42,738 nt of DNA from a virus: positions 1 to 42,738 of IMG/VR virus record IMGVR_UViG_3300025646_000094; one strand, 5' to 3'. The translations under genes were made by a program, and so were the position numbers. The notes under the pieces are model-generated. The model had not been told where the DNA came from. It worked only from the letters and a program-made list of their open reading frames with translations, and did not search any database. Shown piece after piece: positions 1 through 42,738 of the stretch. Numbering within the stretch: position 1 is the stretch's first letter; each line of letters begins with the position of its first letter.

Positions 1-12
1 TCTTCTATTCAT
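1..12 (-). CDS. 5' end of a leftward gene, cut by the window edge
   Basis: Only the first four codons lie in the window: an ATG at position 12 read leftward, giving Met-Asn-Arg-Arg. A good Shine-Dalgarno AGGAG (complement of 18-22) sits 5 nt upstream and overlaps the stop codon of the next leftward gene, the usual spacing in this operon. Product unknown. The call rests on the ribosome site and position alone. Confidence 0.5.
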
Positions 13-20
13 AATATCTC

Positions 21-386
21 CTATTTTAAGTATAATGGTCCTGTCCATTGTATTGCATAATTACCAGTTAAAACATTTCCTCTTGGAGAGTTTAATGCAG
101 GTTTATTATAACCAGCGGCTTTTAGTATATCGCCTTTTTTAAATCGACCAGAGTCTTCTTTCATTACAAAAGCAAACACACCAGTGTCCTGTACTATTTT
201 GATAAACTTTTTACCAAAACTCACTTTAGTTTTATTATCCCATTGTTCAACTTGTTCTTTAGAATAACCCTCTAATTCTTTTTTACCATAACTAGTTGAC
301 ATTTGTATATAATCATCTTTTGCGCCCTGCATCATATTAGTTATTCCTTCTTCTAAAGTGTTTGCTGTTTTTTCTACTTTAATCAT
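21..386 (-). CDS. Hypothetical protein, 121 aa, leftward operon
   Basis: A 121-residue soluble, mildly charged protein that I do not recognise. It has no signal peptide, membrane segment or known motif. The N-terminal half is rich in Lys, Glu and Gln and probably helical; the C-terminal third has several Gly and Pro residues (around 85-115) and looks more like beta structure. The start at 386 is supported by AGGAGG (complement of 393-398) 6 nt upstream. It is the third gene downstream of the leftward promoter at 863-891, so it is likely expressed early or in the middle period, unlike the late genes to its right. Function unknown. Confidence 0.75.
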   Translation of the reverse strand: MIKVEKTANTLEEGITNMMQGAKDDYIQMSTSYGKKELEGYSKEQVEQWDNKTKVSFGKKFIKIVQDTGVFAFVMKEDSGRFKKGDILKAAGYNKPALNSPRGNVLTGNYAIQWTGPLYLK

Positions 387-387
387 A

Positions 388-561
388 TTAGTCCTCCTTT
401 GATTGTAAGATTATAGTTAAGATACCTGTAAAGATACCAGTCATTGCCATTGCGCTACCAAGTAAATATTGATCTGCTTCAATCGCACCAGTGGCACCGA
501 CCATACTCATTAAAAATATAACACCAAATAATACTGACATATTTTCTCTAAATTTTTTCAT
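388..561 (-). CDS. Small membrane protein, 57 aa, two hydrophobic segments
   Basis: A 57-codon gene between two leftward genes. Its start (ATG at 561) shares one base with the stop of the upstream gene (TAATG), and GGAGG (complement of 569-573) lies 7 nt upstream. The product has a short basic N-terminus (MKKFREN), a hydrophobic stretch at about residues 8-25, a short acidic turn (IEADQ) and a second hydrophobic stretch at about 33-52. This suggests a two-pass inner-membrane hairpin. It ends Gln-Ser-Lys-Glu-Asp, and those codons carry the Shine-Dalgarno of the next gene. Role unknown; a holin-like or superinfection role is possible but nothing specific supports it. Confidence 0.7.
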   Translation of the reverse strand: MKKFRENMSVLFGVIFLMSMVGATGAIEADQYLLGSAMAMTGIFTGILTIILQSKED

Positions 562-830
562 TACGCAGCCTCCAACATTGACATTGGTACTCTGTAAATT
601 CTACCAGACAAATCAACTAAACATTTTGATTGCATAATTTTAGTAATTACACCTGGGGTCTTTTTAGTTTTTTGTACTACATTTACTTTCATACCAACTT
701 TTAAGACAGATTTAATTTTACTTTTAATCAAATCATTAATTAAATCTTTAGTAGTGTTTAACTCATCAACACTCATACTAAATAAATGATTGTTAAAGAT
801 TTTCATTTCGTCACCGATATTGTTTTTCAT
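561..830 (-). CDS. Hypothetical protein, 89 aa, possible SH3/KOW-like C-terminus
   Basis: First gene of the leftward operon. I choose the ATG at 830 because AGGAG (complement of 839-843) lies 8 nt upstream. The in-frame ATG at 854 and TTG at 860 would put the start at the predicted transcription start of the promoter at 863-891. The N-terminal half (about 1-45) looks helical. The C-terminal half is a string of short beta-like segments (KVGMKVNVV, PGVITKIM, KCLVDL, GRIYRVPMSML), which resembles a small SH3-like barrel. That fold is inferred by eye from strand spacing. Function unknown. Confidence 0.75.
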   Translation of the reverse strand: MKNNIGDEMKIFNNHLFSMSVDELNTTKDLINDLIKSKIKSVLKVGMKVNVVQKTKKTPGVITKIMQSKCLVDLSGRIYRVPMSMLEAA

Positions 831-862
831 AGTGTTTACTCCTTTGTTTTTCATATACAATT

Positions 863-891
863 ATAATATCAGGAATAAATACGATTGTCAA
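863..891 (-). promoter_or_regulatory. Sigma70-type promoter for the leftward operon
   Basis: On the minus strand, a perfect -35 hexamer TTGACA (complement of 886-891) is followed after exactly 17 nt by TATTAT (complement of 863-868), five of six matches to the -10 consensus. Transcription would start near 856, giving a leader of about 25 nt with AGGAG before the ATG at 830. It is the only site in the window that I saw with both boxes and ideal spacing, so it probably drives early or middle transcription by host polymerase. Confidence 0.75.
874..881 (+). promoter_or_regulatory. Degenerate T4-type late promoter
   Basis: AATAAATA matches the late consensus TATAAATA at seven of eight positions and lies about 30 nt upstream of the lipoprotein start at 911. 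It sits inside the spacer of the leftward sigma70-type promoter, so the two promoters would overlap face to face. Weak evidence: AT-rich sequence produces such matches by chance. Confidence 0.3.
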
Positions 892-910
892 TAGGTTAAA
901 CCAAAAAAAT

Positions 911-1132
911 ATGCATAAAAAACCCTTATTTTTAGTCATTTTTTTACTTTTTTTGTTCACGTTTTGTTCTGGTTGTGTAAAAAACCTTAAAAATTGTAAA
1001 ATTTTCCCAAAAGTTGAAGTAAAAACAAGTGAAAAAACCGAATCGAATGATAAAAAAATGAATACTGAAGAAAAAATAGTTGATTCGATTAAAAATGGAA
1101 CAACAACGGCGACAGCAAGTTGTAATTTTTAA
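911..1132 (+). CDS. Small lipoprotein, 73 aa
   Basis: Begins with a classic lipoprotein signal: Met-His-Lys-Lys, a hydrophobic core rich in Leu and Phe (about 5-18) and a lipobox-like Cys-Ser-Gly-Cys at 19-22, with Cys22 as the expected lipidated residue. Position -3 is Cys instead of the usual Leu, a small deviation. The mature part is about 50 residues, Lys/Glu-rich, and ends with a short Thr/Ala-rich tail. It is the first rightward gene after the divergent promoter region. Size and architecture would fit an outer-membrane spanin subunit, but no inner-membrane partner is visible beside it, so that is only a possibility. Confidence 0.65.
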   Translation: MHKKPLFLVIFLLFLFTFCSGCVKNLKNCKIFPKVEVKTSEKTESNDKKMNTEEKIVDSIKNGTTTATASCNF

Positions 1133-1140
1133 CATAAATA
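1133..1140 (+). promoter_or_regulatory. Near-consensus late promoter
   Basis: CATAAATA, seven of eight matches to TATAAATA, lies directly after the lipoprotein stop codon and about 20 nt before the Cys-rich gene at 1161. A purine-rich AAAAAGGA (1148-1155) provides the ribosome site between them. It could separate expression of the small-gene cluster from the lipoprotein. Confidence 0.4.
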
Positions 1141-1160
1141 TTAATAAAAAAGGAAAAATA

Positions 1161-1352
1161 ATGAAAAATTGTCAAAATTGCGGACACGATTGCCACTGTG
1201 GCAACAAATGCGAGCAACAATTGGTAAATGAGTTTGGTGAAAAATACAAAATCGAGTGTTGCGGTTACTGTAGACACGAAGAAAAAAAAGATTTTGACCC
1301 TAACGAAGTAAAATATGATGCCAGTGACTATGATTCATTTAATGGAGCTTAA
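1161..1352 (+). CDS. Cysteine-rich putative zinc-binding protein, 63 aa
   Basis: I use the ATG at 1161, preceded by AAAAAGGA, instead of the longer in-frame extension to 1080, which overlaps the lipoprotein gene and has no clear ribosome site. The N-terminal 40 residues hold eight cysteines (4, 7, 11, 13, 17, 33, 34, 37) and several histidines in the arrangement CxxC-x3-C-x-C-x3-C ... CC-x2-C, consistent with one or two structural zinc sites. The C-terminal third is acidic and rich in Asp and Tyr. It may be a small regulator or assembly factor, but neither nucleic-acid binding nor any partner can be shown from sequence. Confidence 0.65.
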   Translation: MKNCQNCGHDCHCGNKCEQQLVNEFGEKYKIECCGYCRHEEKKDFDPNEVKYDASDYDSFNGA

Positions 1353-1355
1353 AAA

Positions 1356-1562
1356 ATGGCAAAAATGCGTGAATTTTTGTTCTGGAACGATAAAGGACAA
1401 GAAGAAAAAAAAGAAAATACAAGTTTAAAGAAGGCAATCAAGTCAGTACAAGAGAATTTTAAAAATCAATTGATAGGATTTGAATATATTAGTAAAAAAG
1501 GTAAAAAGATTGTTAGTTCAATTCAATTACCTCTTGGAAGAAAAAAGAAATTAGGTAGATAA
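1356..1562 (+). CDS. Hypothetical basic protein, 68 aa
   Basis: Starts three bases after the Cys-rich gene and ends by sharing one base with the next gene (TAATG). The product is strongly basic: a Lys/Glu-rich helical segment at about 15-40, a beta-like segment (IGFEYISKKGKKIVSSIQL) at about 40-58 and a basic tail (GRKKKLGR). I do not recognise a family. With the even more basic 49-residue neighbour it forms a pair of very small cationic proteins just upstream of the spike genes. DNA or RNA binding is plausible from charge alone. Confidence 0.65.
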   Translation: MAKMREFLFWNDKGQEEKKENTSLKKAIKSVQENFKNQLIGFEYISKKGKKIVSSIQLPLGRKKKLGR

Positions 1563-1711
1563 TGGCAAAATTAGCAAAAGAATATGTTAGACACGAAAGA
1601 ATACCTAAAAAAACATCACAAGGTAATCGAAAAAATGTTAAAAAAAGTTCAATGAACAAATCTAAAAAAAGATCATACAAACCATATAGAGGACAAGGGA
1701 AACCTTGTTAA
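1562..1711 (+). CDS. Very basic micro-protein, 49 aa
   Basis: An ATG overlapping the upstream stop by one base opens a 49-codon frame ending at 1711, three bases before the PAAR gene. Almost 40 percent of residues are Lys or Arg, spread along the whole length, with Ser, Gly, Asn and Tyr between them. There are no hydrophobic segments. It is probably intrinsically disordered and nucleic-acid-binding, or a scaffold-like assembly peptide. Perfect packing between its neighbours supports it being a real gene. Function unknown. Confidence 0.6.
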   Translation: MAKLAKEYVRHERIPKKTSQGNRKNVKKSSMNKSKKRSYKPYRGQGKPC

Positions 1712-1714
1712 TAA

Positions 1715-2014
1715 ATGCCCGCAATCTGTCGAAAAGGTGATAGTTTAACCACTGGACACGTTTGTACAAGTGTAACGACTTTAGATACACCCACACAATC
1801 GACAGTTAGAGCAAATGGTATATTAATCGCAAGAGTTGGTGATCCAACAGTATCACACCCACACCCTCCAGCGCCACCTTGTCCACCACACGTGGCAAAT
1901 GTTAACATAGGTTCATCAACTGTAAGAGTTGCTGGCGCATTTGTGGCAAGAATTGGCGATAGTACCGATAGTGGGGAAATGATAAGTGGTTCTTCAAATA
2001 TCTTTTGTGGTTAG
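1715..2014 (+). CDS. PAAR-repeat spike-tip protein
   Basis: A 99-residue protein with the PAAR layout: MPAICRKGD at the start, then alternating short strands with Gly turns (GILIARVGDPTVSHPHP; VRVAGAFVARIGDSTDSG). In contractile tails and type VI secretion systems PAAR proteins form the sharp cone capping the central spike (T4 gp5.4) and coordinate a metal with His and Cys. Here a Pro/His/Cys-rich loop (about residues 48-60: SHPHPPAPPCPPH) plus C5 and C17 are candidate ligands. It lies directly before gp25 and gp6, so it belongs to the baseplate set. The assignment rests on pattern and context and is fairly secure. Confidence 0.85.
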   Translation: MPAICRKGDSLTTGHVCTSVTTLDTPTQSTVRANGILIARVGDPTVSHPHPPAPPCPPHVANVNIGSSTVRVAGAFVARIGDSTDSGEMISGSSNIFCG

Positions 2015-2016
2015 TG

Positions 2017-2024
2017 TATAAATA
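2017..2024 (+). promoter_or_regulatory. Consensus T4 late promoter before gp25
   Basis: A perfect TATAAATA. In T4 this box spans -13 to -6, so transcription would start near 2030, three bases before the gp25 ATG at 2033. No Shine-Dalgarno is visible between them, implying a nearly leaderless late transcript. Confidence 0.7.
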
Positions 2025-2032
2025 TTAGTGTT

Positions 2033-2461
2033 ATGGCAATATATGACGCTTCAAATACCAATAAAAGTAATCGTAGTGTACGAAGATTTTATAAAGATTT
2101 AGATTTAGACTTTGGTCGTAATCCGATTACTAATGATGTCAATAAAATTGAAGACGTTGATGCAGTAAAAAGAAGTGTAAAGAATTTAGTTCAAACTAAT
2201 TTTTATGAAAGACCATTTCACCCTGAATTAGGTTGTGGTGTTAGAGAATTACTTTTTGAAAACTATACACCATTAACAGGTATTTTTTTAAAAAGAAAAA
2301 TAGAAGAAGTGATTACAAATTTTGAACCAAGAGCTTCTTTGAATCAAATAACTGTAGATGATGATCCTGATAGAAATAGATTAAAAGTTTCAATTTATTT
2401 TTATGTTGTTGGTGTAGAGGATCCTGTGGTAGTAGAAACATTTTTAGAAAGATTAAGATAA
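2033..2461 (+). CDS. 25: Baseplate wedge protein gp25
   Basis: A 142-residue homologue of T4 gp25, the small wedge component conserved in contractile tails (TssE/GpW-gp25 family). The hallmark segment is present at about 59-81: ERPFHPELGCGVRELLFENY, corresponding to the T4 region around RPFDPEFGCDLSDQLFENMT. The rest is an N-terminal basic stretch, a helix preceding the motif, and a C-terminal alternating-strand region. It lies between the PAAR tip and gp6. Start: ATG after a perfect late promoter, without a ribosome site. In T4 gp25 helps connect gp6 to the sheath and triggers contraction. Confidence 0.93.
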   Translation: MAIYDASNTNKSNRSVRRFYKDLDLDFGRNPITNDVNKIEDVDAVKRSVKNLVQTNFYERPFHPELGCGVRELLFENYTPLTGIFLKRKIEEVITNFEPRASLNQITVDDDPDRNRLKVSIYFYVVGVEDPVVVETFLERLR

Positions 2462-2462
2462 G

Positions 2463-4316
2463 ATGGCATCAAATAAATTAGAAATATCAGCAGTTGACTT
2501 TGACCAAATCAAAGCAAACTTAAAAACATTTTTACAAAATCAAGTAGAGTTTCAGGATTACAATTTTGAAGGTTCTGGTTTTTCTATTTTACTTGACTTA
2601 CTTGCTTATAATACACACTACCTTGCTTACAATGCAAACGTTGTAGCAAATGAAATGTATTTGGACAGCGCTGATTTAAGAAATAGTATTGTTTCATTAG
2701 CAAAGATGTTAGGTTATACACCAACATCACCAAGAGCTCCAATTGCAAACATTGATATTCTAATTAACAATGCGTCAGGTACATCTATTACTATGGATAA
2801 AGGAACTGTGTTCAATACATCAGTAAATGGTATATCATATCAATTCATTACAAACGCTGATGCTACAATAACTCCATCAAATGGTGTTTATAGATTTTCA
2901 AATATAAATGTTTACGAAGGAAGTTCTGTCACTTACAAATATACAGTAGATAGTTCTGATCCAGATCAAAGGTTTGTAATTAACTCTGCAAGAGCAGATA
3001 CATCAACACTAAAAGTAAAAGTTCAAAATTCAATATCAGATTCAACAACTGCAACATATAATTTAGCAACAGGTTATACAGGATTAGATAACACATCAAA
3101 AGTTTATTTTATACAAGAAGTAGAAGATAATAAATTTGAAGTTTATTTTGGAGATGGTGTTATAGGAAAATCTTTAGATGACGGTAATATTGTAATTTTA
3201 GAATACATAGTAACAAATAAAACAGAAGCAAATGGAGCTTCAACATTTACATTATCAGGAAGTGTAGGTGGTTTTAGTGATGTTACTATTACAACTAATT
3301 CATCTGCTCAAGGTGGATCAGATGGTCAATCAAAAGAATCAATTAGATTTAATGCACCACTACAATACGCAAGACAAGATAGAGCAGTTACAACTTCTGA
3401 TTATGAAACACTTGTACAAGAATTATACCCTAACGCTCAATCAGTTTCAGCATGGGGTGGCGAAGATGATGAAACGCCAGTTTATGGTGTAGTAAAGATA
3501 GCGATTAAAGCAGCGTCAGGTTCTACACTTACAGACACTACAAAAGAAAGTATTAAAACACAATTACAAAAATATAATGTTGCATCTGTAAGACCAGTAA
3601 TTGTTGATCCTGAAACGACTTCTATTATCTTAACTTCAAATGTGAAGTATGATGAAAGAGCAACTACAAAAACAGCAGATACTTTAAAATCAGAAATTAC
3701 AACAGCAATAACAAATTATAATACAAGTACATTACAAAAATTTGATAGTATCTTTAGACATTCAAAAGTTACAGGTTTGATTGATGACACAGATACAAGT
3801 ATTTTATCAAACGTAACAAGTTTAAAAATTAGAAAAACTTTTACACCAACTTTAAGTGCTTCTACAAGATATGACATTTATTTTAGAAATGGTATTTACA
3901 ATCCACACGCTGGTCACAAATCTGGTACAGGTGGTGTAATTAGTACATCTGGTTTCAAAGTACCAAATGATACAAATGTGTATTACCTTGATGATGATGG
4001 AAATGGAAATATAAGAAGATACTATTTTGTAGGTTCAGTAAGAACATATGTAAACAATACTCAAGGAACTGTAAATTACGCTACAGGTCAAATCACAATC
4101 AACTCTTTAACAGTTGCGTCAGTAGAAAATATACGAGGCGCTTCATCTACTGTTATTGAAGTGACTGTTGAACCAGCGTCTTACGACATTGTTCCAGTTA
4201 GAGATCAAATTTTAGAAATAGATACAGCAAATTCAACAATCACAGTAGAGGCAGATACGTTTGTTGGTGGTTCTGCTGATGCTGGTGTAGGTTATACAAC
4301 AACATCTAATTACTAA
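2463..4316 (+). CDS. 6: Baseplate wedge protein gp6
   Basis: A 617-residue protein close to T4 gp6 in size and matching the gp6/baseplate-J family. The N-terminal 100 residues contain the typical helical signature: SGFSILLDLLAYNTHYLAYN, then ANEMYLDSADLRNSIVSLA, followed by a LGYTP turn and beta-rich domains. Around 280-330 lies a basic segment (RFNAPLQYARQDRAVTTSDY) characteristic of the J-like core. In T4 gp6 forms the ring linking wedges around the hub. It follows gp25 with a 1-nt gap and shares one base (TAATG) with the next gene. There are no Walker or enzymatic motifs. Confidence 0.92.
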   Translation: MASNKLEISAVDFDQIKANLKTFLQNQVEFQDYNFEGSGFSILLDLLAYNTHYLAYNANVVANEMYLDSADLRNSIVSLAKMLGYTPTSPRAPIANIDILINNASGTSITMDKGTVFNTSVNGISYQFITNADATITPSNGVYRFSNINVYEGSSVTYKYTVDSSDPDQRFVINSARADTSTLKVKVQNSISDSTTATYNLATGYTGLDNTSKVYFIQEVEDNKFEVYFGDGVIGKSLDDGNIVILEYIVTNKTEANGASTFTLSGSVGGFSDVTITTNSSAQGGSDGQSKESIRFNAPLQYARQDRAVTTSDYETLVQELYPNAQSVSAWGGEDDETPVYGVVKIAIKAASGSTLTDTTKESIKTQLQKYNVASVRPVIVDPETTSIILTSNVKYDERATTKTADTLKSEITTAITNYNTSTLQKFDSIFRHSKVTGLIDDTDTSILSNVTSLKIRKTFTPTLSASTRYDIYFRNGIYNPHAGHKSGTGGVISTSGFKVPNDTNVYYLDDDGNGNIRRYYFVGSVRTYVNNTQGTVNYATGQITINSLTVASVENIRGASSTVIEVTVEPASYDIVPVRDQILEIDTANSTITVEADTFVGGSADAGVGYTTTSNY

Positions 4317-6898
4317 TGGCAAAGTTCACTGATAAAATATCGAGCCTGATAAATCAACAGGCGCCAGAGTTCGTATTAGAACAACACCCTAAATTTTTAG
4401 AGTTTGTCAAAACGTATTACACGTTTATGGAATCAGCGGAGTTAGGTGTAACTTCTGTACAAACTACCGATGGTATTCAATTAGAAACAGAAACTGCTCA
4501 AGCAAATGAATTAATTTTAGATGGTTCACGTATTGATTCAGATAGAACACAACTCGATGCGGGTGATAAAATACTTTTAGAAAGTTCTGCCTTTGGTAAA
4601 TTTACAAGAGGTGAAACGATTACAGGTTCTACTTCAAACGCAACTGCAACTGTACTTGCTGAAGATTTAGACAATAATAGACTTTACATATCAGCACAAG
4701 ATAAATTTATAGATGGTGAAGAAGTTGTAGGTTCTAGTTCAAACGCAACAGCGATTATTAATAGTTACAAACCAAATCCTGTAAATAATATACAAGACTT
4801 ATTAAACTTTAGAGATCCTGACAAAGTTGTATCTAATTTTTTAACAAAGTTTAGAAATGAATTTTTAAATACATTACCTGAAAATTTAAATACAGGGGTT
4901 GATAAAAGAAAATTAATTAAAAATATTAAATCTGTTTATAGAGCAAAAGGTACAAATAGAGGACACGAATTATTTTTTAGATTACTCTTTGGTTTGGAAT
5001 CAGAAACAATTTATCCAAGAGAAAATATATTAAGAGCATCTGATGGTAAATGGGATACAAATAAAGTTTTAAGAGCAATTGCAACTGTAGGTAATACAGG
5101 TGATTTAATAGGTCGTACAATTGAAGGTGAAACATCAGGCGCAACTGCGATAGTTGAAAACGTATTTAAGTTTCAAATTGGTGCAAACGAAGTAACTTCT
5201 TTTATTTTAAATGAAGATTCAATAACTGGTACTTTTCAAATAAGTGAAGTTATAAGAGGTACAGAAACAGATGATGATGACATTTATATAAAAGCAACTA
5301 TTACAGGTATACCCTCTACAATATCAATTACAAATGACGGAAGTTTATATACTGTTGCTGATACTGTTACGGTTACGGGTGGTGGGCAAAATGCGATTGT
5401 TCAAGTTGACGCTGTAGGTCGTGGTGGTATTACAGAATTTATAATTGGATCAGGTGGTACTGGTTACGAAATTGGTGACGATATAGTTTTTACAAATACA
5501 GGTACAGGTGGAGGTTCAGCAAGAGCAAAAGTATCAGTAGTCAATGGTGGTCTAACGCAAGAAACTTCTACATCAACAACAGAAGATCATATTGTATTAG
5601 AAGATGAAACAACTAGAGGTGACTCATACACAGGAAATAAAATTGTACAAGAAAGTGGAACAGGCTCAGGAGATGTAACAGACATACGTATTATATCAAG
5701 TGGAAATAATTATCAATCATTACCATCAGTTGTTGTAGATGATACAAATGGTTCTGGTGCTGATGTATATGTGTATGGAACCGAAATAGGTAAAATATTA
5801 TCACTAAAAATTATTGAATCTGGTTCAGGTTATGAAGCCTCACCATCACCACCGACATTATCATTACCAAGTTATATTATACTTTCAAATGTTTCAGGTT
5901 CTTTTGTAACAGGTGAAACAGTAACAGGTATTGATTCAAGTTCTACATCTATCACAGCAACAGTTGTTTCATATAGTTCGGGTACAGGTGTTTTAAAAGT
6001 TTCAAGTCCAACAGGACAGTTTGCTGAAGACACAACAATTACTACAGATAGTGGTGCAAGTGGATTAGTTGAAAAAAATGATTTAAGTACAGCAACCACA
6101 ACAGTTGGCGCAGTAGTTGATACTGCTGGTACTTATATAAACCAAGATGGTCACGTTTCTGAAACATCAATGAGAATACAAGATAGTTTATATTATCAGG
6201 ACTTCTCTTATGTTATCAAAGTTGGTCGTACAATTAATGATTGGCGAGATAGTTTTAAAAAGACAATGCACACATCTGGTTTCTATTTTACGGGACAAGT
6301 TAATTTAGAAACTTCTGTATCTGCTGAAATACAAAGAACAATCGGTATTAATTCAGGTATAGATTATGAACAAGTTGCATTAATCATCAATACTTTATTC
6401 TCAACTATCTTTGGAAGAAGATTAGGAACAATAGATGATGGTACAACATTAAGAGCAAATCCAGAGTTGGGTGTTGATCCAGACTTTACAGATAGTACAA
6501 GTGAACACTTTACACCAAATACAAGAGATTTAACTTTAACAAGAAAGATGAAAATATCTTTCCCAAGTATTGCGAAAATCACAATAAGAGGTGATGAGTA
6601 CAAATATGGTTATGCTTATAGTGGACCACGTATGAAAACACTTGATATTTACAATAACCCATTTGGAACTGATAATATGTTTAGTCCAAATCACCCTAAT
6701 ATACAATCTGGTACTGTCGGAGCAGACTCTACGGTGGCCTCATATATACAAGATATGAAATTGTTAAATTGGGGAGAACATAGAATTATTGGAACAAATA
6801 GTACAATTAACGGTACAGGAGTTCAAATACAAGATTACAGTAATGATAATCTTAAAACATATTTAAGTTATCCAACTGAAATTTCGATTAGTTATTAA
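4316..6898 (+). CDS. Baseplate wedge protein, gp7 position
   Basis: An 860-residue protein beginning with a helical region (about 1-45) typical of marine T4-like phages (LINQQAPEFVLEQHPKFLEF). The same helical fold continues at about 155-250 (YRAKGTNRGHELFFRLLFGL). Inserted and downstream are beta modules of two kinds: FxxGExITGxTSxATAxV (near 95, 130, 265 and 525) and Gly-rich GTGYxxGDxIxF segments (about 335-520). The C-terminal 200 residues look globular. Its place between gp6 and gp8 is where T4 has gp7, the wedge initiator. I infer that role from synteny; recognisable similarity to T4 gp7 itself is not visible by eye. Start overlaps the gp6 stop. Confidence 0.75.
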   Translation: MAKFTDKISSLINQQAPEFVLEQHPKFLEFVKTYYTFMESAELGVTSVQTTDGIQLETETAQANELILDGSRIDSDRTQLDAGDKILLESSAFGKFTRGETITGSTSNATATVLAEDLDNNRLYISAQDKFIDGEEVVGSSSNATAIINSYKPNPVNNIQDLLNFRDPDKVVSNFLTKFRNEFLNTLPENLNTGVDKRKLIKNIKSVYRAKGTNRGHELFFRLLFGLESETIYPRENILRASDGKWDTNKVLRAIATVGNTGDLIGRTIEGETSGATAIVENVFKFQIGANEVTSFILNEDSITGTFQISEVIRGTETDDDDIYIKATITGIPSTISITNDGSLYTVADTVTVTGGGQNAIVQVDAVGRGGITEFIIGSGGTGYEIGDDIVFTNTGTGGGSARAKVSVVNGGLTQETSTSTTEDHIVLEDETTRGDSYTGNKIVQESGTGSGDVTDIRIISSGNNYQSLPSVVVDDTNGSGADVYVYGTEIGKILSLKIIESGSGYEASPSPPTLSLPSYIILSNVSGSFVTGETVTGIDSSSTSITATVVSYSSGTGVLKVSSPTGQFAEDTTITTDSGASGLVEKNDLSTATTTVGAVVDTAGTYINQDGHVSETSMRIQDSLYYQDFSYVIKVGRTINDWRDSFKKTMHTSGFYFTGQVNLETSVSAEIQRTIGINSGIDYEQVALIINTLFSTIFGRRLGTIDDGTTLRANPELGVDPDFTDSTSEHFTPNTRDLTLTRKMKISFPSIAKITIRGDEYKYGYAYSGPRMKTLDIYNNPFGTDNMFSPNHPNIQSGTVGADSTVASYIQDMKLLNWGEHRIIGTNSTINGTGVQIQDYSNDNLKTYLSYPTEISISY

Positions 6899-6905
6899 AA
6901 AGATG

Positions 6906-6913
6906 TATAAATA
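6906..6913 (+). promoter_or_regulatory. Consensus T4 late promoter before gp8
   Basis: Perfect TATAAATA shortly after the stop of the gp7-position gene. Predicted start near 6919, giving a short leader that carries AAGAGGA (6924-6930) 4 nt before the gp8 ATG. A standard late promoter plus ribosome site. Confidence 0.75.
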
Positions 6914-6934
6914 TAATTAAGTTAAGAGGAAAAT

Positions 6935-8434
6935 ATGCCAGCGATTATAACAAATAAATTCAGGATTCACAACTCAGAACAATTTACTGAATCCTTTTCA
7001 GAAGCGGTTCCAAATGTCTATTATATGGGTATTGGAAGACCACAAGCCTTTGGTACTTTAACTAGAGGTGATAGTAGAACAACTAACGAAGGAACTGATA
7101 CTGTTCCTTTAACTCCTGTAGATTCAGTACAAGACGAATATTACTATTTTGACGATATGTTAGCGGCAAAAAGAGTAACAAGTTCTGATGTATCGTATGT
7201 CGTTCCAAGAAGAAATTGGACTGCTGGTATAGTTTACGATTATTATAGACACGACTACGGAAATAGAATTACAGGAACAACAACAACTCAAACATCAGAT
7301 AGTGGTGCTTCTACTTTATGGGATTCTACTTTCTATGTATTAACATCAACTTATCAAGTATTTAAATGTTTAGATAATAATGGTGGCGCAGCAGTTACTT
7401 CTGGTAATGAACCGTCAGTTGCTGAAGGTACTACTACTATTTTAACAACCGGAGATGGTTACAAGTGGAAATATATGTACACTTTATCAGCCGCTCAACA
7501 AACAAATTTCTTATCTACTGACTTTATGCCAGTATCAACTAATACAACTATTTCAAATGCCGCTGTTGATGGTGGTATTGATATAGTAAAAATAAAAACT
7601 GCAGGTACAGGTGGTACTGATGGAACTCACACTAGTATACCAATTAGAGGTGATGGTTCTTCAGGTACAGTTTCTGTTACAATTTCATCAGGTGCTGTTA
7701 CAGCAGTTACAGTTACAAATGTAGGTTCTGGTTATACTTTTGGATATATTACAGTTGCAGATATTATTGCAGCGGGTGGAACAGGTTTATCAGGAACTGA
7801 ATTAGATGTAATAATTCCACCAAGAAATATTACTGCCGCTGGTTCTGCTTATGGTGGACACGGCGCAGACGCAGTAAAAGAATTAGGTGCATACTATGTA
7901 ATGTTAAATACTAACTTTGAAGCAGATGAAACTTCTAACACAGGTGACTTTACAACATCAAATGACTTTAGACGTGTGATGTTAATTAAAGATCCACAAT
8001 CAGGAGGTTCTGCTGCAACTGCAACAACATTAAGAGGTACAAAAGCAATATTCTTATCTAGTGCTTCTGGTACATTTACTGTTGATGAAGAAATTAACCA
8101 AGCGACAACAGGCGCAGTTGGAAAAGTTGTAGAACACGATACTACAAATAGTATTCTATACTACATACAAACAAGATTTAACGATCACGGTGTAGATAGT
8201 AATGGTAATTTAACAGCGTTTTCTGGTACAAACACAATTACAGGACAAAGTTCATCAGTCACTGCAACTCCATCAAGTTCATCAACAACTGTAGACAATA
8301 TTGCATTTACAAGTGGATATGCTGGCGCAGAGATTGACTCGAATACTGGTGATGTAGTTTATGTTGAAAATAGATCACCAATTACAAGAGCTTCAGATCA
8401 AACTGAGAATGTTAAATTAATAATTGAATTTTAG
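6935..8434 (+). CDS. 8: Baseplate wedge protein gp8
   Basis: A 499-residue gp8 homologue, longer than T4 gp8 (about 334). Diagnostic segments match T4: PRRNW at 91-95 (T4 PRRDW), GDGYKWKYMY at 173-182 (T4 GDGYVWEYLF) and the C-terminus VVYVENRSPITRASDQTENV leading to a final EF (T4 YMENRPPIIMAMDQTEE ... TF). The extra length is a central insertion of Gly/Thr-rich beta modules (about 215-290 and 365-430), including one FTVDEEINQATTGAVGKVV unit like those in the neighbouring wedge proteins. In T4 gp8 is a dimer on the wedge periphery. The start has a late promoter and AAGAGGA. Confidence 0.92.
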   Translation: MPAIITNKFRIHNSEQFTESFSEAVPNVYYMGIGRPQAFGTLTRGDSRTTNEGTDTVPLTPVDSVQDEYYYFDDMLAAKRVTSSDVSYVVPRRNWTAGIVYDYYRHDYGNRITGTTTTQTSDSGASTLWDSTFYVLTSTYQVFKCLDNNGGAAVTSGNEPSVAEGTTTILTTGDGYKWKYMYTLSAAQQTNFLSTDFMPVSTNTTISNAAVDGGIDIVKIKTAGTGGTDGTHTSIPIRGDGSSGTVSVTISSGAVTAVTVTNVGSGYTFGYITVADIIAAGGTGLSGTELDVIIPPRNITAAGSAYGGHGADAVKELGAYYVMLNTNFEADETSNTGDFTTSNDFRRVMLIKDPQSGGSAATATTLRGTKAIFLSSASGTFTVDEEINQATTGAVGKVVEHDTTNSILYYIQTRFNDHGVDSNGNLTAFSGTNTITGQSSSVTATPSSSSTTVDNIAFTSGYAGAEIDSNTGDVVYVENRSPITRASDQTENVKLIIEF

Positions 8435-8444
8435 AGGGAAATAA

Positions 8445-11400
8445 ATGCCAAGTCCAACAGACTTTAACCTCTCGCCTTATTATGATGACTTTACCGAGTC
8501 AAAGAAGTTTCATAGAATACTTTTTAGACCGTCATTTGCAGTTCAAGCGAGAGAATTAACACAGTCACAAACACAGTTACAAAACCAAATCGAAAGAGTA
8601 TCTGATCATATTTTCGATAAAGGTGCAATGGTTATTCCAGGTGAAATTGGTTATGACTTGGATTACTATGCTGTTAAATTAACAAGTTTAGGAATTGGTA
8701 ATACTCTAGCACAATTTACAAATGGTACAATATTAACAGGTGGCACTTCAGGTGTTACTGCAGAAATCGTAAATACAGTAGCGACAGATGGTACTGATCC
8801 AGATACTTTATATGTAAAATATAGAGATAGTGGAACATCAAAAACAGCAACATCTTTTTCAGATGGTGAAACACTAACAGGTACAAATAGTGATAGTATT
8901 TCTTTAAGTTGCGTTGTTAATACAACTGCTACAGGTTGTGCAGCAGAAGTACAAGAAGGTGTTTATTACATCAATGGATTTCACGTACAAGTAACAAATC
9001 AAACATTAATACTAGACAAATATACAAACACTCCTAGTTATAGAGTAGGTTTAACAGTTACAGAATCTTTTGTAACTCCAAATAATGACGCAAGTTTAAA
9101 TGATAACGCTGCGGGTACATCAAACGCTAATGCGCCAGGCGCTCATAGATTTAAAATAGATTTAACATTAGCTAAAAAAACATTAACATCAACAGAAGAT
9201 TCAAACTTCGTTGAATTATTAAGATTATCAAATGGTATTCTACAAAATAGAGTTAGAACAACAGAATACGCTGTATTAGAAGAAACATTTGCTAGAAGAA
9301 CATATGATGAATCAGGCGATTACACAGTAAGACCTTTTGACATAGATGTTAGAGAACATTTAAAAAATGCGGCAAGTTCTGATCCAGATATTGTAAGAGG
9401 TATTTACACTTCAGCAAATGGAGGAGATGAAACTAAACTTGCAGTTGGTATATCACCAGGTAAAGCATATGTTAAAGGTTACGAAATAGAAAAATTAGCA
9501 ACTTCATATGTTGAAGTTGATAAAGCTAGAGATTTTGATACACAAAACGCTTTTCAAACTAGATTTGATGTAGGTAACTTTGTAAATGTCACAAACATTT
9601 ATGGACAACCTGATACAACTTTTGTATCTGGTGAAACAGAAGCATTTAAAAGAATTAATTTTTATAAAGAAGCAACAAGTGTACGTGGTACGGAAAATGT
9701 AAGTTCTGAATCAAGTATCAATACAATTGGTCGAGCAAAGTCCAGAGGTTTTGAATATGTATCAGGTACAGCATCAGCAAATATATTCGCAAGTTCAGGT
9801 TTAACATCAGCAATATACAGACATTATATGTTTGATATTAATATGTTTACACACTTGAACATCACAACGAATCAAAGTTTTACAACGGGTGAACAAGTAT
9901 CAGGTGGTACTTCAAACGCAACAGGTACTGTAGAAAGTATTTCTACAACAGAAAATCAAACAATCAATTCTTGTACATCAGCAAGTCCTGGTGTTGCTAC
10001 AGTTTCAGCAGGTCACAACTTTAAAGAAGGTCAACAAGTTACTTTCGCAGGTACTTTTCAAGTAGATAGTGCAGCAGTTTCTTCAGCAGTTTACACTGTA
10101 AGAAATCCTGACGCAACTACTTTTGAATTGTATAGTTCAGATGGTACAACTCCAGTTAACATTACTTCATTTTCATCGGCAACAGCAACTCACGGTGTAG
10201 TTATTTTATCAAGTGTCAATGGTGACTTTAGTGCTGGAGAAACAATTACAGGTGGTACATCATCTAATACAGCAGTTATACAATCTGACGCTGTAGGATT
10301 AAAAGGTGTTACAAGTTTTGACTTTCCACAAATTAAACAAATTGGTATGGCAGGTTCGCCAACTTACACAGCAGATACTGCGCTTGATGCAACAAATGGT
10401 ACTAACTTTACACTTACAGGAAGTTTAGATATTAGTTCAGGTTCTGCTGACGTTCAAGGTATTAATACAAGATTTACAGAAGAATTAGTTATAGGTGATT
10501 CAATTTCATTTACAAACGATAGTGGTAACACAGAAACTAAAATTGTTGAAGCAATTATTTCAAATACAAGTTTAACTTTATCAAGTGTTACTGCTGCAGC
10601 ATCTACAAAAACAGTTGCAACTCGAAGAAGAACATTAGTTCAATCACCTGAAAAAAATGTTTCTATATTTAAATTACCTTATCAAAATATTAAGACTTTA
10701 AAAACAACAGCAAATAGTGGTTTAACTGATACAAGTTATAGTGCAAGAAGACAAACTGTAATTAACTTATCAGGTGGATCAGAAACAATTACTGCTGGAA
10801 CAAATGAAATATTCCCAAGTTTAGATGAAGGTGATTACACAGTTTCTGTAATGACTGGAAGTGGTAGTGCTGTAACAGGTGATGTATTAAGTTTATCAGG
10901 TAATAACCACGAAGGTAATCCAATCTTTACTTTAGGTGGTTCACCTACAGGTAAACAGTTAACTTTAGATTTTGGTTCTAATTATGGAAGTGCAAAACTC
11001 AAAGTTATGTTTACTGTTAATAAGTCAAGTACAGCAGCTAACTCAAAAACAAAAACTTTAAATGAAGATCAAACAACTGACGTAACAACATTAGCAGCAG
11101 TACAAAAACAAGGTGGTATAAGTTTAGGTAGAGCAGATATTTACCAATTAAAATCAGTTTCAATGGCTACAGGTTTTGGTGCATATAGTGCATCTGGCGC
11201 AGTAGATATTACAAGTAGATACGAATTAGATAATGGACAAAGAGATAACTTTTATGATATTGGTAGAATAAAATTAAAAACAGGCGAGTTAACACCTACA
11301 GGTTCTTTAAGAATTACTTTTGATTACTTTACTCACGGAACTGGTGATTACTTTGATGTAGATAGTTATTCAGGTGCTGTTGATTATGAAAATATACCAA

Positions 11401-14400
11401 GTTATACTTCTGATACAACAGGTGAAGTATATGAATTAAGAGATAGTTTAGACTTTAGACCAAGAGTTGGTGCATCATCAACTATTAATTCAGGTGGACA
11501 AGATAGAAAATGGCAAACTGTTGATAGTTCTTTAGACACAGAGGCATCTACAGTAAACGTTGTTAAATTTGAATCAAGTGTAACAACAGACCACGAATAC
11601 TATTTACAAAGAGTAGATAAAATCTTTTTAGATAAAGAAGGTAATTTCAAAGTATTAAAAGGTGCAAGTTCTTTATCACCAGAAATTCCTGGTTCTTTAG
11701 ATAATGCAATGCACTTATATACATTGTTTATTCCTGCATTCACACTAGATATTGCTGATGTAGGTATTGAAGCAGTTGATAATCGAAGATATACTATGAG
11801 AGATATTGGTCGATTAGAAAGAAGAATTGAAAATGTTGAATATTACACTCAACTTTCTTTACTAGAAGCATCTGCTCAATCTTTACAAATACAAGACGCA
11901 GATGGTTTTGATAGATTTAAAAATGGATTTATCGTAGATAACTTTACAGGTCACGGAATAGGTGACGCAGGTAATTTAGATTACAAAGTATCAATGGATT
12001 ATGCAAAAGGTGAAATGCGACCAACATTCCACGAAGACGCAATACAATTAGTTGAAAGAGATGATGATGGTACAGCAATAGTTGCCGCTGATAGAACAGC
12101 AGCGAATTATGCTAAAACAGGTGATCTAATCACTTTACCATATACAGAAACAACTTTAATAGATCAACCGTATGCAAGTAAAACTGTAAATGTTAACCCA
12201 TTTGGTATCTTTACTTGGATTGGTTCAATCGCTTTAACTCCGACAAATGATGAATGGAAAGAAACAGAAAGAGCACCAGAGTTAGTAATTAATAATGATG
12301 ATGGTTCTTGGGATACATTAGTTAAACAATCTGGTAATCCAAATCTACAATCAGTAGAATTAGGAACAGTTTGGAACGAATGGCAAAATCACTGGACAGG
12401 AGTATCAACATCAAATAGTACAGAAAGATTTGAAGTAAGAGGAGGTCACGGTTGGAGAGTAATGCAACGTGACATTCAAACAACTACAAGAACAGGTACA
12501 AGAACAAGAACAGGTATTAGACAAGTATTAGTTCCTAAAACAGTTACACAAAATATTGGTGATAGAATCATATCGGTTGCGTTTGTTCCATTTATTAGAA
12601 GCAGAACAATCTCATTTAGTGCAACAAGATTAAAACCAAATACAAGAGTTTATCCTTTCTTTGATAGTGATGATGTATCAACATATGTAACACCAACAGG
12701 TGGTAACGCTGGAGATCCTGTATTAACAGATTCAAACGGAGCAGTTTCAGGTACTTTCGCAATACCTGATCCAAAAGTTGACGCAAATCCTAGATGGAGA
12801 ACAGGTCAAAGAGTATTCAGATTGACAAGTTCATCTACAAATGATTTAACTTCTGCGCCAGATACAGCGGCAAACGCTGAATACATCGCAAGAGGTATTA
12901 TTGAAACAGTACAAAATACAATTATTTCAACAAGAACAGCGGGTGTTGAATTTAGAGCAACTAACGAAACTGAATCAGTTACACAAACAAGTGTACAAAG
13001 AGGTGCGGCTAGACAAGTAGGTTACCACGACCCATTAGCAGAAACATTTATGATAGATGATGAAGGTGGTGTATTCTTAACTTCAATAGATGTTTATTTT
13101 AGTTCAAAAGATGCAAATGTTCCTGTAACTTTACAAGTTAGAAATACTGTCAATGGTTATCCAGGACAACAAATATTACCATTCGCTGAAAAAACTTTAA
13201 ATCCAAGTGCAGTTAACATAAGTTCTGATGGTACAACAGCAACTACATTTACTTTTGATAGTCCTGTTTATGTACAAGAAAATACAGAATACGCTTTTGT
13301 CTTAATGGCAAACTCTACAGATTACAATGTTTATGTTGCTAGATTAGGTGAAACTGCTTTAGATTCAGACAGAACGATCTCTCAACAACCATATGCAGGG
13401 GTATTCTTTAAATCACAAAATGGTGTCACTTGGACAGCAGATCAAAACGAAGATATTAAATTTAAAATTAAAAGAGCAGAGTTTGAAAATGTTACAGGTA
13501 CAGTTACATTAACAAATGATACTTTACCAAGTCGTACATTAGCAACAAACCCTATTAGAACTGCTGGGGATAGTACAGGTATATTAACTATATCACACCC
13601 TAATCACGGAATGCATGGTACTTCAAACAATGTCACAATTGCTGGTGTTCCATCAGGTACTTACAATGGTATAGATGCAGATCAAATTAATGGTACTTAT
13701 TCTGCGATTGGAAATGTAACTTTAGATAGTTATACACTTGACCCTGCAAACAATACTAGTTATTCAAGTTCAATTGCTGTTGCAACAAGTGCAGGTGATG
13801 TAGGTGGTTCTGCAGTAACTGCAACACAAAATAGAACATATGACGTATTAAACTTGGCGGGTATTCAAACAATGCAATTACCAGGAACAAGTATTAATTA
13901 CTATATAAGACCTACAACAGGTAAATCAATTCACGGTTCTGAATCAGAATTTAGTTTGACATCAAATGCAAACAAACTTTCAATTGTAAATAATGATAAC
14001 ATCTACTTTACAGCACCAAACGCTGTAATGAGTGAAATAAATGAAACAAATGAAATGTCAGGTTCTAAATCTTTCTGGACAATATTAGAGTTCTCAACTA
14101 CAAATACTAAATTGTCACCAGTGTTAGATACTCAGAGAATGAGTGCATTTGTAATTTCAAATAGATTAAATAACCCAACATCAGGCAATACACCTAATTA
14201 TGTTGCAGATACAGCAAATGTAGGAACATCTACAGCAGCAGTTTATCTAACTAAATCCATTACTTTAGAAAACTCATCAACTTCTTTAGATGTAAGATTA
14301 TCTCAAAATGTAAGATCAAGTTCAAATGTTAAAGTTTACTTTAGAGTATCTGGACCTGATGAAGTACGAAATATAGAAGATTTAAATTGGGTACCATTTA

Positions 14401-14588
14401 ATGGTGACGGAAGTGAAGATACAACTGTTACTCCTGCTGAAGACGATACAACATTTAAAGAATACAAATATTCAGCAAGTGATATACACGACTTTACAAG
14501 TTTCCAAATTAAAATTGTATTAACAGGATCAGTTTCATCATATCCACCGATAGTAAAAGATATGAGAGCAATCGCATTGGCGGTATAA
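8445..14588 (+). CDS. Giant baseplate/fibre protein with DUF4815-type N-terminus
   Basis: At 2047 residues this is the largest gene in the window. The first 80 residues (FNLSPYYDDFTESKKFHRIL, then FRPSFAVQARELTQSQTQLQ) are the signature of the DUF4815 family found in tails of marine T4-like phages. It continues with a long modular beta-rich body containing FxxGExxTGGTSxxTAxV units (near 90, 475 and 595), a region similar to fibre attachment proteins (about 1100-1200), a Trp-rich stretch (about 1260-1340) and a C-terminal domain ending in MRAIALAV. It occupies the slot of T4 gp9-gp10, so it probably forms the baseplate periphery that holds fibres. No catalytic motif is seen. GAGGG lies before its ATG. 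The exact role is inferred. Confidence 0.8.
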   Translation: MPSPTDFNLSPYYDDFTESKKFHRILFRPSFAVQARELTQSQTQLQNQIERVSDHIFDKGAMVIPGEIGYDLDYYAVKLTSLGIGNTLAQFTNGTILTGGTSGVTAEIVNTVATDGTDPDTLYVKYRDSGTSKTATSFSDGETLTGTNSDSISLSCVVNTTATGCAAEVQEGVYYINGFHVQVTNQTLILDKYTNTPSYRVGLTVTESFVTPNNDASLNDNAAGTSNANAPGAHRFKIDLTLAKKTLTSTEDSNFVELLRLSNGILQNRVRTTEYAVLEETFARRTYDESGDYTVRPFDIDVREHLKNAASSDPDIVRGIYTSANGGDETKLAVGISPGKAYVKGYEIEKLATSYVEVDKARDFDTQNAFQTRFDVGNFVNVTNIYGQPDTTFVSGETEAFKRINFYKEATSVRGTENVSSESSINTIGRAKSRGFEYVSGTASANIFASSGLTSAIYRHYMFDINMFTHLNITTNQSFTTGEQVSGGTSNATGTVESISTTENQTINSCTSASPGVATVSAGHNFKEGQQVTFAGTFQVDSAAVSSAVYTVRNPDATTFELYSSDGTTPVNITSFSSATATHGVVILSSVNGDFSAGETITGGTSSNTAVIQSDAVGLKGVTSFDFPQIKQIGMAGSPTYTADTALDATNGTNFTLTGSLDISSGSADVQGINTRFTEELVIGDSISFTNDSGNTETKIVEAIISNTSLTLSSVTAAASTKTVATRRRTLVQSPEKNVSIFKLPYQNIKTLKTTANSGLTDTSYSARRQTVINLSGGSETITAGTNEIFPSLDEGDYTVSVMTGSGSAVTGDVLSLSGNNHEGNPIFTLGGSPTGKQLTLDFGSNYGSAKLKVMFTVNKSSTAANSKTKTLNEDQTTDVTTLAAVQKQGGISLGRADIYQLKSVSMATGFGAYSASGAVDITSRYELDNGQRDNFYDIGRIKLKTGELTPTGSLRITFDYFTHGTGDYFDVDSYSGAVDYENIPSYTSDTTGEVYELRDSLDFRPRVGASSTINSGGQDRKWQTVDSSLDTEASTVNVVKFESSVTTDHEYYLQRVDKIFLDKEGNFKVLKGASSLSPEIPGSLDNAMHLYTLFIPAFTLDIADVGIEAVDNRRYTMRDIGRLERRIENVEYYTQLSLLEASAQSLQIQDADGFDRFKNGFIVDNFTGHGIGDAGNLDYKVSMDYAKGEMRPTFHEDAIQLVERDDDGTAIVAADRTAANYAKTGDLITLPYTETTLIDQPYASKTVNVNPFGIFTWIGSIALTPTNDEWKETERAPELVINNDDGSWDTLVKQSGNPNLQSVELGTVWNEWQNHWTGVSTSNSTERFEVRGGHGWRVMQRDIQTTTRTGTRTRTGIRQVLVPKTVTQNIGDRIISVAFVPFIRSRTISFSATRLKPNTRVYPFFDSDDVSTYVTPTGGNAGDPVLTDSNGAVSGTFAIPDPKVDANPRWRTGQRVFRLTSSSTNDLTSAPDTAANAEYIARGIIETVQNTIISTRTAGVEFRATNETESVTQTSVQRGAARQVGYHDPLAETFMIDDEGGVFLTSIDVYFSSKDANVPVTLQVRNTVNGYPGQQILPFAEKTLNPSAVNISSDGTTATTFTFDSPVYVQENTEYAFVLMANSTDYNVYVARLGETALDSDRTISQQPYAGVFFKSQNGVTWTADQNEDIKFKIKRAEFENVTGTVTLTNDTLPSRTLATNPIRTAGDSTGILTISHPNHGMHGTSNNVTIAGVPSGTYNGIDADQINGTYSAIGNVTLDSYTLDPANNTSYSSSIAVATSAGDVGGSAVTATQNRTYDVLNLAGIQTMQLPGTSINYYIRPTTGKSIHGSESEFSLTSNANKLSIVNNDNIYFTAPNAVMSEINETNEMSGSKSFWTILEFSTTNTKLSPVLDTQRMSAFVISNRLNNPTSGNTPNYVADTANVGTSTAAVYLTKSITLENSSTSLDVRLSQNVRSSSNVKVYFRVSGPDEVRNIEDLNWVPFNGDGSEDTTVTPAEDDTTFKEYKYSASDIHDFTSFQIKIVLTGSVSSYPPIVKDMRAIALAV

Positions 14589-14589
14589 T

Positions 14590-14811
14590 ATGACAAGATT
14601 AAAAGTACAAGGATTTGAAAGTTTAGTAAGAGATACTAGATCAAATGGTATTGTACATACAAATACATCAGAATATAAGATGTATATGGCGAGAGTAAGA
14701 GCGAGAGAGAAACAAGGTGATGAAATAAGAAATGCAGTTAAAGAAATAAATAATTTAAAGGCAGAATTAAGAGAAATAAAAGACTTAATTAAGGGAGTAG
14801 TAAAGAAGTAA
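14590..14811 (+). CDS. Small coiled-coil protein, 73 aa
   Basis: Begins 1 nt after the giant fibre gene and ends 1 nt before the next. The N-terminal half (MTRLKVQGFESLVRDTRSNG...) is followed by a strongly helical C-terminal half (about 30-70), rich in Arg, Glu and Lys with Ile/Leu spacing (IRNAVKEINNLKAELREIKD) typical of a coiled coil. It is probably a structural accessory or oligomerisation factor for a fibre or baseplate protein, judged by position only. No family recognised. Confidence 0.7.
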   Translation: MTRLKVQGFESLVRDTRSNGIVHTNTSEYKMYMARVRAREKQGDEIRNAVKEINNLKAELREIKDLIKGVVKK

Positions 14812-14812
14812 A

Positions 14813-15214
14813 ATGGCCGCTAGAACAGTATTAACGACTGACACACTGGAAACGTTTAGAACAACGTTTAATAGTCTATCTAGTACAGATATAGGCGATC
14901 CAGCGGGTCTAACAACGACAGCGACAAGTGTTGTAGGGGCGATTAATGAGATCAATAGTGCCGTTACAGTAACTGGTTTTCAGATCGCTGATGATACTTC
15001 TTCTGTTACACAACAAATAGTGGGTGGTGATGTGTTTAGAATTTCAAGTGGAAATAATGTTACAGCGACTGTTTCTGCAACTGATACAGTAACAATCGCA
15101 TTAAATAGTTCAATATCAGGATTAACAAGTTTGGATAGTTCGGCAATCACAATAAATAGTGTAAATGTCGCCACAGAACCTTTTGCAATTGCTCAGGCAG
15201 TCGCCCTAGGATAG
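14813..15214 (+). CDS. Virion/fibre protein, 133 aa, ends FAIAQAVALG
   Basis: A Thr/Ser-rich protein with a short helical N-terminus (ETFRTTFNSL ... VVGAINEINSAV, about 12-50) and beta-like repeats afterwards (FQIADDTSSVTQQIVGGDVF). The middle resembles segments of the 864-residue fibre protein at 30115. Its last ten residues, FAIAQAVALG, are also the last ten of the fibre protein at 33315, although the codons differ. That suggests a shared C-terminal assembly or anchoring element. Probably a virion component; precise role unknown. It ends 2 nt before a tandem late promoter. Confidence 0.7.
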   Translation: MAARTVLTTDTLETFRTTFNSLSSTDIGDPAGLTTTATSVVGAINEINSAVTVTGFQIADDTSSVTQQIVGGDVFRISSGNNVTATVSATDTVTIALNSSISGLTSLDSSAITINSVNVATEPFAIAQAVALG

Positions 15215-15216
15215 AT

Positions 15217-15233
15217 GATAAATAGTATAAATA
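15217..15233 (+). promoter_or_regulatory. Tandem late promoters GATAAATAG-TATAAATA
   Basis: Two late-promoter octamers, one nucleotide apart: GATAAATA (15217-15224) and the perfect TATAAATA (15226-15233). The same 17-nt string occurs at 36855-36871. They precede the 121-residue virion protein gene at 15250, which has an AAGTAAGGA ribosome site. Confidence 0.7.
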
Positions 15234-15249
15234 TAAGTAAGGAATAACA

Positions 15250-15615
15250 ATGGCAAACGATTTTAAAAGATTTCAAGTAAACAATGTTACTACAAGCACA
15301 GGCGCATCGGGAGATGCTCTTTATACTGCTGTTGGCGTATCAAACGGAGCGGCAAAAGAATCTATCATCATTGGTATTACATTAGCAAATACATCAGCTT
15401 CTGGTGTTACTGCTGACGTATTTTTAGATGGTAAAGATGGTACTGATACTTACATAGTTAAGGGCGCAAGTATTCCTGCAGGTTCTTCATTAGAAGTAAT
15501 GGCGGGTAACAAAATTGTAGTACAAGGAGATGCAAGTAATGATGATGTAGTTAGAGTATCGTGTGGTACTTCTAATGCATTAGACGCTACGATCTCTGTA
15601 CTTGAAGACGTATAA
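15250..15615 (+). CDS. Putative virion protein, 121 aa, beta-rich
   Basis: A small all-beta-looking protein with alternating hydrophobic residues, short Gly/Ser turns and no signal or membrane segment. The spacing of strands (SIIIGITLANTSASGVTADVF; TYIVKGASIPAGSSLEVM; NKIVVQGDA) suggests a jelly-roll or Ig-like sandwich, the type used for decoration or fibre-associated proteins. It has its own late promoter pair and AAGGA before the ATG, so it is likely made in quantity late in infection. No specific family recognised; placement among fibre genes supports a virion role. Confidence 0.7.
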   Translation: MANDFKRFQVNNVTTSTGASGDALYTAVGVSNGAAKESIIIGITLANTSASGVTADVFLDGKDGTDTYIVKGASIPAGSSLEVMAGNKIVVQGDASNDDVVRVSCGTSNALDATISVLEDV

Positions 15616-15638
15616 AAATTATAGAGAGAGAAACATAA

Positions 15639-17609
15639 ATGGCATATTTGGGAAAAGGACCAGAACAAGTCTTATCAGGTGTTGCAAGTAAAAGCACTTT
15701 TACAGGTGACGGTTCTACTACCACTTTTGATATATCAACAGATATACCAGCGGGTGGTGAAAATGATATTCAAGTTTTTGTTGACAACGTAAGACAAGAG
15801 CCAGGCTCTGGTGCGTCATACACAGTTGGTGTTGATGGTTCAGGTAATTTAAGAAGAATTACTTTTAACGTAGCGCCAGAAGCAAGTCAATCCATTTATG
15901 TAATTAATCCAAGAAGATTAGAAGCGTTTGGTCAAGTACCAGATGGCGCAATCGCAACAGCAAAATTACAAGATACAGCAGTATCAACAGCAAAGATTGC
16001 AGCAGACGCTATTACAGAAGCAAAGATTGCTGATAATGCGATTAGTGAAGAACATTTAGATACGACAGTTGTAACAGGTTTAACAGAATTATCAGAAGAA
16101 GCAAATAATAGTGATACTTTAATTGTTTATGATGCAAGTGCTGGCGCTCTTAAAAAAATATTAAGAAGTAATCTTGTATTACAAGCACCAACAGTTTCAT
16201 CTGTATCACCAACATCAGTAACGTCTGGTGATGGTACAGGTAACTATACATTTACAATCACAGGATTAGGATTTACTGGTGGATCTGCTAGTTTAATTAA
16301 TAATTCAGGTACAACAGTTGACTTTGATACAGTTACAGTTGATAGTGCAACTCAAATTACTGGTGTGATTGCTAAATCATCATTACCAGGTTCTGGTGAA
16401 CCTTATGATGTTAAAATAACAGGTTCAAATGGTCTTGCATCTACTTTAGAAAATCAAATTAATATAGATCAATCTCCAACTTTTAATACTGCAGCAGGTA
16501 GTTTAGGTAATGTTCCAAATGGTGTTGTAGGTTCTACAACTTTAACAGTAGAAGCATACGATCCTGAGTCAGCAGGTAACGTTACTTTTGAATTACAATC
16601 AGGTTCTTTACCTGCTGGAGCTACAGCAACGACCGTCAACGAAAATGGTGTTTCAAAATATCAAATATCAGGTTTTAGTGCTGTAGGTTCAAACACAACT
16701 TCAAATTTTGTTTTAAGAGCATCTGATGCTAATTCTAACACAAGCTCAAGATCATTTAGTATTACACTATTAGCTCCTGCAATTGAGTCATTTACATCAT
16801 CTGGTACATTTAGTGTACCATCAGGTATCACTTCAGTTGATGTATTAGTAGTCGCTGGTGGCGGTGGATCAGGTTCTGCCGAATATGCTCACGTTGCTTC
16901 AGGTGGTGGTGGAGCTGGTGGATTAATATTCAAACCAGGATTCCCAGTTACACCAGGTGGAACAGTTACAGTTACAGTTGGTTGTGGTGGTGCTGGTGGT
17001 GGAGGCAGTCACTGTAGTGGTGGAAATGGACAAGATTCAGTATTCGGTACACTAACTGCTAAAGGTGGTGGAGGTGGTGCATCACTCGGGCGTGGACCTC
17101 TAAGTAATGCAGCACAGGATGGTATAGGTAATTCAGGAGGATCTGGTGGAGGCGGAGGTACAGCTAGTACACCTAATGCGGGTGGTGCAGCAATTCAACC
17201 TACTCAACCTGGTGATTCAGGTGCTTATGGATTTGGAAGTAACGGTGGTTTTGCTCAGCCCTATGGTACCACTCCAAAAGGAGCTGGTGGTGGTGGAGCA
17301 GGCGGTGCTGGTTCTCCTTATTGTGCTGGTCCTACTTCACAAGGTGCAGGTGGCGTTGGTAAAGCTTATACAATCGCAGATGGAACAACTCCAGTGTATT
17401 ACGCTGGTGGTGGTGGAGGAGGCGGAAATCCTTCAGGTGGTCAAGGTGGTCAAGGTGGAGGTGGAGAAGGTGGAAACTACCCTGCTGGAAGCGGACAAGC
17501 GGGCACAACAAATAGAGGTGGTGGCGCTGGTGGTAATGCTGTTGGAGGTTCTTCGAATCCTCAATTAGGTTTAACTGGCGGCAAAGGAATAGTAATCGTT
17601 AAATATTAA
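15639..17609 (+). CDS. Tail-fibre adhesin with glycine-rich tip, 656 aa
   Basis: Modular fibre protein. Residues about 20-95 form a GDGSTTTF/VRQEP module. About 105-145 is an Ala/Lys-rich helical linker (TAKLQDTAVSTAKIAADAIT). About 145-175 carries the attachment-like motif shared with four other proteins here (TELSEEANNSDTLIVYDASA followed by LKKI). About 180-280 is an IPT/TIG-like Ig domain (SSVSPTSVTSGDGTGNYTF). About 290-375 is a second Ig-like domain (FELQSGSLPAG). The last 270 residues are glycine-rich, with the signature VDVLVVAGGGGSG ... FGTLTAKGGGG ... GTTPVYYAGGG ... GGKGIVIV. Glycine-rich tips recognise receptors in other T4-like phages, so host binding is likely, not proven. GAGAGAG precedes the ATG. 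Confidence 0.82.
   Translation: MAYLGKGPEQVLSGVASKSTFTGDGSTTTFDISTDIPAGGENDIQVFVDNVRQEPGSGASYTVGVDGSGNLRRITFNVAPEASQSIYVINPRRLEAFGQVPDGAIATAKLQDTAVSTAKIAADAITEAKIADNAISEEHLDTTVVTGLTELSEEANNSDTLIVYDASAGALKKILRSNLVLQAPTVSSVSPTSVTSGDGTGNYTFTITGLGFTGGSASLINNSGTTVDFDTVTVDSATQITGVIAKSSLPGSGEPYDVKITGSNGLASTLENQINIDQSPTFNTAAGSLGNVPNGVVGSTTLTVEAYDPESAGNVTFELQSGSLPAGATATTVNENGVSKYQISGFSAVGSNTTSNFVLRASDANSNTSSRSFSITLLAPAIESFTSSGTFSVPSGITSVDVLVVAGGGGSGSAEYAHVASGGGGAGGLIFKPGFPVTPGGTVTVTVGCGGAGGGGSHCSGGNGQDSVFGTLTAKGGGGGASLGRGPLSNAAQDGIGNSGGSGGGGGTASTPNAGGAAIQPTQPGDSGAYGFGSNGGFAQPYGTTPKGAGGGGAGGAGSPYCAGPTSQGAGGVGKAYTIADGTTPVYYAGGGGGGGNPSGGQGGQGGGGEGGNYPAGSGQAGTTNRGGGAGGNAVGGSSNPQLGLTGGKGIVIVKY
16788..16826 (+). 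repeat. 39-nt exact repeat, copy 1 (adhesin paralogue)
   Basis: These 39 bases are identical to 37688-37726, in another glycine-rich adhesin gene about 21 kb away. They encode the junction between the second Ig-like domain and the glycine-rich domain (S-F-T-S-S-G-T-F-S-V-P-S-G). Identity at synonymous sites points to recent gene conversion or domain exchange, or to strong codon constraint. Confidence 0.85.
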
Positions 17610-17618
17610 TAAAGAATT

Positions 17619-18215
17619 ATGGCATATATAGGAAGACAACCAAGTTACGGCGCATTTGAGAAACAGGATTTAACTCCTGATAGTTCTACAACTACGTTTT
17701 CATTAACTTATGTAGTCGGTTCATCATCATCAATACTTGTATCAGTTGCAGGTGTTGTTCAAGAGCCAGAAGTAGGATATACAATTTCAGGTGGTGGCGC
17801 TAATATCGTATTTACAGAAGCACCAACAACAGGTGACAATGTTTATGTACAATTTCTTGGTTTCGCCAGAGATGTTGCACAATTAAATTCAGGTTCAATT
17901 ACAAGTCAAACAGAACTTGCTGAAAGAGCCGCTAGTGGTGATTTCTTTTTAGTATATGATTCATCTGCTTCTTCATTAAAGAAAATTCAAACTCAATACA
18001 TTACATCACCAAGTGTCAATAGAACATACACAGGTGATGGTTCAACTCAAGGTTTCACAGTTACTAGTGGTGTCACAGCGGCACAATGTTTAGTAACAAT
18101 TAACGGTCTAGTACAAACAGTCACAACTGATTATACTGTATCGGGTACAACATTAACATTCGGAACGGCTCCAGAAGCATCCGATGCAATTCAAATTAGG
18201 GAGTTACCTGCGTAA
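17619..18215 (+). CDS. Short tail-fibre protein with two GDGST-type modules, 198 aa
   Basis: Starts nine bases after the first adhesin. It has two copies of a beta module: SSTTTFSLTYVV ... GVVQEPEVGYTISGG ... FTEAPTTGDNVYVQFLG (about 20-90) and GDGSTQGFTVTSGVTAAQCL ... LTFGTAPEASDAIQIRELPA (about 140-198). Between them is the shared motif TELAERAASGDFFLVYDSSA. It resembles the N-terminal half of the 656-residue adhesin without the Ig and glycine-rich tip, so it may be a proximal fibre segment or adaptor. No Shine-Dalgarno is visible. Role inferred from shared modules. Confidence 0.75.
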   Translation: MAYIGRQPSYGAFEKQDLTPDSSTTTFSLTYVVGSSSSILVSVAGVVQEPEVGYTISGGGANIVFTEAPTTGDNVYVQFLGFARDVAQLNSGSITSQTELAERAASGDFFLVYDSSASSLKKIQTQYITSPSVNRTYTGDGSTQGFTVTSGVTAAQCLVTINGLVQTVTTDYTVSGTTLTFGTAPEASDAIQIRELPA

Positions 18216-18218
18216 TTA

Positions 18219-18226
18219 GATAAATA
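18219..18226 (+). promoter_or_regulatory. Late promoter directly abutting a start codon
   Basis: GATAAATA, seven of eight matches. By the T4 rule the transcript would begin at 18232, the A of the adhesin ATG. There is no convincing ribosome site between, so the mRNA would be leaderless. Confidence 0.5.
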
Positions 18227-18231
18227 GAGAT

Positions 18232-19809
18232 ATGGCAAAGATACGACAATCAAACTTGGACAACTCAGTAATTATTGGAAATGTAGAATTGGCTGAAACA
18301 GCAGCAGCAAACGATATACTATTAGTTTATGATACAAGTTCAGGTACAATTAAGAAAATTCTATCTTCAAATATAGGTGTTCAAGCTCCTACTTTTACAA
18401 GTGTATCACCTACAAATGTTAACACTGGTGATGGTACAGGTAACGCTACATTTACAATTACAGGAGCAAATTTTGACGCAACGGTAACAGCAAAATTAAA
18501 AACAACTGGTGGCGCTGATTTAAATTTTGATAGTGTAACTAGAGATAGTGCTACACAAATTACAGGTGTTATTGCTATATCAAGTTTATCAAATGCAAAT
18601 GAACCTTATGACGTTGTGATTACAAATGGGAATGGTTTAATTACTACTGCAACAGATCAAATTAATATAAATGCGCAACCTGTGTATGTAACTGCTTCAG
18701 GATCTTTAGGAGAACAATTAGCCAACACAGCAGGTTCTTTTAGTGTTAACGCAACTGACCCAGAGTCAGCAGGTAATGTAACATTTGAATTACAATCAGG
18801 TTCTTTACCTCCAGGATATACACTTACAAATACAGCAGCAGAAGGTGGTACTGCAATTATAAGTGGTACAGATACTGTAACATCATCTGCAACAACATTT
18901 AATTTTGTATTAAGAGCCGTAGATGCGGCATCAAACACAACATCAAGAGCTTTTTCAATTAGAACTACTGTTCCAGTTTCAGAATCATTTACAGCATCAG
19001 GTACATTTAGTATACCATCAGGTATCACATCAGCAGATGTTCTTGTAGTCGCAGGTGGTGGTGGCGGTGGACCAGGAGGTCCTACAGGTGCAGGAGCTGG
19101 TGCTGGTGGTGGTGGAGCAGGTGCAGGGGGATTAATATTCTTTCCATCTTATCCTTTAAATCCGAGTGGTACAATAACAGTTACAGTTGGTAACGGTGGT
19201 GGTGCTAACAGTAATGGACAAAGTTCATCATTTGGTTCTCCAGGAGATCCTGGATTCACACCATCAAGTTCAGTTTTAACTGCCAATGGTGGTGGTGCAG
19301 GAGGTTACGCACCATTAGATGCGGGTAGTTCAGGAGGTTCTGGTGGTGGAGGAGGAGCAGGAAATGGAAGCCAATCTTCAGGTGGTACTGCTACTCAACC
19401 AACTGCACCCGGTAACTCTGGTGCTTATGGATTTGGAAACCCAGGTGGTAATTCAGCAGGAACTGACTATCAATCTGGCGGAGGCGGCGGAGGAGGTGCT
19501 GGTGCCTCAGGTAGTACAAATACAGGTTTTGCAGGGTCTCCAGGTGGTGACGGAAGAGCTTATACAATTGCTGACGGAACTACTCCAGTGTATTACGCTG
19601 GTGGCGGCGGAGGTGGTGGTGGTCATATTCCAGGGGGTGGTGGTACTCCTGCGCCAGGTGGTCAAGGTGGTGGAGGTGCAGGCGGAGCAGCACCAAGCGG
19701 TTCTGGATCAAATGGTGGAGTAAACACTGGTGGTGGTGCTGGAGGTGGTAGTCAACCTGCTGCTGGTGGTGGTACTGGTGGTAAAGGAATAGTTATCGTA
19801 AGATACTAA
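18232..19809 (+). CDS. Tail-fibre adhesin with glycine-rich tip, 525 aa
   Basis: Second member of the glycine-rich adhesin family. It lacks the GDGSTTTF module and begins almost directly with the shared attachment-like motif (about 17-45: VELAETAAANDILLVYDTSS, then IKKI). An IPT-like domain follows (about 50-150), then an Ig-like domain (about 155-255, with FELQSGSLPPGYTLTNTAAE) and a long glycine-rich C-terminus (about 262-525) ending GGKGIVIVRY. Landmarks LVVAGGGGGG, IADGTTPVYYAGGGG and GGAGGG occur in the same order as in its paralogues. Likely a receptor-binding fibre or tip. The start coincides with the predicted transcription start of a late promoter. Confidence 0.8.
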   Translation: MAKIRQSNLDNSVIIGNVELAETAAANDILLVYDTSSGTIKKILSSNIGVQAPTFTSVSPTNVNTGDGTGNATFTITGANFDATVTAKLKTTGGADLNFDSVTRDSATQITGVIAISSLSNANEPYDVVITNGNGLITTATDQININAQPVYVTASGSLGEQLANTAGSFSVNATDPESAGNVTFELQSGSLPPGYTLTNTAAEGGTAIISGTDTVTSSATTFNFVLRAVDAASNTTSRAFSIRTTVPVSESFTASGTFSIPSGITSADVLVVAGGGGGGPGGPTGAGAGAGGGGAGAGGLIFFPSYPLNPSGTITVTVGNGGGANSNGQSSSFGSPGDPGFTPSSSVLTANGGGAGGYAPLDAGSSGGSGGGGGAGNGSQSSGGTATQPTAPGNSGAYGFGNPGGNSAGTDYQSGGGGGGGAGASGSTNTGFAGSPGGDGRAYTIADGTTPVYYAGGGGGGGGHIPGGGGTPAPGGQGGGGAGGAAPSGSGSNGGVNTGGGAGGGSQPAAGGGTGGKGIVIVRY

Positions 19810-19817
19810 TATAAATA
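19810..19817 (+). promoter_or_regulatory. Consensus T4 late promoter
   Basis: Perfect TATAAATA beginning one base after the stop codon of the second adhesin. The leader of about 30 nt contains AAAGGAG (19839-19845), 9 nt before the ATG at 19855. Confidence 0.7.
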
Positions 19818-19854
19818 ATAATATAGTTAAATTATTTTAAAGGAGTAATTGAAA

Positions 19855-20295
19855 ATGGCTGAAGAAGAAAAGAAACACGGTGTAAAAGAACCCAATGAGG
19901 GTACAGATGGTAAACTGGCGTCAAATATGACTGGTGAAGCCATCGAAAGTAATTATGACTACGGTAGTATATCAGATAGTGATAAAAAAGTAGTTAGAGA
20001 AATTATTGATTTAATGCGACAAAGAGATCAAGTACCTTGTGGTATGTTCGCAGAAGAATTAAAAACAAAATTTCAAATGGTAGAAATACCAATGAAAAAA
20101 ATTGAAGACTCTGTATGGGGTCAGTTGACAAAAGATGAAAGACTTGGACAAAGTGTACAAGGTTTTAGACAGGCAACTGATGAAAATGGTGAGAAGATAC
20201 GAATACCACACGTTGGTTTCTCTGCTGACCTTGATTACCTTGACGAGTTTGTAAATAGATTAGTTAAAAAAATAGAGGGTATTAAAAGTAAATAA
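19855..20295 (+). CDS. Hypothetical protein, 146 aa, between adhesin genes
   Basis: I use the ATG at 19855 (MAEEEKKHG), which has AAAGGAG at the right distance, instead of the in-frame TTG six bases earlier. The protein is soluble and charged: an acidic, Gly-containing, probably disordered N-terminus (1-45), then helical segments (about 46-110: KKVVREIIDLMRQRDQVPCG; KKIEDSVWGQLTKDERLGQS) and a C-terminal helix (about 125-144). No fibre-type repeats, so it is not itself an adhesin. Its place between two fibre genes with its own late promoter would fit a fibre-assembly chaperone, but there is no motif evidence for that. Confidence 0.65.
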   Translation: MAEEEKKHGVKEPNEGTDGKLASNMTGEAIESNYDYGSISDSDKKVVREIIDLMRQRDQVPCGMFAEELKTKFQMVEIPMKKIEDSVWGQLTKDERLGQSVQGFRQATDENGEKIRIPHVGFSADLDYLDEFVNRLVKKIEGIKSK

Positions 20296-20307
20296 AGAGA
20301 GTAACAA

Positions 20308-21885
20308 ATGGCACTTACAAAGATAACAAAATCTGGTATTACTAATAGCGCAGTTGATAATAATAAAATCGAAGCTGATGCAGTTGACGCTACTAAAATA
20401 GCGGATAACGCTATTAGTGAAGAACATTTAGATAAAACTAGTGTTACAGGTCATACTGAATTATCAGCTTCTGCTGATCCTAGTGATGTGTTATTAATAT
20501 ATGATGCTGATGCCGATGCTCTTAAAAAAATTACTGCTGGAAATGTTGGTTTACAAGCACCTACAATTTCTAGTGTTTCTCCTACAAGTGTGGCTCAAGG
20601 TGATGGTACAGGTAACTTTACATTTACAATTACAGGTACAAACTTTGTAACTGGAACAACAGCAGCTTTAATCAATACTTCTGGCACTACTGTTAATTTT
20701 GATACAGTAACTAGAAATAGTGTGACACAAATTACAGGTGTCATTGCTAAAACATCTATTAATCATGCTGGCGAACCTTATGATGTTAAAGTAACAACTC
20801 CTTCAAACTTAACAGCGACTTTAGAAGATCAAATTAATGTAGATCAAAGTCCTGCATTTGTTACAGCCGCTGGTTCTTTAGGAACTGTTGAAGATAATGC
20901 TAGAACTGGTGTATCTTTTTCAATAAATGCAACTGATCCAGATTCAGCAGGAAATGTTACTTTTGAAATTCAATCAGGTTCATTACCAGCAGGTTTATCA
21001 TTAACAAATACTGCAGCAGAAGGTGGAACAGCAATTATAAGTGGTACTGCAACTGCAGTTGGATCAGATACAACATCAAACTTTGTAATAAGAGCCGTTG
21101 ACGCTGCATCAAATACAAGTTCAAGAGCATTCTCAATAACAGTTAACGCACCTGTTGTTCAAACATTTACATCTTCAGGTACTTTTTCAGTACCAACTGG
21201 TGTTACAAGTGTACAAGTATTAGTAGTCGCTGGTGGAGGCGGTGGCGGAGGTATTAATCCTGGCGGAGGATCTAACGGATACTTCAATGGTGGTGGTGGA
21301 GCAGGTGGATTAGTTTTTCACCCAGCATATCCAGTAACACCAGGTGGAACAGTTTCAGTCACTGTAGGTGACGGTGGTACAGGTCCAGGTGGAGGGTGCA
21401 GAGGTGGTAACGGTCAACCTTCTGTGTTTGGAACTATTACAGCTCAAGGCGGAGGCGGTGGTGGTGGTTCAGGACAACCTGCTAATTGTGGTGGCTCTGG
21501 TGGAGGCGGTGGTGGTAATACTGGCTCTGGTGCAGGTGGTAATGGTCAACAAGGTCCTAGTGGTGGAGGAACAGGATATGGAAACAATGGTGGAACTGGA
21601 GCCTCTGGAGGTTCTGGTGCTGGTGGTGGAGGTGGCGCAGGTACCGCTGGTACACCTGGTGCATGTGGTTCTAATGGTGGTGATGGAAGATATTATACAA
21701 TTGCAGACGGTACTTCTCCAGTAGGTTATGCTGGTGGTGGAACAGGTGGTGACCACGGTGCGGCAACATCTACAGCTGGCGGTGGTGATAGAAGTTGTGG
21801 AACAGCAAATAGAGGTGGTGGCGCTGGTGGAAACCAAGATGCAAATGGCGGTAAAGGTGTTGTGATTGTTCGTTGGACAGTTTAA
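20308..21885 (+). CDS. Tail-fibre adhesin with glycine-rich tip, 525 aa
   Basis: Third glycine-rich adhesin. An N-terminal helical linker (about 10-45: AVDNNKIEADAVDATKIADN, then AISEEHLDKT) is nearly the same as the linker of the 656-residue paralogue. Then comes the shared motif (TELSASADPSDVLLIYDADA, about 49-70), an IPT-like domain (about 75-180), an Ig-like domain (about 185-285, FEIQSGSLPAGLSLTNTAAE) and a glycine-rich C-terminus from about 295 to the end, with several Cys in Gly contexts (GGGCRGG, NCGGSGG, GACGSNGG). It ends VVIVRWTV instead of IVIVRY. GAGAG precedes the ATG. Likely receptor-binding; directly upstream of the oxygenase island. Confidence 0.8.
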   Translation: MALTKITKSGITNSAVDNNKIEADAVDATKIADNAISEEHLDKTSVTGHTELSASADPSDVLLIYDADADALKKITAGNVGLQAPTISSVSPTSVAQGDGTGNFTFTITGTNFVTGTTAALINTSGTTVNFDTVTRNSVTQITGVIAKTSINHAGEPYDVKVTTPSNLTATLEDQINVDQSPAFVTAAGSLGTVEDNARTGVSFSINATDPDSAGNVTFEIQSGSLPAGLSLTNTAAEGGTAIISGTATAVGSDTTSNFVIRAVDAASNTSSRAFSITVNAPVVQTFTSSGTFSVPTGVTSVQVLVVAGGGGGGGINPGGGSNGYFNGGGGAGGLVFHPAYPVTPGGTVSVTVGDGGTGPGGGCRGGNGQPSVFGTITAQGGGGGGGSGQPANCGGSGGGGGGNTGSGAGGNGQQGPSGGGTGYGNNGGTGASGGSGAGGGGGAGTAGTPGACGSNGGDGRYYTIADGTSPVGYAGGGTGGDHGAATSTAGGGDRSCGTANRGGGAGGNQDANGGKGVVIVRWTV

Positions 21886-21904
21886 TACTAAATTAAACCA
21901 CTGT
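21877..21904 (+). terminator. Weak stem-loop at the end of the adhesin block
   Basis: TTTAAT (21881-21886) pairs with ATTAAA (21892-21897) across a 5-nt loop, and ACAG (21877-21880) with CTGT (21901-21904) across a CCA bulge. The stem spans the adhesin stop codon. There is no U-run and the stem is AT-rich, so it may be a weak terminator or an mRNA-processing or stability element at the boundary with the enzyme island. Confidence 0.3.
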
Positions 21905-21932
21905 TATAAAATGATTGATTTTGAAATATATA

Positions 21933-22517
21933 ATGTACTTAAAAACTATTCATAATTATATACATCTATTTAAATTTAGTTTAGATAAAAACAAACTAAT
22001 ACACAGTTCGAAAAATCTATATGAACTTGTAAAAAATAATCTTTATACAAATCAACAAATCAAAAGTACAATATCCACAGATCTGTACGAAAGGTATAAT
22101 TACTTAATGTATCCATCTGATGAGATACACAAATTATATACTGAAATAAAAACTGCCTTTGATAGTGTAAAAGATGATCTTAATAAGAAATACTATATAC
22201 AATGTTGGTTAAATTATTATAACAAAGGTGATTTTATAGATTGGCATAGTCATTGGGAAAAAGAAAAAGAAGCTTGGCATGGTTTTTATTGCTTAGATTG
22301 TGAACCATCTTTTACTTCTTATAAATTACCTAATATTAAAGACCCGATAAATATATACAGTGAAGATAATTTAATGGTAATAAGTAAAAGTAATGGAGAT
22401 GAACATAGAACTTGGCCTTGGGAATATGATAAACCAAGATTAACGATTGCCTTTGATATTGTTCCATATGAGTATATAAATTACAAACAATGGACAAATC
22501 ATTGGTTACCTATTTAA
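21933..22517 (+). CDS. 2OG-Fe(II) oxygenase-like protein (island gene 1)
   Basis: A protein of about 194 residues with the double-stranded beta-helix oxygenase pattern: W-H-S-H (near 104-107 from this start) as the H-x-H metal pair, a distal His in GDEHRTWPW (near 158) and an Arg in KPRLTIAFDIVP (near 169) expected to bind the 2-oxoglutarate carboxylate. The H-x-H variant is seen in the phage family PF13759. Start is uncertain: no ribosome site is visible, and the open frame extends to a TTG at 21915. An ATG at 21911 in another frame reads only 14 codons (MIDFEIYNVLKNYS), so a slip near the 5' end is conceivable. First gene of the enzyme island; substrate unknown. Confidence 0.65.
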   Translation: MYLKTIHNYIHLFKFSLDKNKLIHSSKNLYELVKNNLYTNQQIKSTISTDLYERYNYLMYPSDEIHKLYTEIKTAFDSVKDDLNKKYYIQCWLNYYNKGDFIDWHSHWEKEKEAWHGFYCLDCEPSFTSYKLPNIKDPINIYSEDNLMVISKSNGDEHRTWPWEYDKPRLTIAFDIVPYEYINYKQWTNHWLPI

Positions 22518-22529
22518 TGAAAGTGATGT

Positions 22530-23219
22530 ATGAGTAAATTTATAACTAATATAGCAAATTTTGAAACTGAAGATGGTGATAAAATATTATATCCATTTAG
22601 TCCACCCATATTTCAAACAGAAGTAGATTCAAATTTCACAAAAGAATTAATAGAAGAAGGTCGTAAACTTACAAAAGAAGAAGACGATTACAACCATAAA
22701 CTTGCTGGTAATCTAAAATATGGTAGATCATATCATTACAAAGAAGATTACTTACTCAAAGTAGAACCTTATTTAAAGACTTACGTAGAAAGATTTTTAA
22801 ATGGAATATACAAACAATATGGACCTAAACATAAGGGTGTTAATGAACTATTACGAGTACAACACGATAGAAGACAAATTAGAAACGGATTTATAAGATT
22901 AGATACATTATGGATAAATTTTTCTCAAAAACACGATTTTAACCCACCACATACTCATACAGGTATATTATCTTTTGTTATATTTTGTCAAGTGCCTGAA
23001 GAAATATTTAAAGTACAAGCTGATAGTAATACTCAAAGAGCGGGTGAGATACATTTTCAATATGGTGACCCAATAACTAAATTAATGGGTTGTGAATATC
23101 CTGTACAACCATATGAAAACTTAATGTTTATATTTCCTGCAGAATTAAGACATTATGTTCCTGCGTATTGGGTTGACGCAGAACGTATCAGTGTATCAGG
23201 TAATTTTGTGGTAGTTTAG
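22530..23219 (+). CDS. 2OG-Fe(II) oxygenase, PF13759-like (island gene 2)
   Basis: A 229-residue oxygenase. Metal and cosubstrate residues are visible in the expected order: H141-x-H143 (FNPPHTHTGILSFVIF), distal H208 (IFPAELRHYVPAYW) and R219 (ERISVSGNFVV). The layout strand-H-x-H-strand ... FPxxxxH ... RxSxSxNF is typical of the 2OG-Fe(II) oxygenase superfamily members common in marine T4-like phages. The N-terminal 110 residues are a helical region with charged surfaces that may define the substrate. It starts 12 nt after the previous gene and ends 2 nt before the next, so they are likely co-transcribed. Confidence 0.82.
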   Translation: MSKFITNIANFETEDGDKILYPFSPPIFQTEVDSNFTKELIEEGRKLTKEEDDYNHKLAGNLKYGRSYHYKEDYLLKVEPYLKTYVERFLNGIYKQYGPKHKGVNELLRVQHDRRQIRNGFIRLDTLWINFSQKHDFNPPHTHTGILSFVIFCQVPEEIFKVQADSNTQRAGEIHFQYGDPITKLMGCEYPVQPYENLMFIFPAELRHYVPAYWVDAERISVSGNFVVV

Positions 23220-23221
23220 TT

Positions 23222-23779
23222 ATGGATTTAAATAATATAAAAAATGAAGGTGGTATCTACATAAAAGAAAACTTTTTTACAAAAGATCAATTTGATAAGA
23301 TTAATGATAATTTTTTAAATAAAACTTTTTATCCTCATCATCAACCAGAAAAATATGAGTGTGGAAATAGATTTCAAGCATATCCGTGTTATCAATTTGA
23401 TGACACAAATGAAATTTCATTGATTATTGGTAACTATTTTAAAACTAGTTTTAATGATGATTTTAGAGTAGAAACTACTTATAGAAAAGTTTATTCGGAA
23501 GAATTATTAAAATCTAAATGTAATACTCGATATGGTTTTATACACACAGACGGAGGAATGTATGGAAATTGTTTATATGCTGGTGTTATATATATGGATT
23601 TTAGTAATACAGGTGGTACTGCTTTTTTTAATGCACCATCGGATAAATTTCCTGATATAGAAATAGGAGCAGTTCCTAATAGACTTATTTTATATGATAA
23701 TAAGAGATTTCACGCACCATCGCATGATTTTACATATGAGGTTAGAAAAAATATATGTTTTTTTATCTATGATAAATAA
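23222..23779 (+). CDS. DUF6445-like Fe(II) oxygenase-fold protein (island gene 3)
   Basis: A 185-residue protein with H108-x-D110 (YGFIHTDGGMYG), a second metal His at 164 or 168 (DNKRFHAPSHDF) and R175. The strings AGVIYMDF, GGTAFFNAP and NRLILYDNKRFHAPSHDF match what I know of the DUF6445 family, which shares the 2OG oxygenase fold. The N-terminal 60 residues are Asn-rich and include an ENFFTKDQFDKI helix typical of prolyl-hydroxylase-like proteins. Substrate unknown. The intergenic distance of two bases and absence of a ribosome site suggest translational coupling with gene 2. Confidence 0.75.
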   Translation: MDLNNIKNEGGIYIKENFFTKDQFDKINDNFLNKTFYPHHQPEKYECGNRFQAYPCYQFDDTNEISLIIGNYFKTSFNDDFRVETTYRKVYSEELLKSKCNTRYGFIHTDGGMYGNCLYAGVIYMDFSNTGGTAFFNAPSDKFPDIEIGAVPNRLILYDNKRFHAPSHDFTYEVRKNICFFIYDK

Positions 23780-23796
23780 AATGAAGGAGTTATAGA

Positions 23797-24579
23797 ATGC
23801 AAGTACAAAATTCATATTTTTGGTTTAAAGAAGCATTGACACCAGAACAATGTCAAAAGATTATTGATCTTGGTACATCTGAAATAGAACGTATTAAGAA
23901 AGCTGGCGGGTCAGCAGAGGCAACAACGTTTGGCGATAATCATAAACAAGGTTTAGAAAAACTAGGTAAATCAGCAGTACCACAAGCAGATAGAACAATT
24001 GAAGAATTAAAACAAGAAACAGGAAAAGAAGGTAGAGAAATAGAACAAGAAAAATATGTAAGAGATAGTGAAGTTTCTTGGTTAAACGATCAGTGGTTAT
24101 ATGATCTTATACACCCTTTTTTAAGAACAGCAAATGATAAAGCTGGTTGGAAATACGAGTGGGACTTTAGTGAGTCTTTTCAATTTACAAAATATGGTCC
24201 TGGTCAATTTTACGGTTGGCACGCAGATGGAAATAGTTGTCATTTTGGACGATATAAAAGATATATCCCAGGTGTAAGTCCGACAACACCAGAGGGTAAG
24301 ATACCTAGAGGTTATACAGATAACTCCAATATGATTGGTAAGATACGTAAACTATCTATGACAATTAATTTAAATCAACCAGGTGAATATGATGGTGGAA
24401 ATTTAAAGTTTGATTTTGGTCCACACGCTCAAGGAAAACGTTTCCACGAGTGTACAGAGATACGACCACAAGGATCAATCATTGTATTTCCATCATATGT
24501 GTATCATCAAGTAACACCAGTAACAAGAGGAACAAGATATTCATTAGTTTTATGGTCGCTAGGTCAACCTTTTAAGTAA
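23797..24579 (+). CDS. Prolyl-4-hydroxylase-type 2OG-Fe(II) oxygenase (island gene 4)
   Basis: A 260-residue protein of the P4H/PKHD type. It shows FYGWHADG (H142-x-D144), YDGGNLKFDFG (the strand after the metal pair), GSIIVFPSYVYHQVTPVTRG (distal H237) and R247 in GTRYSLVLWSLG, the complete facial triad plus the 2OG-binding Arg. The N-terminal helix (TPEQCQKIIDLG) is also typical of this family. Residues 30-90 are a charged insertion, probably the substrate side. AAGGAG lies before the ATG, one of two strong ribosome sites in the island, so this may be a well-expressed member. Known relatives hydroxylate peptidyl or free amino acids; the substrate here is unknown. Confidence 0.87.
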   Translation: MQVQNSYFWFKEALTPEQCQKIIDLGTSEIERIKKAGGSAEATTFGDNHKQGLEKLGKSAVPQADRTIEELKQETGKEGREIEQEKYVRDSEVSWLNDQWLYDLIHPFLRTANDKAGWKYEWDFSESFQFTKYGPGQFYGWHADGNSCHFGRYKRYIPGVSPTTPEGKIPRGYTDNSNMIGKIRKLSMTINLNQPGEYDGGNLKFDFGPHAQGKRFHECTEIRPQGSIIVFPSYVYHQVTPVTRGTRYSLVLWSLGQPFK

Positions 24580-24610
24580 GACTAAATAAAGATAAACAAG
24601 GAGTAATAAA

Positions 24611-25447
24611 ATGAGTTTGATGAAAAAGTATATTTCAAATTGGGACACACTAACAGAAGAACAAAAGAAAGACGCAGAGGCGAAGTTTAAAGGTAATCCT
24701 GGACTTAATGCTGCTGTGGTTCACCCTGCCGCTAAATTTTTTGAAGAAAATAGATGGGTTAAGATAGATAGATTTATAGATCAAAATATGGCAAATCTAT
24801 TGTATCATCACGTACAGTTAGAAACTGCTCGATTAAATTACTATGATGAAAATGGTATAACATATAATAAAGATATAGACGGTACTTTTGAAGACGAACA
24901 AGCTCCTGGTGACTTTAGTAAGTATGGTGACCCTATCTTTGATACTCTTTTAAGTTTATCTTTAGAACAAATGCAAACTCTTACAGGAAAAGAATTAGTC
25001 CCTACCTATTCTTATCATAGATTATACACAACTGGTACAGAACTCAAAAGACACCAAGATAGACCAAGTTGTGAAATCTCAACTACTCTTTGTTTAGGTT
25101 ATGATGTATCAAACGTTGATACTAGTAAATATCCAGATTGGGATTGGCCAATGTTTGTAAAAGAAAAAAATGGAAAAGAAATTCCTGTTCATATGAAACC
25201 AGGTGATATGATTATCTATCGTGGTTGTGAATTAGAACATTGGAGAGAACCATATTGGGGTAAAAATCACGCACAAGTCTTTTTACATTATAATGAAAAA
25301 GGTGGACAATATGATATACCTTTTGATGGTAGACCAATGTTAGGAATGCCGGCATCATTTAGAGATGAAAAGGCGATTGAAAGAAACGATAATCCAAACG
25401 TAACTGAAAATAAGGTAGTAAATACATCTAAAAAAGTTATCTACTAA
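24611..25447 (+). CDS. 2OG-Fe(II) oxygenase-like protein (island gene 5)
   Basis: A 278-residue protein with H148-x-D150 (ELKRHQDRPSCEISTTLCLG), the turn KPGDMIIYRG before the distal metal His at 210 (CELEHWREPYWG), and a final strand AQVFLHYNEKGG. R212 or a nearby basic residue could bind 2-oxoglutarate; the canonical Arg is less clear than in its neighbours. The N-terminal 100 residues contain a helical FFEENRWVKIDRFIDQNMAN segment typical of phytanoyl/prolyl hydroxylase-like folds. The 40-residue C-terminal tail is charged and likely flexible. The start is supported by AAGGAG (24598-24603) 7 nt upstream of ATG 24611. Confidence 0.78.
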   Translation: MSLMKKYISNWDTLTEEQKKDAEAKFKGNPGLNAAVVHPAAKFFEENRWVKIDRFIDQNMANLLYHHVQLETARLNYYDENGITYNKDIDGTFEDEQAPGDFSKYGDPIFDTLLSLSLEQMQTLTGKELVPTYSYHRLYTTGTELKRHQDRPSCEISTTLCLGYDVSNVDTSKYPDWDWPMFVKEKNGKEIPVHMKPGDMIIYRGCELEHWREPYWGKNHAQVFLHYNEKGGQYDIPFDGRPMLGMPASFRDEKAIERNDNPNVTENKVVNTSKKVIY

Positions 25448-25460
25448 ATTATATTAAATT

Positions 25461-26117
25461 ATGTCAGGTAAAAAAATACAACAATATTGGGACGTAAAAA
25501 TTATCAAAGATAATCCTACGTTTCCTTTTTTAGTGATAGACAATTGGTATACACCAGAAGAAGAAAAAGCCGTTTGGAAAGAATTAGATTTCTTTAGCGC
25601 AACTCCAAAAGAACAAATTGATCGTGCTGAAAATACAATTGTAGCTCGTGATCCAGATGGCAACGCAAAAAGTAAAGCATATAGATTTTACATAGATGGT
25701 TTTTATAATAAACGTAAATTATCCCCTATAATAAACAGTATGTATAAACAAAGAACACCAGAGTTTCACAATATCATAAAAGAATGTATACCATATGCTC
25801 GTAGTTTTTTAGCTTCAAATGAAGATTCAAGTTTAATATCTTATTACGAAGAAAATGACCATTATGAACCTCACCACGATAATTTTGCGTGGACTTGTTT
25901 GGTATGGATGGTAAGAGAACCACGATTATTTAATGGTGGTGATTTTAAGTTAAACGAACCAGATGTAGAAGTTAAATTAAAAAATAATAGAATGATAATT
26001 TTTCCTAGTTGTTTTTTACATAGTGTATCACCTGTAAAATTTCATACACAACCAAAAGAAATTGGTTATGGAAGATATACGATAACACACTTTTATTATT
26101 CAACACCATTAGATTAA
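25461..26117 (+). CDS. 2OG-Fe(II) oxygenase-like protein (island gene 6)
   Basis: A 218-residue oxygenase. H138-x-D140 lies in YYEENDHYEPHHDNFAWTCL, the strand NGGDFKLNEP follows, then NRMIIFPSCFLHSVSPV with distal H187, and R205 in GYGRYTITHFYY. This is the full triad plus 2OG-binding Arg in P4H-like order. The early segment FPFLVIDNWYTPEEEKAVWK is the usual entry strand and helix. It sits two bases before the halogenase start, with no ribosome site for either, so the two are probably translationally coupled. Substrate unknown. Confidence 0.82.
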   Translation: MSGKKIQQYWDVKIIKDNPTFPFLVIDNWYTPEEEKAVWKELDFFSATPKEQIDRAENTIVARDPDGNAKSKAYRFYIDGFYNKRKLSPIINSMYKQRTPEFHNIIKECIPYARSFLASNEDSSLISYYEENDHYEPHHDNFAWTCLVWMVREPRLFNGGDFKLNEPDVEVKLKNNRMIIFPSCFLHSVSPVKFHTQPKEIGYGRYTITHFYYSTPLD

Positions 26118-26119
26118 TT

Positions 26120-27643
26120 ATGAAAACAAATAAGATTATTATAGTAGGTGGTGGTAGCGCTGGTTGGATGGCAGCGGCTACTCTAATATCACAATTTCCA
26201 AATAAAGACATTACTGTTATCGAATCATCAAATGTTCCTACAGTTGGTGTAGGTGAAAGCACCTTAGGTCAAATTAATGACTGGTTAGATTTATTGAATA
26301 TAAAAGATGAAGACTTTATGCCTTATACAGATGCAAGTTATAAGTTAAGTATTCGTTTTGAAGATTTTTATAAAAAAGGTGATGGTGGTTTTCATTATCC
26401 ATTTGGATCTGTAATAGAAAATGAAAAATTAGGTACAAAACAATTATGGTTTTTAAAGAAATACTTACAACCAGAAACTCCTATTACAGATTATGCTAAT
26501 TCAATTTATCAAAATATGGCATTAGTCAATCAAAATGTTTTATTTAAAAATGAAAATAGAGAATTAGAATATTTTGATTTTAAACGTCACGTTGCTTATC
26601 ACTTTGATGCTACTAAATTTGGATTATGGTTAAAAGATCAATATTGTAAACCAAAAGGTGTTAAACACATATTAGAAGATGTAAAAACAATCGAAACAAA
26701 TGAAGATGGTATATTATCTTTAAACAATATACACAAAGCTGATATGTTTATTGATTGTACTGGTTTTAAATCGTTATTACTAGGTGACACACTAAAAGAG
26801 CACTTTAATGACTACTCTAACTTGTTAGTTAACAATAAAGCTTGGGCAACAAGAGTACCGTATAAAGATAAAGAAAACGAATTAGTCCCTTACACAAATT
26901 GTACAGCAATTGAAAATGGTTGGGTGTGGAATATACCAAGTTGGGAACGAATAGGTACAGGTTATGTATATTCTGACAAATATGTAAGTGATGAAGAAGC
27001 GTTAAATGAATTTAAAAGACATTTAGATAAAAAAGGAAGTGACTACTCAAAAAGTGAATTTAAAAATATAAAAATGAGAGTGGGAATACACGATAGATTA
27101 TTTGTAAAAAATGTATGCGCCATCGGTCTATCTGCTGGCTTTATAGAGCCATTAGAGTCAAATGGATTATTAAGTGTACACGAATTTTTAATTAATCTTA
27201 TTAAAATAATGAAGCGAGGAGAAGAAGATACAATAAGTCAATGGGATAGAGATAACTTTAATGTAGCGTGTAAAAGATTTTTTGATGGATTTACAGAATT
27301 TGTTGCAATGCACTATGCGTTATCACATAGAGATGATACAAAATATTGGAAAGATATATCTAATAGGTCTTTTTATGATAATAGACTAGGCGATGAAAAT
27401 ATATACCAAGATGTAATAACAAAGATGGACAAAAATAATTGGATAAATTCACATAGTGGACATCATTGTATAGGAGTAGGATTAAGATATTTTGGTTTTG
27501 ATGTTTTAAAAGATAATTCATCAGAAGATTCAAAAATAAAAATAGGTTTAAGAGAAAAAGAAGTCAATAAATGGAATATTGTTTGTAAAGATAAACCTAA
27601 ATTATTACAATTTTTAAAAGATAACATACATAAAGATGCCTGA
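26120..27643 (+). CDS. Flavin-dependent tryptophan-halogenase-like enzyme
   Basis: A 507-residue protein with the features of the FADH2-dependent halogenase family (PF04820). It has an N-terminal dinucleotide-binding loop GGGSAGW (10-16), the segment VPTVGVGESTLG (39-50), the catalytic lysine in TDASYKLSIRF (K75, equivalent to PrnA K79), the W-x-W-x-I-P signature (268-273) followed by GTGYVYS, and GFIEPLESNGL (340-350), whose E346 matches the PrnA active-site Glu. All key residues are present and length is normal. A related cyanophage enzyme (VirX1) halogenates many aromatic substrates in vitro. No flavin reductase gene is in this window, so reduced flavin must come from elsewhere. The substrate could be a small aromatic or a peptide. 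Overlaps the next gene by 8 nt. Confidence 0.9.
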   Translation: MKTNKIIIVGGGSAGWMAAATLISQFPNKDITVIESSNVPTVGVGESTLGQINDWLDLLNIKDEDFMPYTDASYKLSIRFEDFYKKGDGGFHYPFGSVIENEKLGTKQLWFLKKYLQPETPITDYANSIYQNMALVNQNVLFKNENRELEYFDFKRHVAYHFDATKFGLWLKDQYCKPKGVKHILEDVKTIETNEDGILSLNNIHKADMFIDCTGFKSLLLGDTLKEHFNDYSNLLVNNKAWATRVPYKDKENELVPYTNCTAIENGWVWNIPSWERIGTGYVYSDKYVSDEEALNEFKRHLDKKGSDYSKSEFKNIKMRVGIHDRLFVKNVCAIGLSAGFIEPLESNGLLSVHEFLINLIKIMKRGEEDTISQWDRDNFNVACKRFFDGFTEFVAMHYALSHRDDTKYWKDISNRSFYDNRLGDENIYQDVITKMDKNNWINSHSGHHCIGVGLRYFGFDVLKDNSSEDSKIKIGLREKEVNKWNIVCKDKPKLLQFLKDNIHKDA

Positions 27644-28253
27644 ATTTAAAGTACATAACTTATGGCCTATACCAGTATATGATTCTAAAATACCTGTAAA
27701 ACAGAAATGGAAAGACTTTATTATCAATTTGAAATATGATAGAACACATATTAATAACAGCGACATTTCTAAAGATCGTTACATATTAAATAATATGCCA
27801 GAATTAAAAGCCGAAATCGAAAAACATTGTGAACATTATGTTAGAAAATATTTAACTGTAAAACCTAATACACAATTTTATTTACTAAATTCTTGGAGTA
27901 ATATTCATAATCCTAAAGAATATTCACAAATACATTGTCACGTTAATTCAATTTTAAGTGGTGTATATTATCCTATAATTCCAAAAAATTCAGGTAATCT
28001 ATGTTTTCATAAAGCTTATAATATGAAAAATATAATTGACCAAAATATATTGTTAGAATATGAAGAACTAAATAACATAACAGCACAAAAATATATTTTA
28101 AATGTTGAAGAAGGAAGTATTGTAATGTTCCCATCTCATTTAGATCATAGCGTGGAAAGAAATAATAGTAATGAAAAACGATACTCGATTGCGTTTAACT
28201 TTTATGTTAGAGGTAAATTTGGAAAAGAAGAATACGAACTGGAGATAAAATAA
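27636..28253 (+). CDS. 2OG-Fe(II) oxygenase, PF13759-like (island gene 8)
   Basis: A 205-residue protein with the PF13759/TIGR02466-type pattern. It begins LWPIPVYDSKIP, typical of these phage proteins. The metal pair H100-x-H102 lies in SQIHCHVNSILSGVYY, the distal H171 in GSIVMFPSHLDHSVERN, and R182 in KRYSIAFNFYVRG. The start overlaps the last 8 nt of the halogenase, so translation is likely coupled to it, which makes it the best candidate for a functional partner. Substrate unknown. Confidence 0.82.
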   Translation: MPEFKVHNLWPIPVYDSKIPVKQKWKDFIINLKYDRTHINNSDISKDRYILNNMPELKAEIEKHCEHYVRKYLTVKPNTQFYLLNSWSNIHNPKEYSQIHCHVNSILSGVYYPIIPKNSGNLCFHKAYNMKNIIDQNILLEYEELNNITAQKYILNVEEGSIVMFPSHLDHSVERNNSNEKRYSIAFNFYVRGKFGKEEYELEIK

Positions 28254-28546
28254 TGAGTGAAGATAAAAAAGAAGAAAAGAAATTTGAAGTTGATTATAGT
28301 AATCTAAAACCTTTAGATGTAAAAAAGACAAAGGGTAAATTTAAAACATTTACAAATGGAAGTGTAATACAAGGTACAGAGTTTCAACCATATCTTGGAA
28401 AACCATTGACGATAAATATAGACAAAATACTTTCTGTGTATCCAAGTGAAGATGAGATTGGAACAATGATACACGCCGAACAAAATCAAAGTACCTGGAA
28501 AGTATTAGAAGACTTTGATACAGTTATTAAAAGAATAAATGAATAA
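28253..28546 (+). CDS. Hypothetical protein, 97 aa, inside the oxygenase island
   Basis: Shares one base with the gene before it (ATAATG) and one with the gene after it, so it is translationally coupled on both sides. The N-terminus is Lys/Glu-rich and probably disordered (1-20). The rest has alternating short strands and Gly turns (KFKTFTNGSVIQGTEFQPYL) and an acidic helix at the end (WKVLEDFDTVIKRI). It contains no oxygenase triad and no cysteines. It could be a small adaptor or substrate-presenting factor for the enzymes around it; that is a guess from position only. Confidence 0.65.
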   Translation: MSEDKKEEKKFEVDYSNLKPLDVKKTKGKFKTFTNGSVIQGTEFQPYLGKPLTINIDKILSVYPSEDEIGTMIHAEQNQSTWKVLEDFDTVIKRINE

Positions 28547-29223
28547 TGATTAAATCAGAATATTTTGCATCGCCAGTTTATATAGAAGAAAAACCTGAGT
28601 GGGTAGAAAATTTAGATAAACTCTCCGATCCATATATTAAACAAGCAAGAGATGACCAAGAAGAAAATAATAAAAAAAGATTAGAGATTGGTTATAAAAA
28701 TGATATTGGTATGACTTATCATAGTCACCCTTTAGAACCAGATCCAAACTTTAGATTTTTCCACGATTATGTTGCTCAAAAATCTCGTTGGTGTTTAGAT
28801 GATATGGGTTATGCTATGGATAATTATAGTTTAGTCTATACAGAAAGTTGGGTACAAGAGTTTTCATTTAATGGCGCTGGTCACCACTGGTTCCACACAC
28901 ATAGTAATAATCATATATCTGGTTTCTACTTTTTAAAGGTGAGTGAGAAGACCTCAAGGCCATTTTTTCAGGATCCACGAACAGCACACGTACCACTTAA
29001 ATTAAAAGAAAAAGATTCTACAAAGATTTCAAATGTAAACGATTTAGTTAATTTTAATGTTAAACCAGGAACACTTATGTTGTTTCCAGCGTATATGTCA
29101 CACGCTTATATGGTCGATCACGGTATTGAACCATTTAGATTTATACACATTAATATAAGAGCAGTAGAAAAAGATATTTTATCATCTTTTAGTATGAACT
29201 CATCAAATTTTTCTAATAAATAG
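28546..29223 (+). CDS. 2OG-Fe(II) oxygenase, PF13759-like (island gene 10)
   Basis: A 225-residue protein ending the enzyme island. The pattern HHWFHTHSNNHISGFYFL holds the metal pair H117-x-H119, LMLFPAYMSHAYMVDHG the distal H186, and PFRFIHINIRAV the Arg at 198 expected to bind 2-oxoglutarate. The N-terminal 100 residues are helical and charged, with a conspicuous Tyr/Trp-rich segment (SLVYTESWVQEF) just before the barrel. Overlaps the previous stop by one base. Closest in type to island genes 2 and 8, so these three look like diverged paralogues. Substrate unknown. Confidence 0.82.
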   Translation: MIKSEYFASPVYIEEKPEWVENLDKLSDPYIKQARDDQEENNKKRLEIGYKNDIGMTYHSHPLEPDPNFRFFHDYVAQKSRWCLDDMGYAMDNYSLVYTESWVQEFSFNGAGHHWFHTHSNNHISGFYFLKVSEKTSRPFFQDPRTAHVPLKLKEKDSTKISNVNDLVNFNVKPGTLMLFPAYMSHAYMVDHGIEPFRFIHINIRAVEKDILSSFSMNSSNFSNK

Positions 29224-29237
29224 TAGAAAGGAATATT

Positions 29238-29474
29238 ATGGCAGATAATCAACAACCACAAGACATAGTAACAATTGACGGTAAAGAATACGAGTTAAGT
29301 AAGTTACCATTAGACGTAAGAAATACAATTGTTGCTAGACAAGAAATACAAAGGTCTAAAGTTAGACACGACATTGAACTTGAAAAAATCGAAGTATTAA
29401 CAAATTACTATAATCAAAAGATTAAAGAAGGTTTAGATAAAGTCAATGGCAGCGATAGCAAATCTAAGGATTGA
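29238..29474 (+). CDS. Small coiled-coil protein, DUF6447-like, 78 aa
   Basis: Begins with an acidic/Gln-rich stretch followed by VTIDGKEYELSKLPLDVRNT, the short beta hairpin plus turn that opens DUF6447-type proteins, then a single long helix (about 25-68) with heptad-like spacing and mixed charge. Probably a small structural or chaperone-like protein in the virion pathway. AAAGGAA lies before the ATG. Its 3' end overlaps the start of the next gene by 29 nt in another frame. Family assignment is by eye and moderate. Confidence 0.65.
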   Translation: MADNQQPQDIVTIDGKEYELSKLPLDVRNTIVARQEIQRSKVRHDIELEKIEVLTNYYNQKIKEGLDKVNGSDSKSKD

Positions 29475-29790
29475 TCAGGGCGCAACTTTTTCGTCTGATG
29501 TAACTGTTACAGATACAAACGGTGATGCGTTTGATTTAACTGGCTATACAGCATCAGCGAAGATGGCGAAAGGATACGCTTCTACAAAAACAAGAACACA
29601 AATTACAACGTCAATCGCAAGTGATCCTACAACAGGTGTTGTAACATTATCATTGACTGCAGATCAAACAAATGCACTTGACGCACCCGCTAGATACGTC
29701 TATGACGTAGAAATTACAAGAACATCAGATAGTACCATAACAAGAGTGATTGAGGGTATTATTACAGTTAGTCCATCTGTGACAATTTAA
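29446..29790 (+). CDS. Virion structural protein, 114 aa, Ig-like/beta sandwich
   Basis: A compact beta-rich protein of the type seen near fibre genes in marine T4-like phages: ANLRIDQGATFSSDVTVTD, then AFDLTGYTASAKMAK, then PTTGVVTLSLTADQTNALDA and ARYVYDVEITRTSDSTITRV. This strand order resembles the N-terminal BppU-like baseplate/receptor-binding fold. The start overlaps the previous gene by 29 nt, an unusually long overlap, but the protein pattern begins immediately at this ATG. No enzymatic motif. Confidence 0.72.
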   Translation: MAAIANLRIDQGATFSSDVTVTDTNGDAFDLTGYTASAKMAKGYASTKTRTQITTSIASDPTTGVVTLSLTADQTNALDAPARYVYDVEITRTSDSTITRVIEGIITVSPSVTI

Positions 29791-29809
29791 TTCTTTAGTA
29801 TAGTTTTAT

Positions 29810-29817
29810 TATAAATA
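29810..29817 (+). promoter_or_regulatory. Consensus T4 late promoter
   Basis: Perfect TATAAATA in a 51-nt gap. The leader carries AAGAGAGA (29826-29833) before the ATG at 29842. It drives the second fibre block (29842-34400). Confidence 0.72.
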
Positions 29818-29841
29818 TTACAAAAAAGAGAGATAATATCT

Positions 29842-30102
29842 ATGGTAAAAGCCGTAATTAACAGTTCAGGTGGAGTATCTGCGAAGATCAATAGTACAAC
29901 TTCAGCAGGTCCACAAAAAGTATCTGTACAAACTCCTAGTATATCAACTACGAATAGTTTTAGATCATTAACTGATGTAAACGCTACTTCATTGACGGAC
30001 GGCGCATTGATTCAATATGATGCATCAACTGACAAATTTACAACAAGAAATGAATTAGAAACTACCACAGGAACTATTACGTTCAACGGTGGAAACTTTT
30101 AG
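29842..30102 (+). CDS. Small fibre-associated protein, 86 aa
   Basis: A short Ser/Thr-rich protein: a beta-like N-terminus (VKAVINSSGGVSAKINSTTS), a linker, then a segment FRSLTDVNATSLTDGALIQY resembling attachment segments of phage fibre proteins (DV...LTDGALIQYD...KF), and an ending TFNGGNF. The last residues (TITFNGGNF) resemble the ends of other local fibre proteins. Likely a virion or fibre component; exact function unknown. Followed after 12 nt by the large fibre gene. Confidence 0.65.
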   Translation: MVKAVINSSGGVSAKINSTTSAGPQKVSVQTPSISTTNSFRSLTDVNATSLTDGALIQYDASTDKFTTRNELETTTGTITFNGGNF

Positions 30103-30114
30103 GGGAATTAACAA

Positions 30115-32709
30115 ATGGCAACTATTATTCAAATTAAACGTTCCACAGGAACATCGGCGCCATCATCGCTTAAACTTGGAGAACTAGCCTATACTTATGG
30201 TACAGGTACACAAGGTAATCTAGGTGATAGACTTTTCGTTGGAGAAGGTGGAGTAGATGGTGACGGTAATGCCAATAACATTACAGTTATAGGTGGACAA
30301 TATTTTACAGATCAATTAGATCACGTACAAGGTACATTAACAGCTTCATCAGCTTTACTAGTTGATAGTAATAAAGCAATTGATGAAATCTTTATAGGTA
30401 ATTCAGCAAGTACAGGTGGTACTTTAAAATTAAACGAAGGTACTAATAACGGCGCTCATTTTGCTGCCATTAAAGCTCCTAACTCTTTAGCCGCTTCATA
30501 CACATTAACGTTGCCAAGTGATGATGGAGATGCTAATGAGTTTTTACAAACAGATGGTTCTGGAAATTTAACTTGGGCTGCTGTCACATCAAGTTTAACT
30601 CTTGCTGCTGACACAGGATCAAATGATACTTTTAATACAGGTGAAACACTAACATTTACTGGTGGTACTGGTATTGATACAACAGTTTCAGATAATACAA
30701 TAACATTTGCTGTTGATAGTACAGTTACTACTGCTTCATCTACAACTACATTTACAAACAAAACATTTGACGCAAATGGTACAGGTAACTCAATATCAAA
30801 CATTGAAGTAGCTGATTTTGCTTCAGGTGTTGTAGATACTGATTTAAGTTCAGTTTCAGGAAGTGACGACACTCTTGCATCTGCGAAAGCAATTAAAGCT
30901 TATGTAGATACACAAACTGCAAGTCAGATGACAACTTTTACTATCTCTGATGATAGTTCAACAACGTCAACTATTACACAATCTGATACTTTACAATTTT
31001 TAGGTGGAACTGGTATAGGTTCTACAGTATCTGGTGACACAGTTACTTTTGCGATTGATGCTACAGTAACAACTAATTCTGGTACACAAACACTTACAAA
31101 TAAAACTATTAATTTAGCAAACAATACTGTAACAGGTACAACTGCTGAATTTAATACAGCGTTAAGTGATGGTTCGTTTGCGACTTTAGCTGGAACAGAA
31201 ACACTTACAAACAAAACTATTAATAGTGCTTCAAACACAATTACAATTACCGAGTCAAACATTTCTGACTTAGGTTCTTATATTACTGCTTCAAGTACAG
31301 ATACATTATCTAACAAAACAATTGATAGTGCTTCAAACACAATCACTTTAGATTTATCAGAAGGTACTTTAACTGGTACAACTGCTGAATTTAATAGTGC
31401 ATTATCAGATGGTTCTTTCGCTACATTAGCGGGAACAGAAACATTATCTAATAAAACACTTACAACACCTAAATTTGCTGATGGTGGTTTCATCGCTGAT
31501 AGTAATGGTAATGAACAGATTGTATTTAACACAACTGCTTCTGCTGTTAACTACCTAGATGTAACTAACGCAGCAACAGGAAACGGTATTACATTAGCAT
31601 CTGCTGGTACTGATACAAATATTGACTTTGTAATTAGTCCAAAAGGTACTGGTACAGTTAGTGTTGACTCAAGTAGAATTACTAACGTTACTGATCCATC
31701 AGGCGACCAAGACGCTGCTACAAAAGCATACGTTGATAGTGTTGCAAATGGTTTAGATGTAAAAGATTCAGTAAGATACGCTTCAACAGCGAACATTACT
31801 GGTACTTACGACAATGGCGCTGGTACAATTACAGCAGGTTCAAATGGTGCTTTATCAATTGATGGTCAAACTCCATCACAAAACGATAGAGTATTATTAA
31901 AAGACCAAACAAGTGCTGTTCAAAATGGTTTATATATTGTAACTACAGTTGGAGATGGTTCAACTGCATATGTATTAACTAGAACACCAGACGCTGATGC
32001 GGCAAATGAAATCACAGGTGGTTCATTTGTATTTGTTGAAGAAGGTACTGCGAATGCTGATAATGGTTATGTATTTACACACAATGGTACTCCAACATTA
32101 GGTACAACTAATATTACAGTTGCACAATTCTCTGGCGCAGGCCAAATCTCTGCTGGTGATGCGTTAACAAAAACTGGTAATCAGTTAGATGTTGCTGTAG
32201 ATGATAGTACAATAGAAATATCAAGTGACGCTTTACAAGTTAAAGCTTCAGGTATTGGTGCGAATGAGTTAGCGTCTAACGCAGTTGAAACAGCAAAAAT
32301 TAATAACAACGCTGTTACAGTTGCGAAGTTAGCGACAACTTTAGATTTATCATCTAACACAATTACTTTACCAAGTTCTTTTGTTACTACAACTGGTACA
32401 CAAACTTTAACAAACAAAACTATTAACGCATCTCAATTAGTAGATGGTTCAGTTTCAAATGCGAAACTTGCTAATAGTTCACTATCATTTACTGACGAAA
32501 GTTCAACTTCTGGTTCAGTAAGTCTTGGCGGAACATTAGAGTTCTTAACAGGAGAAGGTATGAATACAACAGCAAGTGGTAGTACACTTACAATTGCTGC
32601 TGAATTAGCGACAACTTCAAATAAAGGTGTTGCTTCATTTAGTTCAGATAATTTTACTGTTACTTCAGGTGCTGTTACTGTGACTACAATTGATGGTGGA
32701 ACGTTTTAA
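30115..32709 (+). CDS. Large tail-fibre protein with TLTNKTI repeats, 864 aa
   Basis: The N-terminus (MATIIQIKRSTGTSAPSSLK, then LGELAYTYG) is the start module seen in many tropism-determinant and fibre proteins. The body contains several fibre repeats of the form TLTNKTI/TLSNKTI (about 215-460) and two near-identical 30-residue units (TGTTAEFNTALSDGSFATLA, then GTETLTNKT). A central globular domain (about 520-680) starts with GDQDAATKAYVDSVANGLDV and includes NDRVLLKDQTSAVQNGLYIV, a domain common in phage fibre proteins. The C-terminus is again repetitive (TLTNKTINASQLVDG...). No glycine-rich tip. Probably a trimeric, elongated fibre shaft with a receptor or chaperone-contact domain. Confidence 0.8.
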   Translation: MATIIQIKRSTGTSAPSSLKLGELAYTYGTGTQGNLGDRLFVGEGGVDGDGNANNITVIGGQYFTDQLDHVQGTLTASSALLVDSNKAIDEIFIGNSASTGGTLKLNEGTNNGAHFAAIKAPNSLAASYTLTLPSDDGDANEFLQTDGSGNLTWAAVTSSLTLAADTGSNDTFNTGETLTFTGGTGIDTTVSDNTITFAVDSTVTTASSTTTFTNKTFDANGTGNSISNIEVADFASGVVDTDLSSVSGSDDTLASAKAIKAYVDTQTASQMTTFTISDDSSTTSTITQSDTLQFLGGTGIGSTVSGDTVTFAIDATVTTNSGTQTLTNKTINLANNTVTGTTAEFNTALSDGSFATLAGTETLTNKTINSASNTITITESNISDLGSYITASSTDTLSNKTIDSASNTITLDLSEGTLTGTTAEFNSALSDGSFATLAGTETLSNKTLTTPKFADGGFIADSNGNEQIVFNTTASAVNYLDVTNAATGNGITLASAGTDTNIDFVISPKGTGTVSVDSSRITNVTDPSGDQDAATKAYVDSVANGLDVKDSVRYASTANITGTYDNGAGTITAGSNGALSIDGQTPSQNDRVLLKDQTSAVQNGLYIVTTVGDGSTAYVLTRTPDADAANEITGGSFVFVEEGTANADNGYVFTHNGTPTLGTTNITVAQFSGAGQISAGDALTKTGNQLDVAVDDSTIEISSDALQVKASGIGANELASNAVETAKINNNAVTVAKLATTLDLSSNTITLPSSFVTTTGTQTLTNKTINASQLVDGSVSNAKLANSSLSFTDESSTSGSVSLGGTLEFLTGEGMNTTASGSTLTIAAELATTSNKGVASFSSDNFTVTSGAVTVTTIDGGTF
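31131..31220 (+). repeat. Fibre repeat unit, copy 1
   Basis: A roughly 90-nt unit encoding TGTTAEFNTALSDGSFATLA plus GTETLTNKT. Similar units lie at 31371-31460 in the same gene and at 34001-34090 in the fibre gene at 33315. Within the 864-residue protein the two copies are nearly identical in amino acids but diverged at synonymous sites. Confidence 0.75.
31371..31460 (+). repeat. Fibre repeat unit, copy 2
   Basis: Second copy of the unit at 31131, preceded by the same TIDSASNTI-type spacer that follows copy 1. Likely arose by tandem duplication and drift. Confidence 0.75.
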
Positions 32710-32732
32710 TTATTAATTGAGGAGATTAATAA

Positions 32733-33305
32733 GTGGCGACAGTTATAAAATTAAAAAGAAGTACAACAGCATCTGCTGTTCCTACTACAAGTGATTTAGC
32801 TGATGGTGAAATAGCCGTTAATATTACTGATCAAAAAATTTATATTCGTAATGGCGGTAGTATAGTTGAATTAGCAAATGCTTCAGGTGCTGATTTTAGT
32901 TCAGTTGGTGAAGATATTATACCAGCAACAACTGAAACATATGATTTAGGTTCACCTACAAAAAGATGGAATGAATTATATTTAGCTGGTTCTACAATTA
33001 ATCTAGGTGGTTCAACTATATCATCTGATGGAACAGGACAAATAAATATATCTGCAACAGGTGCAACTTTACCTCTTAACTCAAATATTGAAGTTACCTC
33101 TGGAGTACAAAAGAGTATAGCACTTCAAGGTGAAACTGGTGATCCTGTTAGATCAGTTCCATTTTTTAGTAAATCAGGTGGACTAAATACAGCTAATACA
33201 AGATTAGATTTTAAAGCCGATCCTGATTCAATTGTAGCAAGTTTTACATTAGCAAATGGTTCACAATTAGGAGCAGCAGCAGGGGATACTTTATTTTTCT
33301 TTTAA
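32733..33305 (+). CDS. Fibre protein with tropism-type N-terminus, 190 aa
   Basis: Starts with GTG at 32733, supported by GAGGAG 10 nt upstream; the product opens ATVIKLKRSTTASAVPTTSD, then LADGEIAVNITDQKIYIRNG, the same start module as the 864-residue fibre. The middle (YDLGSPTKRWNELYLAGSTI) is typical of phage fibre domains that precede shaft repeats. The C-terminal 50 residues are Phe/Ala/Gly-rich without clear motif. Probably a short fibre or a connector for its large neighbours. Confidence 0.72.
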   Translation: MATVIKLKRSTTASAVPTTSDLADGEIAVNITDQKIYIRNGGSIVELANASGADFSSVGEDIIPATTETYDLGSPTKRWNELYLAGSTINLGGSTISSDGTGQINISATGATLPLNSNIEVTSGVQKSIALQGETGDPVRSVPFFSKSGGLNTANTRLDFKADPDSIVASFTLANGSQLGAAAGDTLFFF

Positions 33306-33314
33306 GGAATTAAT

Positions 33315-34400
33315 ATGACAGCAAAAACACCAATACGAACAGTCTTTAATGAAAGTAACGTTGCCACAGGTCTAGCAGAATTTCAAACAGGTGAGTTTAT
33401 CGCTGTAGAACACGGTGGTTTAGGTGTTGCTACATTAACAGCAAACGCTATTCTATTAGGTAACGGTACAAGTGCTGTACAAAATTCAGCAATTGGTATA
33501 TCTGGTACAACTCTTTCATCTACAGATTCATCTACCATAACAATCGCCGAAGCATTATCAGTTACAGGTGCATTAAATGTTACAGGAACAATTACAGGTA
33601 CTATTTCAGGTAATGTTACAGGTACAACAACAGCTGGTAATATACAAGTTGGTGTGACAGGAAATAACGAAATAGATACCACATCAGGAAATTTAACATT
33701 AGATTCTGCTGGTGGTACAGTTGCTGTTGACGATAACTTAACAGTATCAGGTAATACTACAGTAACAGGAAACTTAACAGTAAACGGAACAACTACAACA
33801 GTTAATTCTACAACAATAGAAATTACAAATTCATTTACGTTTGAGGGTTCAACGGCTGATGATTATGAAACTGTTTTAGGTGTTGTTGATCCAACTGCTG
33901 ATAGAACAATTAATTTACCAAATGCTTCAGGTACAATTGTATTACAAGATACTACAGATACACTTACAAATAAAACTATTAACTTAACAAGTAATACTTT
34001 AACAGGTACAACTGCTCAGTTTAACTCTGCTTTAAGTGATGGTTCATTTGTAACTTTAGCAGGTTCTGAAACACTTACAAATAAAACTTTAACAACACCT
34101 GTAATTTCATCAATTTCAAATACAGGTACTATAACGTTACCTACATCTAGTGACACTTTAGTAGGTAGAGCAACAACTGACACTTTAACAAATAAAACAA
34201 TTGACGCTGATAACAATACAATTACAAATATTGGAGATGATGAATTATCAAGTGGTATTAGTGCTATAAAAATCGGTAATGGAGATGTTGACAACACAGA
34301 ATTAAGTTATCTTAATGGCGTGACAAGTGCTATTCAAACACAAATAGACACAAAAGCGTCAACTGCATTCGCTATCGCACAGGCTGTTGCACTTGGTTAA
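33315..34400 (+). CDS. Tail-fibre protein with TLTNKTI repeats, 361 aa, ends FAIAQAVALG
   Basis: Fibre-type protein. The N-terminus (FQTGEFIAVEHGGLGVATLT) is followed by GNVTGTTTAGNIQVG-type and TVTGNLTVNGTTTTVNSTTI-type beta repeats common in phage fibre shafts (about 85-170), then a domain with SFTFEGSTADDYETVLGVVD. TLTNKTI repeats occupy about 210-305, including one unit shared with the 864-residue fibre. The C-terminus (LNGVTSAIQTQIDTKASTAF...) is a helical ending that finishes FAIAQAVALG, identical to the last ten residues of the protein at 14813. Ends five bases before an 8-bp inverted repeat that overlaps the late promoter of gp13. Confidence 0.78.
   Translation: MTAKTPIRTVFNESNVATGLAEFQTGEFIAVEHGGLGVATLTANAILLGNGTSAVQNSAIGISGTTLSSTDSSTITIAEALSVTGALNVTGTITGTISGNVTGTTTAGNIQVGVTGNNEIDTTSGNLTLDSAGGTVAVDDNLTVSGNTTVTGNLTVNGTTTTVNSTTIEITNSFTFEGSTADDYETVLGVVDPTADRTINLPNASGTIVLQDTTDTLTNKTINLTSNTLTGTTAQFNSALSDGSFVTLAGSETLTNKTLTTPVISSISNTGTITLPTSSDTLVGRATTDTLTNKTIDADNNTITNIGDDELSSGISAIKIGNGDVDNTELSYLNGVTSAIQTQIDTKASTAFAIAQAVALG
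34001..34090 (+). repeat. Fibre repeat unit, copy 3 (second gene)
   Basis: Encodes TGTTAQFNSALSDGSFVTLA plus GSETLTNKT, the same module as 31131-31220 and 31371-31460 but in a different fibre gene, showing module sharing between paralogues. Confidence 0.72.
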
Positions 34401-34404
34401 TACT

Positions 34405-34426
34405 CTACTATTCTTATAAATAGTAG
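34405..34426 (+). other. 8-bp inverted repeat overlapping a late promoter
   Basis: CTACTATT (34405-34412) and AATAGTAG (34419-34426) are perfect inverted repeats separated by six bases, just after the fibre stop codon. In RNA from upstream they would form a hairpin; on DNA they surround the TATAAATA of gp13. It could act as a processing or weak termination element for the upstream transcript. Confidence 0.5.
34415..34422 (+). promoter_or_regulatory. Consensus T4 late promoter before the neck genes
   Basis: Perfect TATAAATA; the transcript would begin near 34428, with AGAGGG (about 34432-34437) before the gp13 ATG at 34442. It lies inside the inverted repeat 34405-34426. Confidence 0.75.
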
Positions 34427-34441
34427 AAAATAGAGGGAATT

Positions 34442-35248
34442 ATGGCAACACCATCAAGTAGAGAACAATTAAAACAGTACGCTTTAAGAGCACTCGGAAA
34501 GCCAGTCATAGAAATTAACGCTGATGACGACCAATTAGAAGATAGAATTGATGAAGCGTTACAATACTTTGCGCAATATCACTATGACGGTATAAGAAGA
34601 ACATACTTAAAGTATCAATACACACAGGCTGATTACGACAGAATAAATGCTGATACAACTGAATCAGTCACTAAAAATTCTGTAACAACTTCTTGGAAAG
34701 AAGCAAACGGTTTTATCGTAGTGCCAGAAAGTGTAATCTCTGTAATTAATATATTCCCATATTCTAACAAAGGTAATTTAAACTTATTTGATGTAAGATA
34801 CCAATTAAGATTAAATGACCTTTATGATTTTTCTTCAACATCTATTATTAACTATGATGTTGTATTAAGACATTTAGATTTTTTAGACCACATACTCGTT
34901 GGTGAAAAACCATTAAGATTTAATCAACACGACAATAGACTTTACATAGACCAAGATTGGAAAAATGATTTACAAGTTGGTGAATATATGGTTATTGAAT
35001 GTTATAGAAAATTAGATCCAACTGTTTATACTGATGTTTATAATGACATTTATTTAAAAAGATATGTCACTTCATTATTTAAAAAACAATGGGGCGCAAA
35101 TTTATCTAAATTTAATGGTGTCGCTATGATTGGTGGCGTATCATTAAATGGTCAACAGATTTATTCTGAGGCATTAAATGACATTGAAAAATTAGAACAA
35201 GAAATAAGAAGTTCATACGAATTAAATCCAGCAATGATGATAGGATAA
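34442..35248 (+). CDS. 13: Neck protein gp13
   Basis: A 268-residue protein of the T4 gp13 type. The N-terminus (REQLKQYALRALGKPVIEIN) is followed by DQLEDRIDEALQYFAQYHYD, the typical helical opening of the family, and the C-terminus ends with helices (YVTSLFKKQWGANLSKFNGV; EALNDIEKLEQEIRSSYELN). In T4 gp13 and gp14 form the neck that closes the filled head and joins it to the tail. It is followed after 4 nt by gp14, as in T4. A late promoter and AGAGGG support the start. Confidence 0.9.
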   Translation: MATPSSREQLKQYALRALGKPVIEINADDDQLEDRIDEALQYFAQYHYDGIRRTYLKYQYTQADYDRINADTTESVTKNSVTTSWKEANGFIVVPESVISVINIFPYSNKGNLNLFDVRYQLRLNDLYDFSSTSIINYDVVLRHLDFLDHILVGEKPLRFNQHDNRLYIDQDWKNDLQVGEYMVIECYRKLDPTVYTDVYNDIYLKRYVTSLFKKQWGANLSKFNGVAMIGGVSLNGQQIYSEALNDIEKLEQEIRSSYELNPAMMIG

Positions 35249-35252
35249 TGCT

Positions 35253-36053
35253 ATGGCCGTCAACCACTATTTTCAACAAGGTAAGGGCATAGGAAGTTCC
35301 GAAGAACAAAGACTTTATGAAGATATAATCATAGAGGGTTTGAAAATCTACGGACAAGATATTTACTATCTTCCTCGTTCAATCGTAAATAAAGACTTAA
35401 TTTTAGGTGAAGATATGCTGTCTAGGTTCAGAACAGCACATATGATTGAAATGTATATGGAAACCACTGAAGGTTTTGCTGGTGAACAAGAGATTGTAAA
35501 TAAATTTGGTTTAGAAATTAGAGAAGATACTACGTTTATGGTATCTAAAAGAAGATTTGATGAAGCAGTTGATAGTAAAACTTCACTAATTAAAGAAGGA
35601 AGACCAAACGAAGGCGATATACTTTACATGCCTTTGATGAATAGTTTTTTTGAGATTAAATTTGTACAAGACCAAGAGCCATTCTTTCAATTAAGTAATT
35701 TACCAGTTTACAAACTCGTATGTACTCGTTGGGAATACTCTGGTGAACAACTTGATACAGGTCTTACAGATATTGATAGTGCAGAAGATCAATACTCTAC
35801 TGATACTTTACAACATCAATTTACACTTGAAGATGGTACAGGTTCATTACAATTAGAAACTGAAAGTGTCAATGGTGATAGATTCTACTTTATAAATGAA
35901 GATCATAATTTTAATGTTCAAACTCAATCACTGTATTCAGATAATTTAGATTTAGATAGTGAAGCAGGGTTTGATACAGCTTCGACAGCAGATGATATAT
36001 TAGATTTCACAGAACGTAACCCGTTTGGTGATCCTGACCAAGGAGAGTTTTAA
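35253..36053 (+). CDS. 14: Neck protein gp14
   Basis: A 266-residue homologue of T4 gp14. Corresponding segments are LYEDIIIEGLKIYGQDIYYL, then PRSIVNKDLILGEDMLSRFR (T4 [20 protein letters not shown], then SPDLIFGEDLKNKF), EMYMETTEGFAGEQEIVNKF, and GDILYMPLMNSFFEIKFVQD. The C-terminal 70 residues are acidic and Asp/Ser-rich with little similarity and may be flexible. Shares one base with gp15 (TAATG). Role: neck assembly with gp13. Confidence 0.93.
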   Translation: MAVNHYFQQGKGIGSSEEQRLYEDIIIEGLKIYGQDIYYLPRSIVNKDLILGEDMLSRFRTAHMIEMYMETTEGFAGEQEIVNKFGLEIREDTTFMVSKRRFDEAVDSKTSLIKEGRPNEGDILYMPLMNSFFEIKFVQDQEPFFQLSNLPVYKLVCTRWEYSGEQLDTGLTDIDSAEDQYSTDTLQHQFTLEDGTGSLQLETESVNGDRFYFINEDHNFNVQTQSLYSDNLDLDSEAGFDTASTADDILDFTERNPFGDPDQGEF

Positions 36054-36859
36054 TGTTTGGAACATATTTTTACAACGAATCAATGAGAAGAATGACCATC
36101 GCATTTGGTCAACTTTTTAATAAGATTAAAGTAAAAAGAAAAGATAGTGAAGGCGATGTAGTACAATCAATGGCTGTTCCATTAGCATATGCGCCAAAAG
36201 AAAAGTTTTTAGTTAGATTAGATCAACAACCATCTTTAGATGAACGAGAAATGGCGATCACATTACCTCGTATGAGTTTTGAAATATCAGGTATATCGTA
36301 TGATGGCTCTCGTAAGTTAACAAGAGTTCAAAAGTATAAGCAAGTTAAATCAGGCGAAGATGGAAAAGTAATGACATATAATTACACACCTGTTCCTTAT
36401 AATATATCTTATACATTAAATATATTTACAGCGACTGCCGAATCAGGTCTACAAATAGTAGAACAAATACTTCCTTTCTTTCAACCTGATTATACAGTTA
36501 CAGTCAATGCTGTACCATCTTTGAATATTAAGAGAGATGTACCAATTATACTTAATGATGTAAATTATGAAGATAGTTATAGTGGTGATTTTACAACTCG
36601 TAGAGCAGTAATATACACATTAAACTTTACGGCGAAAACATACTTATTTGGACCAGCGACAACTCAAGGCGTTATTAAAGAAGTTCAATCTGATCTATAT
36701 TCAGATACAGATACAACAAATAAAGCGAGAGAAGATAGAATTGTGATTACTCCAAACCCGACTAGCGCAGACGCTGATGACGATTTTGGGTTTACAACAA
36801 CAATTACGTCATATACAGACGGCAAAAAATACAACCCATCTACGGATTCAGATGGATAA
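36053..36859 (+). CDS. 15: Tail-completion / sheath-stabilising protein gp15
   Basis: A 268-residue homologue of T4 gp15. It opens MFGTYFYNESMRRMTIAFGQ, then LFNKIKVKR (T4 MFGYFYNSSFRRYATLMGDL...), has the conserved run ITLPRMSFEISGISYDGSRK and the diagnostic IVEQILPFFQPDYTVTVNAV (T4 IVEQILPYFQPHFN...). The C-terminal tail (about 225-268) is Asp/Thr-rich. gp15 forms the hexameric terminator on the tail and contacts the neck. Its stop codon lies within the tandem late promoter of the next gene. Confidence 0.94.
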   Translation: MFGTYFYNESMRRMTIAFGQLFNKIKVKRKDSEGDVVQSMAVPLAYAPKEKFLVRLDQQPSLDEREMAITLPRMSFEISGISYDGSRKLTRVQKYKQVKSGEDGKVMTYNYTPVPYNISYTLNIFTATAESGLQIVEQILPFFQPDYTVTVNAVPSLNIKRDVPIILNDVNYEDSYSGDFTTRRAVIYTLNFTAKTYLFGPATTQGVIKEVQSDLYSDTDTTNKAREDRIVITPNPTSADADDDFGFTTTITSYTDGKKYNPSTDSDG

Positions 36860-36871
36860 ATAGTATAAATA
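36855..36871 (+). promoter_or_regulatory. Tandem late promoters GATAAATAG-TATAAATA
   Basis: The same 17-nt string as at 15217-15233: GATAAATA (36855-36862) then TATAAATA (36864-36871). The first box includes the gp15 stop codon. A GAGAGA ribosome site precedes the adhesin ATG at 36890. Confidence 0.7.
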
Positions 36872-36889
36872 ATATAGAGAGAAACACCT

Positions 36890-38500
36890 ATGTCAATTAG
36901 TAAAATTAAAGAAAAATCATTAACAACTGGCGCAGTTACTGACGCTAATTTTGATAAAACAGTATTAACAGATCAAACAGAATTATCAGCAACAGCAGCA
37001 AGTGATGATATTTTATTAATTTACGATACAAGTGCTGGCGTTATTAAAAAAATTCAAAGATCAAATGTTTCTTTACAAGTACCTACTTTTAGTTCAGTAA
37101 GTCCAACATCATTAACTACAGGTGATCTAACTGGCAATTACACAATTGTTGTAACAGGAACTGGTTATGATGAAAGTGCTACTTTTAAATTAAGAACAAC
37201 TGGTGGTACAGATATTTCAATGGATAGTGTGACTAGAAATAGCTCAACTCAATTAACAGGTACAGTTGCTAAAAATACAGCAAACTTAACAAATGCAAAT
37301 GAACCATTTGATATTATTATTACAAACAGTTCTGGTTTGTTAACAACTGCAACAAATCAAATTAATATTGACGCACAACCGGTTTACACAACTGCTTCTG
37401 GTTCTTTAGGTTCAGGTACAGGTGGTAGTTCATTATCATTTTCTGTTAACGCAACTGATCCAGAATCAGCAGGTAATGTTACTTTTGAATTACAATCAGG
37501 AAGTTTACCTCCAGGATTGAGTTTAACTAACACTGCAGCGGAAGGTGGTACAGCCATTATATCTGGTACAGCAACAAATCCTGCAGCAAACACAACTTAT
37601 AACTTTGTTTTGAGAGCAGTAGATGCAGCGTCAAACACATCATCAAGAGCTTTTTCAATTACAATCAATAGATTATTTACATCACAATCATTTACATCAT
37701 CTGGTACATTTAGTGTACCATCAGGTGTTACAGTTACAGATGTATTAGTTGTAGCAGGTGGTGGTGGTGCAGGAGATGACTATGGTGGTGGTGGTGGCGC
37801 TGGTGGTCTTATTTTTATGCCAGAGTATCCTGTTACGCCAGGTGGAACAGTTACAGTTACAGTTGGTTGTGGTGGTTCAGCTGGTAGTTCACCAGCGGGA
37901 CAACCTGCAGCACGAGGTGGAACGGGACAAGATTCGGTATTTGGAACCTTAACTGCTAAAGGTGGTGGTGGAGGTGGTGGAGGTAATATTTTACTTGATG
38001 GTCTTCCAGGTGGATCTGGAGGTGGTGGGTCAGGACACGGAACAAATTGTCCAGGTACACAAAACTCAGGTGGTGGTGCAACTCAACCAACTCAACCAGG
38101 TAACTCTGGTGCTTATGGTTTTGGAAATGCTGGTGGAGATGGTGTAAGACCTGGTACAACTTCTTTATTTAGTGGTGGAGGTGGTGGCGCTCTATATCCT
38201 GGAGCGATAGGTTGTGGAACAACACCTGCCACTCCTTTAACTTGTGGTGCAGGTGGAACTGGTAAAGCTTACACGATTGCAGATGGTACAACTCCAGTAT
38301 ATTACGCTGGTGGTGGTGCAGGTGCTCATTACAACAGTACTTTCACAGCAAGACCTGGTGGTCAAGGTGGTGGAGGTAACAGTCGAGGACCTTGCAGTCC
38401 TGCAGGCCAATCTGGAGAAGCAAATAAAGGTGGTGGTGCTGGAGGAAACGCAGCAAGTCAAGCAATAGGTGGTAAAGGTATAGTAATAGTAAGATACTAA
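36890..38500 (+). CDS. Tail-fibre adhesin with glycine-rich tip, 536 aa
   Basis: Fourth glycine-rich adhesin, placed apart from the other three between gp15 and gp16. The order is the same: shared motif TELSATAASDDILLIYDTSA, then IKKI (about 28-58), IPT-like domain (about 62-165, SSVSPTSLTTGDLTGNYTI), Ig-like domain (about 170-265, FELQSGSLPPGLSLTNTAAE) and glycine-rich C-terminus (about 275-536) ending GGKGIVIVRY. A 39-nt stretch is identical to the 656-residue paralogue. Several Cys occur in Gly loops (GCGGS, NCPGT, GCGTT). Likely receptor-binding. A 2OG oxygenase gene follows immediately. Confidence 0.8.
   Translation: MSISKIKEKSLTTGAVTDANFDKTVLTDQTELSATAASDDILLIYDTSAGVIKKIQRSNVSLQVPTFSSVSPTSLTTGDLTGNYTIVVTGTGYDESATFKLRTTGGTDISMDSVTRNSSTQLTGTVAKNTANLTNANEPFDIIITNSSGLLTTATNQINIDAQPVYTTASGSLGSGTGGSSLSFSVNATDPESAGNVTFELQSGSLPPGLSLTNTAAEGGTAIISGTATNPAANTTYNFVLRAVDAASNTSSRAFSITINRLFTSQSFTSSGTFSVPSGVTVTDVLVVAGGGGAGDDYGGGGGAGGLIFMPEYPVTPGGTVTVTVGCGGSAGSSPAGQPAARGGTGQDSVFGTLTAKGGGGGGGGNILLDGLPGGSGGGGSGHGTNCPGTQNSGGGATQPTQPGNSGAYGFGNAGGDGVRPGTTSLFSGGGGGALYPGAIGCGTTPATPLTCGAGGTGKAYTIADGTTPVYYAGGGAGAHYNSTFTARPGGQGGGGNSRGPCSPAGQSGEANKGGGAGGNAASQAIGGKGIVIVRY
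37688..37726 (+). repeat. 39-nt exact repeat, copy 2 (adhesin paralogue)
   Basis: Identical to 16788-16826. It marks the same domain junction, at the entry to the glycine-rich tip. Confidence 0.85.
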
Positions 38501-38506
38501 ACCTCA

Positions 38507-38514
38507 TCTAAATA
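38507..38514 (+). promoter_or_regulatory. Late promoter abutting a start codon
   Basis: TCTAAATA, seven of eight matches. The expected transcript start is at or one base before the oxygenase ATG at 38521, with no Shine-Dalgarno in between. Confidence 0.4.
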
Positions 38515-38520
38515 GTTGTT

Positions 38521-39087
38521 ATGAAACCTAATGATAGGATACTTGTCTTTGATGATATTATAGATAAACAATCTCAAAAACAAATTCAACACATACTCTT
38601 TGATAAAGTCAGATGGCAATTTGTAGCCGATGTTACAAAACCAGATAACAAACAACAACGACCAGGTTTCTCTTATTACTTTATTACAGATAAAACAAAC
38701 GTCTTTGATTATCATAAAGATGTATTAAAGATCATAGATGCCGCTTGTCAAAAGATAAATTTTAAAAGACAAGATTGTTTACAAGGTCGTTCTTTTTTAC
38801 AACTTCCATTAAATCTAAAAGATAAAAGTATAGATACACCACACGTTGATGCTGATGTAGAACATTTAGTCGTTTTATATTATGTCAATGATAGTGATGG
38901 CGATACTGTAATCTATGAAAACACATTTAAAGGTTATGATAATGTACCTCACTTTAACGAATTAAAAGAAAAACAAAGAGTAACTCCAAAAGCAGGAAGA
39001 GTAGTTATCTTTAATGGTAAACATTGGCATACCAGTTGCCAACCACAACACAATGTTAGATGTATAATTAACTATAATTTAATCTAA
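38521..39087 (+). CDS. 2OG-Fe(II) oxygenase-like protein beside terminase
   Basis: A 188-residue oxygenase separate from the main island. H108-x-D110 lies in IDTPHVDADVEHLVVLYYVN, the strand GDTVIYENTF follows, then AGRVVIFNGKHWHTSCQPQH with the distal metal His (168 or 170), and R180 in NVRCIINYNLI. The N-terminal 55 residues form the usual strand-helix entry (RILVFDDIIDKQSQKQIQHI). It follows a glycine-rich adhesin gene directly, as island gene 1 does. Substrate unknown. Its stop codon lies in the late promoter of gp16. Confidence 0.82.
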   Translation: MKPNDRILVFDDIIDKQSQKQIQHILFDKVRWQFVADVTKPDNKQQRPGFSYYFITDKTNVFDYHKDVLKIIDAACQKINFKRQDCLQGRSFLQLPLNLKDKSIDTPHVDADVEHLVVLYYVNDSDGDTVIYENTFKGYDNVPHFNELKEKQRVTPKAGRVVIFNGKHWHTSCQPQHNVRCIINYNLI

Positions 39088-39093
39088 TAAATA
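39086..39093 (+). promoter_or_regulatory. Late promoter abutting the gp16 start
   Basis: AATAAATA, seven of eight matches, containing the last two bases of the upstream stop codon. By the T4 rule transcription begins at 39099, exactly the A of the gp16 ATG, so the mRNA would have no leader. No Shine-Dalgarno is present. Confidence 0.5.
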
Positions 39094-39098
39094 GTATT

Positions 39099-39569
39099 AT
39101 GAGTAAATTAGAAGACAAGGTAAATGAAATATTAGGTATTGATAAACCAGAACCTAAAAAAGAAATTGTCAAACAAGAGTTTAAACCCGCAGTTCCTCGT
39201 AGAGATGACGATAGTAAAGCAGATGTAGATAACGACTACAAATACAGTAGAGAAAATTATTACAATCTAATTGAAAGAGGACAAGAAGCGATTGAAGGAA
39301 TACTTGACATTGCGAGAGAAGGTCAACACCCAAGAGCATACGAAGTCGCTGGTCAATTGATAGGACAAGTTGCAGGTACAGTAGATAAATTACAAGACTT
39401 ACAAAAGAAACTGAAAGACTTAAAAGAGTTACCTAAAACAGCAAATCAAAATATAAAGAATGCTCTATTTGTAGGTTCAACAGCAGAGTTACAAAAGATG
39501 TTAAAAAAAGATGAAAATATTGAAAGCAAAAACATCACACCCGAAGAAAAAGACATTTCTAATAAGTGA
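39099..39569 (+). CDS. 16: Terminase small subunit gp16
   Basis: A 156-residue homologue of T4 gp16. Landmarks: the acidic/Lys-rich N-terminus, then DDSKADVDNDYKYSRENYYN, the central helices NLIERGQEAIEGILDIAREG and HPRAYEVAGQLIGQVAGTVD, and the run KTANQNIKNALFVGSTAELQ (T4 GQMNIQNATVFMGSPTEL). gp16 rings regulate the large subunit and recognise concatemeric DNA. The next gene begins 59 nt before its stop in another frame, and gp17 follows, as in T4 order. Confidence 0.92.
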   Translation: MSKLEDKVNEILGIDKPEPKKEIVKQEFKPAVPRRDDDSKADVDNDYKYSRENYYNLIERGQEAIEGILDIAREGQHPRAYEVAGQLIGQVAGTVDKLQDLQKKLKDLKELPKTANQNIKNALFVGSTAELQKMLKKDENIESKNITPEEKDISNK

Positions 39570-39798
39570 TTTAGTCTTTATTAAAAAAGACCCTCTTCCT
39601 GCTTTAATGAATGGTGAACAAATGATAGAACCAATTGAAATACAACAACACGAAATATCGCCAGTTACAAGATATGGCGCTGGTGGAGTTATCTATAAAG
39701 AAAAAAAGTATTCTACATATAAAGGTAGTCAAAGAATCAACGCAGCGATACAATTGGGGTATGATGCGATAGAAGGAATAATAATCAATGAGCACTAA
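39511..39798 (+). CDS. Hypothetical protein between gp16 and gp17, ParB-like segment, 95 aa
   Basis: Overlaps gp16 by 59 nt at the start and gp17 by 11 nt at the end. The N-terminal 20 residues are basic; then LISDLVFIKKDPLPALMNGE, and the C-terminus YKGSQRINAAIQLGYDAIEG leading to IIIN, which resembles the G-x-H/R-R-x-x-A-x-x-x-L-G-x-x-x-I signature of ParB/sulfiredoxin-type domains. The usual His of that motif is replaced by Gln here. T4 has no such gene in this place. A nuclease or regulatory role in packaging is imaginable but not shown. The true start may be a later ATG, for instance near 39607. Confidence 0.65.
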   Translation: MKILKAKTSHPKKKTFLISDLVFIKKDPLPALMNGEQMIEPIEIQQHEISPVTRYGAGGVIYKEKKYSTYKGSQRINAAIQLGYDAIEGIIINEH

Positions 39799-41443
39799 CG
39801 AAGCATATCTCGGAAATCCCAATCTTAAAAAAGTAAACACACCTGTTGAGTTTACAAAAGAACAGATTGAAGAATACCAAAAGTGTAGTAACGACCCATT
39901 ATACTTTATGGAAAACTATGTTCGTATTGTATCACTTGACGAAGGTCTAATACCATTTAAGATGTACAACTTTCAAAAAAAGATTGTACAAACCATACAC
40001 GATAACAGATTTACAATTTGTAAACTACCAAGACAATCAGGTAAATCAACTACAACAATTTCTTATCTTTTACATTACGCTTTATTTAATCCAAATTCAA
40101 ACATCGCTATTCTGGCGAACAAAAGTTCTACTGCGAGAGATATATTAGGAAGACTACAACTCGCTTATGAAAACTTACCCAAATGGTTACAACAAGGTAT
40201 CATCAATTGGAACAAAGGTAATATAGAGTTAGAAAATAAATCAACGATTGTGGCAGCGGCGACTTCAAGTTCCGCTATTCGAGGAGGTTCATTTAACATC
40301 ATCTTCCTTGACGAGTTTGCTTTCGTACCAGCGAATATCGCAGAGATGTTTTTTAGTTCAGTTTATCCTACTATCTCATCTGGTAAAAGAACAAAGATGA
40401 TTATTGTATCAACACCACACGGTATGAATCAATATTACAAATTATGGATTGATGCAATTAATAAAAGAAATGATTATGTACCCATAGAAGTACATTGGTC
40501 AGAAGTTCCAGGACGAGATGAAAAATGGAAAGAGATGACTATTCGTAATACAAGTGAAGAACAATTCCAACAAGAGTTTGAGTGTGAGTTTTTAGGTTCT
40601 GTCGATACTCTTATCTCACCAGCGAAAATTAAAAACACACCATACGCCGATCCGTTACAATCTAAAAATGGATTAAAGATGTTTAAGAAACCAGAAAAAG
40701 GTCGTATGTATGTTTGTTGTGTTGACGTGGCGAGAGGTACAAACAAAGATTATTCTGCGTTTATTATATTAGACGTTACGAAAGATGAAAGTAAAAAGAT
40801 AGCATACGAAGTTGTGTGTACATACAAGAACAATGAAGTTAAACCATTTGTCTTTCCAAATATAGTAAGTCAAACGGCAAAAGCGTACAATGAAGCGCAT
40901 ACATTAATTGAAGTCAATGACTTAGGTCAATCAATCGCCGAAGCGATGCACTATGAGTTAGAATACCCGAATATCTTAATGACGACTCAAAGGGGTAGAG
41001 CGGGTCAAATACTTGGAGCGATGTTCTCTGGTCGAGGTACATCACTAGGGGTAAGAATGACAAAACAAATAAAAAAGGTGGGTTGTGCGAATTTTAAGAC
41101 GCTTATGGAGGGTGATAAACTACAAGTGAACGATTTTAGTATCATTGAAGAAATATCAACATTTTCACGTAGAGGGAATAGTTGGATGGCTGAAGAAGGC
41201 TGTAATGATGACTTGGTTATGTGTTTAGTCATATTTGGGTGGCTCTCAAATCAACCCTATTTCAAAGAGTTATCTGATTCAAATATAAGAAATCAGATGT
41301 ATATGGAACAACAAAATCTAATCGAACAGGATATGGCGCCTTTTGGGTTCGTAGATGACGGTATCAATAGTGACCCTATGAATGAAGAAACTGTAGATGA
41401 GTATGGTACACGATGGTTCCCTGTTGTACGAAAAGGTCAATAA
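39788..41443 (+). CDS. 17: Terminase large subunit gp17
   Basis: A 551-residue DNA-packaging motor protein. The ATPase shows Walker A PRQSGKST (81-88), Walker B IIFLDEF with D175/E176, and the coupling motif STP (208-210). The nuclease domain shows D313 in CCVDVARGTNKDYSAF, E375/D378 in TLIEVNDLG and D474/D475 in GCNDDLVMCLVIFGWL, matching the T4 catalytic acids (D401, E458, D542). All key residues are intact. It translocates DNA into the prohead and cuts the concatemer. The C-terminal tail (about 510-551) is acidic. The start overlaps the upstream gene by 11 nt. Confidence 0.97.
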   Translation: MSTNEAYLGNPNLKKVNTPVEFTKEQIEEYQKCSNDPLYFMENYVRIVSLDEGLIPFKMYNFQKKIVQTIHDNRFTICKLPRQSGKSTTTISYLLHYALFNPNSNIAILANKSSTARDILGRLQLAYENLPKWLQQGIINWNKGNIELENKSTIVAAATSSSAIRGGSFNIIFLDEFAFVPANIAEMFFSSVYPTISSGKRTKMIIVSTPHGMNQYYKLWIDAINKRNDYVPIEVHWSEVPGRDEKWKEMTIRNTSEEQFQQEFECEFLGSVDTLISPAKIKNTPYADPLQSKNGLKMFKKPEKGRMYVCCVDVARGTNKDYSAFIILDVTKDESKKIAYEVVCTYKNNEVKPFVFPNIVSQTAKAYNEAHTLIEVNDLGQSIAEAMHYELEYPNILMTTQRGRAGQILGAMFSGRGTSLGVRMTKQIKKVGCANFKTLMEGDKLQVNDFSIIEEISTFSRRGNSWMAEEGCNDDLVMCLVIFGWLSNQPYFKELSDSNIRNQMYMEQQNLIEQDMAPFGFVDDGINSDPMNEETVDEYGTRWFPVVRKGQ

Positions 41444-41461
41444 ACTACAATTTCAGGTTAT

Positions 41462-41469
41462 TATAAATA
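41462..41469 (+). promoter_or_regulatory. Consensus T4 late promoter for the sheath gene
   Basis: Perfect TATAAATA, 18 nt after the gp17 stop. It would give a leader of about 90 nt, by far the longest late leader here, containing the hairpin 41498-41513 and the palindrome 41535-41550 before the ribosome site. Confidence 0.75.
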
Positions 41470-41497
41470 TCATTAACTGATAAAGTTTGACTATGGT

Positions 41498-41513
41498 CAT
41501 AAGAAAACTTATG
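41498..41513 (+). other. Leader hairpin upstream of gp18
   Basis: CATAAG pairs with CTTATG across an AAAA loop, a perfect 6-bp stem. It lies in the predicted gp18 leader about 30 nt after the transcription start. It may stabilise the abundant sheath mRNA. No poly-U follows, so it is not a typical terminator. Confidence 0.5.
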
Positions 41514-41534
41514 GATTTTGAAAAATTAAAAATG

Positions 41535-41550
41535 TTAATTAGCTAATTAA
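41535..41550 (+). other. 16-bp perfect palindrome next to the gp18 ribosome site
   Basis: TTAATTAGCTAATTAA is a perfect palindrome that ends inside AAGAGGAG (41549-41556), the gp18 Shine-Dalgarno. It could be a protein-binding operator-like site or an RNA duplex element affecting access to the ribosome site. Confidence 0.55.
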
Positions 41551-41565
41551 GAGGAGAAACAACCT

Positions 41566-42738
41566 ATGGCATTTCAAGTATCACCAGGTGTTCTCGTACA
41601 GGAAAAAGATTTAAGTAGAATTATTCCTGCGGTTTCAACATCTATCGGCGCTTTCGCTGGAGAGTTCAGAAAAGGACCAGTAGATGAAATCGTAGCAATT
41701 TCTAGTGAACAAGAATTAGTAGATACGTTTGGAAAACCAGACTCAACAAACTTTGAGTATTTTTTCAGCGCTGCTAACTTCTTACAATACTCTAACGCAT
41801 TAAGAGTAGTACGAGCTACCAACACATCATTACTAAACGCTACATCAAACGGATCTGGTGTTTTAGTAAAAAATGATGACGACTATGAAAATAACTATTC
41901 CACAGGTCAAGGTTCAGTAGGAACATTTGCTGCAAGAACAGCTGGAGTATGGGGAAACAATATATTAGTTTCAACTTGTCCATCTGCTGCTGCATACGAA
42001 GAAGTATCTACATCATCAGTTGCTTCGGATTCAACAACAAATTCTGTAGGTTCAACTACAATTGCTGTTGATGAAGGAAGTGATTTTAATGTAGGAGATA
42101 TCGTACAGTTCTCAACAACTGCTGCAACTGAAGACTTTGATGACGGAGATTTTTATAGAGTAACAGCAATAAATTCAGAAACTTTAACAATCGTTCAACA
42201 CCCAAGAGGTGCTGGAGGATTAAAAAGAGTTATTGTTGATAACGCAAAAATCAAAAGAAGATGGAGATATTATGACGCTGTTGATGGCGCTCCAGGAACA
42301 TCTGCATGGACATCTGATAGATCAGGTTCAGGCGATGAAATCCACGTAGTAGTCGTTGACGAAGACGGTGGAATTTCAGGAACACCAGGCGAAGTAATTG
42401 AAACATTTTCTAAATTATCAAAAGCGGCTGACGCAAAAACTCCGCAAGGAGACACTAACTACTATCCAACTGTGATTAAACAAAAATCACAATACATTTA
42501 CTGGATGGATCACAATACTTCTGGTACTAATTGGGGTAACAACGCAAGTGGAACAACTTTCACTGCTGTAAATACACCAACTTTAGAATCATTAGCGGGT
42601 GGTTCAAATGGTTCAACTGTTACAGATGCACAATTAAAAACAGCATACGAGAAATTCCAAGATGCTGAAACTGTAGATGTAGGGTTAATCATTGCTGGTC
42701 CAAGTGGAAGTACAACACACGTTGATAATCTTATCACA
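41566..42738 (+). CDS. 18: Tail sheath protein gp18, 3' end outside window
   Basis: 391 codons are in the window and the frame is open at the right edge; T4 gp18 has 659 residues. The N-terminus FQVSPGVLVQEKDLSRIIPA, followed by GAFAGEFRKGPVDEIVAISS and ELVDTFGKPDSTNFEYFFSA, is the conserved sheath opening (PGV...E.D.S..V......A.....GP...V). Between about 110 and 330 there are inserted, more variable beta domains, including AGVWGNNI. The start ATG has AAGAGGAG 9 nt upstream and a long structured leader with a late promoter. gp18 is the contractile sheath, present in over a hundred copies, which fits the strong expression signals. Confidence 0.95.
   Translation, partial: MAFQVSPGVLVQEKDLSRIIPAVSTSIGAFAGEFRKGPVDEIVAISSEQELVDTFGKPDSTNFEYFFSAANFLQYSNALRVVRATNTSLLNATSNGSGVLVKNDDDYENNYSTGQGSVGTFAARTAGVWGNNILVSTCPSAAAYEEVSTSSVASDSTTNSVGSTTIAVDEGSDFNVGDIVQFSTTAATEDFDDGDFYRVTAINSETLTIVQHPRGAGGLKRVIVDNAKIKRRWRYYDAVDGAPGTSAWTSDRSGSGDEIHVVVVDEDGGISGTPGEVIETFSKLSKAADAKTPQGDTNYYPTVIKQKSQYIYWMDHNTSGTNWGNNASGTTFTAVNTPTLESLAGGSNGSTVTDAQLKTAYEKFQDAETVDVGLIIAGPSGSTTHVDNLIT

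Follow-up and report, generated by a model that had tools for sequence, protein, structure and literature searches.

A pelagimyophage-like virus with a candidate adhesin-tailoring module of eight oxygenases and a VirX1-type halogenase in its host-recognition region

Among the genes of marine T4-like phages that lack an explanation, the 2-oxoglutarate (2OG) oxygenases are some of the commonest, and the VirX1 halogenase, an enzyme in use in chemistry, has to our knowledge no known natural substrate. The question of what such enzymes do is raised in a concentrated form by IMG/VR virus record IMGVR_UViG_3300025646_000094, of which positions 1-42,738 (42,738 nt, hereafter the window) carry eight oxygenases and a halogenase side by side. 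The published readings we found for these enzymes are nitrogen sensing, DNA repair, and antibiotic defence (PMC3037559, PMC2984593, PMC9964418). A preliminary description of this DNA likened the island to the tailoring set of a natural-product pathway and listed virion adhesins among its candidate substrates.

The carrier of the enzyme island is a pelagimyophage-like virus. The island comprises 10 ORFs that follow one another head to tail on the + strand (21915/21933-29223). Successive intergene gaps measure 12, 2, 17, 31, 13, 2, -8, -1, and -1 nt, which bears out the tight packing described previously. The window encodes nine oxygenases and one halogenase in total, and eight of the nine oxygenases share a single block with the halogenase (Table 1). 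The earlier inventory of eight is thus correct for the block, and the ninth oxygenase, ox9, lies beyond the span then considered and starts 20 nt past the Gly-rich gene at 36890. The island is located, together with fibers, in the interval that separates the baseplate genes from the gp13/gp14 neck genes and has many structural genes on both sides, and this region is the published pelagimyophage host-recognition cluster (PMC7029224). The motif TATAAATA is absent inside the island, the nearest site after 19810 being 29810, and the block and the Gly-rich adhesin gene at 20308 fall within one predicted late transcription unit. Late expression of the block, as proposed earlier, is supported at the level of promoter motifs because each of the eight TATAAATA sites is on the + strand and falls between genes, although only 1.6% of the region is intergenic.

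Table 1. Features of the enzyme island and associated adhesin loci in the window.
Feature	Coordinates	Strand	Evidence
T4-type late promoter TATAAATA, head of island-holding unit	19810..19817	+	motif position
148-aa gene, position/size of tail-fiber chaperone	19849..20295	+	placement of relatives
Predicted Gly-rich tail-fiber adhesin (TIG + PF21722 Gly_rich_2), candidate substrate	20308..21885	+	PF21722 58.8 bits, cut-off 24.3
ox1, divergent oxygenase, HSH motif, alternative TTG start 21915	21933..22517	+	phrog_81 2.3e-8
ox2, PF13759 oxygenase, HTH...H...R	22530..23219	+	PF13759 46.1 bits
ox3, HTD...H...R oxygenase, DUF6445-like / phrog_274	23222..23779	+	Pfam below cut-off; PHROG
ox4, P4H-type PF13640 oxygenase, HAD...H...R	23797..24579	+	52.2 bits
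ox5, predicted prolyl-hydroxylase-fold oxygenase	24611..25447	+	phrog_2954 6.5e-48; AF2 pLDDT 82; Foldseek
ox6, PF13640 oxygenase, HHD...H...R	25461..26117	+	38.4 bits
Predicted VirX1-type flavin-dependent halogenase	26120..27643	+	PF04820 339.6 bits, 4e-101; phmmer VirX1
ox7, PF13759 oxygenase, HCH...H...R	27636..28253	+	81.4 bits
97-aa conserved small protein	28253..28546	+	Pfam/PHROG: no family match
ox8, PF13759 oxygenase, HTH...H	28546..29223	+	47.2 bits
Late promoter TATAAATA, second adhesin-oxygenase unit	36864..36871	+	motif position
Predicted Gly-rich adhesin, fourth paralog, located between gp15 and gp16	36890..38500	+	PF21722 55.9 bits
ox9, ninth oxygenase	38521..39087	+	PF13640 29.7 bits vs cut-off 27; phrog_274 2.3e-30

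The eight oxygenase genes of the block all belong to Fe(II)/2OG oxygenase families, five by exceeding a Pfam oxygenase cut-off, ox1 (whose Pfam match is weak) and ox3 by PHROG, and ox5 by its fold, and these enzyme identities are well supported. The three PF13759 members named previously were recovered. The description of ox4 as P4H-type is upheld, with weak matches to structures of the PKHD hydroxylase PiuC, but it is not the sole such gene, as ox6 also matches PF13640. The DUF6445 assignment of ox3 survives as a weak likeness below the Pfam cut-off (21.8 bits vs 24), accompanied by a match to phrog_274 (7e-8), which is also the family of the bona fide oxygenase ox9. No Pfam match was found for ox5, and its AlphaFold model points to a prolyl-hydroxylase fold, with Foldseek matches to the P. 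putida P4H (4j25/4iw3) and to PHD2. The name ferrochelatase, given to ox5 by PHROG and GenBank, is ruled out by the lack of a Pfam match and by this predicted fold. Two annotations would be corrected, as ferrochelatase (phrog_2954) and endonuclease V (phrog_274) look like oxygenases, and the minor coat protein of phrog_1644 is possibly an oxygenase-like misannotation too. Relatives of ox8 occur in podophage-like pelagiphages. The 97-aa gene at 28253 has 26 relatives among the fetched loci and was not recognizable as an oxygenase in Pfam/PHROG profile searches.

Metal-site residues are present in all eight proteins and conserved in their relatives, as HxD in ox3, ox4, ox5, and ox6 and, with a metal chemistry that is predicted, as HxH instead in ox1, ox2, ox7, and ox8; HxH occurs too in the PF13759-like structures 3bvc and 2rg4. 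The motif is kept in 65/65 relatives of ox2, 11/11 of ox3, and 35/35 of ox6. The 2OG-binding Arg is present in ox1, ox2, ox3, ox4, ox6, and ox7 and is weakly conserved in ox8, while in ox5, where HxD and the distal His are invariant, its site in the alignment is occupied by an invariant His220. In ox1, H111-x-H and R175 are conserved and the distal His does not align with the few relatives available.

The ninth enzyme of the block is, by sequence, a VirX1-type flavin halogenase (PF04820, variant A) with a predicted intact active site, in agreement with the earlier reading. Its top PDB match is VirX1 of cyanophage Syn10 (6qgm; phmmer E 8e-107), and it shares with that enzyme the GxGxxG motif (GGGSAG, residue 10), the catalytic Lys of SYK, WxWxIP (WVWNIP, residue 268), and FIEPLES with its active-site Glu, although the two proteins are only about 40% identical. 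The active site of VirX1 itself is large and open (PMC8407142). Iodide preference and a trimeric assembly are further traits of VirX1-type enzymes. About 29 IMG/VR contigs show the order ox4-ox5-ox6-(halogenase)-ox7/8-small gene, so these genes share an order in relatives and are not carried independently. The halogenase is missing from the same slot in 22 of 29 close loci, and it is an optional cassette within an otherwise ordered oxygenase array, not a fixed member.

Just upstream of the block lies the Gly-rich adhesin gene at 20308, which the preliminary description did not mention. Four window genes (20308, 15639, 18232, and 36890) encode a C-terminal Gly_rich_2 domain, all over the cut-off. 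The AF2 model of the 20308 product (pLDDT 83) has a Foldseek match to the fiber of cyanophage Pam3 (7ypx; TMt 0.50, 24% identity) in an alignment that covers only part of the protein (TMq 0.26). Relatives of the 19849 gene are placed between the Gly-rich fiber gene and the oxygenases. The 19849 gene had no PHROG match and no Pfam match over the cut-off; PHROG matches of the ~150-aa gene were only to the function-unknown families 1787 and 7759, and these small genes had no sequence match to a solved structure in the PDB.

The association of adhesin and enzymes extends well beyond the window. The genomes surveyed are mutually related and were picked by halogenase or ox5 matches, such that P values for the linkage overstate independence. 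In 10 of the 12 complete genomes from cultured phages, a VirX1-like halogenase follows a PF21722 gene within 3 kb (0.32 expected), and none of the seven lower-scoring halogenase copies in the same set does so. A Gly-rich gene is found <=5 kb upstream of 34 of the 50 sequence-dereplicated halogenases with known context, and of 31/38 in the main VirX1-like clade. Conversely, a same-strand oxygenase follows within 8 kb in 20 of 25 Gly-rich (PF21722) clusters (6.7 expected). In the three PF21722-negative genomes, which have just two Gly-rich frames each, the oxygenases are still preceded by a divergent Gly-rich gene, at a distance of 17 nt to ~5 kb. At least two places in the genome carry the adhesin-oxygenase pair, one upstream of gp13 and the other after gp15. 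The latter was seen in the window (36890/38521) and in loci L009 and L025/26, and the 61-kb pelagiphage HTVC023P has the pair twice. At both window sites and at most loci, the Gly-rich gene is the sole structural gene adjoining the enzymes. Exceptions include S-B64 and HTVC008M, whose halogenases do not adjoin a Gly-rich gene, and S-SM2 and S-PM2, where the Gly-rich gene is separated from the oxygenases by further large structural genes.

The Gly-rich adhesin of Salmonella phage S16 is known, and profile searches of S16 gave no PF21722, phrog_81, or phrog_61 match, which shows only that a Gly-rich adhesin can function without these enzymes. Gly-rich domains that have a neighboring halogenase and those that lack one do not differ in Trp, Tyr, or Phe content (W p=0.37, Y p=0.17), a negative outcome for a composition test that looked for halogenase targets as extra Trp/Tyr in these domains. 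His is higher in halogenase-bearing loci (p=0.0007), as one of 13 residues tested and with cyanophage lineage as a confounder.

Because the block adjoins an adhesin gene and this pairing recurs in many marine phages, the enzymes may decorate the attachment proteins of the virus, and the candidacy of virion adhesins raised in the preliminary description is supported. The reading we prefer has the Gly-rich receptor-binding fiber as the substrate, inferred from location, of post-translational hydroxylation and halogenation, and we put the chances evenly that the island is an adhesin-tailoring module. A single late transcript, starting at the 19810 promoter and reaching about 29790, would carry the Gly-rich adhesin, the eight oxygenases, and the halogenase. 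Before assembly, the oxygenases would add hydroxyl groups to side chains in the Gly-rich receptor-binding tip or in neighboring fiber proteins; prolyl-hydroxylase-like folds have proteins as substrates elsewhere. Where present, the open-pocket halogenase could put Br or I on an aromatic side chain. Which residues would be modified is likewise conjectural, and the benefit might be an altered or diversified receptor contact, or a hardened fiber. A broader proposition, somewhat more tentative, is that the receptor-binding fibers of marine phages are served by a dedicated system of oxidative post-translational modification, in which an ordered hydroxylase array and an exchangeable halogenase are encoded with, and act on, polyglycine adhesins, diversifying or hardening receptor contact beyond the gene sequence.

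Late action on the host, on envelope peptides or glycans or on a small aromatic metabolite (e.g., chlorotryptophan or a pyrrolnitrin-like product), might instead protect the infected cell or block other phages. Cyanophage prnA has been published as antibiotic protection (PMC2984593, PMC9964418), glycosyltransferases credited with altering the host surface are also part of pelagimyophage host-recognition clusters (PMC7029224), and many small aromatics serve as substrates of VirX1 in vitro (PMC8407142). However, a scaffold, carrier protein, transporter, or downstream pathway enzyme is absent among the genes profiled, co-transcription with fiber genes would be late for host remodeling, and the recurrent adhesin link is left unexplained, making this reading unlikely. 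Slightly more doubtful is that a hypervariable tail-fiber/neck slot gathers auxiliary genes, with the oxygenases serving unrelated roles in 2OG level and nitrogen signalling or in DNA repair, and the adhesin linkage could reflect such a shared insertion hot spot. The slot is called hypervariable by Zaragoza-Solas et al. (PMC7029224), oxygenases are also scattered outside block-type loci (e.g., adjoining uvsW/uvsY), and 2OG-modulation and repair roles have been proposed (PMC3037559, PMC2984593), but the array order stays constant while the halogenase comes and goes, the pair reappears after gp15 and in HTVC023P, and eight divergent enzymes with conserved metal sites exceed the need for burning 2OG. 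That other virion proteins are modified (baseplate, neck, or the 864-aa and 2047-aa fiber or baseplate proteins), the Gly-rich gene being merely a neighbor, is improbable: the flanking structural genes and the arrangement in S-SM2 and S-PM2 would suit it, and the Gly-rich gene alone adjoining the enzymes at both window sites and most loci would not. The natural-product pathway suggested earlier is rejected, with no scaffold-forming enzyme, carrier protein, RiPP precursor, or transporter found in profile searches of the window genes (the 97-aa gene is unclassified), as is DNA-base modification, given the P4H/PF13759 families of the enzymes and the reported absence of modified nucleotides in cyanomyoviruses (PMC2984593). 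The "scaffold" reported missing from the island is most simply the upstream adhesin gene.

Adhesin tailoring would merge the questions of oxygenase role and VirX1 substrate into one question about fiber residues and, if true, would make these phages an unusual example of chemical tailoring directed at a virus's own receptor-binding proteins. The literature searched contained no experimental observation of such a modification, and no paper already stating the idea was found in the open-licence literature; in the part available, Mizuno et al. tabulate Fe(II) oxygenases of metaviromic islands as "host recognition" without argument (PMC3909814). The new point is the context, namely the Gly-rich adhesin linkage, and not the block itself.

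A megablast of the island against phage records gave no match, but the block is not unique, and the exceptional size attributed to it does not stand, as S-CREM1 has 10 oxygenases and a halogenase (PMC9964418) and S-SCSM1 24 oxygenases (PMC9602691). Like the island, the published pelagimyophage host-recognition cluster runs, in the text available, from the baseplate side to gp14 with tail fibers; unlike it, glycosyltransferases are named there, and the paper nowhere uses the words "oxygenase" and "halogenase" (PMC7029224). Cyanophage Pam3, in the accessible part of its description, also has a Gly-rich fiber domain as its receptor-recognition part (gp24/gp25; 7ypx) and a 162-aa chaperone, gp25, encoded with the fiber, comparable to the ~150-aa gene here, and no enzyme island is mentioned in that part (PMC9608196). 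Among the Kyanoviridae, the cultured cyanophages syn9, S-CREM1, and S-RIM44 carry similar sets in the same slot, and these phages and Sf-CH11 have 1-2 halogenases and 3-10 oxygenases after Gly-rich fiber genes, the blocks of S-RIM44 and Sf-CH11 preceding the neck genes gp13/gp14. Unlike the window, these blocks mostly place the halogenase first and then the oxygenases, have a phrog_1787 small gene between fiber and halogenase, and differ in oxygenase subfamilies. The nearest cultured relative, Pelagibacter phage Mosig EXVC030M (TerL 76%), is without a halogenase, and its slot has genes annotated as heme oxygenase and phycocyanobilin:ferredoxin oxidoreductase; like the window, it presents a Gly-rich fiber gene, a homologue of the 19849 gene, ox4, ox5, other oxygenases, and gp13 in succession.

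The window, a virus record of 42,738 bp, covers part of the genome of a marine T4-like phage whose large terminase is 76% identical to that of Pelagibacter phage Mosig; the genes of the window run in the order baseplate, fibers, enzyme block, fibers, neck (gp13-gp14-gp15), terminase, and tail sheath. The preliminary description had recognized eight oxygenases and a halogenase in one late block, and this observation was right; the block contains ten genes. There is support for each of the eight putative oxygenases: five score above Pfam cut-offs, two were recovered with PHROG profiles, and for ox5 Foldseek paired the AlphaFold model (pLDDT 82) with prolyl-4-hydroxylase of Pseudomonas putida and with human PHD2 at a probability of 1.0. 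The closest solved structure to the halogenase is VirX1 of cyanophage Syn10, and all catalytic motifs checked are intact. The tenth gene, encoding a 97-aa protein, has no family match.

Adhesin, oxygenase and accessory genes of the window
Feature	Coordinates	Remark
Gly-rich adhesin paralog	15639-17609	
Gly-rich adhesin paralog	18232-19809	
Gly-rich adhesin paralog	20308-21885	upstream of block
ox5	24611-25447	phrog_2954
97-aa protein	28253-28546	kept among oxygenase genes; 26 relatives in fetched loci
Gly-rich adhesin paralog	36890-38500	
ox9	38521-39087	ninth oxygenase, beyond the block first described

The canonical HxD...H triad is present in ox3, ox4, ox5, and ox6, while four enzymes of the block carry HxH...H instead, a motif kept in their relatives and also found in PF13759-like structures of unknown function. 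The usual 2OG-binding Arg is missing from ox5, which has an invariant His at that position. The family of ox5 is named "ferrochelatase", and its member here models as a prolyl-hydroxylase-fold 2OG oxygenase. Phage "ferrochelatases" of this family are reported to be seasonally enriched and to co-occur with 2OG oxygenases (PMC11561400), which probably represents two groups of one superfamily being counted. Proteins with 2OG-oxygenase motifs (genes at 23222, 25461, and 38521) also match phrog_274 and phrog_1644, named "DNA endonuclease V" and "minor coat protein"; these names are likely wrong and spreading in GenBank cyanophage records.

The T4 late promoter motif TATAAATA occurs at eight sites, all on the coding strand and all intergenic, against an intergenic share of 639/39,845 bases. 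None lies within the block; the site at 19810 precedes a 148-aa gene, the adhesin gene at 20308, and the entire block, and no further site follows until 29810. Less stringent matches to ATAAATA fall near 22347, 23772, 28412, and 29216, so weaker internal starts are possible. A second late unit, from 36864, consists of a Gly-rich adhesin followed by ox9.

The window encodes four PF21722 (Gly-rich) proteins, that at 20308 sharing 57-61% identity with the others, and four paralogs in one 42-kb fragment suggest adhesin amplification. The predicted model of 20308 matches the fiber of cyanophage Pam3, with Ig-like folds ranking alongside because its N-terminal half consists of beta-sandwich domains. 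In Pam3, host recognition is assigned to the Gly-rich domain, and the fiber gene is accompanied by one for a chaperone of 162 aa (PMC9608196). Sequence searches gave no function for the recurrent ~150-aa gene, but by this analogy, and from its position and size, it is plausibly a fiber chaperone. Two families of ~150-165 aa, phrog_1787 (cyanophages) and phrog_7759 (IMG/VR contigs), share the place between Gly-rich fiber and enzymes and are candidate tail-fiber chaperones.

This arrangement recurs: upstream of VirX1-like halogenases most loci carry one to three Gly-rich fiber genes, usually then a ~140-190-aa gene, then enzymes. A PF21722 gene lies ≤3 kb upstream of the VirX1-like halogenase in 10 of 12 complete genomes (0.32 expected at random positions), and of 25 Gly-rich clusters, 20 are followed within 8 kb downstream by a same-strand oxygenase among those listed, where 6.7 would be expected (nominal P 1.6e-8); linkage P values ignore relatedness and records were chosen by halogenase or ox5 similarity, and we read the linkage as strong enrichment, not the P values as exact probabilities. 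In each of three genomes without a PF21722 match, a divergent Gly-rich gene was found upstream of the oxygenases.

The order ox5-ox6-(halogenase)-next oxygenase is common to ~29 contigs. In seven of these, counting the window, the halogenase is flanked directly by ox6 and ox7; it is missing from that slot in 22, among them the window's nearest relatives (ox5 94% identical). Its presence and absence require four changes on the ox5 tree, at least two forced by well-supported branches. Thus, it is the oxygenase array that is stable, and the halogenase that is exchangeable. In the SAR11 phage Mosig the slot of the block holds, after the oxygenases, annotated heme oxygenase and bilin reductase genes (12763-13999 of its locus), and two other loci (L051, L118) carry a gene pair of similar size; a heme oxygenase there would also free iron, needed by oxygenases. 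A second, lower-scoring set of cyanophage halogenases (W03, W07, W08, W14, W15, W17; 250-285 bits, or split fragments) sits away from Gly-rich genes and possibly has a different function.

We favor, with about even confidence, the proposal that the Gly-rich fiber is modified by enzymes made with it, and the earlier likening of the block to a tailoring set was partly right. It is weakened by the lack of a composition signal in the Gly-rich domains and by several halogenases located away from Gly-rich genes; the alternative is that the enzymes perform host-surface or metabolite chemistry. A hot spot by itself does not account for the adhesin-oxygenase pairs in a second slot after gp15 (window, L009, L025/26), nor for the two pairs of pelagiphage HTVC023P (61 kb).

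The block exemplifies an arrangement that is widespread, and the interest lies in that arrangement together with its adhesin partner. Cultured cyanophages carry blocks comparable to the window's, and published accounts of many oxygenases and of prnA in cyanophages invoke modulation of 2OG or nitrogen, DNA repair, or antibiotic protection (PMC3037559, PMC2984593, PMC9964418, PMC9602691, PMC9146016).
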